Source: Dyadobacter sp. 50-39
Lineage (GTDB): Bacteria > Bacteroidota > Bacteroidia > Cytophagales > Spirosomataceae
Direction: 5' to 3'
NCBI GenBank assembly: GCA_001898145.1
Contig: MKSR01000040.1
Coordinates: 310,001 to 374,000 of the forward strand
DNA: 64,000 bases
The translations under genes and the position numbers were made by a program. This document shows positions 1-64,000 of this stretch, in pieces. Numbering within the stretch: the stretch's first letter is position 1; each line of letters opens with the position of its first letter. The notes under the pieces are model-generated. The model was not told where the DNA came from. It saw only the letters and a list, made by a program, of their open reading frames with translations, and ran no database searches.

Positions 1-1
1 T

Positions 2-613
2 GCGTGCATTATTACCCATAACGATCATCGAAACAAAGGTCTTGGAAGCGCAATAACCCGGCATTTGATCGAAAGCGTGGACCGGAAGCGGTATCCGACG
101 ATCTACCTCGACGCGACCGAGTTCGGTTACCCGGTTTATTTGAAACAGGGCTTTGAAGTGGAGGGGCAATATGCGCATCTGAGACGGGAGGATGGCGTTC
201 CGGAGCGGCAGCATTCCGGGAGTATTCAGCCGTTTGCAGAGCACTTTCGGGAAACTGCTTACGCGATCGACCGCATGGTGTCCGGAGAAGACAGGCGGGG
301 CGTAATGGCCGAATTTCTGGCCGACGCGTTTGTTTGTATCGGTCCTCAGGGGGATTTACAGGGAGTTTACCTTCCTACCTGGAGCGATGGCCCTATCATG
401 GCAGCCAATGACAATGCCGGCTTTGCGCTTATGTTGTTCCGTTCCGCGATGCGGCCGGTGTCCATCCTTCCGATGGGAAACACGGCCGGGTTGAAATATC
501 TGAATGAAATTGGTTACCAAATGTACCGGACGTCACGTCGCATGATCCTTGGCCCCCGGCGGATCTGGCACCCGGAGCGCCTTTACAATCGCATCAGCGG
601 GGCGCTGGGCTGA
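2..613 (+). CDS. GNAT N-acetyltransferase, double-domain (YitH/Acetyltransf_18 type), 5' truncated
   Basis: The frame is open from the first bases of the window, so the start lies to the left. The visible N-terminus reads RNKGLG followed by an alpha-helical stretch, which is the acetyl-CoA pyrophosphate-binding motif A (R/QxxGxG/A) of GNAT acetyltransferases. The later part (a middle linker, then a second domain rich in small residues, ending with LKYLNEIGYQMYRTSRRM) resembles the C-terminal Acetyltransf_18 domain of YitH-like two-domain enzymes. About 203 codons are visible and the family is usually near 280, so roughly 70-80 residues are missing. Expected activity is transfer of acetyl from acetyl-CoA to an amine; the substrate cannot be told. 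Its stop codon TGA abuts directly the stop of the convergent gene on the other strand. Confidence 0.75.
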   Translation, partial: ACIITHNDHRNKGLGSAITRHLIESVDRKRYPTIYLDATEFGYPVYLKQGFEVEGQYAHLRREDGVPERQHSGSIQPFAEHFRETAYAIDRMVSGEDRRGVMAEFLADAFVCIGPQGDLQGVYLPTWSDGPIMAANDNAGFALMLFRSAMRPVSILPMGNTAGLKYLNEIGYQMYRTSRRMILGPRRIWHPERLYNRISGALG

Positions 614-1372
614 TCATCGCAGTACAAGCTCGCTGATTTTGGAGAATTCGGTGTGCGGCGCCATAGCTCTCACGATCCCTTTCCGATCTACCAATATAAA
701 ATAGGGCGTCTCGCTGATCTTGTAGCGGTGATTGAAACCATACGATTCCGGAACGGGAACAAAACCGCAGTTCCGTTTCGGAATCGCTTCCAGGCATTCT
801 TCTTCGGTATTAAGGGTTGTTCCGAGCGATACGATTTCAATACCCTTCTTTTTATTTTCGGTCACGAAATCAGAGATCACTTTGGTGCTGGCCAGCGTGT
901 ACAACGGCTTCTCATAGCGCACCCAAAAGCCGAGGAGGATGTATTTTCCCCGCAGCTTCTCCGAATCGTAGTCGCGCCCGTCGAGCCCGCGCATGACGAA
1001 CGGCGCGATCGGCTCCCCTACTTCGGGCATCAGGTCCGGATTGTTCATCACCGAACCGTCCTGCTGAACATACAACTGGGATTTTTTGAATACTTCAAAG
1101 GATGATGCCTTTCCGTATTTATCAAACACGGGTACGGTTTTGTACTGTCCGGGGCTGCGCTTGAGCATATTGTCGTAGGTATCGTAACTGATCCGCTTGC
1201 CGGTCGCATGGTCGACAATGGGCGAATCGCGGTTCATAACAAACTGCTGGCTTACCTTACCGTTATACCGGGTCACTTTCGGCTCGTCGGACTGACAAAA
1301 TGCTGAAAATCTGGCCATTCCGACAGCGACCAGCAGACAAACGGAAATTTTACTCACACGGCTCACGAACAT
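614..1372 (-). CDS. Thioredoxin-fold (AhpC/TSA-TlpA-like) exported protein lacking the CxxC
   Basis: 252 aa. The N-terminus has basic residues followed by a hydrophobic run ending near FSAFCQ, consistent with a signal peptide or a loose lipobox. Residues about 110-250 follow the peroxiredoxin/TlpA pattern: a GEPIAPFVMRGLDGR entry strand, LRGKYILLGFWVRYEKP where WCxxC would be expected, and a cis-Pro strand in SETPYFILVDRKGIVR. The catalytic cysteine pair is absent (WVRYEKP), so thiol redox activity is unlikely. A binding or structural role in the periplasm is an inference. The N-terminal third (YNGKVSQQF and following) is not recognised. The 134-bp gap to the divergent radical-SAM gene should hold both promoters, but I see no convincing one. 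Confidence 0.6.
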   Translation of the reverse strand: MFVSRVSKISVCLLVAVGMARFSAFCQSDEPKVTRYNGKVSQQFVMNRDSPIVDHATGKRISYDTYDNMLKRSPGQYKTVPVFDKYGKASSFEVFKKSQLYVQQDGSVMNNPDLMPEVGEPIAPFVMRGLDGRDYDSEKLRGKYILLGFWVRYEKPLYTLASTKVISDFVTENKKKGIEIVSLGTTLNTEEECLEAIPKRNCGFVPVPESYGFNHRYKISETPYFILVDRKGIVRAMAPHTEFSKISELVLR

Positions 1373-1506
1373 TCCGCCCCAAAAGATTGTATTAGTACCA
1401 GATAATTGATATTTTCATGCACAAATATTCAGTCAGCATGACCTCCTAATAACTGGTTAATGCCGATCAATATTTTAGATGAATTTAACTAATTGCAAAT
1501 TTAGGT

Positions 1507-2763
1507 ATGTACGAGCGGATCCGGGAGAAGTTGGGGATTCTGGCCGATGCTGCGAAATACGATGTGTCATGCTCGTCAAGCGGCAGTAACCGGAAAAATG
1601 AGAACAAAGGAATTGGGGATGCGGAAGGAACGGGGATCTGTCACACCTACACCGAAGACGGCCGGTGCGTGTCGCTGCTGAAAATACTGCTGACCAACCA
1701 TTGCATTTACGATTGCGCATTCTGCGTGTCGCGGCGCAGCAACGACATTAAACGCGCCGCATTTACGGTGGAAGAGGTGGTGGAGCTGACCATGAATTTC
1801 TACCGCCGCAATTACATTGAAGGTCTGTTCCTCAGTTCGGGTATTTTCAAGGATGCCGACTATACCATGGAACGGCTCGTGCGCATCGTGAAAAAGCTGA
1901 GGCAGGAGGAGCGTTTCAATGGCTATATCCATTTAAAAACCATCCCGGGCGCGAGCGACGAATTGCTGCGCGAAGCAGGTATGTATGCCGACCGCATGAG
2001 CATTAACCTTGAAATGCCGACGGAAACGGGCCTTAAATTGCTCGCGCCGGAAAAGTCGCATGCAGAGGTGAAAAAGCCTTTGAAATACATTCAAAACAGC
2101 ATTACCCAATTTCAAAGCGAGAAGGCGCTGATCAAGAGCGTGCCTAAATTCGTTCCGGCCGGGCAAAGTACGCAGATCGTCGTCGGTGCCACGCCTGAAT
2201 CGGATAAGGAGATTTTGTACACCGCCAATGCCTTCTATCAGCGTTTTTCGCTCAAACGGGTATATTACTCGGGCTACATTCCGATCAGTCACGACAGCCG
2301 ACTGCCCGTTATTGGCTCCCAACCGCCTCTGATCCGCGAAAACAGGCTCTATCAGGCTGACTGGCTGATGCGGTTTTACGGTTTCAAAGTCCAGGAAATT
2401 CTCAACGATATTCACCCGAACCTCGAAGTGGATGTCGATCCGAAACTGAGCTGGGCGCTCCGCAACCTGGATCAGTTTCCGGTGGATGTGAATACAGCCG
2501 ATTATTACATGATCCTGCGGGTACCCGGCATTGGCGTAAGCTCGGCGTTGAAAATCGTGCAGGCGCGCAAGTTCGGGCGTTTATATCAAAGCCATTTGCG
2601 TAAACTGGGTATTGCATTCGGCAAGGCGCGGCATTTCATCCGGTACGCGGACAGCCCAATTCAGTTGAAGGATTACGAGGCGGGCCATATCAAAGGCCTT
2701 ATTCTCTCGGAAAGCAAGAGCAAATACCAGAAAAATCCGCATAATCAACTATCGCTTTTCTGA
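1507..2763 (+). CDS. Radical SAM protein, putative DNA modification/repair (TIGR03916 family)
   Basis: 418 aa. The start ATG at 1507 fits the family's typical opening (LGILADAAKYDVSCSSSG at about residues 9-26). The radical-SAM [4Fe-4S] ligands are C66, C70 and C73 in CIYDCAFC (Cx3Cx2C). A TIM-barrel body follows, with ...LKTIPGASDELL and NLEMPTE. Near residues 325-350 is a helix-hairpin-helix element (RVPGIGVSSALKIVQARKFG), a non-specific DNA-binding motif. The family is annotated as a putative DNA repair enzyme related to spore photoproduct lyase, but no substrate is established. The TGA stop overlaps the ATG of the next gene (TGATG), implying translational coupling to its usual partner. 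Confidence 0.85.
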   Translation: MYERIREKLGILADAAKYDVSCSSSGSNRKNENKGIGDAEGTGICHTYTEDGRCVSLLKILLTNHCIYDCAFCVSRRSNDIKRAAFTVEEVVELTMNFYRRNYIEGLFLSSGIFKDADYTMERLVRIVKKLRQEERFNGYIHLKTIPGASDELLREAGMYADRMSINLEMPTETGLKLLAPEKSHAEVKKPLKYIQNSITQFQSEKALIKSVPKFVPAGQSTQIVVGATPESDKEILYTANAFYQRFSLKRVYYSGYIPISHDSRLPVIGSQPPLIRENRLYQADWLMRFYGFKVQEILNDIHPNLEVDVDPKLSWALRNLDQFPVDVNTADYYMILRVPGIGVSSALKIVQARKFGRLYQSHLRKLGIAFGKARHFIRYADSPIQLKDYEAGHIKGLILSESKSKYQKNPHNQLSLF

Positions 2764-3530
2764 TGGAGCTATACATTTTCGACGGATCGCTGGAAGGGCT
2801 CCTAACGGCTGTTTTTGAAAGCTACCACCGCAAATCGCCCGTGGTAAAGCTGGTAACAGAGGCTTCGTACATTCCAGACGTTTTCCAATCAGGATTTCAG
2901 ATTTTGTCCGACCGGGAGAAAGGCAAGCGGGTGTGGAGAGGCCTGTGCAAAAAGATGGGAAAAGAATGGCAGCTACGCTTTTACAAAGCCTTTCTTTCGG
3001 AGCAGCCGGATGTCTTTCAGCATTTGTTCAATTTCTCCCGCTATATCATCGATCAGCCGGCGGGTGCAACGGAAAACTTTGCGCATCGGGATGTGCTGGC
3101 CATTTCCCAGACCGCACAGAAAGTTCATCGCGAAAAGCACCGGATGGAAGCATTTGTACGGTTTCAGAAGACGGGCGACGGCATTTACTATGCCCATATC
3201 GAACCCGATTTTGATGTACTTCCCCTGCTCCCGGAACACTTCCAGAACCGCTATGCCGATCAGCGCTGGATTATTTATGATTTGAAAAGGAAGTACGGGC
3301 TGTATTACGATCTGGAAAAAACAGAGGAAATCGAACTGGCTGAGGCGCCACAGATGTCGATCGTCAATGCACTTCCCTCCGATGTGCTGGACCCTAAGGA
3401 GCAGTTGTACACTTTGCTGTGGCAGGACTACTTCACAAGCACGAATATTCAGGCCCGCAAGAATACCCGCCTGCACGTGCGCCATGTGCCACGCCGCTAC
3501 TGGAAGTATCTTTCTGAAAAGCAGGGATAG
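2763..3530 (+). CDS. TIGR03915 family putative DNA repair protein (DUF4130 domain)
   Basis: 255 aa. The N-terminus MELYIFDGSLEGLLTAVFES is typical of the family that almost always sits beside the TIGR03916 radical-SAM protein. The middle holds a DUF4130-type region (HRMEAFVRFQKTGDGIYYAHIEPDFDVLPLLPEHF) that in other proteins is fused to uracil-DNA-glycosylase domains. The start overlaps the upstream stop by one base, so the two proteins are probably made in fixed ratio and may act as a complex on damaged or modified DNA. That function is inferred from association only. The C-terminus is basic (RKNTRLHVRHVPRRYWKYL), consistent with nucleic-acid binding. Confidence 0.82.
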   Translation: MELYIFDGSLEGLLTAVFESYHRKSPVVKLVTEASYIPDVFQSGFQILSDREKGKRVWRGLCKKMGKEWQLRFYKAFLSEQPDVFQHLFNFSRYIIDQPAGATENFAHRDVLAISQTAQKVHREKHRMEAFVRFQKTGDGIYYAHIEPDFDVLPLLPEHFQNRYADQRWIIYDLKRKYGLYYDLEKTEEIELAEAPQMSIVNALPSDVLDPKEQLYTLLWQDYFTSTNIQARKNTRLHVRHVPRRYWKYLSEKQG

Positions 3531-3567
3531 ATTTTACTGATTTTCAATATTATTTTTTTGCATGTCG

Positions 3568-3589
3568 CCACGGTTTGCAATGACCGTGG
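3568..3589. repeat. Inverted repeat in the leader of the T9SS-secreted protein gene
   Basis: CCACGGT at 3568-3574 is mirrored by ACCGTGG at 3583-3589 with an 8-nt loop. No T-tract follows on either strand, so it looks more like an operator or an mRNA leader hairpin than a terminator. It lies between the DNA-repair pair and the start codon at 3680. Confidence 0.35.
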
Positions 3590-3679
3590 TGTCTCGGAAA
3601 ATGTAGACAATCCAAGTTTGCATTGTCTTTTCCAACGAACCCGTTGGAAGGTCCATTCATCCAAATTTTCCAGCATGCT

Positions 3680-6091
3680 ATGAAAACCTTTACTTCCGTT
3701 ATTTGCTTTCTGCTCTCAGCGATCGCTTCCGTGCCCGCAGGCGCAAGTATCCGTACCACCGACGAGGGCTCCTCAGCCAATGGGGCAGCCTTTACCATCT
3801 GCCTGGAAGCTGAAAATGGTAATGGCGACGGTCCCATCTCTTCCGACCCCAACGCTTCCAATGGCCTCACGAGGGGCTTCCGAAACTCTTCGGATTATTT
3901 TGTGGATTACGTGACCGACGTCCCGTCTACCGCCAAGTATCAGGTAACCCTTCGGTATTATGCCGAACGGAATTCACTGGTCAATGTTTCTGTCAATGGT
4001 GGTTCGACATTCCAGGTGGAACTGCCCGCTTCGCATTCCTGGAATATCGCCTGGACGGAATATACTTTCGAAGTGAATTTAACAGCCGGCAACAATGGGG
4101 TGAGGGTGAAAGAACTTCCGGGCTACGACGTCAGGCAGGACAAAACCTGCTGGACCGAAATACCCGGAACCGAATGGCCGATCACCTGCGATTTCAAAGT
4201 TAATCCGCAGGTTGTCGGAAATGTCTCCAGCTATCGGCCCGGGCAGATGGTAACGCTCGACGCGGGCTGCACGGGCGCAGATTGCAATGCCGCTTCGCTA
4301 TCCTGGTTTGGCAATAACACGCTCTATTCAGGTGGAGTGGTATCATTCAATGCACCGGAGACACCCGGCGACTACTCTTACAGGTTGGGTGCGTTCCGGA
4401 AAGGATGTGTCAACGATACGAGTGTAACATTGTCGATTCGTGTCGATACGACGCCGGCCGACTGCGAGTTTACGGTCGGATCGATCGTAAGCGACTATAC
4501 CCCCAGCTGCACGCAACCTCTGACCGTCACCGCCGAGTGTTTTGGAGCCGGCTGCGCGGGAGTTACTTACCGGCTGACCGGGCCGGACATCAACGGCACC
4601 GGAAATACCATCAACTTTTACGCTCCTTCTCAAAACGGGACTTATTCTTACACCCGGACCGGTTCTAAACCCGGCTGTCCGGATATCAGCAGTAATTTCC
4701 AATTGACGATCAGCGATTGCGGCAGTCAGCCGTTCCAGGCTTGCATTGAAGCGGAGGACGCGCAGGGCAATGCACCGATCTCCGAAGACCCCAATGCCTC
4801 GGGCGGCAAAACCAGAGGCGGCCAGGCCATTCCAGATAACTATGTGGAGTACGTCGTGTGGGGTGTTCAGGTGGACGGCCCGCATGCTATCACATTACGC
4901 TACTATGCCGAAGCCAACACCGCCGTGGAAGTAAAGATCAACGACGAGCCCGTGGCGCACAAAATCGAACTAGAAGCATCCCACTCCTGGAACATCGTAT
5001 GGACGGAGCGTACCCTGCTTTTCACCTTGAAAAAAGGCGTGAATATGATCCGGGTGAAAGGCTACCCCGGATATAGCCCGGTAAGGCAAGACAGGCTTTG
5101 CATTATGGAAATGCCCGGCACGCCGCCTGCCTGCGACTTCAACATCACTGCGAGCCCCTCTACTCCGACGCCCGCTTGCGGCAGCCAGTTTACCATGACC
5201 GCCAATTGCACCGGCCCGGATTGCGGGGGAGTTTACTACAACTGGTTTGACGATGGCGGCTTTGCCCGGTACACGCAAACAATCGATGTGACGGCTCCGT
5301 CTTACGTGGGTTCGTTCTACCTGTCGGTAGCAGCAGGGAAAGATGGCTGTGCGCAAAAAATCGTAAGAGTGCCCTACCAGGTTACCAGCTGCCCTCCTCC
5401 GGGAGGCGTGCTCACCTCTGCCTGCGTGGAAGCAGAGCATTCGGCGAGCAATGGCCCGGTGTCCGGCGATCCTAATGCTTCGAACGGACAAACACGCGGC
5501 TCGCAAAACAACTATGATTATTATGTTGATTACCAGTTGAGCGGCTTCGTAGGCGGCCCCTACCCTTTGACTATCCGCTATTATGCCGAGGCCGATGCGC
5601 AGGTAAGCGTGTCGGTGAATGGAACCGTCCAGCTCACCTCCGTGCTGCTCGGCGCTTCCCATAGCTGGAATATCGTATCCCGGGAAGCCATGGTTTACAT
5701 TACAGTACCCGACGGCAACAGTATCATCCGCATTCAGGGGTTGCCGGGAGCGCCTGTGCGCCAGGACAAAATATGCGTCGGGACTACGCAGAGTAATGCG
5801 AGAATGGCAGTGCCGGAATTTGGTCAATCGCAAACCGATGATCCGCAGCTGCAAGCTTTCCCTAACCCCGCCCCGGGCGAGTTTAAAGCTGTATTTGATT
5901 TGAAAACCGGGGAGACGGGTTCTATGCTGGTAACCGATGTGCAGGGCAAAGTCTGGCATACCCGCCATGTGAGTGGTAAAGGCAGGCATGAGGAGCGGAT
6001 AAGCCTTCCCCATGCACCAGCCGGCATTTACCTGCTGCAAGTAAAAAAACCGGATTCCGTAGAGACGAAAAAGATTTTACTCACACGTTAG
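3680..6091 (+). CDS. T9SS-secreted multi-module carbohydrate-binding-like protein
   Basis: 803 aa from the ATG at 3680, chosen because a signal peptide (MKTFTSVICFLLSAIASVPAGA) begins there; the frame opens 19 codons earlier. Three homologous CBM6/35-like modules lie at about residues 41-165, 353-480 and 580-700, each with the pattern C.EAE, DPNAS.G.TRG, YYAE and SHSWNI. Between them are three Cys-rich Ig-like domains at about 170-255, 262-347 and 484-572, each carrying a C-T/F-G-x-x-C motif. Residues about 724-803 are a type A T9SS sorting domain (FPNPAPGEF, LVTDVQGKVW, PAGIYLLQVKK). No catalytic domain is visible. A cell-surface or released polysaccharide-binding role is inferred. The repeats suggest growth by internal duplication. 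Confidence 0.8.
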   Translation: MKTFTSVICFLLSAIASVPAGASIRTTDEGSSANGAAFTICLEAENGNGDGPISSDPNASNGLTRGFRNSSDYFVDYVTDVPSTAKYQVTLRYYAERNSLVNVSVNGGSTFQVELPASHSWNIAWTEYTFEVNLTAGNNGVRVKELPGYDVRQDKTCWTEIPGTEWPITCDFKVNPQVVGNVSSYRPGQMVTLDAGCTGADCNAASLSWFGNNTLYSGGVVSFNAPETPGDYSYRLGAFRKGCVNDTSVTLSIRVDTTPADCEFTVGSIVSDYTPSCTQPLTVTAECFGAGCAGVTYRLTGPDINGTGNTINFYAPSQNGTYSYTRTGSKPGCPDISSNFQLTISDCGSQPFQACIEAEDAQGNAPISEDPNASGGKTRGGQAIPDNYVEYVVWGVQVDGPHAITLRYYAEANTAVEVKINDEPVAHKIELEASHSWNIVWTERTLLFTLKKGVNMIRVKGYPGYSPVRQDRLCIMEMPGTPPACDFNITASPSTPTPACGSQFTMTANCTGPDCGGVYYNWFDDGGFARYTQTIDVTAPSYVGSFYLSVAAGKDGCAQKIVRVPYQVTSCPPPGGVLTSACVEAEHSASNGPVSGDPNASNGQTRGSQNNYDYYVDYQLSGFVGGPYPLTIRYYAEADAQVSVSVNGTVQLTSVLLGASHSWNIVSREAMVYITVPDGNSIIRIQGLPGAPVRQDKICVGTTQSNARMAVPEFGQSQTDDPQLQAFPNPAPGEFKAVFDLKTGETGSMLVTDVQGKVWHTRHVSGKGRHEERISLPHAPAGIYLLQVKKPDSVETKKILLTR

Positions 6092-6099
6092 AAGCAGAA

Positions 6100-6129
6100 A
6101 AGCGGTTGCCTGGTGACGGGCAACCGCTT
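6100..6129 (-). terminator. Rho-independent terminator between convergent genes
   Basis: Perfect 11-bp stem AAGCGGTTGCC (6100-6110) / GGCAACCGCTT (6119-6129) with an 8-nt loop. On the minus strand the stem runs into TTTTC, so it should mainly end the M61 peptidase transcript. On the plus strand the following sequence is poor in T. Confidence 0.7.
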
Positions 6130-6132
6130 GCA

Positions 6133-7953
6133 TTACTTCCATTTGCTCCCCAGCCAGGCCTTTCGAAAAGTTTCCATCTCCGGCGTGACCGTTTTACCCA
6201 CTGACTCGTAAGTCACAACTTCCGGGCGGGGGTTTTCAATCAGTTCCACTTCTGCCGTTTTCAGCTCGTCGCGGTGCTTATACTCCACCATCATGCGATC
6301 CCCCGGCTTGTGCGATTGGAGCGTGGCCAGCAACTCGTCATTTTTGCTGATTGCTCTTCCGTCAATTTTCAGGATTTCATCGTCAATATCCAGTCCTGCA
6401 TTGTAGAGCGGGCTGCCGATGGTGGTGTTGGCGGAGATCGTCAGTCCCGTGCCTTCCTTGTAATTGACAAAATCCCCCAGCCATGCCTGCCCTTCAAACC
6501 GCTTTCTTAGTAGCAGACCTGCCCTGGCCAGTAGCGGACCATAATCCAGCGACTCATGCCCATTGATGTACTTTGCAAAAAACTGCTCTGCAAATGCCTT
6601 GTTTTTGGTATATGCAGCTAACACCGCTTCCAGGTCCGACACATTGTAAGCAATCTCAGGCTTTCCATGTTTTGCCCAAACAGCCTTCATAAAATCGTCG
6701 AGATTCATACCTTTGGCTCTCAATTCAAGATCTAATGCGAGTGCCACCGACGCGCCGTAAGGGTAGTAGGAAGTGTAGGTATTAGAATAATTCGTTTTAT
6801 CTATCGCCACGCCCGCGTCTACGAAAACCGCATGGCTGCTGGCCTGTACCGGTGAAATGCGCTTCGCGCCGACGGTATTTTCCTTCGTGTTCACCAGCGT
6901 CGTCAGGGTCCGGCAATACTCGTCCAGCGAATCGAATCCGGCCCTTTCCAGCAGGAGCTCACCATAGTATTGCGTAAAACCTTCGGCAAACCAGAGCTCG
7001 AAACTCATATTGCTCTTCTCGAAATTGAAAGGTTCCAGCGTTTTCGGGCGAATGCGCTCGACATTCCAGGTATGGAAAAACTCATGGGAGAACACGCCCA
7101 GAAGGTTGTCGGAACCATTAAATGCAACCGGCAGCGTGATCATAGTGCTGTTGCGGTGCTCCATCCCGTCGCCCTTCACATAGGGATTAATGCTCGCCAG
7201 GAAAGTGTAGTGGCCGTTGTCGAACGCCGGAAATTCCCCGAAAACCATGCGCGCCTCCTGGGTAATGCGCTTCACCTTGTCTGCAAATGCGGATGCCAGC
7301 GAATCACTGCTTTTTGCTTCCAATGCAAGCCGGAATTCCGACGGTTTGCTATCCGCGTTAGGCACAGTCCAGTCCCTGATCATCAGCCTCCCTATTTTAG
7401 TGGGCGAATCCATGAAGTACTGCAAATCCGGCGCGGTAAATACATGGGCCTTGCCGGTCGGTTTGAGCTGGGTCGCTATCGTCCACCCATTGGATTCCGG
7501 TATGTTGAAAGCGATTGTGATCGGCGCTTTTTGCAGCTCTTTCACCCACATAAATGCCGCGGGCATATTCAAATGCACGCTGCTGGCGTCGATTCCGGCG
7601 TAAGTTCCGTCGGCGTGATTGGCATATAGGGTATACTCGACCTTCACAAAACCATTGATACCCGCAACCTTATAAACATCCCCGTCCACACGCTGCACCG
7701 TGATCGGTTTGCCCGCCTTGTCAAAGGCCGCTACATCATATATATTCTTCCCGTACTCGTGCGTGGCGTACCTGCCTGGCGACGAGCGCGACATCCGGAA
7801 AGTCAGCTCCTTTTGAGGTGCGTCGGAAACGGATAGGGCAATGCGGGCTTCGTGGTGTACGATATTGGGAAAGGATACGTCGTAGCGTAGCGTCTGCGCG
7901 AATGCGTACGAGCATAACAGGGGCGTGGCGAGCAGAGCGGCCAGTTTTTTCAT
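6133..7953 (-). CDS. M61 family metallopeptidase with C-terminal PDZ domain
   Basis: 606 aa with a clear signal peptide (MKKLAALLATPLLCSYAFAQ), so periplasmic. An N-terminal beta-rich domain (about 20-200) is followed by the catalytic domain: zinc motif HEFFH at 290-294 in FSHEFFHTWNVERIRP, and the third ligand Glu at about 324 in WFAEGFTQYYG. Near residues 505-580 is a PDZ domain (SPLYNAGLDIDDEILKIDG). This order is that of the glycyl aminopeptidase family (M61), whose members trim peptides with N-terminal Gly or Ala. The gene is convergent with the upstream T9SS gene and divergent from the DUF1080 gene at 8099. Confidence 0.9.
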   Translation of the reverse strand: MKKLAALLATPLLCSYAFAQTLRYDVSFPNIVHHEARIALSVSDAPQKELTFRMSRSSPGRYATHEYGKNIYDVAAFDKAGKPITVQRVDGDVYKVAGINGFVKVEYTLYANHADGTYAGIDASSVHLNMPAAFMWVKELQKAPITIAFNIPESNGWTIATQLKPTGKAHVFTAPDLQYFMDSPTKIGRLMIRDWTVPNADSKPSEFRLALEAKSSDSLASAFADKVKRITQEARMVFGEFPAFDNGHYTFLASINPYVKGDGMEHRNSTMITLPVAFNGSDNLLGVFSHEFFHTWNVERIRPKTLEPFNFEKSNMSFELWFAEGFTQYYGELLLERAGFDSLDEYCRTLTTLVNTKENTVGAKRISPVQASSHAVFVDAGVAIDKTNYSNTYTSYYPYGASVALALDLELRAKGMNLDDFMKAVWAKHGKPEIAYNVSDLEAVLAAYTKNKAFAEQFFAKYINGHESLDYGPLLARAGLLLRKRFEGQAWLGDFVNYKEGTGLTISANTTIGSPLYNAGLDIDDEILKIDGRAISKNDELLATLQSHKPGDRMMVEYKHRDELKTAEVELIENPRPEVVTYESVGKTVTPEMETFRKAWLGSKWK

Positions 7954-8098
7954 GGACTAATGCGATGATTTGCGAATGAGAAAGCTCCAATTTAAACCAA
8001 TACGCGAACATTTGGAGTAGTAATACAGCTACTCACCCGATTATTGCTTAATTTTTCCGGTTCAAATCCCATTAAAACTTTAAATAGTATCGACGTCC

Positions 8099-8788
8099 AT
8101 GAAGAAACGCTTTCTACCCCTTGCCCTGACCCTCGCTATCGCCTCGCAACATGCTTACAGCCAAACAAAAGCACTTTTTAACGGCAAGGATCTTAAAGGA
8201 TGGCACATCGACGTGCCCGAAATGGATAAGGATCCCAAGGCTGTCAACCCGTTTCTCGTGCGCAACGGAATGCTCGTGAGCCTGGGCACACCCGGCGGGC
8301 ACCTGATCACGGACGCTCAGTATGAAAATTTCCGCTTCACATTCCAGTATCGCTTTGCAGGCAAACCGGGCAATTGCGGTGCGCTCGTATTCGTATCCAA
8401 GCCACGTGATCTGTACGATATGTTTCCCAAATCCATCGAAATACAACTGATGAACCAGAATGCAGGCGATTTCTGGTGCATTCAGGAAGATATCACAGTG
8501 CCCGACATGGAAAAACGCCGCGGGCCTAAGGAAAAATGGGGCGTCAATGGCGACAAGCTCCGCCGCATTCCCAATCTCACCGATGGTACCGAAAAGCCCC
8601 TGGGCGAATGGAATTCGATGGTGATAGAATGTGTTAAGAATTCAATTAAAGTATGGCTCAATGGTGTACTGGTCAACTACGGCTACGACGCGACCGCTTC
8701 GAAAGGACAGATCGCTTTGCAGTCGGAAGGCTCGGAAGTTGAGTTCAAAGACGTTAAACTGACGCCGATCAAAGCGTTGACCAAATAA
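8099..8788 (+). CDS. DUF1080 (3-keto-disaccharide hydrolase-like) secreted protein
   Basis: 229 aa. The signal peptide is MKKRFLPLALTLAIASQHAYSQ. The mature part is a single concanavalin-like DUF1080 domain with the usual landmarks: LFNGKDLKGWHID, a VRNGMLVSLGTPGGHL strand pair, NFRFTFQYRF, and a closing VEFKDVKLTPI. Members of this family are now described as acting on 3-keto-glycosides, but activity here is inferred. The TAA stop overlaps the ATG of lspA by one base (TAATG), an unusual pairing that couples a periplasmic sugar-processing protein to the lipoprotein signal peptidase. Confidence 0.85.
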   Translation: MKKRFLPLALTLAIASQHAYSQTKALFNGKDLKGWHIDVPEMDKDPKAVNPFLVRNGMLVSLGTPGGHLITDAQYENFRFTFQYRFAGKPGNCGALVFVSKPRDLYDMFPKSIEIQLMNQNAGDFWCIQEDITVPDMEKRRGPKEKWGVNGDKLRRIPNLTDGTEKPLGEWNSMVIECVKNSIKVWLNGVLVNYGYDATASKGQIALQSEGSEVEFKDVKLTPIKALTK

Positions 8789-9300
8789 TGAATTTCAAAT
8801 CAAACCGCCTTTTCAGGAATATTGCCATTCTCGTGGTCCTGATCGCCAACATCGGCTGCGACCAGATCTCTAAAAGCGTGGTACGGGAGAATGTGGGCTT
8901 TTACCAGACGATTCACGTGATCAAAGATTACGTGACTATCACCTATGTCGAAAACACGGGTGCATTCCTCAGCATTGGCAGCTCATTGCCGGAAACGGCT
9001 AAAATCTTCCTATTGTCCGTCATTCCGCTTATTGCATTGCTTTTTGGCATTATTTATCTGCTTACCAAAAAGAACCTGACCTGGCTGAGCGCGCTGGCGC
9101 TGTCCTTCGCCATTGGCGGCGGTATCGGTAATATTTACGATCGCCTGGTGCACGGTTCGGTAACCGACTTCATGCACATCAATTTCGGCCTATTCCAAAC
9201 CGGGATATTCAATATGGCCGACGTCTCGATCATGACCGGGATGTTTATCTTTCTGTACCAGTCGTACAGCCGGCAAAAGGCACGGTTTCCGGGAATTTGA
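8788..9300 (+). CDS. lspA: Lipoprotein signal peptidase (signal peptidase II)
   Basis: 170 aa integral membrane protein with four hydrophobic segments. The catalytic aspartates sit in the two family signatures: GNIYDRLVHGSVTDF and FNMADVSIMTG. The YVENTGAFLSIG stretch is the third conserved box. The enzyme cleaves diacylglyceryl-prolipoproteins before the lipid-modified Cys; the TPR protein at 26.3 kb is a possible client. It is translationally coupled to the DUF1080 gene. A long bidirectional terminator follows. Confidence 0.95.
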   Translation: MNFKSNRLFRNIAILVVLIANIGCDQISKSVVRENVGFYQTIHVIKDYVTITYVENTGAFLSIGSSLPETAKIFLLSVIPLIALLFGIIYLLTKKNLTWLSALALSFAIGGGIGNIYDRLVHGSVTDFMHINFGLFQTGIFNMADVSIMTGMFIFLYQSYSRQKARFPGI

Positions 9301-9336
9301 GGTGATGCTAAAACGAAAGATCAAATACCCCTTCCT

Positions 9337-9387
9337 TCAAATGCAAAAATGACTCCTGAGGAATTCAGGAGCCATTTTTGCATTTGA
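9337..9387. terminator. Bidirectional intrinsic terminator, lspA / acn
   Basis: A 23-bp stem with a single mismatch: TCAAATGCAAAAATG plus CTCCTGA (9337-9359) pairs with TCAGGAG plus CATTTTTGCATTTGA (9365-9387) over a 5-nt loop. Each arm carries an A/T run, so it can end transcripts from lspA on the plus strand and from the aconitase genes on the minus strand. Confidence 0.85.
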
Positions 9388-9401
9388 AATAACAGTACTG
9401 C

Positions 9402-11678
9402 CTAAGCGCCAACCGACTTCCGGATGATATTCAATGCAGAACCTGCTTTGAACCATTCGATCTGCTGGGCATTGTAAGTATGGTTCACGGGAAACTCGTC
9501 GGTGGTACCGTCATTGTGATGCAGCACGATTGTCAGGGGCTGTCCCTCCGCGAATGTTTCCAGACCCAGAATGTCGATCGTATCGTCTTCCTGGATCTTG
9601 TCGTAGTCTGCGGTGTTCACAAATGTGAGCGCCAGCATACCCTGCTTTTTCAGGTTGGTTTCGTGGATACGGGCAAACGACTTTGTCAGGATCGCACGTA
9701 CGCCCAGGAAGCGCGGCTCCATCGCAGCGTGCTCACGGGATGAACCTTCGCCGTAGTTCTCGTCTCCCACCACGATCGTGCCGATTCCGTGCGCCTTGTA
9801 GTCGCGCTGAACGGCCGGTACTTCGGCATATTGGTTGGTCAGCTGATTTTTGATGGTGTTGGTTTTCTCGTTGTAGTAGTTCACCGCACCGATCAGCATA
9901 TTATTCGAGATATTATCGAGGTGTCCGCGGTATTTGAGCCACGGGCCGGCCATGGAAATATGGTCGGTCGTACACTTTCCTTTCGCTTTGATCAGCAATT
10001 TCAAACCTTTCAGGTCTGTCCCCTCCCACTCGGCGAATGGTTCGAGGAGTTGCAGACGGTCGGAAGTAGGGCTCACCAAAACCTGAACGGCACTGCCGTC
10101 CTCCGCCGGAGCCTGGTAACCTGCGTCTTCCACCGCGAAACCTTTGGTTGGCAGTTCGAGGCCTGTCGGCTCGTCGAGCAACACTTCTTCCCCGTCGGTG
10201 TTCACAAGCTTGTCCACGCGTGGGTCGAAAGTAAGTCGTCCTGCAATCGCCATCGCCGTTACGATCTCAGGCGAAGCCACAAAAGAGTGCGTGTTGGGGT
10301 TACCATCGGCACGCTTTGAGAAGTTGCGGTTAAATGAGGTAATAATGGAGTTTTTCTCTCCTTTTTCAGCGCCATGACGCGCCCATTGACCGATACACGG
10401 TCCGCAGGCATTAGCCAGCACCACCCCGCCTATCTGCTCAAAAGTGTCCAGGAAACCGTCGCGCTCCACGGTATACCGTACCTGCTCAGAACCCGGCGTG
10501 ATGGTATATTCGGAGGTAACCTGCAATTTTTTGTCGATAGCCTGGCGGGCAAGCGAAGCGGCACGGCTCACATCCTCATAGGAGGAGTTGGTACAGGAGC
10601 CGATCAGACCCACTGAAAGAACTTCCGGCCAGCCGTTCTCTTTCACCGCAGTGGCGAATTTCGAAAGCGGCCACGCCAGGTCCGGTGTGAACGGTCCGTT
10701 GATATGCGGTTCCAGCGTAGAAAGATCCAGTTCAAGAAGCTGGTCGTAGTAAGTCGCCGGATCTGCATATACTTCATCATCGGAACGAAGATGTCTCTTA
10801 ATCTGATCCGCTGCATCGGCCACATCCGCACGGCCCGTCGCTCTCAGATAGGCAGCACTCTTCTCGTCGTATGCAAAAATGGAAGTGGTTGCACCGATTT
10901 CAGCACCCATGTTACAAATGGTACCCTTACCGGTGGCTGAAAGGCTTTCAGCCCCTTCGCCGAAATATTCCACTACATATCCGGTACCGCCTTTCACGGT
11001 AAGCTGGCCTGCAACCCAGAGGATTACATCCTTGGCGGCCGTCCAGCCACTCATCTTACCGGTCAATTTTACCCCGATGAGCCGTGGCATTTTCAGCTCC
11101 CACGCAAGGCCCGACATCACGTCGGACGCATCCGCGCCGCCTACACCAATCGCAATCATACCCAAGCCGCCCGCATTAGGCGTGTGTGAGTCGGTTCCGA
11201 TCATCATCCCGCCTGGGAATGCATAGTTTTCGAGCACCACCTGGTGGATGATCCCGGCACCTGCGCGCCAGAAACCGATACCATACTTATTAGATACAGA
11301 AGAAAGGAAGTCGTATACTTCTTTGTTTTTATCTACGGCATTTTTTAAATCCTGAACCGCCCCCACTTCCGCCTGAATCAGGTGATCGCAGTGAACGGTC
11401 GATGGAACGGCCACTTTTGGACGGCCGGCCTGCATGAATTGCAACAATGCCATCTGGGCGGTTGCGTCCTGCATTGCCACGCGGTCGGGAGCAAAATCTA
11501 CGTAAGATTTGCCTCGCTCGTAGCTTTGCGTGGGTGTTCCTTCCCACAAGTGAGAATATAGAATTTTTTCAGCCAGGGTTAAAGGCCGCCCTACAATTTT
11601 TCGGGCTGCCTCTACTCTTGCTTCCATCCGGGCATAAACACCCTTGATCATTTCTAAGTCAAACGCCATATCTTTCAA
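9402..11678 (-). CDS. acn: Aconitate hydratase, mitochondrial-type
   Basis: 758 aa, the usual size of mitochondrial-type aconitase and shorter than the roughly 890-aa IRP-type AcnA. The [4Fe-4S] cluster cysteines are in [11 protein letters not shown] and [14 protein letters not shown]. The early active-site block is [15 protein letters not shown], and the C-terminal swivel-domain signature is [19 protein letters not shown]. The enzyme interconverts citrate and isocitrate in the TCA cycle. It lies 47 bp downstream of acnB on the same strand, so the two aconitases are probably co-transcribed, with acnB first. Confidence 0.95.
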
Positions 11679-11725
11679 ATTAATGATTACACATTTACAC
11701 TTATCAACAACTGTACCACCAGCGA

Positions 11726-14497
11726 CTACCTGCTCAGCGTCTTGATGGGCGGTGCAAACTTGGTCAGGTCAATACCTACCACAGCAGCTTTATACTCATC
11801 CACATTAGGGATACGTCCCAGGATCGCCGAAAGCACCACAACTGGTGTAGACGCGAGCAGTGACTCTCCTTTTTTACGTTCCGAATCTTCCACTACCCTT
11901 CCCTGGAACAAGCGGGTCGAAGTTGCCATTACGGTGTCGCCTTTGGCCGCCTTTTCCTGGTTACCCATGCAAAGGTTGCAGCCTGGACGTTCGAGGTACA
12001 TCATGTTTTCGTACTCGGTGCGGGCCGCTACTTTCGGGGCGCTGTCGTCGAACTCGAAGCCGGAGTATTTCTGCAATACATCCCAGTCGCCTTCACTTTT
12101 AAGTTCTTCAATAATATTATAGGTAGGAGCCGCCACCACGAGCGGTGCATGGAATTCCACTTTGCCCTGCTGCTCTTCCAGGTTTTTAAGCATTTGAGAA
12201 ACAATCTTCAAATCGCCCTTGTGGACCATGCAAGACCCTACGAAGCCCAGATCCACCTTCTTGTCTTCTCCATAGAATGAAATAGGACGGATGGTATCGT
12301 GCGTATATCTTTTGGAAACGTCTTTGTTGTTCACATCCGGGTCCGCGATCATCGGCTCCACGATCGCATCCAGATCGATCACCACCTCGGCGTAGTATTT
12401 TGCATTTGCATCAGGCACCAATGCGGGTTTTTCACCCGATTTGATTTCGGCAATGCGTTTGTCTGCCTTATTGATCAAGCCCTGAAGAACCTGCTTGTGG
12501 TTATCCATGCCTTTGTCGATCATGATCTGGATCCGGTTTTTCGCGATTTCCAGTGATTCGATCAGCGTATCATCCTCCGAAATACAGATAGACGCCTTCG
12601 CCTTCATCTCGGCGGTCCAGTCGGTGAATGTAAATGCCTGGTCAGCCGGCAACGTGCCGATATGCACCTCGATGATCCGGCCCTGGAACACGTTTTCGCC
12701 GCCGAACTGCTGGAGCATCTGCGCCTGGGTAGCATGTACCACATCGCGGAAGTCCATATGTTCCTTCATCTCGCCTTTGAAAGTCACCTTCACAGATTCA
12801 GGGATCGGCATGGATGCTTCACCCGTAGCCAGCGCCAATGCAACGGTTCCTGAGTCGGCACCGAATGCGACGCCTTTCGACATCCTAGTGTGCGAGTCGC
12901 CACCGATGATGATCGCCCATTCGTCCACGGTAATGTCGTTCAATACCTTGTGGATTACGTCGGTCATCGAGTGGTATTCCCCTTTCGGGTCACGGGCCGT
13001 GATCAGGCCGAAGTCGTTCATGAACTTCATCAGCTTAGGAATGTTGGCCTGCGCCTTCTTATCCCAAACCGAAGCTGTGTGACAGCCCGACTGGTACGCA
13101 CCATCCACGATCGGCGAAATCACCGTCGCAGCCATCGATTCAAGCTCCTGAGCGGTCATCAAACCCGTCGTATCCTGCGAGCCGACGATATTCACTTCCA
13201 CGCGAACGTCCGAACCGGCGTGCAATACCTTGCCCGGTGTCGTTCCCACCGCATTTCTGTTAAAGATTTTTTCAACCGCCGTCAGGCCTTGTCCTTCGTT
13301 GGAAATTTCCTTGGAAGGGGCAAATACAGGCGTAGGCTCGATACCGAGGATTTTCGCTGCAACTGTCTGGATTTTCTTACCAAAAACAATCGCATACGAA
13401 CCGCCGGCACGAATGAATTCTTTCTTCTGAGGCGTTAGGGCTTTCGAAATGTCGATCAGCTCTTGCTCGCCATTGTACAGTTTCTTGGTCTTTGTATTAA
13501 TGGTAAGGACAGTGCCTGTCGCTACGGAGTATACTTCCTCCAAAATCGGGTCACCGCTTTCGTTGCGGACCACATTTCCGTTTTCATCTGTCTTCTTAAC
13601 CCAGTTTCTTAGGTCAATTCCGATACCGCCGGTAACGTCTACCGTCGTAAGGAAAATTGGCGAAATGCCGTTCGTACCGCCCACGATCGGCGCGATGTTC
13701 ACGAATGGAACATAGGGGCTGGCCTGCTTGCCGGTCCAGAGCGCCACGTTGTTCACGCCCGACATCCGGGATGAACCTACTCCCATCGTACCTTTTTCCG
13801 CGATCAGCATGACGCTTTTGCCGGGGTGCTGCTGCTGCAACAAACGGATTTCCTGCTGTGCCTGCGGCGTGATCATGCAAAGGCCGTGGAGCTCGCGGTC
13901 GGAACGCGAGTGCGCCTGGTTGCCCGGAGAAAGCAAATCGGTCGAGATATCCCCTTCACCGGCGATAAACGTAACCACATGGATTTCTTCCGGAACTTCG
14001 GGCAGTTTCGTGAAAAACTCCGCCCTGGCGTAGCTTTCAAGTATATCTTTCGCGACCTCGTTGCCGTTTTTGTAGGCATCCTTCAAACGGTCGGTGTCTG
14101 CGTCATAAAGGAAAACCTGCGTTTTCAGCACATCGCCGGCTTGTTTCGCGATTGCCGCATCTTCGCCCAGGGCCAGATCCAGCAATACCGTGATCGACGG
14201 CCCTCCCTTCATGTGGGAAAGAAGTTCAAATGCAAAGGCAGGTGAAATTTCTGCTACTACGGATTCGCCCAGGATGATCTCCTTCAAAAACCTGGCTTTC
14301 ACGCCAGCGGCACTTGTAGTTCCTGGTAATGTGTTGTAAATAAAAAATTTAAGAGAGTCTTCCCGGTACTCGTTTTCAGAATCTTTGATCTGCGCGATAA
14401 TCTCGCCCAGCAATTCGGCACCATCGATCGGCTTCGGGTGAAGCCCCTGGGTTTTTCTTTCTTCAATCTCTTTAATGTAGTCCTGATAGATATTCAT
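11726..14497 (-). CDS. acnB: Bifunctional aconitate hydratase 2 / 2-methylisocitrate dehydratase
   Basis: 923 aa, with the AcnB arrangement of an N-terminal HEAT-like domain followed by the swivel domain and then the cluster-binding domains. Visible signatures are [19 protein letters not shown] (swivel), [19 protein letters not shown], and the cluster cysteines in [12 protein letters not shown] and [15 protein letters not shown]. It is the TCA-cycle aconitase of many bacteria and can also dehydrate 2-methylisocitrate. It is the first gene of a two-aconitase unit with acn. The upstream 327-bp region is shared with the divergent topA. Confidence 0.95.
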
Positions 14498-14824
14498 GAT
14501 GAAATCTTTTCAATGTTAAAGGCAATATCTGTTGTCAATAAAACGGGCGAAAGTACGAAATTACAGAATATACGGAGGCATTCAGGCCGATTTTCGCTAC
14601 TATTTAAAACCAGTATATTCTAATCGTACATTAAGATAACCTCCACAAATTTTTTTTTGTTCTGGCAACCTGTGTATTCAGCGGATAATTTAAAAAGTCC
14701 CCTTCGGGAGGCTCAGCGGCACGCTCCGTTTTTCGCCCAGCTTTTATTTGTGCTTTGATTTTTTCTCGGATTGTACCCTATATTTGGACATTCAAAGTGC
14801 TACCAGGTCCTTAAATCCAAAGTT
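14498..14824. other. Divergent acnB/topA intergenic region
   Basis: No gene is supported here. The left part must hold the acnB leader and promoter; TACTTTCG on the minus strand near 14550 is one mismatch from the Bacteroidota -7 box but has no clear partner. A poly-T run lies near 14650. A short GC-rich stretch (about 14698-14732) with CCCTTCGGG and GGAG/CTCC pairing followed by TTTTT could be a weak hairpin. The topA promoter occupies the right end. Confidence 0.5.
14754..14786 (+). promoter_or_regulatory. topA promoter, Bacteroidota sigma type
   Basis: TTTG at 14754-14757, a 21-nt spacer, and TATATTTG at 14779-14786 match the Bacteroidota consensus TTTG-N(about 20)-TAnnTTTG exactly. Transcription would begin near 14793, leaving a leader of about 30 nt. 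This also argues for the ATG at 14825 over an in-frame TTG at 14771, which lies inside the promoter. Confidence 0.65.
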
Positions 14825-17209
14825 ATGTCAAAAAATCTGGTGATCGTAGAGTCACCGGCGAAGGCCAAAACCATAGAAAGTTACCTAGGGCAGGATTTCA
14901 CTGTCAAGTCCAGCTTCGGACATGTCCGTGACCTTCCGGAACATGATATGGGTGTTGATGTTGAGCATGGTTTCCAACCCTCTTACGAAATCTCCTCCGA
15001 TAAAGTCAAAGTCATTTCAGAGCTTAAAAAACTGGCAAAAGATGCAGAAGTTTGGCTCGCAACGGATGATGACCGCGAGGGAGAAGCGATTTCATGGCAT
15101 TTGAAGGAGGCACTGGGCCTGCCGGATAATACCAAACGGATCGTATTCAGGGAGATCACCAAAACCGCTCTGCGTAATGCCATCCAAAAGCCGCGGACCA
15201 TCGACACAGCCCTGGTAGACGCCCAGCAGGCGCGCCGTATTCTGGACCGCCTCGTGGGGTATGAACTTTCACCGGTACTTTGGAAAAAGATCCGGATCGG
15301 TAAATCGAACTTGTCGGCGGGCCGGGTACAATCGGTGGCTGTGCGTATAATAGTAGAACGCGAACGCGAGATCGACGCATTCAAGGTGAAGAGCAGTTTC
15401 AAGGTAACCGCGCATTTCGACCTGGGTAACGGAAAAGTACTGAACGCGGAGCTCGCCAAAAACTTCCCGACCGAACAGGAAGCATACCAGTTTCTGGAAA
15501 AATGCATCGGCGCCGAATTCTCGATCCGTAACCTTGAAGTAAAACCTGCGAAAAAAACACCTGCACCGCCATTCACCACTTCTACATTACAACAGGAGGC
15601 CTCCCGCAAGCTGAGCTTTTCCGTAGCGCAGACCATGACAGTCGCACAGCGCCTGTACGAAGCCGGTAAGATTTCCTACATGCGTACGGACTCCACCAAC
15701 CTGTCTGAAGAAGCGCTTGATAAGTCAAAGCAGCAGATCACGAAAGAATATGGGGACGAGTATTATAACCGTCGTATATTCAAAACCAAGTCCGAATCAG
15801 CGCAGGAAGCGCACGAAGCGATCCGCCCTACCGACTTCTCTACGCTGGTAGGCAGCAGCGACCGCAACGAGCAGCGTCTTTACGAACTGATCTGGAAACG
15901 CGCCATTGCATCGCAAATGTCGGATGCGCAGTTGGAGCGTACCACGGCTACGATCGGCATTTCGACAACTTCCGAAGAGCTGGTAGCCCAGGGTGAAGTG
16001 ATCAAATTCGAAGGATTTCTGAAAGTGTACCTCGAATCGAGCGACGATGAGGGGGATGAAGAACAAAAAGGAATGCTTCCCCCGCTGAATATCGGTCAGT
16101 TGTTGAAGCTGGCGGACATGAAGGCAACCGAGCGGTTCACGCGCAACCCGCCCCGCTATACGGAGGCGAGCCTTGTGAAGAAGCTGGAAGAAATGGGAAT
16201 AGGCCGGCCATCTACCTACGCGCCCACGATCTCGACGATCCTGAAACGGGAATACATCGTGAAAGAGGACCGTCAGGGTTTTGAAAGGGAATTCAAGGAA
16301 ATGACCCTTGCCAATGAACAGATCAAAAGCAAGGTGAATAAAGAAGTATATGGCTCGGAAAAGGCGAAACTCTTCCCGACCAGCACTGGGATGGTCGTCA
16401 ACGACTTTCTCGTGAGCCATTTCCAGGACATTGTCGATTACTCCTTCACTGCGAATGTAGAAAAAGACTTTGACCACATTGCCGAAGGGCAGCTGGAATG
16501 GCAGCAGATGATCCGGGACTTTTACACGCCGTTCCAGAAAAAAGTGGCTGAGGCCCGCGAGGAAGCGATCGATAAAAGCCTCACAACCCGCGAATTGGGC
16601 GAAGACCCCGCGACGGGCAAAAAGGTGTCCGTGCGGATCGGGAAATATGGGCCATATGTGCAGATCGGCGATGTGGAAGATGAAGAAAAGCCCCGTTTCG
16701 CCAGCTTGCAGAAAGGCCAGCTGATGGAAACGATTACGCTGGACGAGGCATTCGAACTATTCAAGCTGCCCCGCCAGGCCGGTTTCTTCGAGGACAAGGA
16801 CATGGTGGTGAATGTGGGCAAGTTCGGGCCGTATGTGAAGCACGACGGCAAATACTATTCACTGGCCAAAACCGACGATCCGATGGCCGTAACGGAGGAT
16901 CGTTTGATTGAGATTATTCAAGAAAAGCGTTTGCAGGACTCCAACCGCACCATTAAAGAATTTGCGGAAGATCCTGAGGCGAAGGTGTTGAACGGGCGCT
17001 ACGGGCCTTACATTGCTTTCGGTAAGAAGAATGTGAAGATCCCGAAAGGTACCGAACCGGCTTCGCTCACCTATGAGCAAGTATTGAAATTGGCGGCTGA
17101 AACGCCGGATAAGCCTGCGGGACGCGGTGGTGCAAGAAAACCTGCTGCGGCTGCGGCGAAAGCTCCGGCGGCTAAGAAGCCGGCAGCCAAAAAAGCTGCC
17201 AAAAAGTAG
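14825..17209 (+). CDS. topA: DNA topoisomerase I (type IA)
   Basis: 794 aa from ATG 14825 (MSKNLVIVESPAKAKTIE, the canonical Toprim opening). An in-frame TTG 18 codons upstream is rejected because it falls within the predicted promoter. The Toprim acidic residues are in ATDDDREGEAISWH. The catalytic tyrosine is Y285 in KISYMRTDSTNLS. The C-terminal third has Toprim_C repeats (VRIGKYGPYVQ, VNVGKFGPYVK, LNGRYGPYIAFG) in place of zinc fingers, then a Lys/Ala/Pro-rich tail that probably contacts DNA. The enzyme relaxes negative supercoils. The sirtuin and folD follow on the same strand. Confidence 0.95.
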   Translation: MSKNLVIVESPAKAKTIESYLGQDFTVKSSFGHVRDLPEHDMGVDVEHGFQPSYEISSDKVKVISELKKLAKDAEVWLATDDDREGEAISWHLKEALGLPDNTKRIVFREITKTALRNAIQKPRTIDTALVDAQQARRILDRLVGYELSPVLWKKIRIGKSNLSAGRVQSVAVRIIVEREREIDAFKVKSSFKVTAHFDLGNGKVLNAELAKNFPTEQEAYQFLEKCIGAEFSIRNLEVKPAKKTPAPPFTTSTLQQEASRKLSFSVAQTMTVAQRLYEAGKISYMRTDSTNLSEEALDKSKQQITKEYGDEYYNRRIFKTKSESAQEAHEAIRPTDFSTLVGSSDRNEQRLYELIWKRAIASQMSDAQLERTTATIGISTTSEELVAQGEVIKFEGFLKVYLESSDDEGDEEQKGMLPPLNIGQLLKLADMKATERFTRNPPRYTEASLVKKLEEMGIGRPSTYAPTISTILKREYIVKEDRQGFEREFKEMTLANEQIKSKVNKEVYGSEKAKLFPTSTGMVVNDFLVSHFQDIVDYSFTANVEKDFDHIAEGQLEWQQMIRDFYTPFQKKVAEAREEAIDKSLTTRELGEDPATGKKVSVRIGKYGPYVQIGDVEDEEKPRFASLQKGQLMETITLDEAFELFKLPRQAGFFEDKDMVVNVGKFGPYVKHDGKYYSLAKTDDPMAVTEDRLIEIIQEKRLQDSNRTIKEFAEDPEAKVLNGRYGPYIAFGKKNVKIPKGTEPASLTYEQVLKLAAETPDKPAGRGGARKPAAAAAKAPAAKKPAAKKAAKK

Positions 17210-17270
17210 CATTTGCACACATACATCGTGGTAGCAGCCGCTATCATCCACGCTAAACACGAAAAAGCCC

Positions 17271-17960
17271 ATGAAAAAACTAGTCGTACTTTCCGGAGCA
17301 GGGGTCAGCGCTGAGAGCGGGATCAGTACTTTTCGTGATAATAATGGGCTTTGGGATAACTTCCGCATCGAGGACGTGGCTACGCCCGAGGCCTGGATAC
17401 GCAACCAGGAACTGGTGTTGGATTTTTACAACCAGCGCCGGAAGCAGGCGGCAGATGTAAAGCCCAACGCGGCTCATTATGCGCTGGCAGAGCTGGAAAA
17501 GCATTTTGACGTAACGATTGTCACGCAGAATGTCGACAACCTGCATGAACTTGCGGGCTCCACGAAAGTGATCCATCTACATGGAGAACTGTTCAAATCG
17601 CGGAGCACGAAAGATTCCAGGCTGGTGTACGACATGACCGGCTGGGAACTCAAAGCGGGTGATTTATGCGAACTCGGCAGCCAGTTGCGGCCGCATATCG
17701 TGTGGTTCGGGGAAGAGGTGCCGATGATGGAAGTGGCAGTGGATGTGACTGAGCAAGCGGATATGTTCCTGGTAATCGGAACGTCGCTGGCGGTTTATCC
17801 GGCGGCCGGCCTGGTGCATTACGTACCCATCGGCAAGCGCATTTACATTGTTGACCCTGCAAAGCCCGACATTACATTGAAATCCAATATGATTTTCATT
17901 CAGGAAAAGGCCACTACCGGAATGCAGACTTTGATCAAGAAATATTTACTACCTGAATAA
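17271..17960 (+). CDS. cobB: Sirtuin NAD-dependent protein deacylase, class III-like, no zinc cysteines
   Basis: 229 aa. The NAD-binding opening is [19 protein letters not shown] (residues 5-23). [12 protein letters not shown] and the catalytic His in HLHGEL (H104) follow. Y53 and R56 in DFYNQRRKQ give the YxxR signature that in SIRT5-like (class III) sirtuins binds succinyl or malonyl groups, so desuccinylase activity is plausible. The four Cys that hold structural zinc in most sirtuins are missing: the insert between HLHGEL and RPHIVWFGE contains a single Cys. It lies 2 nt upstream of folD, suggesting one transcript. Confidence 0.88.
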
Positions 17961-17962
17961 TA

Positions 17963-18844
17963 ATGCAACTACTCGACGGGAAAGCTATTTCTTCCCAAAT
18001 AAAATCTGAAATCAAGGCCGAAGTTGAACAATGGGTAGCTGGCGGTGGCAAAAAGCCGCATCTGGCCGCGATACTCGTAGGCCAGGACGGTGCAAGCGAA
18101 ACCTACGTAGCCTCTAAAATCCGCAGCTGCGAGGAAATCGGCTTTACCTCCACCCTGCTGCGCTTCGAAGCCGGTATCACCGAAGCACAGCTCCTCGAAG
18201 CCGTAGAATCGCTGAATAACGATCCCGACGTGGATGGATTTATCGTACAGCTGCCATTGCCTAAGCACATTTCCGAGAACACGGTGATGGAAGCGGTGAA
18301 CCCGGCCAAGGACGTGGACGGTTTCCACCCGATCAACGTCGGCAGAATGTGCAAAGGACTGCCCGCATACATTTCGGCAACGCCGTTCGGTATCCTCGAA
18401 ATGCTGATCCGCGCCGGTATCGAAACCAGCGGCAAGCATTGCGTGGTAATCGGCCGCAGCCAGATCGTGGGCCTGCCGATGAGCATTCTCATGCAGCGCA
18501 ACACTTACCCGGGCAACTGTACCGTGACGATCACGCACAGCAAAACGCAGAACCTGAAAGAAATCTGCCAGTCGGCCGATATCCTCGTCGTGGCGTTGGG
18601 CCGTCCGGAGTTCGTTAAGGCTGACTATGTGAAAGAAGGCGCCGTGGTGGTAGACGTGGGCATTACCCGCGTGGCGGATGCAACCAAGAAAAGTGGATTT
18701 TCGATCAAAGGCGATGTGGATTTCAACGACGTCGCACCTAAGGCCAGCTATATTACCCCGGTTCCGGGCGGTGTGGGTTTGATGACCATTTGCGGGCTGC
18801 TGACCAATACTTTTAAAGCGGCGAAGAAGGAAATTTATAAGTAG
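17963..18844 (+). CDS. folD: Bifunctional methylenetetrahydrofolate dehydrogenase/cyclohydrolase
   Basis: 293 aa, normal for FolD. Conserved blocks are [20 protein letters not shown] (with the catalytic Tyr and Lys in YVASK), [27 protein letters not shown], the NADP-binding [14 protein letters not shown], and [19 protein letters not shown]. It converts 5,10-methylene-THF to 10-formyl-THF in one-carbon metabolism. The gene starts 2 nt after the sirtuin stop. Its TAG stop is the first three bases of the repeat element that follows, and a strong terminator lies after that. Confidence 0.95.
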
Positions 18845-18931
18845 GACTTCGGCTATCGGCAGTCGGCATTTGACTTTCCGGAAAAAGCCTAAGTAACAAA
18901 ACGCTGATAGCCGATTGCCGACAGCCGAAGT
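18842..18931. repeat. Heptamer-grammar inverted-repeat element, copy 1
   Basis: Left arm 18846-18869 starts ACTTCGGCT and continues with CGGC recurring every 7 nt (CGGCTAT, CGGCAGT). The right arm, about 18905-18931, is its imperfect reverse complement (ATAGCCG, ATTGCCG, ACAGCCG, then AAGT). It begins immediately at the folD stop codon (TAGGACTTCGGCT). The same opening string occurs at 25210. Confidence 0.7.
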
Positions 18932-18933
18932 AT

Positions 18934-18986
18934 AAAAAAGCCGGGAAGGAAGAAAATGTACAAATTTCTTCCCTCCCGGCTTTTTT
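18934..18986. terminator. Strong intrinsic terminator after folD
   Basis: AAAAAAGCCGGG at 18934-18945 pairs with CCCGGCTTTTTT at 18975-18986. An inner stem GGAAGAAA (18948-18955) / TTTCTTCC (18965-18972) is separated from it by a 2x2 internal loop. The 6-T tail follows directly and the A-run gives it function in the other direction as well. Confidence 0.85.
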
Positions 18987-19056
18987 ATATTAAAAATTTC
19001 TTTTTTTACTAAAAGATTTGTCAATTAGTAGGTAGTTTGAACGGATCGGTTGTATT

Positions 19057-20154
19057 ATGAGCATCGTCAGCAACAACATTAAGTATCTAAGAAGGCTTAA
19101 CGGCCTGACGCAGGAGCAGTTTGCCCGTAAGATCGCGATCAAGAGGTCGTTACTGGGGGCTTACGAGGAAGCCAGGGCCAATCCCAACCTTACTAATCTC
19201 AAAAACATGGCTGCCGCTTTCGGAGTTAGCGTTGATAATTTGCTAAAAAACGATTTGCGGAAGCTAAGGGAAACGCCGGAGATGTCGCTACCGCTGACAA
19301 CCTCCCGCCAAATGACTGTTTCGCATTCGGGAACGATGCCGCAGCCCGCCCCTACCCGTACGCCCGGCTACACGGAGCCGCAGCCATTATCCAAAATCAT
19401 CGAAACATACCAGCAGCCCGAGCAGCCTCTTCGACAAGTTTCCCGGCAGATCAATCTCAAACCGGTCAGCGGAGAATTGCAGCCGCATCAGCAGGAAGTT
19501 TTTCAGCAACCCGCCTATCAGCAGCCGGCCGTATCTCGTTCGGTAGCACCTCAGCCGGCAGCACCTCAGCCGGCAGCACCTCAGCCGGTAGCACCTCAGC
19601 CGCCTGCGGGGATCCCGACATTTAACAATCAGTATCAGACACCGCAATTCAACGCGGCGACCGACCAGCCGGCTCAGCATTTCCCTACCATCCAATGGGT
19701 GGCGCATAACAAGCAGGCCGAGTATATCGCCAATTTCCAAAATCCTGCTTACCTGAACACCCTTCCGCTGTTCCAATTGCCCAACCTGCCATCCGGCTAC
19801 TACCGTGCATTTGAGAGCGGTGAAGATTTCACCTACCCCGGCTCTATTCTCGTAGGTACGTTCATCCGGAACTGGTACGACATCAAGGACGGAATGCAGT
19901 ATGTGTTCCTGTTGAGAAACCACGGCCTCATCTACCGGAATGTGTTCAACCAGGTGAAAACCGCAGGAGTATTACTGCTTACTTCGGACAATGCCGAGAT
20001 TGCGGAGCTGGAAATTCCTTTGCAGGTCGTATTGGAAGTATGGGAAGTGAAAGCTTTCATCAGCGTGCAAATGCCTGTGCCCCAGCCTTCAATGGAACGG
20101 GTGGCTCAGCTTGTGGATGAATTGCAAATGGAGCTGAGCCAGTACCGTCAGTAA
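19057..20154 (+). CDS. XRE-family transcriptional regulator with P/Q-rich linker and S24-like C-terminus
   Basis: 365 aa. Residues about 5-60 form a helix-turn-helix (IKYLRRLNGLTQEQFARKIA, then LLGAYEEARANPNLTNL). Residues about 75-210 are a Pro/Gln/Ala-rich linker containing four 5-residue APQPA repeats encoded by 15-bp DNA repeats. The C-terminal domain (about 215-340) reads LPSGYYRAFESGEDF, then YPGSILVGTFI, then GMQYVFLLRNHGLIYRNVF. This resembles the LexA/CI (S24) fold, but the nucleophilic Ser of G(D/E)SM is replaced in GEDFTYPGS, so self-cleavage is not expected. It may be a cytosolic sensor-repressor; targets are unknown. It converges on the minus-strand gene ending at 20159, with 4 nt between. 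Confidence 0.75.
   Translation: MSIVSNNIKYLRRLNGLTQEQFARKIAIKRSLLGAYEEARANPNLTNLKNMAAAFGVSVDNLLKNDLRKLRETPEMSLPLTTSRQMTVSHSGTMPQPAPTRTPGYTEPQPLSKIIETYQQPEQPLRQVSRQINLKPVSGELQPHQQEVFQQPAYQQPAVSRSVAPQPAAPQPAAPQPVAPQPPAGIPTFNNQYQTPQFNAATDQPAQHFPTIQWVAHNKQAEYIANFQNPAYLNTLPLFQLPNLPSGYYRAFESGEDFTYPGSILVGTFIRNWYDIKDGMQYVFLLRNHGLIYRNVFNQVKTAGVLLLTSDNAEIAELEIPLQVVLEVWEVKAFISVQMPVPQPSMERVAQLVDELQMELSQYRQ
19546..19605 (+). repeat. 15-bp in-frame coding minisatellite, 4 copies
   Basis: Four consecutive 15-bp units of GCACCTCAGCCGGCA type, the third and fourth with single or terminal changes, encode APQPA repeats in the linker of the XRE regulator. Because the unit is a multiple of three, copy-number change would lengthen or shorten the linker without a frameshift. 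Confidence 0.8.
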
Positions 20155-20158
20155 ACTG

Positions 20159-20932
20159 TTATTTCGCAAGGGTGTTGAACAATGCCTCGATTTTTGCGAG
20201 GTCCTTGCTTTTATTGGTTGTTTCCAGCACGGCGACGCCGATCTGATACCACAAACCGTCACCTGCCGTAATGTATTTGCCCTTTTTTGACGGTTTACTT
20301 TCCGATGCATTGTCGGGCACGAATTCAGCTTTGTAAATCGTGTCCATTATTTTCTGCAACTGGCCCCAGTCCAGTTTACGGGCCGTACCTGCGTTTTTAA
20401 CTAATGTAAATTCCTTTTTTCCGAATGATGCTTTCAGGTCGATGGTGGTTTTTCCGTCGTTGTCAATGTCAAGGTAGGTCAGTTCAAAAGGCTTTTCCCG
20501 GCCGCTTGTCTCGAAGATCGCCTGCATCATTTCCTGTAAAAAATACGACCAGCGCTCTTTATCGACCGGATAAATGGTTACCTGTTTATCGCTTTCATCG
20601 AGTTCTATTTCAATAAAATCCTCAAATTCACTCTCCTCGCGCTTGCGGATGATCTTGGACGATGAAAGGATATCCTGAAACTCAGTGATCCAAACGGCGG
20701 GCAAGCTGCCTTTCCATCTGTAATTATCATCCAGCGAAAAGCCTTCGTCAAAAATCTCGTCCTCGGTCAGTTCTTCACGGTCGTTGTAAACAATATCAAA
20801 ATCCACCCGCAAGTCCTCCGCCGACTGAATGTCCATTTTCAAGGTATAAAAATGGGCAAAAGGTGCCGGAACCACCGTGGCGGTTTGATAGCGAATAATG
20901 TAGTGACCTGGTATTTGAAGATTCTTATCCAT
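20159..20932 (-). CDS. Uncharacterised acidic protein coupled to menE
   Basis: 257 aa, not recognised. It has no signal peptide or membrane segment and is rich in Asp, Glu and Lys (for example NDREELTEDEIFDEGF and EESEFEDFIEIELDE). The mid part has alternating strand-like stretches (QVTIYPVDKERWSYFLQEMMQAIFET), and the C-terminus has KGKYITAGDGLWYQIGVAVLE. Its start lies inside the end of menE (8-nt overlap with the menE stop at 20925-20927), so it is translated from the menE message. A role linked to menaquinone synthesis is suggested only by this coupling. Confidence 0.6.
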   Translation of the reverse strand: MDKNLQIPGHYIIRYQTATVVPAPFAHFYTLKMDIQSAEDLRVDFDIVYNDREELTEDEIFDEGFSLDDNYRWKGSLPAVWITEFQDILSSSKIIRKREESEFEDFIEIELDESDKQVTIYPVDKERWSYFLQEMMQAIFETSGREKPFELTYLDIDNDGKTTIDLKASFGKKEFTLVKNAGTARKLDWGQLQKIMDTIYKAEFVPDNASESKPSKKGKYITAGDGLWYQIGVAVLETTNKSKDLAKIEALFNTLAK

Positions 20933-21992
20933 TCGAAGATTTTAAAAACTGTTGAAATGTGGCGCGTTTGTCGATCTTGTCCGTTGCTGTTTTGGCAAAC
21001 GCTTTTGCAAAGTAAATATGTTTCGGGTTTTCATAGGTCGAAACACGCTTCCTAATTTCCGAAGCAAGCTCCGGGTGCAGGGCATCGCCGGTTTCACTTT
21101 CCACCACCAGCACCAGTTTCTGGCCCAATTTCTCGTCCGGTTCCCACCAGCAAAAAAAAGCATCGCCGATACCCAAATCGTGAAAAACCGATGCAATGCG
21201 CTGGTCGGCCTGATCAAGCACAATCTTTACCCCACCCGAATTGATGACATTATCGGCCCGGCCGATCCATTGAAACGCACCACCGGTTATCTCCACGAGA
21301 TCATTGGTTTGCACCCTCTCTGCATTGGTTACCGCGCCGGAAACAAACAGGCAGCCTCGCTCGTCGGTACCGAATTCAATGCCGGGCAGGAAGGTGTAGG
21401 AATCGCTGGCCAGGGGGCCGTTGAGCGATTTCAGGGCGATGTGCGATACCGTTTCAGTCATACCATAGCTTTGGTACACCGGCACGTCGAGCGCCTTGAT
21501 CTGCGCTGCCAGGACCGGATTGACCGGCGCACCGCCAAGTAATATCTTGCCCAGCTTACCAACCTGATTCCCCGACGCCGGATTATCCAGGATGGCCTGC
21601 AACTGCATGGGTACCATGGCGACGAAATCGAAATCGACCGAATCCAGCCCACTGACCGGGTTGGCGGTGGGTTCTGTGATCGTGAGCTCCCAGCCCAATT
21701 CCAGGCCGCGGACGAGCATCATCAGGCCCGCAATGTAGCGCACATTCAGGCATACGAGTGCACGCGTACCGCTCCCGAGCGAGAGCGCCTGCCCGGTCAT
21801 GGCCGCACTCGTTTGCAGCTGCCTGCGCGTCACCGTGATGGGCTTGGGCATGCCCGTGGAACCGGAGGTGTGCAGCACAAATTCACCGGCGCCTTCCAGC
21901 CACTTTCCCATAAAGTCGTAAGCCTGTGCGAAATAAGGATTTCGCGGCCTTTTCTGCGTTTGCCAATGTGTTTTGCCTGTTGTCCAGATCAT
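20925..21992 (-). CDS. menE: o-Succinylbenzoate-CoA ligase (AMP-binding enzyme)
   Basis: 355 aa, short for an acyl-CoA synthetase but similar to the compact MenE of Bacteroidota. The adenylate-forming core motif is LHTSGSTGMPKPI (P-loop-like, near residue 40). YQSYGMTETVSH is the second conserved box, and GRADNVINSGGVKI with the late Lys in TDKIDKRA complete the C-terminal lid. It would activate o-succinylbenzoate with CoA and ATP in menaquinone synthesis. Placement divergent from menB, the next enzyme of the pathway, supports the assignment. Confidence 0.85.
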   Translation of the reverse strand: MIWTTGKTHWQTQKRPRNPYFAQAYDFMGKWLEGAGEFVLHTSGSTGMPKPITVTRRQLQTSAAMTGQALSLGSGTRALVCLNVRYIAGLMMLVRGLELGWELTITEPTANPVSGLDSVDFDFVAMVPMQLQAILDNPASGNQVGKLGKILLGGAPVNPVLAAQIKALDVPVYQSYGMTETVSHIALKSLNGPLASDSYTFLPGIEFGTDERGCLFVSGAVTNAERVQTNDLVEITGGAFQWIGRADNVINSGGVKIVLDQADQRIASVFHDLGIGDAFFCWWEPDEKLGQKLVLVVESETGDALHPELASEIRKRVSTYENPKHIYFAKAFAKTATDKIDKRATFQQFLKSSNG

Positions 21993-22069
21993 AGCTGTGG
22001 TTTCTGCGAATGCATTGTTGCCGGCAATGAAACACCGTTTTTAGTGCGGTGGAAAGTTATTCATTTGTT

Positions 22070-22101
22070 TTTGAAGGTAATCCAAACAATGACTAATTTC
22101 G
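22070..22101 (+). promoter_or_regulatory. Predicted menB promoter
   Basis: TTTG at 22070-22073, a 20-nt spacer and TAATTTCG at 22094-22101 match the Bacteroidota pattern with one mismatch in the -7 box. Transcription would begin near 22108, so the whole 14-bp repeat array would lie within a roughly 250-nt menB leader. Confidence 0.45.
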
Positions 22102-22145
22102 CGCATTCAGGCAGTGCCGAACGCTCGCATCCAAAGCGGAGGGAC

Positions 22146-22310
22146 GGGCCGCGCAGGTCGGGCCGCGTAGGTCGGGCCGCGTAGGTCGGGCCGCGTAGGT
22201 CGGGCCGCGTAGGTCGGGCCGCGTAGGTCGGGCCGCGTAGGTCGGGCCGCGTAGGTCGGGCCGCGTAGGTCGGGCCGCGTAGGTCGGGCCGCGAAGGTCG
22301 GGCCGCGTAG
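22146..22310. repeat. 14-bp tandem repeat array, 11 full copies plus one partial
   Basis: The unit GGGCCGCGTAGGTC repeats without gaps from 22146. The first copy has GCGCAGG and the eleventh (22286-22299) GCGAAGG; all nine between them are identical, and a twelfth partial copy (22300-22310) ends GCGTAG. Because 14 is not a multiple of 3, all reading frames cycle through the unit. On the plus strand each frame meets TAG within 42 nt, and on the minus strand there is no stop. Identity of the inner copies points to recent expansion by slippage. Confidence 0.95.
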
Positions 22311-22355
22311 ATTGCACCCGCGCATTGCATTCATTTACTTATACCAATCTGATTT

Positions 22356-23180
22356 ATGTCCAATACAGTTCAATGGGAAACCATTAAGGAATACGAGGAA
22401 ATTCTCTTTACGCTTCACGAAGGAATAGCGAAAATCAGCATCAACCGCCCGCATAAGCACAATGCATTCACCCCGCTTACGGTAACCGAGATGATCGATG
22501 CGATGCACATTTGCCGCGAAGACACGCGCATTGATGTGATCATCCTTACCGGCGAAGGCGGCAAGGCATTCTGCTCAGGCGGCGACCAGTCGGTGCGCGG
22601 CCACGGCGGCTACATCGGCGACGACCACGTACCTCGCCTGAACGTGCTGGACCTGCAAAAAATGATCCGCTCCATTCCAAAAGCGGTGATCGCGATGGTG
22701 GCAGGCTGGGCGATCGGCGGCGGCCATGTGCTGCACGTGATCTGCGACATTACCATAGCGGCGGATAATGCACGTTTCGGACAAACAGGCCCGAAAGTCG
22801 GCAGCTTCGACGGCGGATTTGGGGCTTCTTACCTCGCCCGTGTGGTGGGCCAGAAAAAAGCACGCGAAATATGGTTCCTGTGCGACCAGTACGATGCCGG
22901 TGAGGCATTGCAGATGGGACTGGTGAACAAAGTCGTTCCTTTGGAGCAACTCGAACCGGTTACCCTGGAATGGGCGAAAAAAATCCAGGAGAAAAGCCCG
23001 CTGTCGATCCGTATGCTCAAAAGCGCATTCAATGCGGAGCTCGACGGACAGGCTGGTATCCAGGAGCTCGCGGGCAATGCCACATTACTTTACTACCTCA
23101 GCGAGGAAGCCAAGGAAGGCCAGCGCTCGTTCCTGGAAAAAAGAAAGCCGGATTTCAGCAAATTCCCGAAATTCCCTTGA
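22356..23180 (+). CDS. menB: 1,4-Dihydroxy-2-naphthoyl-CoA synthase
   Basis: 274 aa crotonase-fold enzyme with MenB-specific features: the oxyanion-hole segment [38 protein letters not shown], and the late [21 protein letters not shown] block. It closes the second ring of the naphthoquinone from o-succinylbenzoyl-CoA, the product of MenE, which is encoded divergently. The ATG at 22356 precedes [15 protein letters not shown], typical of the family. The long repeat-bearing leader is unusual. Confidence 0.95.
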
Positions 23181-23231
23181 TTTAGTCGGGAAAGATTGAC
23201 ATTTTAACTCCTACCATTACAAAAAGCACGA

Positions 23232-23645
23232 ATGAACTATTGGCTTGTCAAATCAGAACCTTTTAAATACTCCTGGGACCACCTTGTTGCCGAAGGCGAA
23301 GGCATGTGGGACGGCGTGCGCAACTACGCGGCTCGCAACAACCTGATGGCCATGAAAGTCGGTGACCTGGTGCTGTTTTACCACAGCAATGAAGGCAAAG
23401 AGGTAGTGGGGCTCGCCAAGGTGTCAAAGGAACATTACCCCGACCCTACCACCGACGAAGCCGGATGGGTAGTGGTGAACCTCGTGCCTGTTGAGAAATT
23501 TCCGAACACCGTTACGCTCGCGCAGATTAAAAAGGATGAACTCCTGAAACAAATGGACCTCGTCCGCTTGTCGAGGCTGTCGGTCGTGCCGGTTAAACGC
23601 GAAGAATTCGACCATATCGTTGCCCTGGCACATGACAAAAAATAA
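23232..23645 (+). CDS. EVE domain protein
   Basis: 137 aa, nearly all one EVE domain of the PUA-like superfamily: MNYWLVKSEPFKYSWDHL, GMWDGVRNYAARNNLMAMKVGD, VLFYHSNEGKEVVGLAKV. EVE proteins bind modified bases in RNA or DNA (the human relative is THYN1); the ligand here is unknown. The end overlaps the start of the next gene by 14 nt, so the two are probably made from one message. Confidence 0.88.
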   Translation: MNYWLVKSEPFKYSWDHLVAEGEGMWDGVRNYAARNNLMAMKVGDLVLFYHSNEGKEVVGLAKVSKEHYPDPTTDEAGWVVVNLVPVEKFPNTVTLAQIKKDELLKQMDLVRLSRLSVVPVKREEFDHIVALAHDKK

Positions 23646-25212
23646 GCGATCCGTTTTTCGGCTGGTCTTACCGCTACTCTTCCTGGGCGTCCTGAGCGGA
23701 CAAATTTTTGCCCAGGGAGTGAAACGGATTGAACTTCCTTTGCCCGGTAACACGGCCTACCAGGCTGTTCCGCTGGGCAAGCAGGGCGTACTGCTCATTT
23801 CCAAGCCCGACAAGGGCACGTTCAATGTCCAGAAATTCGATACGAACCTCGAACGGGTGTGGTCCATCGACGGCCCGATCGAGTCTAACCTCGATTACAT
23901 CGCTTCCTCCTACGACGGGCAGGCCGTTTTCCTGCTTTTCAGTAAATACCGCAGTTCGCTATATCAAATTGTGAAAGTGAATGTCGGCCCTGGCTTCGTG
24001 GAGACATTTACGATCAACACCGTCGACCGTTTCGAGATCACTGATTTCAAAACACTCGGCTATTCGGTTTTTATGGCCGGAATGGTGCGCAACGAGCCGG
24101 TATTGATCCATACCCAGCTTACCACCCAGCAAACGCGGGTGCTCCCTTCGGCCATTAAAGGTTCTAACGCCATTCAGACCGTGGAAGTAGACACGGCGCA
24201 GCATTTGGTTAATGTATGTTTTGCGGTTAAAAAAGGTCGCCAGACTAAAATTGTGGCACGTTCCTATGAAGAAACCGGAGAGCTGTACACCCAGGTAAGC
24301 GTCGAGCCGGAGGACGATTTTTCGCTGCTCAGCGGCCGTTTGCAGGTGTTGAACGATTCGGTGCGGATTGTGATCGGTACCTATGGTTACCGCAATATGC
24401 AAAGCAGCACCATTGCCGCCTCGCAGGGGCTGTACATCAGCAAAATCGTCGGGGACGAGACTATCTTCACCAAATACCACAGCTTTACCGATTTCAAAAA
24501 CTTCTTCAACTTCATGAGCGAACGCCAGCAGGAGAAGATGGAAAAGCGGATCCGGAAGAAAAAGGAAAGCGGCGACGACCTGAAACTGAATTATCGCCTG
24601 CTGGTGCATGATATTGTTCCAAAAACCAATAATTTCCTGCTGGTAGCCGAAGTGTTCTACCCGGAATACCGCTACCAGAACCCCAGCATGATGGGCGGTT
24701 TCAATTACGGATACGGCGGCTACGGTTACCCGTTTGGAATGGGCCTTTATAATCCCTACCTCTGGAACCCAATGTACGGCGGCCGCGGTTACAACTCACA
24801 GGTTTTCGACGGCTTCACCTATACACATGCGGTGGTTGCCGATGTGGACCAGAATGGCAACCTGCTTTGGGACAACAGCATCAGTTTCGACAATGTGAAA
24901 AGTATGGAATTGAAAGAGAAGATTAAGGTCCAATCCTTCACCAACGGTAATTCCAAACTGATTTACAGCCATAATGGCGCCATTCGCAGCAAGATCATCA
25001 AAGGTGACCAGGTGATCGACAGCGACCGTGTGATCCCCAACGACACGTACGTGGAGGGTGACAAGGTACGGAAAACCAGTACCGACGACATCGACTACTG
25101 GTACGACAACTTCTACCTGGCCTGGGGCGAACAACGCATTGTGAACGCAGCCGGCGATCCGAACACAAGGGGAAGACGGAATGTATTTTATTTGAACAAG
25201 ATTGCTTATTAG
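23632..25212 (+). CDS. Secreted protein of unknown function with Gly/Tyr-rich segment
   Basis: 526 aa from the ATG at 23632, chosen because a signal peptide begins there (MTKNKRSVFRLVLPLLFLGV, ending near IFAQ); a TTG four codons earlier is also possible. I do not recognise the family. The body is beta-rich with a repeating strand-turn feel, and a short basic helix near residues 295-320 (ERQQEKMEKRIRKKKE). At about residues 350-390 is a Gly/Tyr/Asn/Pro-rich stretch (GGFNYGYGGYGYPFGMGLY). The gene overlaps the EVE gene by 14 nt. Its TAG stop is part of the following repeat element. Confidence 0.65.
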   Translation: MTKNKRSVFRLVLPLLFLGVLSGQIFAQGVKRIELPLPGNTAYQAVPLGKQGVLLISKPDKGTFNVQKFDTNLERVWSIDGPIESNLDYIASSYDGQAVFLLFSKYRSSLYQIVKVNVGPGFVETFTINTVDRFEITDFKTLGYSVFMAGMVRNEPVLIHTQLTTQQTRVLPSAIKGSNAIQTVEVDTAQHLVNVCFAVKKGRQTKIVARSYEETGELYTQVSVEPEDDFSLLSGRLQVLNDSVRIVIGTYGYRNMQSSTIAASQGLYISKIVGDETIFTKYHSFTDFKNFFNFMSERQQEKMEKRIRKKKESGDDLKLNYRLLVHDIVPKTNNFLLVAEVFYPEYRYQNPSMMGGFNYGYGGYGYPFGMGLYNPYLWNPMYGGRGYNSQVFDGFTYTHAVVADVDQNGNLLWDNSISFDNVKSMELKEKIKVQSFTNGNSKLIYSHNGAIRSKIIKGDQVIDSDRVIPNDTYVEGDKVRKTSTDDIDYWYDNFYLAWGEQRIVNAAGDPNTRGRRNVFYLNKIAY

Positions 25213-25370
25213 GACTTCGGCTGTCGGCCATCGGCCTTCGGCTTTACCCTCCGGCGCATTTTTATAATTTTTAAATTTAAAAAAGGCCGAAAGCCGAAAG
25301 CCGACAGCCCAAGTCCCCATCACATTTTTCCAACTAAAAAGGCCGACGGCCGAAAGCCGAAAGCCAAAGT
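25210..25370. repeat. Heptamer-grammar inverted-repeat element, copy 2 (three blocks)
   Basis: The element opens with TAGGACTTCGGCT, the TAG being the stop of the preceding gene, as at 18842. The first block carries CGGC every 7 nt (CGGCTGT, CGGCCAT). The second block, about 25281-25315, is its imperfect reverse complement (GCCGAAA units, ending CCCAAGT). A third block of the same orientation as the second (about 25338-25370, ending GCCAAAGT) runs to within six bases of the next gene's start. The centre (about 25258-25280) is A/T-rich. Confidence 0.75.
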
Positions 25371-25375
25371 ACACC

Positions 25376-26263
25376 TTGATACTACTTTCACCCGATCAAC
25401 ATACTGATTATCAACTAATCGACAGCGGCGGATTTGAGAAACTCGAAAAATTCGGCCCGTATGTACTTTCCCGCCCCGAGCCGCAGGCCATCTGGGACAA
25501 ATCACTGTCGGAAGCAGAATGGGACAACCGCTCGAATGCCGTTTTCAAAAAGGATAAGAATTCCCAGGAAAAAGGGCAATGGATCACCAAAGGCGATATG
25601 CCCGATAAATGGGTATTCCAGTACCGCACCAAAGAACTGCATTTGCGTACCAAGCTTGCATTATCCTCATTCAAGCACGTGGGCGTGTTTCCCGAGCAGG
25701 CTACCAACTGGGATTTTATTGCCAGGACATTGAAGCAAATGCCCGAAGAAAAGCCTTCGGTGCTGAACCTCTTTGCCTACACCGGCATTGCCTCGCTGGC
25801 AGCGAAAGCCTCCGGCGCAGACGTAACGCATGTGGACTCGGTAAAACAGGTGATCAGCTGGTCACGGGAAAATATGGACCTCAGCGGACTGAACAACATC
25901 CGCTGGGTAGTGGAAGATGCACTGAAATTCGTACAGCGCGAGGTGCGCCGCGGAAATAAGTACAATGGCCTCATCCTCGACCCTCCCGCCTACGGACGCG
26001 GGCCGGATGGCGAAAAATGGCTGCTGGAAGAGAGCCTGAATGAACTACTCAGGCTATGCGCGCAGTTATTGAAGGAGAAGAATTTCTTTTTTATCATTAA
26101 CCTGTACTCGCTCGGCTTCTCCGCGCTGATCGTCGAGAACCTGATCAAGGCGCATTTCGGAACGGAGATCAGGCATGAGTTCGGCGAACTGTTTATTCCT
26201 GATTCTTTCGGTAAAAAGCTGCCGCTGGGCGTGTTTTCGCGTTTTTCAGACCAGAATGTTTAG
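25376..26263 (+). CDS. Class I SAM-dependent methyltransferase, RlmI/RlmK-like
   Basis: 295 aa. The start is set at TTG 25376 because the conserved opening DYQLIDSGGFEKLEKFGPYV follows at once and no ATG lies near. Motif I for S-adenosylmethionine is LNLFAYTGIASLAA (about residues 125-138), followed by VTHVDSVKQVISWSREN. Motif IV is LILDPPAYGRG. The family (PF10672) methylates rRNA; a 23S rRNA target is inferred by homology. The start sits directly against a repeat element and has no purine-rich ribosome-binding site. The TPR gene follows after 6 nt. Confidence 0.8.
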   Translation: MILLSPDQHTDYQLIDSGGFEKLEKFGPYVLSRPEPQAIWDKSLSEAEWDNRSNAVFKKDKNSQEKGQWITKGDMPDKWVFQYRTKELHLRTKLALSSFKHVGVFPEQATNWDFIARTLKQMPEEKPSVLNLFAYTGIASLAAKASGADVTHVDSVKQVISWSRENMDLSGLNNIRWVVEDALKFVQREVRRGNKYNGLILDPPAYGRGPDGEKWLLEESLNELLRLCAQLLKEKNFFFIINLYSLGFSALIVENLIKAHFGTEIRHEFGELFIPDSFGKKLPLGVFSRFSDQNV

Positions 26264-26269
26264 AGGCTA

Positions 26270-27469
26270 ATGAAGTCTGACAAGCTGAAATATTTACCAT
26301 TTGCATTCCTTATCGCACTGGGCGGGCTCGAACAGTCCTGCCAGAGCGACGCGCGTACGTCCACGCGCATTCCGCCTGTTATCAAAAAAGGCAAAGAGCA
26401 ATGGCAGAAAGATGCTTTGCTCTCGTTAACCGAACTGATCAACCGCGGGATCGATTCGGATGTCAACTATTTTAAAAGGGCGCGCATTTACTTCGAACGC
26501 GAGCAATACGCCGAGGCGCTCGACGATATCAACGAGTCTATTTACGAGCAGGACAATGTGAGCGAATATTTCCTCTTACGGGGCAAGATCAACCGCGAGC
26601 TGGGTAAGATCGACAATGCGCTGGAAGATGCGCAGCGCGCCGAAGCATTGCAGCAAAGCAGTCCTGAATTATATGTACTGCTTGCCGACATTTTGCAGGC
26701 TAAAAATCGTTTCGGCGAATCGGTCGGCTATCTCAACCAGGCCCTGCGCATGGCACCCTATGATGGCTCAGCATACTACGTAAAAGGGATGCTGCAGGCC
26801 AAACAGGGCGATTCCCTGGCGAGTTTGTCGAGCCTGAACTACGCGATGAATGTCAACCCGCGGCTGCTGCGGGCGTACGAGCAGGGTACGATGATCAACC
26901 TGAAACTGAACAATACCGCGGAAGCACTGGCTATCAACGAGCGGGCATTGAAACGCTTTCCGGAGCGGGCCAGCTTGTTTTTTGGAAGAGGAGAAATCCT
27001 GAATGCACTGGCACAGCCTGATACCGCACTGATCTTTTATCAAAAAGCCGTCGCGATACAGCCCGATTACGAAGAGGCGCTCAACCAGCTGGCCACGGTC
27101 GCCATGCAGCTCCGCGCCTTCCCGCAGGCGATTCCGGCATTGAAAACGCTTCTACGCAAAAAGCCGCAGTCGAAAGAACTGAACAATATGCTGGGTTACG
27201 CCTATGAGAAGAGCGGCGAGCTCGATATTGCCAAAAACTACTACACCACTGCCTTGACGATCGCCCCTGGCGACCAGGACGCGCGCTACGGCATGTTCCG
27301 GATTCGGAAAATTGAATCGGAAGGACTTTATCCCTCCTACTATCCTGAGGAAAATACCAATCCGGGTTATAAACTGCTCGATACGGCGCGGGTTAAAGTC
27401 AATATTATCCAACCGCGTGGTACCACAAATATCCGCGTTGACTCTTCACGCAAAGCTAAAATTGAATAG
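26270..27469 (+). CDS. TPR-repeat lipoprotein-like protein
   Basis: 399 aa. The N-terminus has a short basic part, a hydrophobic core (YLPFAFLIALGG) and then LEQSCQSD, a loose lipobox with Cys at about residue 24, so outer-membrane or periplasmic attachment is likely. Residues about 60-350 hold some eight tetratricopeptide repeats (for example AEALDDINESIY, AEALAINERALKRFP, DTALIFYQKAVAIQPDYEEAL). The C-terminal 50 residues are Pro-rich and extended. TPR arrays act as protein-binding scaffolds; partners are unknown. It follows the methyltransferase after 6 nt and precedes thrS by 59 nt. Confidence 0.8.
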   Translation: MKSDKLKYLPFAFLIALGGLEQSCQSDARTSTRIPPVIKKGKEQWQKDALLSLTELINRGIDSDVNYFKRARIYFEREQYAEALDDINESIYEQDNVSEYFLLRGKINRELGKIDNALEDAQRAEALQQSSPELYVLLADILQAKNRFGESVGYLNQALRMAPYDGSAYYVKGMLQAKQGDSLASLSSLNYAMNVNPRLLRAYEQGTMINLKLNNTAEALAINERALKRFPERASLFFGRGEILNALAQPDTALIFYQKAVAIQPDYEEALNQLATVAMQLRAFPQAIPALKTLLRKKPQSKELNNMLGYAYEKSGELDIAKNYYTTALTIAPGDQDARYGMFRIRKIESEGLYPSYYPEENTNPGYKLLDTARVKVNIIQPRGTTNIRVDSSRKAKIE

Positions 27470-27528
27470 CTTTGTGTTTTGCGGCCTGCCGCATTGCCAT
27501 TGAACCATACCACAGAATTATTTTTTGA

Positions 27529-29472
27529 ATGAAAGACGAGTCTCAAGTAAAAATTACCCTGCCCGATGGTAGCGAACGTTTTTACCCAAAAGGGGTAACC
27601 GCTCTCGAAATCGCGCTCAGTATCAGTGAAGGGCTTGCACGCAATGTGATAGCCGCCAAAGTCAACAACGAAGTCTGGGACCCTACGCGCCAGATCACGG
27701 AGGACTCCCTGGTGAAACTGCTGACGTGGAACGACGAGGACGGGAAAGCTACATTCTGGCATTCTTCTGCCCACTTGCTGGCGGAAGCATTGGAAGCGCT
27801 GTATCCCGGGGTTAAATTCGGTACGGGGCCTTCCATCGAAAAGGGCTTTTACTATGATGTGGACTTGGGCGGACAGAGCATTTCGCAGGAGGACTTTCCG
27901 AAAATCGAGGCGAAAATGCTGGAACTGGCACGCCAGAAAAACGAATATATCCGCAAGCCGATCAGCAAAGCCGAAGCCATCGATTTTTTTACCAAAAAAG
28001 GCGACGAATACAAGCTGGAACTGATCGACGGACTGGAAGACGGCTCGATTACACTGTACGAGCAGGGCGGTTTCACCGACCTTTGCCGCGGGCCGCATAT
28101 CCCGAATACCGGCTTTATCAAAGCCGCCAAGCTGACCAACATCGCAGGCGCATACTGGCGTAACAAGCAGGAAAACAAAATGCTGACCCGTATTTACGGC
28201 ATTACTTTTCCAAAGCAGAAAGAGCTGGAAGAATATGTGACCCTGATGGAGGAAGCTAAGAAGCGCGACCACCGCCGTCTGGGCAAGGAGTTGGAGCTGT
28301 TTGCATTTTCGGAGAAGGTAGGCCAGGGTTTGCCGCTCTGGTTGCCCAAGGGTGCAATGCTTCGCGAGCGCCTGCAGGCGTTCCTGAGCAAAGCGCAGTC
28401 TCGGGCGGGTTACGTGCCTGTGATCACCCCGCATATCGGCAGCAAGGATTTGTACGTGACGTCGGGCCACTGGGATAAATATGGCAAGGACTCGTTCCAG
28501 CCTATTAAAACCCCGAACCTGGATGAGGAGTACATGCTCAAACCGATGAACTGCCCGCATCACTGCGAGATTTACAAAACTTCTCCCCGCTCCTACAAAG
28601 ACCTGCCGTTGCGGTTTTCGGAGTTCGGGACAGTGTACCGTTACGAGCAAAGCGGCGAGCTGCACGGGCTCACACGGGTACGCGGCTTTACACAGGACGA
28701 TGCGCACATTTTCTGCCGCCCCGATCAGGTAAAGGAAGAGTTCATCCACGTGATCGACCTGGTACTATATGTATTCAAATCGCTCGGGTTTGATGATTAT
28801 AGCGCACAAATTTCGCTGCGTGACCCTAATAACAAAGAAAAATACATCGGTCGCGACGAGGACTGGGAGAAAGCGGAGAGCGCGATCATCGAAGCGGCCG
28901 CGGAACGCGGCCTGAGCACAGTGACTGAGCTGGGCGAAGCTGCATTCTACGGTCCCAAGCTCGACTTCATGGTGCGTGACGCATTGGGCCGCAAATGGCA
29001 GCTTGGTACCATCCAGGTGGATTACCAGCTACCACAGCGCTTCCAGCTCGAATACACTGGTTCCGACAATCAGAAACACCGCCCGGTGATGATCCACCGT
29101 GCGCCTTTCGGTTCTATGGAGCGCTTTACCGCGATCCTGATCGAAAACACCGCCGGGCAGTTCCCGCTGTGGCTTTCGCCTGACCAGATCGCGATCCTGC
29201 CGATTTCGGAGAAGTTCGCGGATTATGCGGAAGAAGTGTTCTTCCAGTTGCAGGATCACGACATCCGTGGATTCGTAGACCACCGCGACGAGAAGATCGG
29301 CCGCAAAATCCGGGATGCGGAAGTGACCAAAGTACCTTTCATGCTCATCGTTGGCGAGAAAGAGGCAGCCGAAGGGAAGCTATCCGTGCGCCGCAAAGGT
29401 GAGGGTGATTTGGGAAGCATGACAGTCGACGAGTTTGTCGCGTTTTTCAAGAAGGAAGCCGCCATTGCTTGA
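27529..29472 (+). CDS. thrS: Threonine-tRNA ligase
   Basis: 647 aa, the normal full-length ThrRS. Order: TGS domain (1-65), editing/N2 domain with H78 and H82 of the HxxxH zinc-like motif (HSSAH), then the class II catalytic core. The core shows motif 2 [18 protein letters not shown], the zinc-ligand Cys in [13 protein letters not shown], and motif 3 [13 protein letters not shown]. The anticodon-binding domain occupies about 545-640. It attaches threonine to tRNA(Thr) and hydrolyses Ser-tRNA(Thr) through its editing domain. infC, rpmI and rplT follow, a classical order. Confidence 0.97.
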
Positions 29473-29513
29473 TGTTTTTGTAAGATTTTAGTATTATTCC
29501 AGTAATAAGGCAC

Positions 29514-29521
29514 TATTTTTG
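29514..29521 (+). promoter_or_regulatory. Possible infC promoter (-7 box)
   Basis: TATTTTTG at 29514-29521 matches the Bacteroidota -7 box TAnnTTTG exactly. The upstream element is weak (TTTA about 23 nt before). Predicted transcription start is near 29528, about 55 nt before infC. Confidence 0.4.
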
Positions 29522-29582
29522 TGGAGCTAGTGTTAATTTTTTCGATTTCCACCAAAAACAAAAAAACACCAATACGAATTAT

Positions 29583-30137
29583 ATGGCATTACGACCCCCT
29601 AGTGGACGGATGAGGATTCCCGAAGAACCTTACAAAATAAACGAACGAATTACAGCAAAAGAAGTACGTCTGGTCGGTGAAAACATCGAGCCGGGTATAG
29701 TAGATATCAATACCGCCCGCGCAATGGCAAAGGCACAAGGACTTGACCTCGTGGAGATTGCACCCACGGCGGTTCCGCCAGTATGCAAAGTAGTGGACTA
29801 CTCGAAGTTCAAGTACGAGCAGAAGAAAAAACAAAAGGAAATCAAGGCAAAGGCGCAGAAAGTAGTCATCAAAGAAATCCGTTTCGGCCCGAACACGGAT
29901 GACCACGACTTCGATTTTAAATTGAAGCACGCGATCAACTTCCTGAAAGAAGGTTCAAAAGTAAAAGCGTATGTGCATTTTGTAGGACGTACCATTGTCT
30001 TCAAAGAGCGCGGTGTGAACCTTCTGAACAAATTCTCCGAAGCATTGTCTGAATATGGCAAGATCGAGATGGAGCCTAAGCTGGAAGGAAAACGCATGAC
30101 GATCATACTCACTCCTACTCCTGCAAAGAGCAAGTAA
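29583..30137 (+). CDS. infC: Translation initiation factor IF-3
   Basis: 184 aa. The N-domain signature is RINERITAKEVRLVGE-like (KINERITAKEVRLVGENIE), followed by ALAKAQGLDLVEIAPTAVPP-like text and CKVVDYSKFKYEQKKK. The linker is Lys-rich and the C-domain carries IRFGPNTDDHDF and AYVHFVGRTIVFKERG. IF-3 binds the 30S subunit and enforces correct start selection. The gene uses ATG here, in contrast to the rare AUU start that autoregulates infC in E. coli. It lies 110 nt after thrS and before a hairpin that separates it from rpmI. Confidence 0.96.
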   Translation: MALRPPSGRMRIPEEPYKINERITAKEVRLVGENIEPGIVDINTARAMAKAQGLDLVEIAPTAVPPVCKVVDYSKFKYEQKKKQKEIKAKAQKVVIKEIRFGPNTDDHDFDFKLKHAINFLKEGSKVKAYVHFVGRTIVFKERGVNLLNKFSEALSEYGKIEMEPKLEGKRMTIILTPTPAKSK

Positions 30138-30170
30138 CGGGCTGACCTGATCAATATAATTGATATAATA

Positions 30171-30212
30171 AATCGTGTTTCAGACTGCTGTCCGGAGCAC
30201 GATTTTATTTTT
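30171..30212 (+). terminator. Hairpin and T-run between infC and rpmI
   Basis: AATCGTG (30171-30177) pairs with CACGATT (30198-30204), followed by TTATTTTT. It could end infC messages partially. Just upstream a small palindrome TCAAT-ATA-ATTGA lies near 30150. A ribosomal-protein autoregulatory role is possible but not shown. Confidence 0.5.
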
Positions 30213-30234
30213 ATGTAAAATTTCGCTAATTTTG
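30203..30234 (+). promoter_or_regulatory. Predicted rpmI-rplT promoter
   Basis: TTTT at 30203-30206 (one mismatch to TTTG), a 20-nt spacer and a perfect -7 box TAATTTTG at 30227-30234. Transcription would start near 30241, 35 nt before rpmI, and just beyond the hairpin that closes infC. Confidence 0.45.
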
Positions 30235-30275
30235 CGCGCTGTTTTATATTTTATCAACTATTAGTTTTTTGAATT

Positions 30276-30470
30276 ATGCCTAAAATGAAAACCAACTCTG
30301 GGGCTAAAAAGCGTTTCGCGCTGACTGGCACCGGAAAAATCAAACGTAAGCACGCTTTCCACAGCCACATCCTGACCAAGAAATCAAACAAGCGCAAGCG
30401 TGGTTTGGTGAAGACTGGTCTGATCGATGAGTCTAACGAGAAGCAGGTATTGGCAATGCTTCGGAAATAA
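30276..30470 (+). CDS. rpmI: 50S ribosomal protein L35
   Basis: 64 aa, strongly basic, with the L35 hallmarks [20 protein letters not shown] at the N-terminus and KSNKRKRGL in the middle. It is a component of the large ribosomal subunit. It is followed after about 100 nt by rplT, the usual partner, and preceded by its own predicted promoter. Confidence 0.97.
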
Positions 30471-30572
30471 TCCGTAAAAAGCCGATCAGAAATTAACCTC
30501 TGGTTTTTTGTTCAACCCGATAGAAGGCATTCAAGTCCCAACAGGGCGCCGATTATCAAAAACAGTTAAATT

Positions 30573-30917
30573 ATGCCACGTTCAGTAAATCACGTAGCGT
30601 CACGTGCAAGACGTAAAAAAGTTTTAAAACTCGCGAAAGGCTATTTCGGCCGTCGCAAAAATGTATGGACCGTTGCCAAGAACGCCGTTGAGCGCGGTTT
30701 GGCTTACGCATACGAAGGCCGTAAACAGAAGAAACGTAACTTCCGCGCATTGTGGATCCAGCGTATCAACGCAGGAACCCGTCAGCACGGATTGTCTTAT
30801 TCTGCTTTCATCGGCAAACTTAATGCAAAAGGCATCGAGCTGAACAGGAAAGTACTCGCGGATCTCGCGATGAACCATCCTGACGCATTCAAAGCGATCG
30901 TTGATCAGGTAAAATAA
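30573..30917 (+). CDS. rplT: 50S ribosomal protein L20
   Basis: 114 aa basic protein with the L20 landmarks [29 protein letters not shown] and [19 protein letters not shown]-type segments (read in parts). L20 binds 23S rRNA early in assembly and in several bacteria represses its own operon. A perfect terminator follows 7 nt after the stop codon. Confidence 0.97.
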
Positions 30918-30923
30918 AACAGC

Positions 30924-30951
30924 ATCCCGCCCGAGTGGCGGGATTTTTTTT
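30924..30951 (+). terminator. Intrinsic terminator of the rpmI-rplT unit
   Basis: ATCCCGCC (30924-30931) pairs with GGCGGGAT (30937-30944) around a 5-nt loop and is followed by a run of eight T. Confidence 0.92.
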
Positions 30952-30978
30952 GCATAAAGAATAACGACCGGATAAAGC

Positions 30979-31045
30979 AAGGGCTTTAAAACGATAGTAC
31001 ATTTGCACAAATTGATGTACTATCGTAAAAGCCCTTTTTCTTTTT
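30979..31045 (+). terminator. Long hairpin with T-run upstream of the phospholipase gene, promoter-like box in loop
   Basis: AAGGGCTTT (30979-30987) plus ACGATAGTACAT (30991-31002) pair with ATGTACTATCGT (31015-31026) plus AAAGCCCTT (31028-31036): 21 bp with an AAA/A internal loop. TTTTTCTTTTT follows (31033-31043). The box TACATTTG at 30998-31005, a perfect -7 match, spans the end of the left arm and the loop. No good -33 element is visible. Confidence 0.7.
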
Positions 31046-31059
31046 AACTCACCTTAACC

Positions 31060-33606
31060 ATGGACTCAAGAAGAGAATTTATCCGGAAAGCCACCATGCT
31101 CACAGGAGCAGCCGGGTTGTTCGGCGCCCTACCCGCTTCTATCCAGAAAGCACTGGCTATCAACCCGCCCAAAGGCACCACCTGGCAAGACGCCGAGCAT
31201 GTGGTGATACTGATGCAGGAAAACCGCTCTTTCGACCACTCCTACGGGACTCTCCGCGGTGTGCGGGGCTTCAACGACCCGCGGGCCATAACGCTTCCGA
31301 ACAACAATCTCGTCTGGCTGCAAACGAACGCATTCGGAGAGACATATGTACCCTTCCGCCTGAATATCAAGGAATCTAAAGCGACCTGGATGGGTTCGCT
31401 TCCGCATTCATGGCCCAACCAGGTCGACGCACGCAATGGCGGCAAGTACGACAAATGGCTCGTCGCGAAGCAACCAGGCAATAAGGATTATGCTAAAATG
31501 CCATTGACGCAAGGTTTTTATAACCGGGAGGACATTCCCTTCTACTATGCCATGGCCGATGCGTTTACGGTTTGTGACCAGAACTTCTGCTCGTCACTAA
31601 CCGGCACCACCCCGAACCGGCTCTACCTCTGGAGTGGTACCGTGCGCGAGAACACCGATCCGAACAAGCACTATGCCAATATTCGCAACGAAAACGTGAC
31701 CGACGACCGGGAGGCGTCATGGACCACATTTCCGGAGCGGCTCGAAGACAATGGCATTTCTTGGAAAATTTACCAGAATGAGCTGAGTATCAATACAGGG
31801 TTCACCGGGGAGGAAGATGCATGGCTGGCCAACTTTACGGATAACCCTATCGAATGGTTTACCCAATACAACATCCGCTACCATACCGGCTACCAGCGCT
31901 ATCTGAAAGAACGCCAACAAATGCTGCCGGGCGAGATCGAGGCGGCGCAGGCGAAACTGAAAACGCTATCGGGCAAGGAAGCGGCGGATCTTGAAAAAGT
32001 ATTAAAAGAAAAGCGTGCATTGCTGAAACTGGCCAATGAAGAATTGATCCGTTGGAGCCCCGAGAAGTTCGAACAACTCTCACAACGCCAGAAAAACATT
32101 CACAACAAAGCGTTCACCGTTAACAGCAACGACCCTGACTACCGGAGAATTACCTCGGTAAAGTACCAGGACGGCGACATGGAACACGAAGCCAAGGCGC
32201 CTATGGGCGATGTGCTGCACCAGTTCCGTTCCGATGTAAAAACCGGTGCATTGCCGACGGTATCGTGGCTGGTGGCTCCTGAAAACTTCTCCGACCACCC
32301 CGGCGCCCCCTGGTATGGCGCCTGGTATGTTTCGGAAGTGATCGACATCCTCACCGCCGATCCGGAAGTATGGAAAAAAACGATATTCATTCTCTGCTAC
32401 GACGAAAACGACGGCTATTTCGATCATGTGCCGCCATTTGTTGTGCCAAATCCGTACAAGGATGACACCGGTGCAGTTTCGGAAGGCATCGATTGCAAGA
32501 CGGAATTCGTGACGATGGAGCAGGATATGCAGAAGAAAAAGAAAGAAGAATGCCGCGAAAGCCCGATCGGGCTGGGTTACCGTGTGCCGCTGATCATCGC
32601 GTCGCCATGGAACCGCGGCGGTAATGTGTGCTCGGAAGTGTTCGACCATACATCCATTTTACAATTCCTCGAAAAATTTGTGAGCCTCAAATCCGGCAAA
32701 CAAGTGAAGGAGACGAACATAACGGAATGGCGGCGCACTATTTGCGGTGACCTTACCTCGACATTCACGCCTTACGACGGGCAAGAAATCAAGCTGCCGG
32801 CTTTCGTTGAAAGAGCCGAGTTTATGGAAAGCATCTTTAATGCCAAATTCAAAAAACTTCCGAACGGTTATAAGGCATTATCCAAAAGCGAGATCGACGA
32901 GGTAAATAGTAACCCGCTGACCTCTCCTATTTTGCCCAACCAGGAAAAAGGAACCCGGCCGGCATGTCCCATCCCGTATGAATTATATGCCGACGGTGCA
33001 TTCAACTCTGCCAAAAATGCATTTGAAATTAAGCTGGAAGCCAGAAATGGCATATTTCACGACAAATCTGCCGGTTCGCCATTTATCGTGTACGCCCCGG
33101 GAAAATACAAAAATGAGCACGTCAAAGTATGGAACTATGCGGTGAAAGCCGGTGATTCGTTAACCGGCTCCTGGAACCCCACCGATTTTGCAGACGAACA
33201 TTACCACCTGAAAGTATACGGACCGAACGGTTTTTTCAGGGAATACATGGGCGGGAAAGAGCATGCGGAAATACTCGTCCAGACCAGTTATGAATTGGAC
33301 AGAGTGAGCAAACCAACCGGCAATATTCTCCTGACAATCACCAACTTGAACCCTAAGAAAAAGTACACCTTTATGGTTTCAGATAATGCTTATAGATCTC
33401 CGGTTAAAACGGTTATCCTAGAAAACAATCAATCGGCTGATAGGAAAAGAAAGGCATTGATAATGAACCTGTTTAAAAGTAGCGGTTGGTATGATTTCTC
33501 AATTTCTATTCAAGGTGACGAAAATTTCCTTTCCCGCTATGCTGGACATGTCGAAACTGGTCGTCAAAGCGAAAGCGACCCCTACATGGGCCAAATGCTA
33601 AGCTGA
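31060..33606 (+). CDS. Phosphocholine-specific phospholipase C, Tat-exported
   Basis: 848 aa. The N-terminus is a twin-arginine signal (SRREFIRKATMLTGAAGLFG). The phosphoesterase domain (PF04185, about residues 45-520) has the metal-binding block QENRSFDHSYGTLRG, the nucleophile region SLTGTTPNRLY, and CYDENDGYFDHVPP. The C-terminus (about 640-840) carries two DUF756 beta domains typical of this family. It would hydrolyse phosphatidylcholine or sphingomyelin in the periplasm or outside. A phosphate- or carbon-scavenging role is inferred. It is a lone transcription unit between a large hairpin and the dnaK leader. Confidence 0.92.
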   Translation: MDSRREFIRKATMLTGAAGLFGALPASIQKALAINPPKGTTWQDAEHVVILMQENRSFDHSYGTLRGVRGFNDPRAITLPNNNLVWLQTNAFGETYVPFRLNIKESKATWMGSLPHSWPNQVDARNGGKYDKWLVAKQPGNKDYAKMPLTQGFYNREDIPFYYAMADAFTVCDQNFCSSLTGTTPNRLYLWSGTVRENTDPNKHYANIRNENVTDDREASWTTFPERLEDNGISWKIYQNELSINTGFTGEEDAWLANFTDNPIEWFTQYNIRYHTGYQRYLKERQQMLPGEIEAAQAKLKTLSGKEAADLEKVLKEKRALLKLANEELIRWSPEKFEQLSQRQKNIHNKAFTVNSNDPDYRRITSVKYQDGDMEHEAKAPMGDVLHQFRSDVKTGALPTVSWLVAPENFSDHPGAPWYGAWYVSEVIDILTADPEVWKKTIFILCYDENDGYFDHVPPFVVPNPYKDDTGAVSEGIDCKTEFVTMEQDMQKKKKEECRESPIGLGYRVPLIIASPWNRGGNVCSEVFDHTSILQFLEKFVSLKSGKQVKETNITEWRRTICGDLTSTFTPYDGQEIKLPAFVERAEFMESIFNAKFKKLPNGYKALSKSEIDEVNSNPLTSPILPNQEKGTRPACPIPYELYADGAFNSAKNAFEIKLEARNGIFHDKSAGSPFIVYAPGKYKNEHVKVWNYAVKAGDSLTGSWNPTDFADEHYHLKVYGPNGFFREYMGGKEHAEILVQTSYELDRVSKPTGNILLTITNLNPKKKYTFMVSDNAYRSPVKTVILENNQSADRKRKALIMNLFKSSGWYDFSISIQGDENFLSRYAGHVETGRQSESDPYMGQMLS

Positions 33607-33618
33607 TACCCCCACTCC

Positions 33619-33642
33619 GTCAGGCCGGAATCCCGGCCTGAC
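33619..33642 (+). terminator. Hairpin downstream of the phospholipase gene
   Basis: A perfect 10-bp stem GTCAGGCCGG (33619-33628) / CCGGCCTGAC (33633-33642) with a 4-nt loop. The T-tract after it is weak (ACTTTGTC), so termination may be partial. The remaining 145 nt before dnaK contain no CIRCE element and no clear promoter. Confidence 0.6.
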
Positions 33643-33788
33643 ACTTTGTCATTCATGTTTTATGAGGAAGTTGCTGGTACGGGGTTTTTAATAGAACTCG
33701 CAGTGACCGTTTAAAAAGCGAGGTGCTGTGACGCCGCGGACGGTTCAAAGTCCAGAATCAAATCATACTTAACTTATAAAATAGAACA

Positions 33789-35708
33789 ATGGGAAAAATT
33801 ATTGGCATAGACTTAGGAACAACGAACTCCTGCGTGGCTGTCATGGAGGGTAACGAGCCGGTTGTAATAGCCAACAGCGAAGGTGCCCGCACTACCCCTT
33901 CCGTAGTTGCTTTCATGGATAATGGTGAACGCAAAATCGGAGCACCGGCCAAACGTCAGGCGATTACCAATCCCAAGCATACTATTAGCTCCATCAAGCG
34001 TTTCATGGGTAAAAAATACGATGACACAACGTCTGAAATGAAGACGGTAGCGTACAGCGTAGAAAAAGGCCCTAACAATACCCCACGCATTCCGATCGGC
34101 GACCGCCTGTATACCCCTCAGGAAGTTTCTGCATTCATTCTTCAAAAAATGAGACAAACTGCGGAAGACTATCTGGGTCAGGAAGTTACCGAAGCAGTGA
34201 TCACCGTTCCCGCCTACTTCAACGACGCGGAACGCCAGGCTACAAAAGAAGCTGGTCAGATCGCCGGACTGGATGTAAAACGTATCATCAACGAACCTAC
34301 TGCTGCCGCCCTGGCTTATGGCCTCGACAAACAGCATAAGGATATGAAAATTGCCGTGTTCGACTTGGGTGGTGGTACTTTCGACGTATCCATCCTGGAA
34401 CTGGGCGATGGCGTATTCGAAGTGAAATCTACCGACGGTGATACCCACCTGGGTGGTGACGACTTCGACCAGGTGATCATCAACTGGCTCGCCGACGAAT
34501 TCCAGAAAGACGAAAACGTTGACCTGCGCAGAGATCCAATGGCATTGCAACGTTTGAAAGAAGCTGCGGAAAAAGCGAAAGTTGAATTGTCGAGCTCGGC
34601 TCAGACGGAGATCAACCTGCCGTATATCTTCCCGGTAGATGGTATTCCAAAACACTTGGTTCGTACTTTGACCCGCGCGAAATTCGAACAACTCGCTGAT
34701 ACACTGTTCCAACGTATGATGGAGCCTTGCAAAAGAGCGATGAAGAACGCAGGATATTCGAACAGCGACATCGACGAAGTAATTCTCGTAGGTGGTTCTA
34801 CCCGTATCCCTCGCGTGCAGGAAGAGGTTGAGAAATTCTTTGGCAAAAAGCCTTCGAAAAACGTTAACCCTGACGAAGCTGTGGCAGTAGGTGCTGCAAT
34901 CCAGGGCGGTGTACTCACCGGCGAAGTGAAAGACGTACTTCTTCTGGACGTAATTCCTTTGTCACTCGGTATCGAAACATTGGGTGGTGTGTTCACCAAG
35001 CTCATCGAAGCGAACACGACTATTCCATCGAAAAAAACGGAGACATTCTCGACTGCCGCTGATAACCAGCCTTCCGTGGAAATCCACGTATTGCAGGGTG
35101 AGCGTCCGCAAGCTTCGAACAACCGTACCCTCGGTCGTTTCCACTTGTCCGACATCCCGCCTGCACAACGCGGTGTACCTCAGATCGAAGTGACATTCGA
35201 TGTGGATGCTAACGGTATCCTGCATGTTTCTGCGAAAGATAAAGGAACCGGTAAAGAGCAAAAAATCCGTATCGAAGCTTCCAGCGGTCTGACCGACGCC
35301 GAAATCAACAGAATGCGTGAAGAAGCGAAAGCGAACGAAGCTGCCGATAAAGCCGAACGCGAGAAAATCGAAAAAATCAACGGAGCCGATAGCCTGATCT
35401 TCTCGACCGAGAAACAGCTGAAAGAATACGGTGACAAACTTTCTGACGGCAACAAATCGAGCATCGAAGCTGCATTGGCAGAATTGAAAACTGCTCACCA
35501 GTCTCAGGATCTTACTGCGATCGACGCAGCATCCGAGAAACTGAATGCGGCATGGCAGGCATCCGCTCAGGAGATGTATGCACAAGGTGGTGAAGGCCCG
35601 GCCGGAGGCGCCCAGCCAGGTGCAGGCGGCCCGACCGGAAATCCAGGTGCAGGCAACAATGGTGCAACAGACGACGTGACGGACGTCAACTTCGAAGAAG
35701 TGAAATAA
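33789..35708 (+). CDS. dnaK: Chaperone protein DnaK (Hsp70)
   Basis: 639 aa. The nucleotide-binding domain shows [16 protein letters not shown] (phosphate 1), [18 protein letters not shown] (phosphate 2) and [14 protein letters not shown] (adenosine). The substrate-binding domain follows from about residue 390 ([15 protein letters not shown]). The C-terminal lid ends in a Gly/Pro-rich tail and EEVK, the usual terminus. It acts with DnaJ and GrpE in folding and stress, though neither partner is encoded next to it. A strong terminator follows. Confidence 0.98.
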
Positions 35709-35720
35709 GAATGAGATTAG

Positions 35721-35759
35721 AAAAAATCCCCGTCCGTTAAACAGATGGGGATTTTTTTT
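35721..35759 (+). terminator. dnaK terminator
   Basis: AAAAAATCCCC (35721-35731) pairs with GGGGATTTTTT (from 35747) and continues into T's, giving a classical intrinsic terminator 12 nt after the dnaK stop. Confidence 0.9.
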
Positions 35760-35806
35760 ACACGCAGTGTTACATTTTGGGGTGACATCGCGTATATAAA
35801 AATAGA

Positions 35807-35841
35807 AAATCGGTCCGGCAGCTGCTGGCACTGATTTTTTT
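35807..35841 (+). terminator. Second hairpin with T-run in the dnaK-35898 gap
   Basis: AAATCGGTCCGGCAGC (35807-35822) folds onto GCTGCTGGCACTGATTT with two G-U wobbles and one bulge, followed by TTTTTT. As dnaK is already terminated at 35759, it either backs up that site or ends a short transcript starting in between. Confidence 0.55.
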
Positions 35842-35897
35842 CATTCCAAACGAATCATCATCAATCTAATCAGCCACCTATTAAAATCCAGACTCCT

Positions 35898-36113
35898 ATG
35901 GACGCAAGAATCGCATTACCAGAATTAATGTATCTCTCTCCAACCACCCGCGAAAAGGCGGTGGCCGTCGCGCAGGAACTTTTAAGATCTACCAACATCT
36001 CCCCTCGCGAGGCTGTTTCCAAAGCAATTCTGATTGCGAAAAACTGGGCGGTTAAAAACGTGAACCGCCGCGTTTGGAAAAAATTGAAGTCCGTTGAAAC
36101 AGAAATGATATGA
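35898..36113 (+). CDS. Small conserved-looking protein coupled to an SDR gene
   Basis: 71 aa, basic (many Lys/Arg) and helical throughout. It reads LPELMYLSPTTREKAVAVAQ, then STNISPREAVSKAILIAKNW and VKNVNRRVWKKL. I do not recognise the family. It may be a small nucleic-acid-binding or adaptor protein, but nothing proves that. Its TGA overlaps the ATG of the dehydrogenase (ATGA), evidence that it is translated. Confidence 0.6.
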   Translation: MDARIALPELMYLSPTTREKAVAVAQELLRSTNISPREAVSKAILIAKNWAVKNVNRRVWKKLKSVETEMI

Positions 36114-36928
36114 TCGAGCTGAAATTCAAAGATCAGGTCGTCATCGTCACGGGGTCCAGCTCAGGCATCGGTAAAGCCTGTGCGCTGCATTTCGGAAATA
36201 ACGGCGCGCATGTAGTGGTAAATTACAGTTCCAATGCGGCATCCGGACAGGAAGTGGTCGACGAGATCAAGGCCAACGGCGGCAGCGCGATCCTGGTGAA
36301 AGCCGACGTCAGCAAGGAGGATGATATTAAAGCATTGTTTGCTGAAACGGTTAATCAGTTTGGACGCGTCGATGTACTTGTCAGCAACGCAGGCTTGCAA
36401 AAGGATGCGCCGTTTCTGGAAATGACTTTGGAACAGTGGCAAAAGGTGATTGACGTAAACCTGACGGGCCAGTTCCTCGCCTGCCGTGAAGCTGCAAAGC
36501 AGTTTATCGCGCAGCAGCAAGCAGTTAGCGAACCCAATCACAGCGAATTGGCCATTGGAAAAATCGTATTGATGAGCTCGGTTCATGATGTTATTCCCTG
36601 GGCAGGGCATGTCAACTATGCGGCTTCCAAAGGCGGGATCATGATGTTCATGAAATCCATCTCGCAGGAACTTGCCCCACACAAAATCCGGGTAAACTCT
36701 GTAAGCCCCGGAGCGATCAAGACACCGATTAACAAAGAAGTATGGTCAGATCCCGATAAATACCAAAGCCTGCTCCACCTGATCCCTTACAAACGGATCG
36801 GAACCGCGCAGGATGTAGCTAAGGCCGTGGCCTGGCTCGCATCGGACGATTCGGATTATGTAAATGGCGAAACGCTCTACATCGATGGCGGGATGACATT
36901 ATACCCGGAATTTGCCGATAACGGGTGA
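36110..36928 (+). CDS. Short-chain dehydrogenase, glucose 1-dehydrogenase-like
   Basis: 272 aa classical SDR. The NAD(P)-binding TGSSSGIGKA is at residues 14-23 and SNAG at 92-95. The catalytic Ser157, Tyr170 and Lys174 are in MSSVHDVIPWAGHVNYAASKGG-type sequence (two short blocks). The PWAGHVNYAASKGG block and the end (YVNGETLYIDGGMTLYP) resemble glucose 1-dehydrogenases. The substrate is probably a sugar or polyol, but this is inferred. It overlaps the small upstream gene by 4 nt. A heptamer-repeat element follows about 10 nt after the stop. Confidence 0.85.
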   Translation: MIELKFKDQVVIVTGSSSGIGKACALHFGNNGAHVVVNYSSNAASGQEVVDEIKANGGSAILVKADVSKEDDIKALFAETVNQFGRVDVLVSNAGLQKDAPFLEMTLEQWQKVIDVNLTGQFLACREAAKQFIAQQQAVSEPNHSELAIGKIVLMSSVHDVIPWAGHVNYAASKGGIMMFMKSISQELAPHKIRVNSVSPGAIKTPINKEVWSDPDKYQSLLHLIPYKRIGTAQDVAKAVAWLASDDSDYVNGETLYIDGGMTLYPEFADNG

Positions 36929-36936
36929 AGGGCATT

Positions 36937-37078
36937 AGGCTGTAAGCTATAAGCCTTAGGCTCTAAGCAATAGGCATCACAATAAAAGAGGCTGTATGTT
37001 GACGCTGGCATGATAACCAGCTGACATACAGCCTCTTAATTTATAGCTTATTGCTTATTGCTTACAGCTTATAGCCTC
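36937..37078. repeat. Heptamer-grammar inverted-repeat element, copy 3, enclosing a terminator
   Basis: The left arm (about 36937-36978) has 7-nt units of the form TAGGCTG and TAAGCTA, six in phase. The right arm (about 37040-37078) has GCTTATT, GCTTACA and GCTTATA units, the reverse complement in the same 7-nt phase. Sequence differs from the copies at 18842 and 25210, but the periodicity and inverted layout are the same. Confidence 0.75.
36986..37037. terminator. Bidirectional terminator between convergent genes
   Basis: A perfect 14-bp stem AAGAGGCTGTATGT (36986-36999) / ACATACAGCCTCTT (37024-37037) with an inner 5-bp stem GCTGG/CCAGC. On the minus strand TTTTATT follows, so it should end the hydrolase transcript; on the plus strand AATTT follows. 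Confidence 0.8.
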
Positions 37079-37082
37079 CCGC

Positions 37083-39533
37083 CTACTGCCCCACAAACTC
37101 CCCTTTATCCACCGACCAATCGTTTCCGAAAAAGCCCGACATTTTCACTTCCTTAATTCCATTCTTCAACATATCCGCCGAGAAAATCATCAGGTCCGGG
37201 AAGCCGCTGCCGCCGCTGAAATACTGGTTAGCATTCGCGGCCTGACAACCTGCCTTACCGGTTCCGGAAATCACCGTCACCGAGGCACGCTTGCTATCGG
37301 ATCTCGGATAAATGAAATACGCCGCCAGGTCATTGCCCGCGAACTGCTTTCCGCCCACCTCTATCTTGCCGCTGGCTACGGTTACCGGGCAGTTTTTCAG
37401 TAATTTATCCCAGGCAAGGTTAGTATTTTTGTTACCGTAAAGGATCACACCCCTATCCTTAAACTGCTGAGGGTCAAAGTCTTTATCGGCAACAATATCC
37501 ACTGCGCCATTACCCCGGTAGTACCACGACTCAGCATCGAATGTCGCTTTCTCCAAAGCCCAGGACCTCTCCTCCGCACTGCCGCCCGTCGCGTACACAT
37601 AAACCATACGATTTCTGAATGCATCCTTCAATGTGCCGCTTCGTTCCGGGTTTTTCTCGGTTGCCGCAGGAGCAGCTGCCAGTTTCCATGCGCCGTCATT
37701 TTGAAGGTAAATAGTTTCGTTTCCTTTCACTTCATAGTCAACCGGCGCCTTTCCGTCGAGCACAATCTTCAACTTAGCCCCTGGTGCAAATGCGACTAGG
37801 TCCAGCGACAAGAGCGCCACGTTGTCGGTAGTGCCTTCAATTTGCAAGTCCTTCTTACTGCTCGTCAGCTTTATATGGCTGTACTTCAATGCATTAAGCT
37901 GCTGTTGTACGCCTGCCCACCGCATGCTCGAAGAAACTCCGGGATTAGCCGTTTTGAAATCGATGGCAGTAACGGTGGTATCTTTGGGAATATAATGCCA
38001 GCTGAAAAAGTTAAAGATCGGTGGCCAGTCCACGCTGATGTCGCCATACCAGTGCTCGCCGCCGACATGCTCATAATAGCTGAAATCGCGGTGGAATTTT
38101 CCGAGAATGTCGCGCATTTGCCTCGCGTACGTAACGGGCACAGTCCTGTCCGCATCCCCATGCGCAATGTACACGCCCAGGCTTTTGTAGTTCGAAGTCA
38201 ATGCCAGAACATTGCTTGGATTGCTGGCTCTCAGCAACATAGCCTCCACCGGTGATCCTGCGCTGTCAGGGATCACCCCGTCGTGCGAACCGTAGGCGGC
38301 CAATGTCGGGTACCCGGCAGATGGCGCAATCGCGGCCCACTTTTCCGGGTAAGTGGCTCCCAGAAACCAGGTACCGTGCCCACCCATCGAGTGGCCGGTC
38401 AGATATATACGTGACGGGTCGGGGTTGAACTGCTTCTTTGCAATGTCCAGCACTTCCAATGCATCCATTCTTCCCCAATCCTCCCAGTTGAACCCGCGCG
38501 GCCGGCGATTGGTAGGTGCCACCAGTACGCCCCAATCTTTCGGCTTGTAAGCGCGTGCCTGGCTAATTGCCTGGACCTCTGCACCATGCACTGAGAAAAA
38601 CAATGCCGGCTGCTCGTTCTGGCCACCTTTGATCTGTGGGGAAACGGCATAATACTGCACACTTCCGTCCAGGTCGCTCACAAATGTGCGGCTATATTGC
38701 TTACCTGCCTCCACCGACTGGATCGCGATCTTCGACTCGTCGGTAACCTTGCCGTTTTGCAGCAGGGTAAGCGCAACTTCATTTTTCCCGACGCCGGTCA
38801 CACCGCTGCCATTGATGAGTACCCCCACTTTCCGCAATGCCATCGCCGGTACCGCAGGCAGTTGGGTCACAATGTCCTTGCCTGCCACGGTCGTTTTCAT
38901 TTGCAGGCCTGTCAGCGCCTTTTTCGTCATGTTGGAAATCACGATGCCCGTCCACAGTGAATCATTTTTAAAACCGGGCACCACATCGGAAATGGTAAGA
39001 TCCTCTGTATTAATGGAAATCTGCTTTTCAGGGAAAGTCAGGTTAGCCGTAATGCCGCCGAAACGGCCGAAGCGCGCCACGCGAGCATAGATCTCATTTT
39101 TTCCCTTCTTCAAAACAACCGGCAAATGCATCCAGCCGTACCGGTACATATCTCCCCCGCGCGGAACACCATTCAGGAAAATCATATCCTGCCCGGTAAT
39201 GGTCAGAATGGCCGTCTGTTCCTTTCTAGATTCGTAAGTTAAATACACATACCCGTTCGAAAACGAGTCGCCGCGGAAGCGGTGCGTCGAGTCTGCCTGC
39301 ACTTTTTTCCACTTCACCTCCCCTGCTTTGGGATCGGTCAGTAAAATGCTGCCTTCTTGCGGTTTGAGCGTACCTTTGTAAAGCTGGTAAGCAAGCTGGT
39401 CGGTGTACAAAGCCTCCCGCCCATACTGGTGGCACGGACCGACGGCCAATCCTTCTTCAAAATGGTGAACCGTTTGTGCCTGGTTTTGAGAGAAGATAAA
39501 TAGTAATGAGAGTGTTGCAAAAATCCTTTTCAT
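37083..39533 (-). CDS. Secreted alpha/beta hydrolase (prolyl oligopeptidase-like esterase)
   Basis: 816 aa with signal peptide (MKRIFATLSLLFIFSQNQAQ). The first 330 residues are beta-rich and unassigned. The catalytic alpha/beta-hydrolase core begins near residue 340; the nucleophile is S382 in TGHSMGGHG. The later Asp and His are likely in HGDADRTVP and HVGGEHWYGD. A long C-terminal region (about 530-816) resembles an accessory beta domain and ends FFGNDWSVDKGEFVGQ. It is probably a periplasmic or surface esterase or peptidase of unknown substrate. Confidence 0.8.
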   Translation of the reverse strand: MKRIFATLSLLFIFSQNQAQTVHHFEEGLAVGPCHQYGREALYTDQLAYQLYKGTLKPQEGSILLTDPKAGEVKWKKVQADSTHRFRGDSFSNGYVYLTYESRKEQTAILTITGQDMIFLNGVPRGGDMYRYGWMHLPVVLKKGKNEIYARVARFGRFGGITANLTFPEKQISINTEDLTISDVVPGFKNDSLWTGIVISNMTKKALTGLQMKTTVAGKDIVTQLPAVPAMALRKVGVLINGSGVTGVGKNEVALTLLQNGKVTDESKIAIQSVEAGKQYSRTFVSDLDGSVQYYAVSPQIKGGQNEQPALFFSVHGAEVQAISQARAYKPKDWGVLVAPTNRRPRGFNWEDWGRMDALEVLDIAKKQFNPDPSRIYLTGHSMGGHGTWFLGATYPEKWAAIAPSAGYPTLAAYGSHDGVIPDSAGSPVEAMLLRASNPSNVLALTSNYKSLGVYIAHGDADRTVPVTYARQMRDILGKFHRDFSYYEHVGGEHWYGDISVDWPPIFNFFSWHYIPKDTTVTAIDFKTANPGVSSSMRWAGVQQQLNALKYSHIKLTSSKKDLQIEGTTDNVALLSLDLVAFAPGAKLKIVLDGKAPVDYEVKGNETIYLQNDGAWKLAAAPAATEKNPERSGTLKDAFRNRMVYVYATGGSAEERSWALEKATFDAESWYYRGNGAVDIVADKDFDPQQFKDRGVILYGNKNTNLAWDKLLKNCPVTVASGKIEVGGKQFAGNDLAAYFIYPRSDSKRASVTVISGTGKAGCQAANANQYFSGGSGFPDLMIFSADMLKNGIKEVKMSGFFGNDWSVDKGEFVGQ

Positions 39534-39612
39534 TGAAAGAGGTTTAGTGATCAGAAAGAAACTAAACTTAATAAAAAATATTAATAATAATGCGCAGTAT
39601 TTTTAATTAACT

Positions 39613-39620
39613 CAAAATTA
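39613..39620 (-). promoter_or_regulatory. Possible promoter (-7 box) of the secreted hydrolase gene
   Basis: Read on the minus strand the bases give TAATTTTG, a perfect Bacteroidota -7 box, about 80 nt before the start codon at 39533. No clear -33 TTTG is present at the right distance. Confidence 0.35.
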
Positions 39621-39723
39621 GCGAAGTGGCTGGCCTAATTTGGCTGGAATGGCCATGTTTTGGAAATCCTGACATCACATTTCAAAAAATGCAACGTAAC
39701 TTTCGGCATACAACGACACAGGC

Positions 39724-42652
<2,929 letters not shown>

Positions 42653-42715
42653 ACTGATTGAATTAAATTAAATGCTGTATACGTAAAAGACGAAGCCTGG
42701 CGGATTTACCACCTA

Positions 42716-43921
42716 TCAAATCTTAAGTTTTATGCCAAGCCGGTTGATGGCGCCGGTCAGCATTATGACCAGCAGCGAAAAACAGGCCGATTTGGCCAGA
42801 CCAACCAATCCCGTACGCAAATACATCGGCAGGCTGATCCCCGCGAGCGTAATTACCGCATACCATATATAAGGAATGAGGTAGCAGGTCAAAGTAGCCG
42901 TACCGGCAGGTCGGATCACATTTGCCCAGGTTTTGATTTTTTTCAAATCGACCAGCCAGAACAGGAAAGCAAAACAAATAAAGCTGATTCCCGAGCAAAT
43001 GCCCACCCAAGCCGGCGTAGCCCTGATTTTTGAGATACCCCAAAACGGCCGCGTGCCAAAACCATAGGCCAGGCATATCAATCCCAGCACCAGGAGCATT
43101 ATCAGGTAAGTACTCCCTACCGAATCTCGGCTGACGCTATTCCGGTAAATCACCGAAGCCACAACGCCCGCCATGACAAAGGCCGGCATCGAACCGCTAC
43201 CGACGATCCAGACATATTTTCTGACGGGATCAAGAAAATCCAGCGCACCTGCAAAATCGGCCAGGTTAAAGAGCACGAAGAACAGCCAGCCGGCAATCGC
43301 CCACGCGAGGCGGTCACGTGTGAGCACGTACGTGAGTGCGCCGAGCAGGTACGACCATCCGATAAGCCCGAGTATGCCGTACCAGTGCGTTTCCATCCAT
43401 GAAGGGTTTTCGACGTCTCCGCCTTTGTAAATTGCTGCCAAAGCTGCCAGCAGCAGGTAACCCAGTATTTTCAAGCCAGTGTAAAGTCCCTTCCGGTCCG
43501 GGTTGGAAGGGTAGACATTCCAGATCAGGAAAAACGCAACGACCATCCCGATTTCCCACACATATTTGCTGATCACCATTGCGTCGCCCGCAATGTTTTC
43601 GTAGTTCACGATGAAAATGCCCATCAGCAGTAATGCAAAAGTCCGCTCGGCAATGTGCCTGACAATCAGCGGATTCGAATCTCCTTTTTTCTGACGGTTT
43701 GCGATGGCGAAGGGAATTGAAAGACCGACTATAAAAAGAAATCCGGGAAAGACGACATCCGAAAGGCCCATGGCATCCTGCGCAGCCTGGCTGTGTTTCA
43801 GCCAGCCGGGAACGTCTTCGAGCGACCAAAGGTCATTCACGAAAATCATCAGAAACATGGTGACCGCCCGGAATACGTCGATCGAGTCCAGGCGAAGCGA
43901 GGGGGAATTGGGGTTAATCAT
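42716..43921 (-). CDS. DUF5009 / heparan-alpha-glucosaminide N-acetyltransferase-like membrane protein
   Basis: 401 aa from the ATG at 43921 (MINPNSPSLRLDSIDVFRAV). The frame is open 62 codons further, but that stretch is Arg/Lys/His-rich and looks non-coding. About ten or eleven transmembrane segments are visible. The opening RLDSIDVFRAVTMFLMIFVN and the following VVFPGFLFIVGLSIPFAI match the acyltransferase family related to the lysosomal HGSNAT enzyme. It may acylate a sugar at the membrane; the substrate is unknown. It is divergent from the glycogen synthase gene, with a 226-bp gap. Confidence 0.8.
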   Translation of the reverse strand: MINPNSPSLRLDSIDVFRAVTMFLMIFVNDLWSLEDVPGWLKHSQAAQDAMGLSDVVFPGFLFIVGLSIPFAIANRQKKGDSNPLIVRHIAERTFALLLMGIFIVNYENIAGDAMVISKYVWEIGMVVAFFLIWNVYPSNPDRKGLYTGLKILGYLLLAALAAIYKGGDVENPSWMETHWYGILGLIGWSYLLGALTYVLTRDRLAWAIAGWLFFVLFNLADFAGALDFLDPVRKYVWIVGSGSMPAFVMAGVVASVIYRNSVSRDSVGSTYLIMLLVLGLICLAYGFGTRPFWGISKIRATPAWVGICSGISFICFAFLFWLVDLKKIKTWANVIRPAGTATLTCYLIPYIWYAVITLAGISLPMYLRTGLVGLAKSACFSLLVIMLTGAINRLGIKLKI

Positions 43922-44147
43922 GAATGATTCAGGTTTAGGATCGACGAATATAGCTGTTTTTCGGATTCGCCTGCGATAAAACTCAGCCCCGCTTTTGTCG
44001 GCTTCACTTCCGTATTTGGCTACCTGATGCTTTCTATCCGCCCCTTGCTTGTGATAGTGATTATTTTTAATTGAAATATCCTGTCCGGCATGTCGCTGGC
44101 GGGTCACACGCTGGCTTGAAAACTCCTTACCCTTTCAAACTCGCATT

Positions 44148-45962
44148 TTGAAACCGGATACCTTTTTGTTTGAAATCGCCTGGGAGGTCTGTAACCAGAT
44201 CGGTGGGATTTTTACGTACCTGAAATCCAAAGTCCCCACGATGGTGGATGCTTATGATGACAACTACATCCTCATCGGGCCTTACAATCCCGAACAGGCA
44301 CGGCTGGATTTCAAGCCCATTACCGACCTGCCCGACTGCCCGTTTTCCCGTACAATGGCCTGGATCAGAAGCCTCGGCCACGAGATACACTATGGCTTCT
44401 GGCTGCTCGAAGATGCTTCGCCCAAGGTGTTGCTGATTAAACCGGGGTTCGCGCATAATGCATTGAATGAGCTTAAAACACGGCACTGGGAGCGCCATGG
44501 CATTTCCACCATCCGGCCCGATGCCCTGGTCAACGAGGTCATTGCATTCGGCGAAGTTACCCGGCTTTTTCTTACCCGCTTCATCGAATCCATTCCGGCA
44601 GATCGCGACGTAGTGGCCCATTTCCACGACTGGATGGCCTCCGCCGCATTACCGGACATTCATTTTGAAAAGACACGGGCTGCCACCGTATATACCTGCC
44701 ACGGTACTTTGCCCGGCCGCTATCTGGCACCCAACGAACCCGCCTACTACCGTGATTTTCAGGCTTACAGTATACAGGAGAAGGCAAGCCGGTACGGGAT
44801 CGAAAACCGAGTGGGCATTGAAACCGCCGGCATTCGCAATGCCAATGTGCTCGTGAGCGTCAGCAGTCAGGTTGCCCGGGAGTGCGAGGCCTACTACGAG
44901 CGTTCTCCGGACAGCGTCATTCGAAATGGCGTACACCGCAGGCCGGATGTGGGGCACGAGGCTTTCGAAGCGCATTTACAGAACCGAGGCAAGATCGATG
45001 CCTTCGTCAGGTCATTATTTTCGCCGAGCTATCATCTGGCGTCCGACAAAACGCTGTATTTCTTCACGTCCGGGCGGTACGAGTTCAAAAACAAGGGCTT
45101 CGATCAGACGCTCGAAGCCATCGCCGGGCTCAATCAGGAGCTGGTCCGCCGCGGCTCCGATATGACGGTTGTATTTTTTATCATTACCAAAAGGCCTTTT
45201 CGAACAATTAAGCCGGACGTGCTCGAAGCGCGTCAGCGGTTCCATGCACTGCATCAGATATGCAAACGAATCGGGGCAAAACTGGGCCCGCGCATTTACT
45301 CGCATGTGACAGGCACAGGCGCGCCCCAGGTACCCGACCTGAATGGCCTGGTCGATGACGAATTGCTTTTCACCTGGCGACAGGCACTGGCGCAGTTTAA
45401 ACGCGAGGGCCTGCCTCCCGCTACCACGCATCATTTGGCGGAAGACGACGAGATCACCGCCTTCTGCCAGCAGGCCGGGCTTCGCAACAGCGAGGACGAC
45501 CGCGTGAAGGTCATATACCATCCCGATTTCATCGAGCGGGCCACCTCACCGTTTTCCGTAGACTACCTCGAACTCGTCCGCGGATGCCATCTCGGTATCT
45601 TCCCATCACTTTACGAGCCTTGGGGCTACGCACCCATGGAAACACTCATGCATGGTACACCGGTCATTGCCAGTGACTTATCGGGATTCGGACAGTACAT
45701 GGAAGAAGTAATGCCCGACCATACCGGCCGGGAAATGCACCTGCTGCGCCGGAGCTGGCAGAACCACCATGAAAGCGTGGAAGAGCTCACCCGCATGCTC
45801 CTGACGTTCGTCGAGAACTTCTCCGACGCCCATTACATCCCCCGCGCCAGTATGCCCGGGCTCGTGATGGATTCATTGTGCTGGGTCAATCTGGAACGGC
45901 ATTACCGCGACTGTTACCGTCTTGCATTGATGCGTTACCAACCGGTGGCCGGGCTGTACTAG
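44148..45962 (+). CDS. Glycogen synthase of the eukaryotic GT3 type
   Basis: 604 aa. The TTG at 44148 is taken as start because the conserved opening DTFLFEIAWEVCNQIGGIF follows and no ATG is near. The GT3 (GYS) family is recognised by VPTMVDAYDDNYILIGPYNP, AHFHDWMASAALPDI, the catalytic-domain FFTSGRYEFKNKGFDQTLEA, and the C-terminal nucleotide-sugar site FPSLYEPWGYAPMETLMHG. These enzymes extend glycogen from UDP-glucose. Bacteria usually carry the GT5 type (GlgA); GT3 members are known in Bacteroidota. The phospho-regulatory Arg cluster of the animal enzyme is not seen. Confidence 0.9.
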   Translation: MKPDTFLFEIAWEVCNQIGGIFTYLKSKVPTMVDAYDDNYILIGPYNPEQARLDFKPITDLPDCPFSRTMAWIRSLGHEIHYGFWLLEDASPKVLLIKPGFAHNALNELKTRHWERHGISTIRPDALVNEVIAFGEVTRLFLTRFIESIPADRDVVAHFHDWMASAALPDIHFEKTRAATVYTCHGTLPGRYLAPNEPAYYRDFQAYSIQEKASRYGIENRVGIETAGIRNANVLVSVSSQVARECEAYYERSPDSVIRNGVHRRPDVGHEAFEAHLQNRGKIDAFVRSLFSPSYHLASDKTLYFFTSGRYEFKNKGFDQTLEAIAGLNQELVRRGSDMTVVFFIITKRPFRTIKPDVLEARQRFHALHQICKRIGAKLGPRIYSHVTGTGAPQVPDLNGLVDDELLFTWRQALAQFKREGLPPATTHHLAEDDEITAFCQQAGLRNSEDDRVKVIYHPDFIERATSPFSVDYLELVRGCHLGIFPSLYEPWGYAPMETLMHGTPVIASDLSGFGQYMEEVMPDHTGREMHLLRRSWQNHHESVEELTRMLLTFVENFSDAHYIPRASMPGLVMDSLCWVNLERHYRDCYRLALMRYQPVAGLY

Positions 45963-46054
45963 GCTGGTAGAATCGCTGCCAGTTGCACCCTGCGGTCAGC
46001 TTTTTTGAACCTTAATCCTTATTTTAGCATTCCGATGTTTTAGAAATCGATTGA

Positions 46055-47368
46055 ATGCAGTATAACCGGGAACAGATCCTACAACTTGCCCCTGATGATG
46101 CCTCGGCCAAAGCCGGCCAGCAACTGGCCGCCCGCTCCAAATGGGTGGCGCTCGCAGAAAACCCCAAAGCGCTGTGGGGCGACTGCCAGGGCAGCGGCAA
46201 GACTCCTTACAGAACCATCGTCGACCTGGCGAATATCGCATTTAAATGCACTTGCCCCAGCCGGAAATTCCCCTGTAAGCACGGGCTGGGGCTTTTGCTG
46301 CTTCATATACAGGACAGGCAGGCATTTGAACCGAAATCCGAACTGCCTCCGCACGTGGCCGAATGGCTCGGGAAGCGGGAAGTCCGGGAAGTGGCGAAAG
46401 AACAAAAAGCTGCCGAAAAACAACCCGACGATTTCGCAAAAGCCAGGCGTGCGGAAGCACGGGAACGGAAAGTCGAGGGCGGTATCGAAGAGCTGCGGGC
46501 CTGGCTCCGCGACATTGTTCGCACTGGCCTCATGCACATTCCCCAGCAGGCCTACCAGTTCAATACCAACATTACGGCGCGCATGGTGGATGCCCAGGCA
46601 GGCGGACTCGCGGCGCAACTAAGGCAGATCAACCAGCTCAACTTCTTCGAGGACGGCTGGCAAAAACCCCTGCTCAAACGGCTCTCCGGCTTGTACATGC
46701 TCACCGAAGCCTACCTGCGCCGGGAAACATTGCCGGTGGAATTGCAGCAGGAAATCCGTACGCTCGTCGGCTGGACTACTTCCCGTGAAGAAGTTTTACA
46801 AAGTACCGGTGTGAGCGACCACTGGGTCGTGCTGTCGGTGACCAGCTCCGAGGATAGTAACCTCACCACCGAACGGATCTGGCTTTACGGCAGGAATTCG
46901 GAGCGTTTTGCGTTGCTGCTCAATTTCTACGCAGGCGGTCAGGTATCTCAGCACATGCTTTTTCCGGGCATGCATTTGCAGGCCGAGCTCGCATTTTATC
47001 CGGGCGTCAGCCCCGTCAGGGCGCTTGTCAGGCAGCAGCAGGCTCTTCCTCCCAAAGCGATCAACATCAACACAACTAGTTCATTAACAAATATTTACAT
47101 CAACATAACCCTGGCGCTCGCGGTGAATGCATTCACCGACCAAATTCCTTTTGTCCTCAACGAAGCAAGGCTGGTGGTGAGGGATGACCAATGGTTTCTG
47201 GCCGATGCGGAAGGCAACGCTGCGCCGGTATCCAATGAGGAAGACGAGCGATGGACTGTGCTCGCATTCAGCATGGGCCAGCCGTTTTCGGTTTTTGGGG
47301 TTTATGAAAATGAGACATTCGGGTTGCATTATGTGTGGACGCGGTTTAAAGGACTATTTGTAAAATGA
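46055..47368 (+). CDS. SWIM zinc-finger protein, first gene of the MoxR/VWA operon
   Basis: 437 aa. The SWIM motif CxCx(n)CxH is complete: C65, C67, C74, H76 in FKCTCPSRKFPCKHGLGLLL. A charged, helical linker follows (about 105-145, REVAKEQKAAEKQPDDFAKA), then an alpha/beta C-terminal region of unknown fold. SWIM domains bind nucleic acid or protein and often recruit ATPases; here it may be the target-binding part of the complex. The TGA stop is overlapped by the ATG of the next gene (ATGATGG), indicating coupling. No clear promoter is seen in the 92-nt gap upstream. Confidence 0.85.
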   Translation: MQYNREQILQLAPDDASAKAGQQLAARSKWVALAENPKALWGDCQGSGKTPYRTIVDLANIAFKCTCPSRKFPCKHGLGLLLLHIQDRQAFEPKSELPPHVAEWLGKREVREVAKEQKAAEKQPDDFAKARRAEARERKVEGGIEELRAWLRDIVRTGLMHIPQQAYQFNTNITARMVDAQAGGLAAQLRQINQLNFFEDGWQKPLLKRLSGLYMLTEAYLRRETLPVELQQEIRTLVGWTTSREEVLQSTGVSDHWVVLSVTSSEDSNLTTERIWLYGRNSERFALLLNFYAGGQVSQHMLFPGMHLQAELAFYPGVSPVRALVRQQQALPPKAININTTSSLTNIYINITLALAVNAFTDQIPFVLNEARLVVRDDQWFLADAEGNAAPVSNEEDERWTVLAFSMGQPFSVFGVYENETFGLHYVWTRFKGLFVK

Positions 47369-48831
47369 TGGAGCCGGGACTCATGAAAGCCGCATTGCTC
47401 GGCACCGACCAATACGTTCCCGATATCGGCAGTGTCGGGCCGGATATTTTTCGAAAAATCCAGGCGCTCGAAACGGGTAAGGAAGACCGGTTTTTGAAAG
47501 CAGCCTACGCCGCGCTGCGCTATCAGGAAGCTGGCGCCCGGCCCGTTGCCCTCGACTTCGCATTGCCGGAATGCCCGCCCGAAGCCCGGCCGTACGCAGG
47601 TGACAGGCTCACCGCCCTGATCCACGCCGCATTGAAGGACAAAGGCGAGGTACTCTTCCGCTACTATCTTTACCGGATAGCAAAATCGGAAAAGGTATTA
47701 CCATCCTGGCTTGTGCCTATGGTGCTCAACAAGGCATTGGAGGCGCCCAAAGACCGGGCAGATTTACTCGAAGTCTGCGGGGAAGCAGGGAAATGGCTTT
47801 GCAGCCTGAACCCGAAGTGGGCCGCGATGGCGCTACCGGATACAGAGGCCGGAAGCACCTGGGAAACAGGCACTTTGGAGCAACGCAAAGTACTTCTCAC
47901 CCATGTACGCAAAACCGACCCCGCCAGCGCTATTGCATTACTGGAAACTACATTAGCCGAAGAAAATGCAGCCAACCGGCTGATTTTTGTCCAGTTGCTG
48001 GCAGAAGGTCTTTCCATCAGCGACGAGCCGCTTTTACAAAAATTAACTACCGACAAAAGCCAGAAAGTAAAGGAAGCCGCATTGGATCTGCTGAAACAAA
48101 TCCCCGGCTCGGCCTTGAATTCCGCCTACCTGCAAGCATTGACAAACCTGCTGGAAGTGCGGGAGGAGCGGCATTTACTGGTTACTAAAAAGAAGATGCT
48201 CGGCATACGCGCCGACAGGCCGCTGGATGATGCCTTGTTCAAGACGGGGATCGATAAGGTAAGCAAAGAACGCGGTGTGGACGATCACGTGTACCAGGCA
48301 GCGCAGCTCCTTGCATTCACCGATCCGGCGCAGCTCGCGCCCAGGCTCGGCATGAGTGACCAGGAACTGATTTCAGCTTTGCTTCATTTCAAGGCGGCCG
48401 GCGTACTGGTACCATTTCTGGTGCGGTCGGCGGTGCTGTACGGCAACAAAGCATGGTCGCTCGCATTACTGCATCGGGACGAGGCTACGGACATCCGCTT
48501 GTTGGATGCATTGGAAGAAAACGAGCGTTCCGCATTCTACGGCAAGTTCCTGCAAAACAGCCTCATGACCTTGCTTACCTACCTCTTCGACGACGGCTAC
48601 ACTCCGCTGCCCGTCAAGCTGGCCGAGCAGGTGATCGACTACCTTGCGCGGTTTCCCTACAACATTACCCAGCCTGTTTACCAGCGACTTGCATTGCATT
48701 TACCTCCCGGCGCATTGACGAAACTCAAAGCAGTGATCAACGACGGACGACAGGACTACCAGGCCCGTTATTTTAAAACACAGGCATCCGAAATGGTGCG
48801 GATATCAGAACTCATTCAACAAATAGACTAA
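47365..48831 (+). CDS. DUF5691 family protein
   Basis: 488 aa, no signal peptide, almost all alpha-helical with HEAT-like character (repeated LL-rich helices such as RVLLTHVRKTDPASAIALLE-type stretches and KVKEAALDLLKQIPGSAL). I assign it to DUF5691 by its association and by the opening MEPGLMKAALLGTDQYVP. The family is found next to SWIM and MoxR/VWA genes and its function is unknown. It overlaps the SWIM gene by 4 nt and the MoxR gene by 1 nt (TAATG). It could be the scaffold linking the SWIM protein to the ATPase. Confidence 0.75.
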   Translation: MMEPGLMKAALLGTDQYVPDIGSVGPDIFRKIQALETGKEDRFLKAAYAALRYQEAGARPVALDFALPECPPEARPYAGDRLTALIHAALKDKGEVLFRYYLYRIAKSEKVLPSWLVPMVLNKALEAPKDRADLLEVCGEAGKWLCSLNPKWAAMALPDTEAGSTWETGTLEQRKVLLTHVRKTDPASAIALLETTLAEENAANRLIFVQLLAEGLSISDEPLLQKLTTDKSQKVKEAALDLLKQIPGSALNSAYLQALTNLLEVREERHLLVTKKKMLGIRADRPLDDALFKTGIDKVSKERGVDDHVYQAAQLLAFTDPAQLAPRLGMSDQELISALLHFKAAGVLVPFLVRSAVLYGNKAWSLALLHRDEATDIRLLDALEENERSAFYGKFLQNSLMTLLTYLFDDGYTPLPVKLAEQVIDYLARFPYNITQPVYQRLALHLPPGALTKLKAVINDGRQDYQARYFKTQASEMVRISELIQQID

Positions 48832-49913
48832 TGTCACAGCACATTTTACGGCAAGCGGCGGAAGAGCAGTTTGCATTCGAAATTGAAGAAATCGGCAAGC
48901 AGGACAAGCACGCAAGGCCCGAAAACTGGAAACTGTCGCCGCATGCGGTGGTCACCTACCTGATGGGCGGTACCCTCGGAAATGGCTTCGAGGTAAGCGC
49001 CAAGTACATTGGTAACCGCCGGCTGATGGAAATCGCGGTGGCTACCCTGACGACCGACCGGGCGCTGCTACTGTACGGCCTGCCGGGCACAGCCAAGTCG
49101 TGGGTATCCGAACACATTGCAGCGGCGGTGTCCGGGAATTCTGGGCTGGTAGTGCAGGGAACGGCGGGCACCAGCGAGGAAGCCGTGCGTTATGGCTGGA
49201 ACTATGCACAACTATTGTCAGCCGGACCGGTGCCGGAGGCGATCGTGGAAACACCGGTTATGCGCGGCATGAAAGAAGGAAAAATCGTTCGCATTGAGGA
49301 GCTTACGCGCATTGGATCGGATGTACAGGATAGTTTGATCACCGTTTTATCCGAAAAGATGCTCCCGATCCCCGAACTGAATACCAAAGTTGACGCCGTG
49401 CACGGCTTTAATATCATTGCCACGGCCAATAACCGTGATAAGGGTGTCAATGACCTTTCCAGCGCATTGAAGCGGCGTTTCAACACCGTAATCCTGCCTG
49501 TTCCCGCGACCATGGAAGAGGAAGTGGAGATCGTGCAGCAGCGTGTGGCGAGTTTCAGCAAGGGCATTGATCTGCCCACGGACAAACCCATACTGGAAGA
49601 AATCAACCGCATCGTGACCATTTTCCGCGAGCTACGCAATGGCGTATCTGCCGACGGCAAGACGAAGCTGAAAACACCATCCGGCACACTCAGCACGGCA
49701 GAGGCCATTTCGGTGATGAACAGCGGACTTTCACTCGCCTACCATTTCGGCGACGCCAGCCTGAAAGCCGACGACCTGGCGAGCGGCCTGATCGGTGCGG
49801 TGATCAAAGATCCGGTGCAGGACAAAATTGTCTTTCAGGAATACATGGAAACGGTTTTGAAGCAGCGCGACGGGTGGAAAGACCTGTACCGCGCCTGCCG
49901 CGACGTAATCTGA
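48831..49913 (+). CDS. MoxR-family AAA+ ATPase (YehL-like)
   Basis: 360 aa. The P-loop is GLPGTAKS (residues 83-90) in LLLYGLPGTAKSWVSEH. The Walker B region reads GKIVRIEELTRIG, with Glu where Asp is usual (hhhhDE becomes RIEE). Sensor 1 is IIATANNRDKG, and LSSALKRRFNTVILPVP carries the arginine-finger and lid entry. MoxR ATPases remodel target proteins with the help of a VWA partner, which here lies two genes downstream. Length and neighbours match E. coli YehL (about 360 aa as I recall it). The DUF5691 gene overlaps its start. Confidence 0.88.
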   Translation: MSQHILRQAAEEQFAFEIEEIGKQDKHARPENWKLSPHAVVTYLMGGTLGNGFEVSAKYIGNRRLMEIAVATLTTDRALLLYGLPGTAKSWVSEHIAAAVSGNSGLVVQGTAGTSEEAVRYGWNYAQLLSAGPVPEAIVETPVMRGMKEGKIVRIEELTRIGSDVQDSLITVLSEKMLPIPELNTKVDAVHGFNIIATANNRDKGVNDLSSALKRRFNTVILPVPATMEEEVEIVQQRVASFSKGIDLPTDKPILEEINRIVTIFRELRNGVSADGKTKLKTPSGTLSTAEAISVMNSGLSLAYHFGDASLKADDLASGLIGAVIKDPVQDKIVFQEYMETVLKQRDGWKDLYRACRDVI

Positions 49914-49944
49914 TGGTTGTTTTTTATCAAATTCCGTAATACCC

Positions 49945-52149
49945 ATGTCCGTTCATCTGCTGGGGATCAGGCACCATGGCCCGGGCTCGTCGAGGCACGT
50001 GCTGGCGGCGCTTGCATCCATTCAACCCGATATGATCCTGATCGAAGGCCCGCCGGAAGGTGAGGCGATGCTTTCGTGGGTCGCGCACGAGGATATGCAG
50101 CCACCCGTGGCCCTGCTCGCGTACGTGCCGGATAATCCCAGGCAAGCCGCGTTCTATCCGTTTACCGTGCACAGCCCCGAGTGGAATGCGATCCGCTATG
50201 GGCTGGAAAACAAAGTACCGGTCCGGTTCATCGACATGCCGCTGGGCCACAGTTTTGCACTCGACGAAGCCGGCTTTCCCGACCGCAAACCGCAACCGCA
50301 AGACGGCAGCAGCGAAGATCTGCGGCGCCACCCTATGGCCCATTTCGCTGAAATTGCCGGGTTCGACGATGAGGAAGAATGGTGGGAGCACCAGTTTGAA
50401 ACGGCGCACCAGCCGGAAGAGGTTTTCGAAGCGGTGGCGCAGGCCATGACCGCCTTGAGGCACAACCGGCCCCTTCGCCGGGACCGTAACGAAGACTTGC
50501 GCGAGGCATTCATGCGCAAATCCATCCGGATTGCACAAAAAGAACAATATCAGCGCATTACCGTGATATGCGGTGCATGGCACGTACCTGCATTGCAGGA
50601 CATGCCGAAAGCGAAAGACGACAACGCGCTGTTGAAAAACCTGCCCAAAACGAAAGTAGAAACGACATGGATACCCTGGACCAACGACCGGATGGCATTC
50701 GAAAGCGGCTACGGCGCGGGCGTGGAATCGCCGGGCTGGTACCGGCACAACTGGGAGTTTCCCGACGACCACGGTACCCGCTGGCTGTCGCATACTGCCC
50801 GCGTGTTCCGTGAGAACCGTGTAGACATTTCATCGGCGCATATCATTGAAGCTGTGCGGCTCGCGCACGCTTTGGCCGGACTGCGCATGCTGCCGCGGCC
50901 CGGTTTGAAAGAGCTCAACGAAGCCACCGTTGCGGTAATGTGCATGGGCGACGATACGCTCATGAAGCTCATCCGGCGCGAGCTGATTGTCGGAAAGGCC
51001 TTCGGGCAGGTTCCGGAAGGGACGCCGCAGGTGCCATTGCAGCGCAACCTCGACCAGCTGATCCGTAAACTCAGGTTGAAAGTCAACAATGACGTAAAGA
51101 CGCTCAAACTGGATTTGCGCGAAGAAAACGACCTGCAAAAGAGCATTCTGCTGCACCGGCTCCTGCTGCTGGGCGTCGACTGGGGCGATCCGGAAGCCGT
51201 GTCGGGAAAAGGCACATTCAAGGAGGAATGGACGCTGCGCTGGTACCCTGAGCTGACGATCAAGCTGCTGGAAAAAGCGCCCTGGGGTAATACCGTGGCA
51301 GAAGCAGCCGGTAAATACCTCGAAAACAGGGCTGCAACCTGCAACCGCCTGGACGAAATCACGCCGCTGGTACAAGCTGCCATTCCCGCTGACCTGCCGG
51401 CCTCGCTGGCCGCGACCATGCGGCGAATGGACGAGCTGGCCGCGGGCACGTCCGACATCCTGATGCTCATGAATGCATTCACGCCGCTCGCCCAGGTGAG
51501 CCGCTACGGCAATGTCCGCAATACCGACCGCGATACCATCGACCTGATCCTGCGAACGGTGTTCTACCGCATTGTCGCCGGGCTGCCGCCGAGCTGCGCG
51601 GGCATCGACGACGACCAGGCGGTAACCCTCTCGGAGAAGATCCGCGAGGTAAACCAGAATATCCTCATGCTCGAATCAATCGAGCTGAAAGACGCATGGA
51701 CGGACGCCTTGCGCGCCATCTTCGCAGCCGACCGCAGCGCGGCGCTCATCCAGGGGTACTGCTGCAAGGCACTCTACGATGCCAGATTGCTGGATATGGA
51801 TGCTATTTTCACGGCATTTGCAAGGGCATTGTCGGTGAATAACGAACCGGCCTGGTCGGCCAACTGGCTGGAAGGTTTTCTGAAAGATGCTGCCACGGTG
51901 CTGATCCTGGACGACACGATCTGGCATGTGGTGAACGAATGGGTGACGACGCTGGACGAAGAAGTGTTTTTACAGGTAGTGCCGCTTCTGAGAAGGACAT
52001 TTGCAAATTTTACCAATGTCGAAAAGAGAAAGATCGCCAGCCGTGCCAAAGAAGGCAGGTCGGTAACGAAAGGAATTCAAAAACAGGAAATCGACGAAGC
52101 CAGGGCGCAGCAGGTGCTGCCGCTGCTCGAAATGCTGATGGGACTTTGA
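49945..52149 (+). CDS. DUF5682 family protein (YehM-like), putative TIKI/TraB-type hydrolase domain
   Basis: 734 aa, cytoplasmic (no signal peptide). The N-terminal domain opens with HLLGIRHHGPGSSRHVL (GIRH at 7-10), then DMILIEGPPEG (E34), and ends with a second GxxH, GAWH at 210-213 in RITVICGAWHVPAL. A GxxH...E...GxxH arrangement is the signature of the TIKI/TraB/EreA superfamily of metal-dependent hydrolases. That link is my inference; DUF5682 itself has no known function. The remaining 500 residues are mostly helical. The VWA gene starts 2 nt after the stop. Length and position match E. coli YehM. Confidence 0.8.
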   Translation: MSVHLLGIRHHGPGSSRHVLAALASIQPDMILIEGPPEGEAMLSWVAHEDMQPPVALLAYVPDNPRQAAFYPFTVHSPEWNAIRYGLENKVPVRFIDMPLGHSFALDEAGFPDRKPQPQDGSSEDLRRHPMAHFAEIAGFDDEEEWWEHQFETAHQPEEVFEAVAQAMTALRHNRPLRRDRNEDLREAFMRKSIRIAQKEQYQRITVICGAWHVPALQDMPKAKDDNALLKNLPKTKVETTWIPWTNDRMAFESGYGAGVESPGWYRHNWEFPDDHGTRWLSHTARVFRENRVDISSAHIIEAVRLAHALAGLRMLPRPGLKELNEATVAVMCMGDDTLMKLIRRELIVGKAFGQVPEGTPQVPLQRNLDQLIRKLRLKVNNDVKTLKLDLREENDLQKSILLHRLLLLGVDWGDPEAVSGKGTFKEEWTLRWYPELTIKLLEKAPWGNTVAEAAGKYLENRAATCNRLDEITPLVQAAIPADLPASLAATMRRMDELAAGTSDILMLMNAFTPLAQVSRYGNVRNTDRDTIDLILRTVFYRIVAGLPPSCAGIDDDQAVTLSEKIREVNQNILMLESIELKDAWTDALRAIFAADRSAALIQGYCCKALYDARLLDMDAIFTAFARALSVNNEPAWSANWLEGFLKDAATVLILDDTIWHVVNEWVTTLDEEVFLQVVPLLRRTFANFTNVEKRKIASRAKEGRSVTKGIQKQEIDEARAQQVLPLLEMLMGL

Positions 52150-52151
52150 CC

Positions 52152-53282
52152 ATGGAAAACAAAAACGCGCAAAGATGGCGCCTGGTGCTCGGCAAGGAAG
52201 TGCAGGACGAGCTCGAATACACCCTCAACAAGCAGGAGAGCGGCATCGACCGTACGCTGGAAGCGCTTTACAACTCCGAGCGCAAAGGAGGCCTGGGCGC
52301 TTCCTCGCCAAATGTATCGCGCTGGCTGGGCGATATCCGGGAGTATTTCCCGGCATCGGTAGTGAAAGTGATGCAGCAGGATGCATTGAAACGCCTCAAA
52401 CTAACCTCAATGCTCACCGAACCCGAAATGCTGGAAACGATCGTTCCGGACGTGCAGCTGGTAGCGAACCTCATGACGCTCGGCAAGCTCATCCCCGAAA
52501 AAACGAAGGCGACCGCCCGACAGGTAATCGCCAAAGTGGTGGATCAACTGGTGCAAAAACTCGGCGGCCCAACGCAGCAGGCGATCACCGGCAGCCTCAA
52601 CCGCGCGGCGCGGAACATCCGCCCGAGGCATAACGAGATCAATTGGAGTGAAACCATTCGCAAAAATCTCAAACATTACCAACCTGATTACCAAACCATT
52701 ATTCCCGAAATCAAAGTCGGGTACGGACGGAAGCGCAAGGCATTGAAAGACGTCATCCTCTGCATTGACCAGAGTGGTTCCATGGGCACGTCAGTCATTT
52801 ATTCCGGCATTTTTGGATCAGTAATGGCCTCAATGCCTGCCGTACAAACGAAGATGGTCGTTTTCGACACCTCCGTAGCCGACCTGACCGAGGAACTCCG
52901 CGACCCGGTCGACCTGCTTTTCGGCGTGCAGCTGGGCGGCGGCACCGATATCCACCGGGCCCTCGCCTACTGCCAGCAGATCGTCACCCGTCCGCTCGAC
53001 ACCGTACTCGTGCTGATCAGCGATCTTTTCGAAGGCGGTAACGAGCTGGAAATGCGTAAGAAAGTGGCGCAGCTCGTCGACAGCGGTGTGCAGGTAATCA
53101 CCCTGCTCGCATTGAATGACGAGGGAGCACCTTTTTATGACCACCACAATGCAGACTTCTTCGCCAGCATGGGCATACCGGTGTTTGCCTGCACACCCGA
53201 CCTTTTCCCCGACCTTATGGCGGCTGCCCTGAGCAAACAGGACATTTCCAACTGGGCAGGTATGCACGATATCAAGCTTTGA
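52152..53282 (+). CDS. VWA-domain protein with intact MIDAS (YehP-like)
   Basis: 376 aa from ATG 52152; the frame is open further upstream but that part overlaps the DUF5682 gene. The N-terminal 195 residues are helical. The VWA domain has a complete metal-ion-dependent adhesion site: D206, S208, S210 (DQSGS), T265 in GGGTD, and D291 in LISDLFEGG. In MoxR systems the VWA protein is the adaptor that brings clients to the ATPase in a metal-dependent way. The size agrees with E. coli YehP. The end converges on the receiver-phosphatase gene with 8 nt between. Confidence 0.88.
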   Translation: MENKNAQRWRLVLGKEVQDELEYTLNKQESGIDRTLEALYNSERKGGLGASSPNVSRWLGDIREYFPASVVKVMQQDALKRLKLTSMLTEPEMLETIVPDVQLVANLMTLGKLIPEKTKATARQVIAKVVDQLVQKLGGPTQQAITGSLNRAARNIRPRHNEINWSETIRKNLKHYQPDYQTIIPEIKVGYGRKRKALKDVILCIDQSGSMGTSVIYSGIFGSVMASMPAVQTKMVVFDTSVADLTEELRDPVDLLFGVQLGGGTDIHRALAYCQQIVTRPLDTVLVLISDLFEGGNELEMRKKVAQLVDSGVQVITLLALNDEGAPFYDHHNADFFASMGIPVFACTPDLFPDLMAAALSKQDISNWAGMHDIKL

Positions 53283-53290
53283 TACCGCGG

Positions 53291-54472
53291 TCAGCTGCCC
53301 AGATACCGCAGGGAAAGCATGGTAATGTCATCGAACTGGTTGGCCGGGCCGATGAAGTCGATCAGGCTTTCCAGGGTCGCCTCGTTCATTTCGCGGGCGG
53401 TTTCCCTGGTGGAACCTTCTCCGGTACGGAAGAAATCTTCCAGGTAATGCAGGCCGTAGCGGGCTCCTGTAAGATTATTCGCATCGGTTACGCCGTCTGT
53501 ATAAAGTACAAATTTATCGCCCGGGTAGAGTTGTAGCGTGTGCGACTGGTATCTAAATGTACTGTCGAAGCAAAGCGCCATTCCACCCTGCTTTTTAACC
53601 AGCTCGGTATCCCCATTGGCGCGGATAATCAGCGGCGGCTCATGCCCGGCATCCACATATTCCACCACACCGGTTTTAACATTCATAATGCACACAAATG
53701 CGGTCACGAACATGAATGACGTATTGTCTTCACTCAAAAACTCATTCACAATACGTACTTTATCGCAAATGGTGTCGTCGTTCCGGTTTGAAAACTGACT
53801 TTTAAAAATCGCTTTGCTGATAGCCATGAACAATGCCGCCGGTACGCCCTTGTCGGACACGTCGCCGATCATGAAGAAAAGGCGCTCGGAATCCATCATG
53901 AAATAATCATACAAATCCCCTCCTACCACTTTGGCGGGATGAATGAACGCGTGAAGGTCCACCCCCGCTTTGGCGATGTTGGCGGGAACTGTTTTGGGGA
54001 GCATCGAGCTCTGGATTTCCTTTGCTACGCTCAGGTCGTTCTGGATCGCAATGAGCTGCTCACGCCCCCTTTCAAGGGTAGCCAGCATTTCAATGTGCTC
54101 CACCGTCTTGGAAATGGTGATTTCAAGGTCGTCGAAGTTCACAGGTTTTGTGACAAAGTCAAATGCACCCCGGTTCATCGCCGTCCGGATATTGTCCATA
54201 TCGCCGTAGGCCGATACCATGATCGCTTTCAGCAGCGGATTCTGCTTTTCGTTCACCTTCGAAAGCAGCGTCAGCCCGTCCATACCCGGCATGTTGATGT
54301 CGGAAAGGATCAGGGCAATATCGTCGGACTCTTCCAGCCGTTCGAGTGCTTCCACGCCGTTGTTGGCAAACACGAACTCGTACTTTTTGTCCCTGATCTG
54401 TTTTCTGAACAGCTGGGAAATGAGCATTTCCATATCCTGTTCGTCATCCACACTTAATATCTTGATAGCCAT
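53291..54472 (-). CDS. Response regulator with PP2C/SpoIIE (RsbU-like) phosphatase output
   Basis: 393 aa. The receiver domain (1-120) has D9/D10, the phospho-acceptor D58 in LSDINMPGMDG and K109 in FVTKPVN. A coiled-coil helix near 125-155 links it to a PP2C-type serine phosphatase domain (about 165-390) with GGDLYDYFMM, MIGDVSDKGVPAALFM and LYTDGVTDANN, the metal-binding Asp positions. Such proteins usually dephosphorylate anti-sigma-factor antagonists (partner switching). It is the last gene of a minus-strand operon and probably receives phosphate from the kinase encoded 37 nt upstream. Confidence 0.9.
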   Translation of the reverse strand: MAIKILSVDDEQDMEMLISQLFRKQIRDKKYEFVFANNGVEALERLEESDDIALILSDINMPGMDGLTLLSKVNEKQNPLLKAIMVSAYGDMDNIRTAMNRGAFDFVTKPVNFDDLEITISKTVEHIEMLATLERGREQLIAIQNDLSVAKEIQSSMLPKTVPANIAKAGVDLHAFIHPAKVVGGDLYDYFMMDSERLFFMIGDVSDKGVPAALFMAISKAIFKSQFSNRNDDTICDKVRIVNEFLSEDNTSFMFVTAFVCIMNVKTGVVEYVDAGHEPPLIIRANGDTELVKKQGGMALCFDSTFRYQSHTLQLYPGDKFVLYTDGVTDANNLTGARYGLHYLEDFFRTGEGSTRETAREMNEATLESLIDFIGPANQFDDITMLSLRYLGS

Positions 54473-54509
54473 TATGATAGTATTGATTGAGGTTCAGAGG
54501 TTAATATTG

Positions 54510-55340
54510 TCAGGCGGGTATTACAATGCGAAACTCGGTGCGTTCATTCGGAACGGACGTCACGCCGATGGTGCCCTTATGGGTATCCACGATACTGGCA
54601 TAGGTGAGCGAGAGCCCCAGCCCCGTGCCTTTGCCCACGGGTTTGGTCGTAAAAAACGGTTCGAAAAGCCGGGCGATGATCTCTTGCGGAATGCCGATGC
54701 CGTTGTCGGCGATAAGTATCTCCACCTCACCGCCCTCCCGCTGCGTACGGATCCCGATTGCCGGCCCGAAGCCGATGCCCTCGCGCTTTCGGCGCTCGTT
54801 GACGGCATAGCAGGCATTGTTCACCAGGTTCACCACCACTCTGCCCAGGTCGCCCTTCACTACCTGCACAATGCCCACGGCCGGGTCGAACTGGTAGTCG
54901 AACGTCACGTTGAATTCACTGTCCTCGGCGCGCACGCTGTGGTAGGCGAGCTTACTGTATTCTTCGAGCAGCTGGTTCAGGTCGGTAGGTTCCGCACCGG
55001 GGCCATCGCCGCGGGTGTGCGCGAGCATTCCCTGTACAATGCGCTCTATACGCCTGCCATTTTCATTGATTTTCAAAAGGTTGACGGCCAGCGTATCCAG
55101 CAGCTCCTTTTCAGCGGCTATATCCTCCGCGCTAAGCGCTCCGAGTTCTTTTTGTAAAATATCCCGGATCTCCTCGACAAGCCCCTGCGATAGGCGCGAG
55201 AAGTTATTGACGAAGCTCACCGGGTTTTTGATCTCATGCAAAATACCCGCACTCAACTGCCCGATCTCGGCGAGCCGGTTCAGTTCGAGGATTTTCTGTT
55301 GGTATACTTCAATACCCTTCTCGGTAATTTCTGTCCCCAT
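54510..55340 (-). CDS. Soluble sensor histidine kinase
   Basis: 276 aa with no membrane segment or sensor domain. A short N-terminal helix leads to the H-box LSAGILHEIKNPVSF with the phospho-acceptor H35. The ATPase domain has the N-box NLVNNACYAVNER, G1 IADNGIGIPQE and G2 GKGTGLGLSLTY. This is the minimal kinase form, likely taking its signal from the larger sensor protein encoded upstream in the same operon (7 nt away) and passing phosphate to the receiver-PP2C protein. Confidence 0.88.
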   Translation of the reverse strand: MGTEITEKGIEVYQQKILELNRLAEIGQLSAGILHEIKNPVSFVNNFSRLSQGLVEEIRDILQKELGALSAEDIAAEKELLDTLAVNLLKINENGRRIERIVQGMLAHTRGDGPGAEPTDLNQLLEEYSKLAYHSVRAEDSEFNVTFDYQFDPAVGIVQVVKGDLGRVVVNLVNNACYAVNERRKREGIGFGPAIGIRTQREGGEVEILIADNGIGIPQEIIARLFEPFFTTKPVGKGTGLGLSLTYASIVDTHKGTIGVTSVPNERTEFRIVIPA

Positions 55341-55347
55341 ATTCGTG

Positions 55348-58300
55348 CTATTTTGCGTTGTGAGTCAATTGGGCGGTTTGATCAGGGGCGACCGGCAGAA
55401 AAATCCCGACCTCGGTAAACTCTCCTTCCTTCGAGTCCATCTGAATGCGCCCCTTATGGTATTCGATAATGTCTTTGCTCATGTAAAGCCCCAGTCCGGT
55501 CCCTTTCGAGGTTGGTTTGGTGGTGAAGAACGGGTTGAAAAGCTGCTCGGCTTCTTTGGGCGGGATGCCTTTCCCATTATCGCGGATGCCGATGCGCACG
55601 CCTCCGGAAGCTAGGCGGCTCGATACGATCAGTTCCGGGGTAAAAGCTTTGTCCAGCTTCGCCTTCTCGATCAGGGCATAGCAGGCATTGCTGATCAGGT
55701 TCGTCAGCACCTGGGCAAACTCGTAAGGCAGCAAACTGACTTTCACCGGCCCGCTGTCCAAGGCAAATGTGAGCTTCACCGACGCCCCCTTGTATTCGTT
55801 GAGTACTTCCTGGATCGCAGAGCGGGCCTTGGATTCCAGGAATGGATTGAGCTCTGTCACGAAGAATTCGGTCGACTTCCCTTTGAGCAGCTTTTGCATG
55901 TCTTTCACAATCCGCGTGGTGCTGTTTCCGTGCTCGAAGATCTTTTCCAGGTTCTTTTGCAGCATATCCAGGCCGCTGTCCAGGTCGTCGCGCTCGTCTT
56001 CGGTCAGCACGTCCTGGTGTTTGTCGGTCACTTCGGTGATCTCTTTCAGCAACTTGCCCGACGATTGCGAGAAGTTGTTAATGTAATTCAAAGGGTTCAG
56101 GATACGGTCTACAATACCTTTTGTCAGGCTTCCCACGGATGCCAGGCGTTCCTGACGGATCAACTCTTCCTGCGCCGATTTCAGGTTAGTCAGTGTGTTT
56201 TCGAGGTTTTCGAGAATGTCGGTTTTAATGTAGGCGGCGATCAAATGCTCTTTCAGGTTTCGCACCATATTGAAATCCCGCTCGGCGAATGCGTGCTCCC
56301 TGGTCATATTTTCCATGGTAATGTAGCTTTTCACGTCCCCTTCCACGCGGATCACGATCGTGATCAGTGACTGGGGTGAGAAAATCTCGTCCACCGAATG
56401 GTCGGTTGTCTGCCTGCGGAAGGTGTTTTGTAAATAAATGTCTTCGTACACCTCCTCGGCATTCGCCACGTAGCGCTCATGGGCCTGGCTTGCCGAAAGC
56501 CGGAGGTCTTCCACATCGGCATTCGCCACCGAGCCTGATAATGCAATGAACTGGTAATTGTCCCCTGCTTTGCTGTATACCAAAGCCGAAGCACCATCTA
56601 CATTCTGAAACTGACATAACCTGTCGAGGACGAGCTGGAACAGTTTCTCTGTGTTCACTTCACTGTTGATGGCCTTCACAAATTCATCGATCCGTTCCAG
56701 CTGATCGTTGGTAGCTGCCAGTTCTTCCGATTGCTGTTCCAACTCTTCTTTCTGGTAAACTACCTCCTCGGTCCGCTCCTGAATGCGTGTTTCCAGATCG
56801 GCCTTCTCACGGATGACGGCCCTGAGCCGCCAGCGCACGGCATAGTAGATCATCACCCCGAACGCAATCGCGTACAGCGCTACCATATACCACTGCCTGA
56901 ACCACGGCGTAGCAATGGAAAATGCGAAGGATGCCTCCTGGGACACATTACCGTAAACATCCCGCGCCCTCACATGAAACACGTACCTTCCCGATGGAAG
57001 GCCGCTGTATTCCTTACGCGTCTGCGCGCCCCAGTCCGACCAGCCGGCTTCGTAATTTTCGAGCAGGTATTGGTACACCGTTTCCTGGCCGCCGAAAAAG
57101 CTGGGCAATGCATATTCGAAAGCCACCGTATTATCGCGGTAACCGAATGCAGCCCGCGCTCCCCCGACCCCGCTGCCCGGTGCGAGCGGCCTGTTTTGAA
57201 CCGATACATTCCTGAGCAGCACCGTGTGGCGGGTACTGTCGGCATACCGGCGCGTGAGGTCGAGGCGGTAGAGGCCCTGGTCGCCGCCCAGCCATGCCAC
57301 CCCGTCCTGATCCGGAAAAATAACCTGGAACGGCACTTCGGCTACGGGAGCGAAAGGCCTATCGACCAGCCGGTAACCCTGCGCCGATTTTTGAAAAAAC
57401 GAAACGGACTTTCTATCCCCGCGCGTAGTCCAGAGGTTACCTGCCGCGTCGCTTTGCACTCGGTCGAACCAGGTCTTGTCCCCGTGCAGCCACGAGGCGC
57501 GCTTAAATCGGTCATTGTCGTATTCAAACAACCCATCCTTGTTGGACACGATCAGGCGGTTGTCGTGAACCGAAAACTTGTTATAAAGCGGGCTGGAAAT
57601 GCCCTGTGCAGCTGAATAGGCCTTGATCGCCCCGGTGGCGGGCACATACCTGAGCACACCGTTGGAAAGCGTTTCGAGCCAGAACACGCCGGCAGGATAT
57701 TCGGTAGCCCCCACGATTTGCATGTCAATACCTTTCACGCGGCGCGTATTCCAGCCTGTTCCGGACTTTTCCAGCACCGCAAGGCCGTCCTGCAAGCCTA
57801 CCAGCAACATTTGCCCGGAGGCACTCGCCGTAACAGCAAGCGAAAAAGTGGCATTCAGCCGCGTCAGCCCACCGCTCCCCGACCATTGAAACAACCCTTT
57901 GCTGGAAGCCACATACAGGCTCCCATCAGCGACCGTCGCTCCCAGGCATCCTCCGTCCGATCCGGGGACGCGGACTGCACGGTTGTTTTGTATTTCAAAA
58001 AGACCATACAGCGTACCTGCAAACAATTTGCCCTGGAAACGGACTATGAAAGTGAGGGCTCCCTTGAGGCCATCCGCATGGTCGAACACGGAAACCGGTG
58101 AAGGGATGTCGAGGTGGCCGATACCGTCGTTCAATGCGAGCCAGATATTGCTGTCGCGGTCTCTAAAAACCGCGTTCACCTGTGCCTCGCGCAGTTCAGG
58201 AATAGAGACAGGGTAGCGCAAATCACCGTCCGGGCTCAGTACCACCAGGTTTCCATTACCCAATGCTACGAGCAGGTCGCCGTTTTGCATCGGGCCTGCC

Positions 58301-59076
58301 GCGCTGACTTTCCCGGCCGAAAGCACCGATCGTGCATTCCCTCCCAGGTTGCGGATGGTGTTACCGTGCAGTGCATAGGCACCCTGCCCGTTGGTGAATA
58401 ATATTGCGTTGTCCGTATCTATCGGCACCACGCCCGCCAGGTCCAGCAGGGCGGGTACATCGTCCGCAGCAGCCAGCTCTACCGGTTGCCCATTTTGGAG
58501 CATTACAATGCCCCGCGTTTTAGAATAGGCAACGATTTTATCCTGAAAAACAAATGCGGACTGGATCGAAAGATTACGCGCAACCGGCCTGACGACCTTT
58601 CCATCCCAGAAAAAATGGGTATTCTCCGTCAAAAACCAGGCGCCATTCTTCACCGGGGAAATCAGCAAAATGCCGGTTGGCCGTTGTTTCAGATTCGCCG
58701 AGAGGCTTTGAAAACGGTGGGCGCCGGTGGAGTCCGCGGCCAGGTACCCGAACTCGCCGTTGGCTCCTACCAGCACACGGCCGCGCGAATCGATGGCGAG
58801 CGCCGATACGCGTGCGACATTGTCCGTGGGTATGGTGCGCCAGCTTACCCCATCGTATTCGAGCACCCCGGCGAAGTTCGCAAAGTACATCACCCCCGAT
58901 GCGTCCTGCGTCACGGCGAAGTTCTGGTCGTGTGCGCGGTATTCGGCAGAGGAAAAGTAGCTGGACATGGGCCTGCCCATTTCCGGCATACGCGCTACTT
59001 GTCCAGTGGCGTGCAGCGCGGCCAGGCACACGGTAATCGTCAGAAATAGTAGCCGGTATACGTTCAAATTTTTCAC
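55348..59076 (-). CDS. Propeller-type membrane sensor with GAF and kinase domains, phospho-acceptor His missing
   Basis: 1242 aa. Signal peptide (1-25), periplasmic beta-propeller repeats (about 30-640), Y_Y_Y domain (about 652-720), one transmembrane segment (about 727-748, YMVALYAIAFGVMIYYAV), coiled coil (about 755-795), GAF domain (about 800-950), dimerisation helices and an ATPase domain. The H-box reads GIVDRILNPLNYINNFS where GIAHEIKNPLNF is typical, so the His is Asp (D990) and the next Glu is Arg. The ATP site (NLISNACYALIE, IRDNGKGIPPKEAE, GTGLGLYMSKD) is intact. It may signal through the intact kinase next to it. Confidence 0.88.
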   Translation of the reverse strand: MKNLNVYRLLFLTITVCLAALHATGQVARMPEMGRPMSSYFSSAEYRAHDQNFAVTQDASGVMYFANFAGVLEYDGVSWRTIPTDNVARVSALAIDSRGRVLVGANGEFGYLAADSTGAHRFQSLSANLKQRPTGILLISPVKNGAWFLTENTHFFWDGKVVRPVARNLSIQSAFVFQDKIVAYSKTRGIVMLQNGQPVELAAADDVPALLDLAGVVPIDTDNAILFTNGQGAYALHGNTIRNLGGNARSVLSAGKVSAAGPMQNGDLLVALGNGNLVVLSPDGDLRYPVSIPELREAQVNAVFRDRDSNIWLALNDGIGHLDIPSPVSVFDHADGLKGALTFIVRFQGKLFAGTLYGLFEIQNNRAVRVPGSDGGCLGATVADGSLYVASSKGLFQWSGSGGLTRLNATFSLAVTASASGQMLLVGLQDGLAVLEKSGTGWNTRRVKGIDMQIVGATEYPAGVFWLETLSNGVLRYVPATGAIKAYSAAQGISSPLYNKFSVHDNRLIVSNKDGLFEYDNDRFKRASWLHGDKTWFDRVQSDAAGNLWTTRGDRKSVSFFQKSAQGYRLVDRPFAPVAEVPFQVIFPDQDGVAWLGGDQGLYRLDLTRRYADSTRHTVLLRNVSVQNRPLAPGSGVGGARAAFGYRDNTVAFEYALPSFFGGQETVYQYLLENYEAGWSDWGAQTRKEYSGLPSGRYVFHVRARDVYGNVSQEASFAFSIATPWFRQWYMVALYAIAFGVMIYYAVRWRLRAVIREKADLETRIQERTEEVVYQKEELEQQSEELAATNDQLERIDEFVKAINSEVNTEKLFQLVLDRLCQFQNVDGASALVYSKAGDNYQFIALSGSVANADVEDLRLSASQAHERYVANAEEVYEDIYLQNTFRRQTTDHSVDEIFSPQSLITIVIRVEGDVKSYITMENMTREHAFAERDFNMVRNLKEHLIAAYIKTDILENLENTLTNLKSAQEELIRQERLASVGSLTKGIVDRILNPLNYINNFSQSSGKLLKEITEVTDKHQDVLTEDERDDLDSGLDMLQKNLEKIFEHGNSTTRIVKDMQKLLKGKSTEFFVTELNPFLESKARSAIQEVLNEYKGASVKLTFALDSGPVKVSLLPYEFAQVLTNLISNACYALIEKAKLDKAFTPELIVSSRLASGGVRIGIRDNGKGIPPKEAEQLFNPFFTTKPTSKGTGLGLYMSKDIIEYHKGRIQMDSKEGEFTEVGIFLPVAPDQTAQLTHNAK

Positions 59077-59088
59077 GTTTGCTGTCGG

Positions 59089-61923
59089 TTAAGCGGTTTG
59101 CGCCACTGCGGGACGCGTTACGTTCAGGTCTTGCAGGAGGTAATTTTCGACGATATAAAACTCACTATCTTCCAGCACGTTGGGAATCATGACCGAACCC
59201 GCATCCCGGATTTCGGTCACGGACAGGATCTCGCCCGATTGCACTATGCCCGCCTTGGAAAACAGGAGCTTCCCGTAAGTGACCAGTACAGACATATTGT
59301 TGTGGTTAACATGCTTGCGGAGGTCTATAACCTCGTTGGCTTCTTCTTTAAAATAGGCCGAATTGAGCAGGATTTTCTGCAATTCGCCATTAAGCAAATG
59401 GTGCAGCGGCGGACTTTCCCTCAGGCGGCGCAATTTGCAGATCAGCAGGTCATTCTCTGTCGCCAGCCATTCCAGCGGCTGCATAATGCGGAGGTGAAAC
59501 TGGTCGTCTGTCCGGGTCATCACTTCGAGCAGCGAGCGGAAACGCGCCGGGTTGACAATACGGAGCACATAGAATGCCGTCTCCGAAATCACGGTTGATC
59601 GTGACACTGCATTCGAAACCAGGATATCCGTAACGCTTTCGGCCGGATAACCTTTGAGCTCTTTAATGGCCACCGCCTTCGTCCAGCGGGAAATGCGCGT
59701 GTAATCTTTGTTGACAATGTCTTTCAACCGCTCCTCCACCGACAGCCTCGCCTGCGGGAACAGTTCGTCGTAGCGCATCCGCATTTCATGAAACGACGCG
59801 CTGTCCAGGTAAGGCAATATTTTGCTTTTGACGGCCTCCGGCAGCAGCAAATCCGAGATTTCGGTCAGGTAATCGCGTGCATCGGTGGCCTGGTCGCCAT
59901 CCAGCAGGGTAACGGCATGGAAGCGCGGACCGTAGAGCACTTCCAGCAGCGTAAATGCTTTGAGAATAATGCGGCGCTGTTCCTTTTCCAGGTTTATGAT
60001 CAGTTGCGAGTCCCTCGCGTAGGCCTTGCCCAGATCGGAATGGGCCGCCAGAAGCCAGGAAAATGTCGCCAGATGGTCGTCGAGCTCGTTGAATAGCAAC
60101 GATTGCTCAGTAGAGTTGGCGCGGTAATGCAGGTTGCGGAGCGACACGGCCACTTTATCTTTCACAAAGCGGCTCGGGTTGTCCAGGTTCCTTCGGAAAA
60201 ACCGGATCGCTTCGGGTCCGCCGATCTTCTCGGCCAGGTTCAGCAAATGCAGCTGGCGGAAGCGGTTTTCGTTGTTGCTCAGAAACGATTTCTCGATGTA
60301 TTTCAACAGCGGCGTGCCCGATTTGACCAGCGCATCAAATGCGACGGCATAGTAGCGGTCGAGCTCCATTTGCTCGGTCAGGTACGGCCAGAGTTCCGGG
60401 CGTTTCATTTCACCGGCCACAAAAATGGCCGCATGGCGAACGTCCGGGTCCGGGTCCTGCAGGAGGGGGATCAGGGATTTGTAGGCCAGGAAGCGGTCGG
60501 CCCTCCCCAATGCCAGCGCAGCTTCTATCCGTTCCGTGTTGTGCTTCGAAAAAACACGGTCGGTAATCTTCCTGAACGGAAGCTCAGCGGGTGCTGCCGC
60601 GGGCTCGTAGGTATGCCGGCCCTGCGCGGGAATTGCAAAACGGAATACCTTTTCCATCACCACTTTCTTGTAAAGCCGCTGGCCGAGCAAAGCCACCACT
60701 GCCCAGCACAGCGCTGCGACCAAAAACAGCATGGATAGCCGCAACGCGTCCATACCGGCCACATTCACCAGGATAAACAGCATGACCCCTGCCGCAAAAC
60801 CGCCGACCGCTTTGGCGCGCCCCTCGATCCTGCCCTGAATGAACAGCCGGAGCCGGGCCGTAATCGGCTGATAGAGGGTCTGGTAAGCCGGTTCGCTGAT
60901 CGCCTTGCGTACGGCGCTCATAAAGAACCGCGACAAAGCAATGCAGGCGAAGAAAATGCCCGCGGTATCATAGGCCAGTCCGTAGATCACCGACACGGTA
61001 AGACTGAAAACCAGCAAAACCGGCAGCAGCATAATGCCCATCGCCAAGCCGAACCGGCCGATCAGTTTGTTGTATAAAAAGGTTTTGATAAAAAATTCAA
61101 GGATAGCAGAAACACCGAAAAACACTCCCAGGAAGCTAGCCAGCGCTTCTTTGTTGGGAAAAACAGCCCTCGATTCGGTAAAAAACAGGTAATCCACAAA
61201 AAATAGGCCGAATACCGGCAGCAATGCCAGCAGAAAAATGCTGCGGTAGTAGGCCGGGTTCACCGGTGCATCTGCCGACTTTTCCTCGCGGACTCTCCGG
61301 TCCGTCAGGTGCGCCGGTGTTACATAATCGCGATGGATTTTACGGAGCAGCACGCTGCAAACGGCCAGAAAAGCCACGGAAATGACCAGCAGATAATCCG
61401 TCGGGACGACCTTCACCAGCGCAGGCACGGCCAGGTACATGGCCACCGACGCAAAAACATCCCCGGTATTGATCAGCGACGATAGTCTTTTGGACTGCTG
61501 AAAACTGAACACCTTCACCACCACAGCCCAGAAAGTGAGCCCGTTGACCAGCACAAATACGCGGTTCCAGATAAAGAGTACATAGAATACCCATTTGCTT
61601 CCCGTGAATTGATAGCAAACCAGCATCAGAACGATGGAGGCTGTCAGCAAAGCCAGCGCCATTTCACCCAGCTTGTCGAAGCGCAGCCGTTTTTGCAGCC
61701 AGCTTAACCCGATCCCGAGCAAATACACGAATACCCCTCCCACTACATACACCTCGGGCAGTGCGGTGCGCTCGAAACTGGTCAGGAAAGACGATGCTAC
61801 TACAGTGTAGAACAATGCAATAGCCCCGCCCATAAAGAACGAGAAAAGCATCAGCAGCTTCACCAGTTGCTTTTCATCATCCCTGACATTCAGGAGGCGC
61901 GATATGTCGGCGGTTTGTATCAA
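59089..61923 (-). CDS. Nucleotide-transporter/MFS-like membrane domain fused to HEAT repeats
   Basis: 944 aa. Residues about 20-430 contain roughly 12 transmembrane segments resembling the TLC/Npt ATP:ADP translocase or MFS fold (LLMLFSFFMGGAIALFYTVV, WVFYVLFIWNRVFVLVNG). A soluble part follows from about 455: HEAT-like repeats (ALALGRADRFLAYKSLIPLL, PDPDVRHAAIFVAGEM) to about 605, then more helical sequence. The last about 130 residues could be a cNMP-binding-like or regulatory domain, but that is uncertain. Transport of nucleotides is not shown; the fusion and signalling-operon context suggest a membrane sensor. It starts 6 nt after the GNAT stop. Confidence 0.75.
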   Translation of the reverse strand: MIQTADISRLLNVRDDEKQLVKLLMLFSFFMGGAIALFYTVVASSFLTSFERTALPEVYVVGGVFVYLLGIGLSWLQKRLRFDKLGEMALALLTASIVLMLVCYQFTGSKWVFYVLFIWNRVFVLVNGLTFWAVVVKVFSFQQSKRLSSLINTGDVFASVAMYLAVPALVKVVPTDYLLVISVAFLAVCSVLLRKIHRDYVTPAHLTDRRVREEKSADAPVNPAYYRSIFLLALLPVFGLFFVDYLFFTESRAVFPNKEALASFLGVFFGVSAILEFFIKTFLYNKLIGRFGLAMGIMLLPVLLVFSLTVSVIYGLAYDTAGIFFACIALSRFFMSAVRKAISEPAYQTLYQPITARLRLFIQGRIEGRAKAVGGFAAGVMLFILVNVAGMDALRLSMLFLVAALCWAVVALLGQRLYKKVVMEKVFRFAIPAQGRHTYEPAAAPAELPFRKITDRVFSKHNTERIEAALALGRADRFLAYKSLIPLLQDPDPDVRHAAIFVAGEMKRPELWPYLTEQMELDRYYAVAFDALVKSGTPLLKYIEKSFLSNNENRFRQLHLLNLAEKIGGPEAIRFFRRNLDNPSRFVKDKVAVSLRNLHYRANSTEQSLLFNELDDHLATFSWLLAAHSDLGKAYARDSQLIINLEKEQRRIILKAFTLLEVLYGPRFHAVTLLDGDQATDARDYLTEISDLLLPEAVKSKILPYLDSASFHEMRMRYDELFPQARLSVEERLKDIVNKDYTRISRWTKAVAIKELKGYPAESVTDILVSNAVSRSTVISETAFYVLRIVNPARFRSLLEVMTRTDDQFHLRIMQPLEWLATENDLLICKLRRLRESPPLHHLLNGELQKILLNSAYFKEEANEVIDLRKHVNHNNMSVLVTYGKLLFSKAGIVQSGEILSVTEIRDAGSVMIPNVLEDSEFYIVENYLLQDLNVTRPAVAQTA

Positions 61924-61929
61924 AAGGGA

Positions 61930-62523
61930 TCAGGGTAAACGTTTGATCATGAAGTAAATCTGGCGATCGGGCATCTGGTAGAGGGAGCGGATTTTGCCCA
62001 GGTACACAAACCCAAGGTCTTCCAGGGGCTTGATACGCGAGGCCACCGGCTGTGCGATGATCATACGGATGCCATGCTCTCCGGCATACTGTATCCGCGC
62101 TTCGTCCAGGATCGTCGAAAAGCCGTTTCCGCGGAATCCGGGGGCGACCACCAGTCGGTTCAGCGAGGCAAACGGGCCGCCGCCGTATTTCGCGAGCAAT
62201 GCCTCGTCGTAGAGGTCGGAATGCGGTACGGAGCTGTATTCCTTGTGAAATGTCATGCGGGCAGCGGCTACGATCTCATCCTCATGGGTAATGATCCAGT
62301 GGTGGGCGATCAGGTCGTCGCCGTCCAGCCAGGCCGTACGCGAAAAAAATTCCTTGCTTATCCCCTGTTCGTCTTTCCAAGCCGCGATCCGCAGCGCACC
62401 CATTTCATCGAGCCGCTCGGGATGATCGAGCCGTGTAAGTACAAATGCTGAATTCTTAATTTCGAGGCGCGTTTCCATAAGTAAGGGAGGGTTGTAGGGC
62501 GCTGATTTCAATTCCGGCATCAT
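61930..62523 (-). CDS. GNAT family N-acetyltransferase
   Basis: 197 aa from the ATG at 62523 (MMPELKSAPYN), which lies 2 nt after the TonB receptor stop; a later ATG (METRLEIKNS, 62478) is also possible. The frame is open upstream but overlaps the receptor gene. The acetyl-CoA motif is LVVAPGFRGNGFSTILDEA. Other family features are LRIAAWKDEQ at the N-terminus and PLEDLGFVYLGK near the end. The pattern is reminiscent of autoinducer-synthase-like acetyltransferases (PEP-CTERM/LuxI-like), but that is weak. It is the second visible gene of the signalling operon. Confidence 0.78.
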   Translation of the reverse strand: MMPELKSAPYNPPLLMETRLEIKNSAFVLTRLDHPERLDEMGALRIAAWKDEQGISKEFFSRTAWLDGDDLIAHHWIITHEDEIVAAARMTFHKEYSSVPHSDLYDEALLAKYGGGPFASLNRLVVAPGFRGNGFSTILDEARIQYAGEHGIRMIIAQPVASRIKPLEDLGFVYLGKIRSLYQMPDRQIYFMIKRLP

Positions 62524-62525
62524 GG

Positions 62526-64000
62526 CTATTTCCTGTTTGTATCGATGAGTAAACCAATGTTGAAAGTCCGTCTTTCCTGCGGGTAGCGCGATGCGGAGGT
62601 GACACCCTCGGCTGCGCGGATACCCGGTACGAAATACTCCCTGTTCAGGATGTTGGACACCTGGAATTGCAAACTGAACCTGTTGAGTATGTTTTGATAA
62701 GTAATCGTTGAGCCCAGGAGATAGATCGGTGCGAAGCGGGTTCCCGGATTGTTGCTGCCGGACGTACCTGCGCCCGTTTTGCGCGCACTGATGTAGTTGT
62801 TGGTGGCGCTGATGACCAGGTTCTTTACAGGCTCGTACACCACGCCCAGGTTCGCCGACCACGGGGCTATGTCGCTCACAGGTATTTTCCGACCCTGTTC
62901 CTTACTGAGGTCACGGGGGTTGGCGTAGGTGAAATTGCCCCAAACATTGAGCTTCTTCACATCATATCGTACCTCGGACTGTGCGCCGATGATACGCTGC
63001 TTGCCCAATGCCTGGAACTGTGTGGTGGCCACACCTGCGGGCGTTGTGGCGGCAGCCAGGCCGACCGCATTGCTGTAATTGGCAACGTAGCCCGCTATGC
63101 TGAGCGACAATGCCTTCGAGAAACGCACATGGGCGCTGCCTTCCAGGTTTTTCACCCGTTCGGGCTGCAATGTCGGGTTGTTCAGCAGGCGCTCGCGGCT
63201 CGTTGCGTATTTTTGCAGGTACGATGCGTCCTTGAATGCCTCGGCATAAATCCCCTTGAAAACAAACCTGCCCGGCGAATAGATGACGCTCACGCGCGGG
63301 TTGAAAACAAATCCGTACCCGCCATTGGTCCGTATCTGGTTGTAATCCAGTCGCGAAGCCAGCACCATACGCAGTTTTTCGGTGAAATTGTAGGTACCCT
63401 GGGTAAATACCCCGAGGTCGAACACCCGGAAGTTATCGCCGCCCGCCAGTGTGGAATCGGGCCGGCCGGTTTCATCGGCACCCAATGCCGTGGCCGTGAT
63501 GTAGTTGGCCTGGATGATACTGTTCCGCATTTCGACGCCGCTGTTGATATCCAGCTTCGGCGAAGGCGTCCACAGGACCCTGAACTCGTTCCGCAACTGG
63601 TTGGAAACCCGGTACCAGTAAGGCGTCGAATAGGTCGGCTTGCGGTCATTCAGCAGGTCGATGATACCGTAGCTGCCATTGAAATAGCCCCGGTAGGTAG
63701 GCAGCACGGTGGCGCCATTGAGCTCGTGCAGGCGGTATGAAGTCAAATTCAGGATCTGGACGCGTTCAGACAGGTATTTGTTATAAGTAAGGGAAAATGC
63801 CTTGTTGCTGGCAATCCAGCGCGAAAGGTCTTTGGTCACAATGCGCGATCGGTTGGTATACCAGGGCGTGGCGCCCTCGTCCGTCTTCCAGGTCATGAGC
63901 GAGATCATGAAATCCTTGAACTCGATTTTCGCGCGCAGGTACATGTTCCGCGAGTCGTCGTTGAACTCCACCGGATTACCATTCACCCGGGCCTGAAACA
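62526..64000 (-). CDS. TonB-dependent receptor, C-terminal part, 5' truncated by the window edge
   Basis: About 490 residues are visible; the frame stays open to the window end, so the plug and signal peptide lie to the right. The sequence is a beta-barrel: repeated amphipathic strands such as LDINSGVEMRNSIIQANY, VFKGIYAEAFKDASYLQKY and LNVWGNFTYANPRDLSKEQG. It ends in QVSNILNREYFVPGI and the terminal strand RRTFNIGLLID, typical of this family. It would import a siderophore, vitamin or oligosaccharide across the outer membrane; the ligand cannot be told. The stop is 2 nt before the GNAT gene, so the receptor heads or sits within the signalling operon. Confidence 0.9.
   Translation of the reverse strand, partial: FQARVNGNPVEFNDDSRNMYLRAKIEFKDFMISLMTWKTDEGATPWYTNRSRIVTKDLSRWIASNKAFSLTYNKYLSERVQILNLTSYRLHELNGATVLPTYRGYFNGSYGIIDLLNDRKPTYSTPYWYRVSNQLRNEFRVLWTPSPKLDINSGVEMRNSIIQANYITATALGADETGRPDSTLAGGDNFRVFDLGVFTQGTYNFTEKLRMVLASRLDYNQIRTNGGYGFVFNPRVSVIYSPGRFVFKGIYAEAFKDASYLQKYATSRERLLNNPTLQPERVKNLEGSAHVRFSKALSLSIAGYVANYSNAVGLAAATTPAGVATTQFQALGKQRIIGAQSEVRYDVKKLNVWGNFTYANPRDLSKEQGRKIPVSDIAPWSANLGVVYEPVKNLVISATNNYISARKTGAGTSGSNNPGTRFAPIYLLGSTITYQNILNRFSLQFQVSNILNREYFVPGIRAAEGVTSASRYPQERRTFNIGLLIDTNRK

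Follow-up and report, generated by a model that had tools for sequence, protein, structure and literature searches.

A widely conserved five-gene MoxR-VWA operon in Dyadobacter and its DUF5682 protein with a predicted TraB/ChaN-like domain

Organization of the locus

The window analyzed here is a stretch of 64,000 nucleotides from Dyadobacter sp. 50-39 (contig MKSR01000040.1, positions 310,001 to 374,000). Between positions 46055 and 53282, we observed five open reading frames on one strand (+), encoding in order a SWIM protein, a DUF5691 protein, a MoxR AAA+ ATPase, a DUF5682 protein and a CoxE-type VWA protein.

46055..47368, + strand: SWIM zinc-finger protein, 437 aa (ORF; Pfam SWIM, 2.1e-4)
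47365..48831, + strand: DUF5691 protein, 488 aa (Pfam DUF5691, 2.8e-80)
48831..49913, + strand: MoxR-type AAA+ ATPase, 360 aa (Pfam AAA_5, 9.6e-34)
49945..52149, + strand: DUF5682 protein, 734 aa (Pfam DUF5682, 1.5e-255)
52152..53282, + strand: CoxE-type VWA protein, 376 aa with 52152 taken as start codon (the mechanical ORF extends upstream to 51939; Pfam VWA_CoxE, 2.3e-47)

Successive genes overlap by 4 and 1 nt or are separated by gaps of 31 and 2 nt. A first-pass annotation had described this layout from the letters alone, and it was confirmed in full: all ORFs are open, the overlaps and gaps are exact and the Pfam families were recovered, with a SWIM score of 21.2 bits against a cut-off of 19.6. 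The SWIM zinc motif, the MoxR P-loop and the complete MIDAS named in that annotation are likewise present across the aligned relatives.

46247..46282, + strand: SWIM zinc motif, residues 65-76 (C65, C67, C74 and H76 in 71/71 aligned sequences; the CxC...CxH pattern is invariant)
49077..49100, + strand: MoxR Walker A, GLPGTAKS, residues 83-90 (K89 in 78/78)
49296..49301, + strand: MoxR acidic pair E156-E157, assigned as Walker B (both in 78/78)
52767..52781, + strand: VWA MIDAS, DQSGS, residues 206-210 (D206, S208 and S210 in 77/77)
52944 and 53022, + strand: VWA T265 and D291, which complete the MIDAS (each in 77/77)

Walker A reads GxPGTAKS in 73 of 79 MoxR matches, GxPGTAKT in 3 and GLPGTGKS in 2, the last one having no match. 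By sequence, the operon thus encodes a MoxR protein whose Walker A is intact and whose Walker B is acidic and, alongside it, a VWA protein with a MIDAS, as expected for the chaperone pairing that the annotation had proposed. The pairs NorQ-NorD, CoxD-CoxE and RavA-ViaA similarly combine a MoxR AAA+ protein with an intact-MIDAS VWA protein from closely placed genes, but the operon of the window has three further constant partners. When MoxR was compared with solved proteins using phmmer, NorQ matched at 5.6e-5 over residues 52-274, while the lowest E value, 2.1e-10, was that of midasin, aligned over 67 residues only.

Conservation and distribution of the operon

The annotation had taken the genes for one coordinated unit and had named rare adjacency elsewhere as the observation that would speak against this. 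In a search of genome contigs adjacency was common: all five genes stood in the order of the window at 64 of the 80 related loci kept, and 8 of the other 16 reach a contig end. The set is kept together across distant phyla. The five-gene operon is a real, widely conserved unit.

Co-occurrence across genomes, which the annotation had suggested counting for all five genes, was counted for DUF5682 and DUF5691. DUF5682 was present in 7 of 296 Bacteroidota genomes, all 7 of which contained DUF5691 at E 0.001 (over its cut-off in 6). The two genes lay on different contigs in 2 of the 7, and one further genome had a weak DUF5691 match without DUF5682. Within the genus, 9 of 37 genomes carry the operon. 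DUF5682 was seen with no other operon gene in reach at two loci (L065 and L098), without MoxR at three (L075, L087 and L095) and alone at 4 of 25 further loci (L216, L220, L221 and L222).

Median pairwise identity over 68 loci was 74.3% for MoxR, 67.3% for VWA, 48% for DUF5682, 40% for SWIM and 25.4% for DUF5691, the fastest-changing member. A HEAT-like solenoid is suspected for the DUF5691 protein, with a HEAT_2 match of only 0.0096, below the cut-off of that family. Two loci from among 5 Streptomyces records were inspected, and in both of them DUF5682 and VWA form one polypeptide. SWIM and DUF5691 form one in Hymenobacter sp. HDW8, although the latter fusion is clouded by possible sequencing errors, since a near-identical relative has SWIM and DUF5691 split and DUF5682 broken in three. 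These fusions suggest DUF5682 with VWA and SWIM with DUF5691 as partner pairs.

A second layout in E. coli

The parallel drawn earlier with E. coli yehL, yehM and yehP held, as these genes encode homologues of MoxR, DUF5682 and VWA with 36%, 27% and 33% identity to the proteins of the window, respectively. Directly after yehP, yehQ encodes a SWIM protein, and yehL-yehM-yehP-yehQ thus lie in one stretch. For SWIM only the domain is common: no similarity between YehQ and the SWIM protein of the window was found outside the zinc motif, and a profile of the window SWIM type did not find the SWIM proteins of E. coli-type loci. WGR/DUF4132 proteins precede the stretch in E. coli, where yehF, yehH and yehI belong to the locus. 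The arrangement MoxR-DUF5682-(DUF4132)-VWA-SWIM was found in E. coli, Iodobacter, Agrobacterium and Sinorhizobium. It differs from that of the window in having SWIM last and DUF4132 genes in place of DUF5691. A control search did not find DUF5691 in E. coli. Since the window has DUF5691 and its genome has no DUF4132 match, we regard its operon as a sister layout of yehLMPQ rather than the same one. The yehL-yehM-yehP stretch matched 5288 of 5426 complete E. coli genomes (about 97%), and 5297 of its 5299 occurrences were chromosomal.

The names DUF5682 and DUF5691 were absent from the open-access papers searched, and we found no functional study of the operon in them; within that literature, the earlier statement that no role has been published stands.

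Predicted fold and invariant residues of DUF5682

The annotation had supposed that DUF5682 may cleave or modify something and had proposed structure searches. AlphaFold2 modelled the protein with a pLDDT of 86.5 overall and 89.6 for the N-domain. In a blind search of 350,542 chains, Foldseek placed TraB family proteins at ranks 1-3 (best E 5.3e-3, probability 0.97, TM-score 0.37) and ChaN at rank 4 (E 0.16) for the N-domain; no match reached E 0.001. With the whole-length model, the 50 matches listed were all helical, mostly repeat proteins. On this modelling we propose, as a new assignment, that DUF5682 probably joins an N-terminal TraB/ChaN-like domain (about residues 1-270) to a C-terminal helical part.

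Sequence comparison gave fainter signals. DUF5682-TraB was the best of 21 profile pairs in hhalign, but weak (score 25.3, probability 4.2%), and DUF5682-VWA and ChaN-VWA reached 21-22. TraB-ChaN scored only 0.4% in the same test, which is therefore a weak one. A PDB sequence search with DUF5682 profiles gave nothing below E 0.06. The N-domain contains invariant residues, each present in 85/85 aligned sequences and in 10/10 diverse ones.

49972..49974, + strand: His10, first putative active-site His
50044..50046, + strand: Glu34, putative partner of His10
50179..50181, + strand: Glu79, candidate second Glu
50581..50583, + strand: His213, second putative active-site His

E187, equally invariant (85/85 and 10/10), is the other candidate for the second Glu. 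DUF5682 thus has the GxxH-E-GxxH pattern of the TIKI/TraB/ChaN superfamily, and both His and at least two Glu residues never vary; G7 is replaced by P in two of the 10 diverse members. DUF5682 resembles this superfamily in its top fold matches and these residues, and differs from it in having no significant sequence match and a long C-terminal helical part. A 2His/2Glu set is described as catalytic and common to the TIKI family in PMC6254334. A model-based fold match and invariant His and Glu residues now stand behind the putative hydrolytic role.

A proposed remodeller of a TraB-like hydrolase

Our preferred reading, held tentatively and at somewhat less than even confidence, is that the operon builds a MoxR-VWA remodeller that specifically serves a TraB-like hydrolase and is aimed by SWIM and DUF5691. 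MoxR would form the usual AAA+ ring, and ATP hydrolysis would pull or twist VWA. The MIDAS of VWA would hold DUF5682 and so open, load or otherwise switch on the TIKI/TraB-like hydrolase. Recognition and delivery of the target would fall to SWIM and to DUF5691, which changes fast and is replaced by DUF4132 in loci of the E. coli type. Published parallels are NorQD, a MoxR-VWA pair that remodels for metal insertion (PMC13036017), and a jumbo-phage MoxR-VWA pair whose VWA is fused to a metallopeptidase (PMC7824862).

Alternative readings

MoxR-VWA might instead remodel damaged ribosomes, tRNA or repair complexes for RNA healing and sealing, with SWIM (or WGR) binding RNA and DUF5682 trimming or releasing bound protein or ester; we consider this unlikely. 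At locus L059, one strand carries RtcB, a PrfH-like gene, SWIM, DUF5691, MoxR, DUF5682, VWA, an RNA ligase and an HD/kinase gene. Pnkp and two RlaP genes lie upstream of the operon at L018, two RlaP and RtcB beside it at L032, and RtcB beside it at L043 and L048. RNA-repair genes thus adjoin 5 of 88 DUF5682 loci and none of 38 control windows from Bacteroidota genomes, which were fixed rather than randomly drawn and came from a single phylum. However, this is not significant alone (one-sided Fisher, p 0.16; p 0.25 for 5/121), and the association is a post hoc observation rather than a prediction. No such genes were seen at 25 further DUF5682 loci, in the window or in 14 extra stretches from the genus, 8 of them with the operon. 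The midasin match, to a ribosome-assembly AAA+ protein, fits this reading, short as its alignment is. In E. coli, yehF, also known as molR1, and yehI lie at 47.3-47.4 min by coordinate. A table in PMC4245954 places molR at 47.3 min, and the paper reports a synthetic interaction between a molR1 deletion and the loss of LepA, a translation factor. A more specific version, which we hold to be distinctly improbable, has a midasin-like machine strip or cleave protein or ester off damaged ribonucleoprotein through a VWA-mounted TraB-fold hydrolase, freeing RtcB, Pnkp or other RNA-repair enzymes, with DUF5691 and DUF4132 as interchangeable damage sensors.

We would not expect, either, a NorQD/CoxDE-like machine in which MoxR-VWA inserts metal into a client and a ChaN-like DUF5682 is the metal or haem carrier or the client. 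The window VWA does belong to VWA_CoxE, and ChaN, at Foldseek rank 4, is a haem binder. In E. coli, the yeh locus lies next to genes formerly named molR, which a 1990 study reportedly linked to molybdate use. Both PMC13036017 and PMC7159879 present MoxR-VWA pairs as machines that insert metals. Against this, MoxR is only distantly like NorQ, and no metalloenzyme family was common in the 121 flanking proteins among the first 25 of 160 families listed. According to PMC6254334, one or more enzymes of the TIKI family need no metal, and a TIKI-type fold therefore does not imply metal loading.

DUF5682 could also be a non-catalytic scaffold with a borrowed fold, the machine only assembling another complex. 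The fold superfamily has members without the 2His/2Glu site, as PMC6254334 states, but the invariance of H10, E34, E79, E187 and H213 makes this quite unlikely.

Least probable, and in our view very much so, is a ternary-type MoxR-vWA conflict system, with DUF5691 and SWIM as sensors of an invader and DUF5682 as effector. Its presence is patchy in the genus and phylum, one subunit (DUF5691) changes fast, and matches occur in 36 plasmid records, some chromosome-sized. The P-loop GxxxTAKS is as described for two conflict classes, including MoxR-vWA-beta-propeller ternary systems, in PMC7159879, and three genomes encode a beta-propeller MoxR system at a distance of 6-11 kb from the operon. However, the window VWA (376 aa, match ending at residue 352) has no propeller family, and the window MoxR gave borderline scores of 26.8 and 27.1 bits against bpMoxR (cut-off 27), below those of further MoxR proteins encoded in its genome, which reached up to 55.2. 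bpX1 and DUF5682 never shared a genome among 296 Bacteroidota. DUF5682 is constant, not swapped. PADLOC gave no strong match for any of the five proteins (best 3e-5, to IetA, MoxR residues 67-100), and each of 25 PADLOC families listed of 53 occurred in 1/121 flanking proteins. With the E. coli version near-universal and chromosomal, the phage phenotype suggested by the annotation finds little support.

Significance

A version of the operon occurs in laboratory K-12 and matches roughly 97% of complete E. coli genomes, yet the papers searched yielded no study of its function. The likely hydrolase-type fold of DUF5682 with its named residues, the likely pairings and the possible RNA-repair context make a testable machine of what had been uncharacterized domains. 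If the preferred reading of a remodeller dedicated to a TraB-like hydrolase is true, control of a dedicated hydrolase would join metal insertion and complex assembly among the tasks of MoxR-VWA chaperones.

Conservation of the five-gene unit

We confirmed the five ORFs, and their overlaps (4 and 1 nt) and gaps (31 and 2 nt) are those that the first-pass annotation had claimed:

46055 to 53282, + strand: operon of five genes, in the order SWIM, DUF5691, MoxR, DUF5682 and VWA (CoxE-type)

A Pfam search of the five proteins, which that annotation had proposed, matched SWIM (E 2.1e-4, a match that exceeds the curated cut-off), DUF5691 (2.8e-80), AAA_5 (9.6e-34), DUF5682 (1.5e-255) and VWA_CoxE (2.3e-47), and an NCBIfam scan gave no match over any cut-off for any of them. 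A HEAT-like nature of DUF5691 is no more than suspected, its HEAT_2 match being only 0.0096, below the cut-off. When solved proteins were searched with phmmer, MoxR matched midasin (2.1e-10 when scored on that protein's complete, long chain, with only 67 residues aligned) and NorQ (5.6e-5, residues 52 to 274), and the VWA protein had no match among PDB sequences. Promoter and terminator prediction gave nothing useful when compared with shuffled sequence (1 vs 3.7 promoter-like sites, 12 vs 9.0 terminator-like sites).

The reading of the genes as one unit depended on their being adjacent elsewhere, and this was upheld. At least 574 relatives were found on genome contigs (at least 591 stretches), and among the best 80, which we retained, the SWIM-DUF5691-MoxR-DUF5682-VWA order was complete in 64. 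Eight of the other 16 loci reach a contig end (L063, L064, L072, L079, L096, L100, L104, L105), and in eight members are absent or lost within contig reach (L037, L065, L075, L086, L087, L092, L095, L098). By record title most of the 80 loci are from Bacteroidota; the rest include cyanobacteria, proteobacteria, acidobacteria, planctomycetes and Ktedonosporobacter. In a sample of 296 Bacteroidota genomes, DUF5682 was present in 7, and all five genes stood together in 4 of these 7, the window included. DUF5691 was found at E 0.001 in 8 of the 296, namely all 7 DUF5682 genomes and genome G014; it was over the cut-off in 6 and below it in G162 and G014. DUF5682 and DUF5691 lay on different contigs in two of the 7 genomes (G037, G178), and in G162 the only members seen were DUF5682, MoxR and a weakly matching DUF5691. 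In cyanobacteria, the phylum of genome G305, DUF5682 was over the cut-off in 8/146 genomes. Within 25 further loci from plasmids, one phage record and other genomes, DUF5682 was alone within its stretch in 4 (L216, L220, L221, L222). Loci L156 and L157, whose contigs are as long as those of L026 and L027, are probably the same records as these.

In the 68 loci, the window included, in which all five proteins are full-length, median pairwise identity was 74.3% for MoxR, 67.3% for VWA, 47.7% for DUF5682, 40.0% for SWIM and 25.4% for DUF5691. Column counts left out sequences shorter than 85% of the median length or with E above 1e-20, which kept 85/88 DUF5682, 78/79 MoxR, 77/78 VWA, 74/78 DUF5691 and all 71 SWIM sequences. 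Invariant residues were C65, C67, C74 and H76 in SWIM (71/71), K89, E156, E157, R215 and R216 in MoxR (78/78), and D206, S208, S210, T265 and D291 in VWA (77/77).

Two side observations were made among these loci. An unverified faecal phage scaffold, which may be bacterial DNA, carries MoxR-DUF5682-VWA (L215, phage record MT835988), and in six loci (L038, L039, L041, L044, L069, L074) VWA is followed directly, on the opposite strand, by a gene for a shared protein some 1550 residues long.

A sister layout of the E. coli yeh genes

The E. coli K-12 order is yehF (WGR), yehH (pseudogene), yehI (DUF4132), yehK, yehL (MoxR), yehM (DUF5682), yehP (VWA) and yehQ (SWIM), and compared with yehLMPQ the window operon is a sister layout. 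BLASTP identity between the window and E. coli proteins was 36% for MoxR, 27% for DUF5682 and 33% for VWA; neither BLASTP nor a window-type SWIM profile matched the window SWIM protein to YehQ. The yehL-yehM-yehP stretch was found in 5288/5426 E. coli genomes, the match covering 80% or more of the stretch in 5165, and its places were chromosomal in 5297 of 5299. On one IncF plasmid of E. coli (NZ_CP103756, L170) we observed yehI, yehL-type genes, btsSR and mlrA between two IS26 copies, with a CTX-M-15 gene just beyond the IS26-flanked segment.

The E. coli-type layout with DUF4132 also occurs on plasmids of Iodobacter, Agrobacterium and Sinorhizobium, where the DUF5691 profile had no match, and in Streptomyces, where the SWIM match is weak and VWA is fused. 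The window-type layout is carried by plasmids of Deinococcus, Rhizobium and Methylosinus, the VWA frame of the last being broken. DUF4132 formed the commonest neighbour cluster of the main set, with 13 loci (E. coli and 12 from Bacteroidota); the cluster was identified by Pfam for two members and by BLAST to YehI for 10 of the 12 Bacteroidota members. The gene lies directly after VWA in 11 loci and between DUF5682 and VWA in L066. No genome of the 296-genome Bacteroidota sample had both DUF4132 and DUF5682. DUF5691 and DUF4132 thus appear to be partners that either replace or supplement each other. In Deinococcus radiodurans, depletion of the DNA-damage repressor DdrO is described, in a passage of PMC8533742, as strongly raising the expression of a WGR gene and a DUF4132 operon; both families are neighbours of the E. 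coli-type layout.

DUF5682, a probable relative of the TIKI/TraB superfamily

An AlphaFold2 model of whole DUF5682 (30 sequences, pLDDT 86.5) had an N-terminal alpha/beta domain followed mainly by helices. Since the 50 matches listed in a structure search with the whole model were all helical, mostly repeat, proteins, the N-terminal domain was modelled separately (275 residues, 65 sequences, pLDDT 89.6). None of 350,542 solved chains passed E 0.001 against this domain. The first three ranks were held by one Tetrahymena complex IV subunit, called "TraB family protein" in the PDB (top match E 5.3e-3, prob 0.97, TM-score 0.37), and rank 4 by ChaN (E 0.16). TraB and ChaN are held to be one superfamily. 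A figure legend in PMC10060162 lists a TraB-family subunit.

In profile comparison, DUF5682-TraB scored 25.3, the best of 21 pairs (prob 4.2%), beside 16.8 for TraB-ChaN and up to 22.1 for unrelated pairs, values too weak to decide the kinship of DUF5682. In local alignments of DUF5682 with TraB and with ChaN, the second GxxH-like stretches of the families coincide in both. PDB sequence searches with DUF5682 profiles gave nothing useful. G7, I8, R9, H10, H11, E34, E79, D97, R186, E187, G210 and H213 were invariant in 85/85 DUF5682 sequences; when the window was aligned with nine divergent members, drawn from four further phyla and a phage-derived scaffold, the residues kept were R9, H10, E34, E79, D97, R186, E187, G210 and H213, and G7 and H11 were not kept. 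A passage of PMC6254334 on a TIKI-family crystal structure describes a catalytic 2His/2Glu set common to the family, that enzyme being metal-independent. In our judgement DUF5682 is quite probably TIKI/TraB-like, and we lean towards its predicted role being catalytic.

An accessory operon within the genus

DUF5682 was found in 9/37 genus members searched. The window operon is flanked by a glycogen-synthase gene and a response-regulator/SpoIIE gene, and these two are 13 to 965 bp apart in 17 of the 18 genus relatives having both; in genome G487 they are 7,991 bp apart, with other genes between, one encoding an RHS/toxin-33 protein. DUF5682 was absent from all 16 of these 18 relatives in which it was searched (all except G510 and G511). 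The operon is therefore accessory in the genus, and it is near-universal in E. coli. In 5/8 other carriers its neighbour is the acetyltransferase-like gene that the window has one gene upstream of the operon; in 3/8 the operon is elsewhere. A simple mobile insertion was not upheld: the two flanking genes are close together in 17/18 relatives, but the left neighbour is common to 5/8 carriers, so gain and loss are not distinguishable.

In L147, a genus relative, the operon interval (8526 to 16086) is filled by roughly 8 kb of other genes, one of them for an RHS protein that has a toxin-33 domain, and it may be an insertion hotspot. Next to the window operon we also observed the following:

53291 to 59076, convergent with the operon: response regulator with a SpoIIE domain, histidine kinase and 1242-residue sensor-like protein

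Neighbouring systems and alternative roles

RNA-repair genes adjoin the operon in 5 of 88 DUF5682 loci (L001, the window, and L017 to L105 minus L020, L023 and L025).

RNA-repair genes beside the operon
L018: upstream, Pnkp (PNKP_ligase 6.4e-179) and two RlaP (Pfam run singly)
L032: two RlaP-like genes and RtcB (RtcB by BLAST with E. coli RtcB; RlaP by two RlaP family-scan members and likeness to L018)
L043: RtcB (BLAST with E. coli RtcB)
L048: RtcB (BLAST with E. coli RtcB)
L059: RtcB, PrfH-like RF-1 protein, operon, RNA ligase and HD/kinase protein, on a single strand (Pfam run singly)

The family scan found two RtcB and two RlaP proteins among 121 flanking proteins (23 of 144 were left out). 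No RNA-repair genes were seen in 38 control windows (L171 to L208, fixed Bacteroidota stretches), in 25 further DUF5682 loci, or in 14 genus stretches and the window; the one-sided Fisher p was 0.16 (5/88 vs 0/38), or 0.25 with the further loci added. RtcR-like sigma-54 activators in L018 and L094 were not counted, because the RtcR-like family is broad. RNA-repair systems were reportedly surveyed in 2016. An RNA-repair context of the operon is not established; it is worth pursuing because of the tight single-strand layout in L059 and L018. A WYL-domain regulator recurs in the RtcB-holding L032, L043 and L048, with a PhyH-like domain added in L032.

Membership in the beta-propeller ternary systems was rejected, as the VWA protein is without a propeller and the bpX1 and DUF5682 genome sets are disjoint in the 296-genome sample. 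Compared with these MoxR-vWA-beta-propeller systems, the window MoxR lies at the border of the bpMoxR cut-off of 27 bits (it scored 26.8 and 27.1), and a P-loop variant is common to both. Three genomes (L046, L050 and L059 with flanks) have such a system (bpMoxR 337 to 344 bits) at a distance of 6 to 11 kb, and in L051 a bpX1 protein is encoded immediately upstream of the operon. Phage defence finds little support in the weak matches of a PADLOC scan of the operon (the best, IetA at 3e-5, over the P-loop region of MoxR), the near-universal chromosomal version in E. coli and a PADLOC scan of the flanking proteins.

The words DUF5682 and DUF5691 occurred in no paper of the open-access library searched; an earlier description elsewhere is possible, most subscription papers lying outside this scope. 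Among the matches listed for the yeh names in that literature, titles were mainly those of E. coli/Shigella genome papers and strings of other fields. The main text of an eLife 2020 paper was without words starting SWIM, yeh, TIKI, DUF4132, WGR or MolR. A 2002 SWIM-domain paper is one possible place of an earlier description of the system.

Two candidate sub-assemblies

In two Streptomyces loci, DUF5682 (residues 35 to 998) and VWA_CoxE (1027 to 1248) form one 1257-residue protein. In Hymenobacter sp. HDW8, SWIM and DUF5691 form one 1009-residue protein, in which Pfam identified DUF5691, and the zinc motif together with our own profile identified SWIM. In H. radiodurans, SWIM and DUF5691 are separate, overlapping genes, and DUF5682 is in three pieces, so sequence errors are possible in that record. 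These fusions point to DUF5682-VWA and SWIM-DUF5691 as two sub-assemblies. A near parallel, in a passage of PMC7824862, is a jumbo-phage MoxR-VWA pair in which VWA is fused to a metallopeptidase. Compared with MoxR-VWA chaperone pairs, the window operon has the features that can be tested, and it would work in the same manner. By this analogy, the role of the MoxR-VWA pair would be to open, load or position DUF5682, and SWIM and DUF5691 would bring the target.
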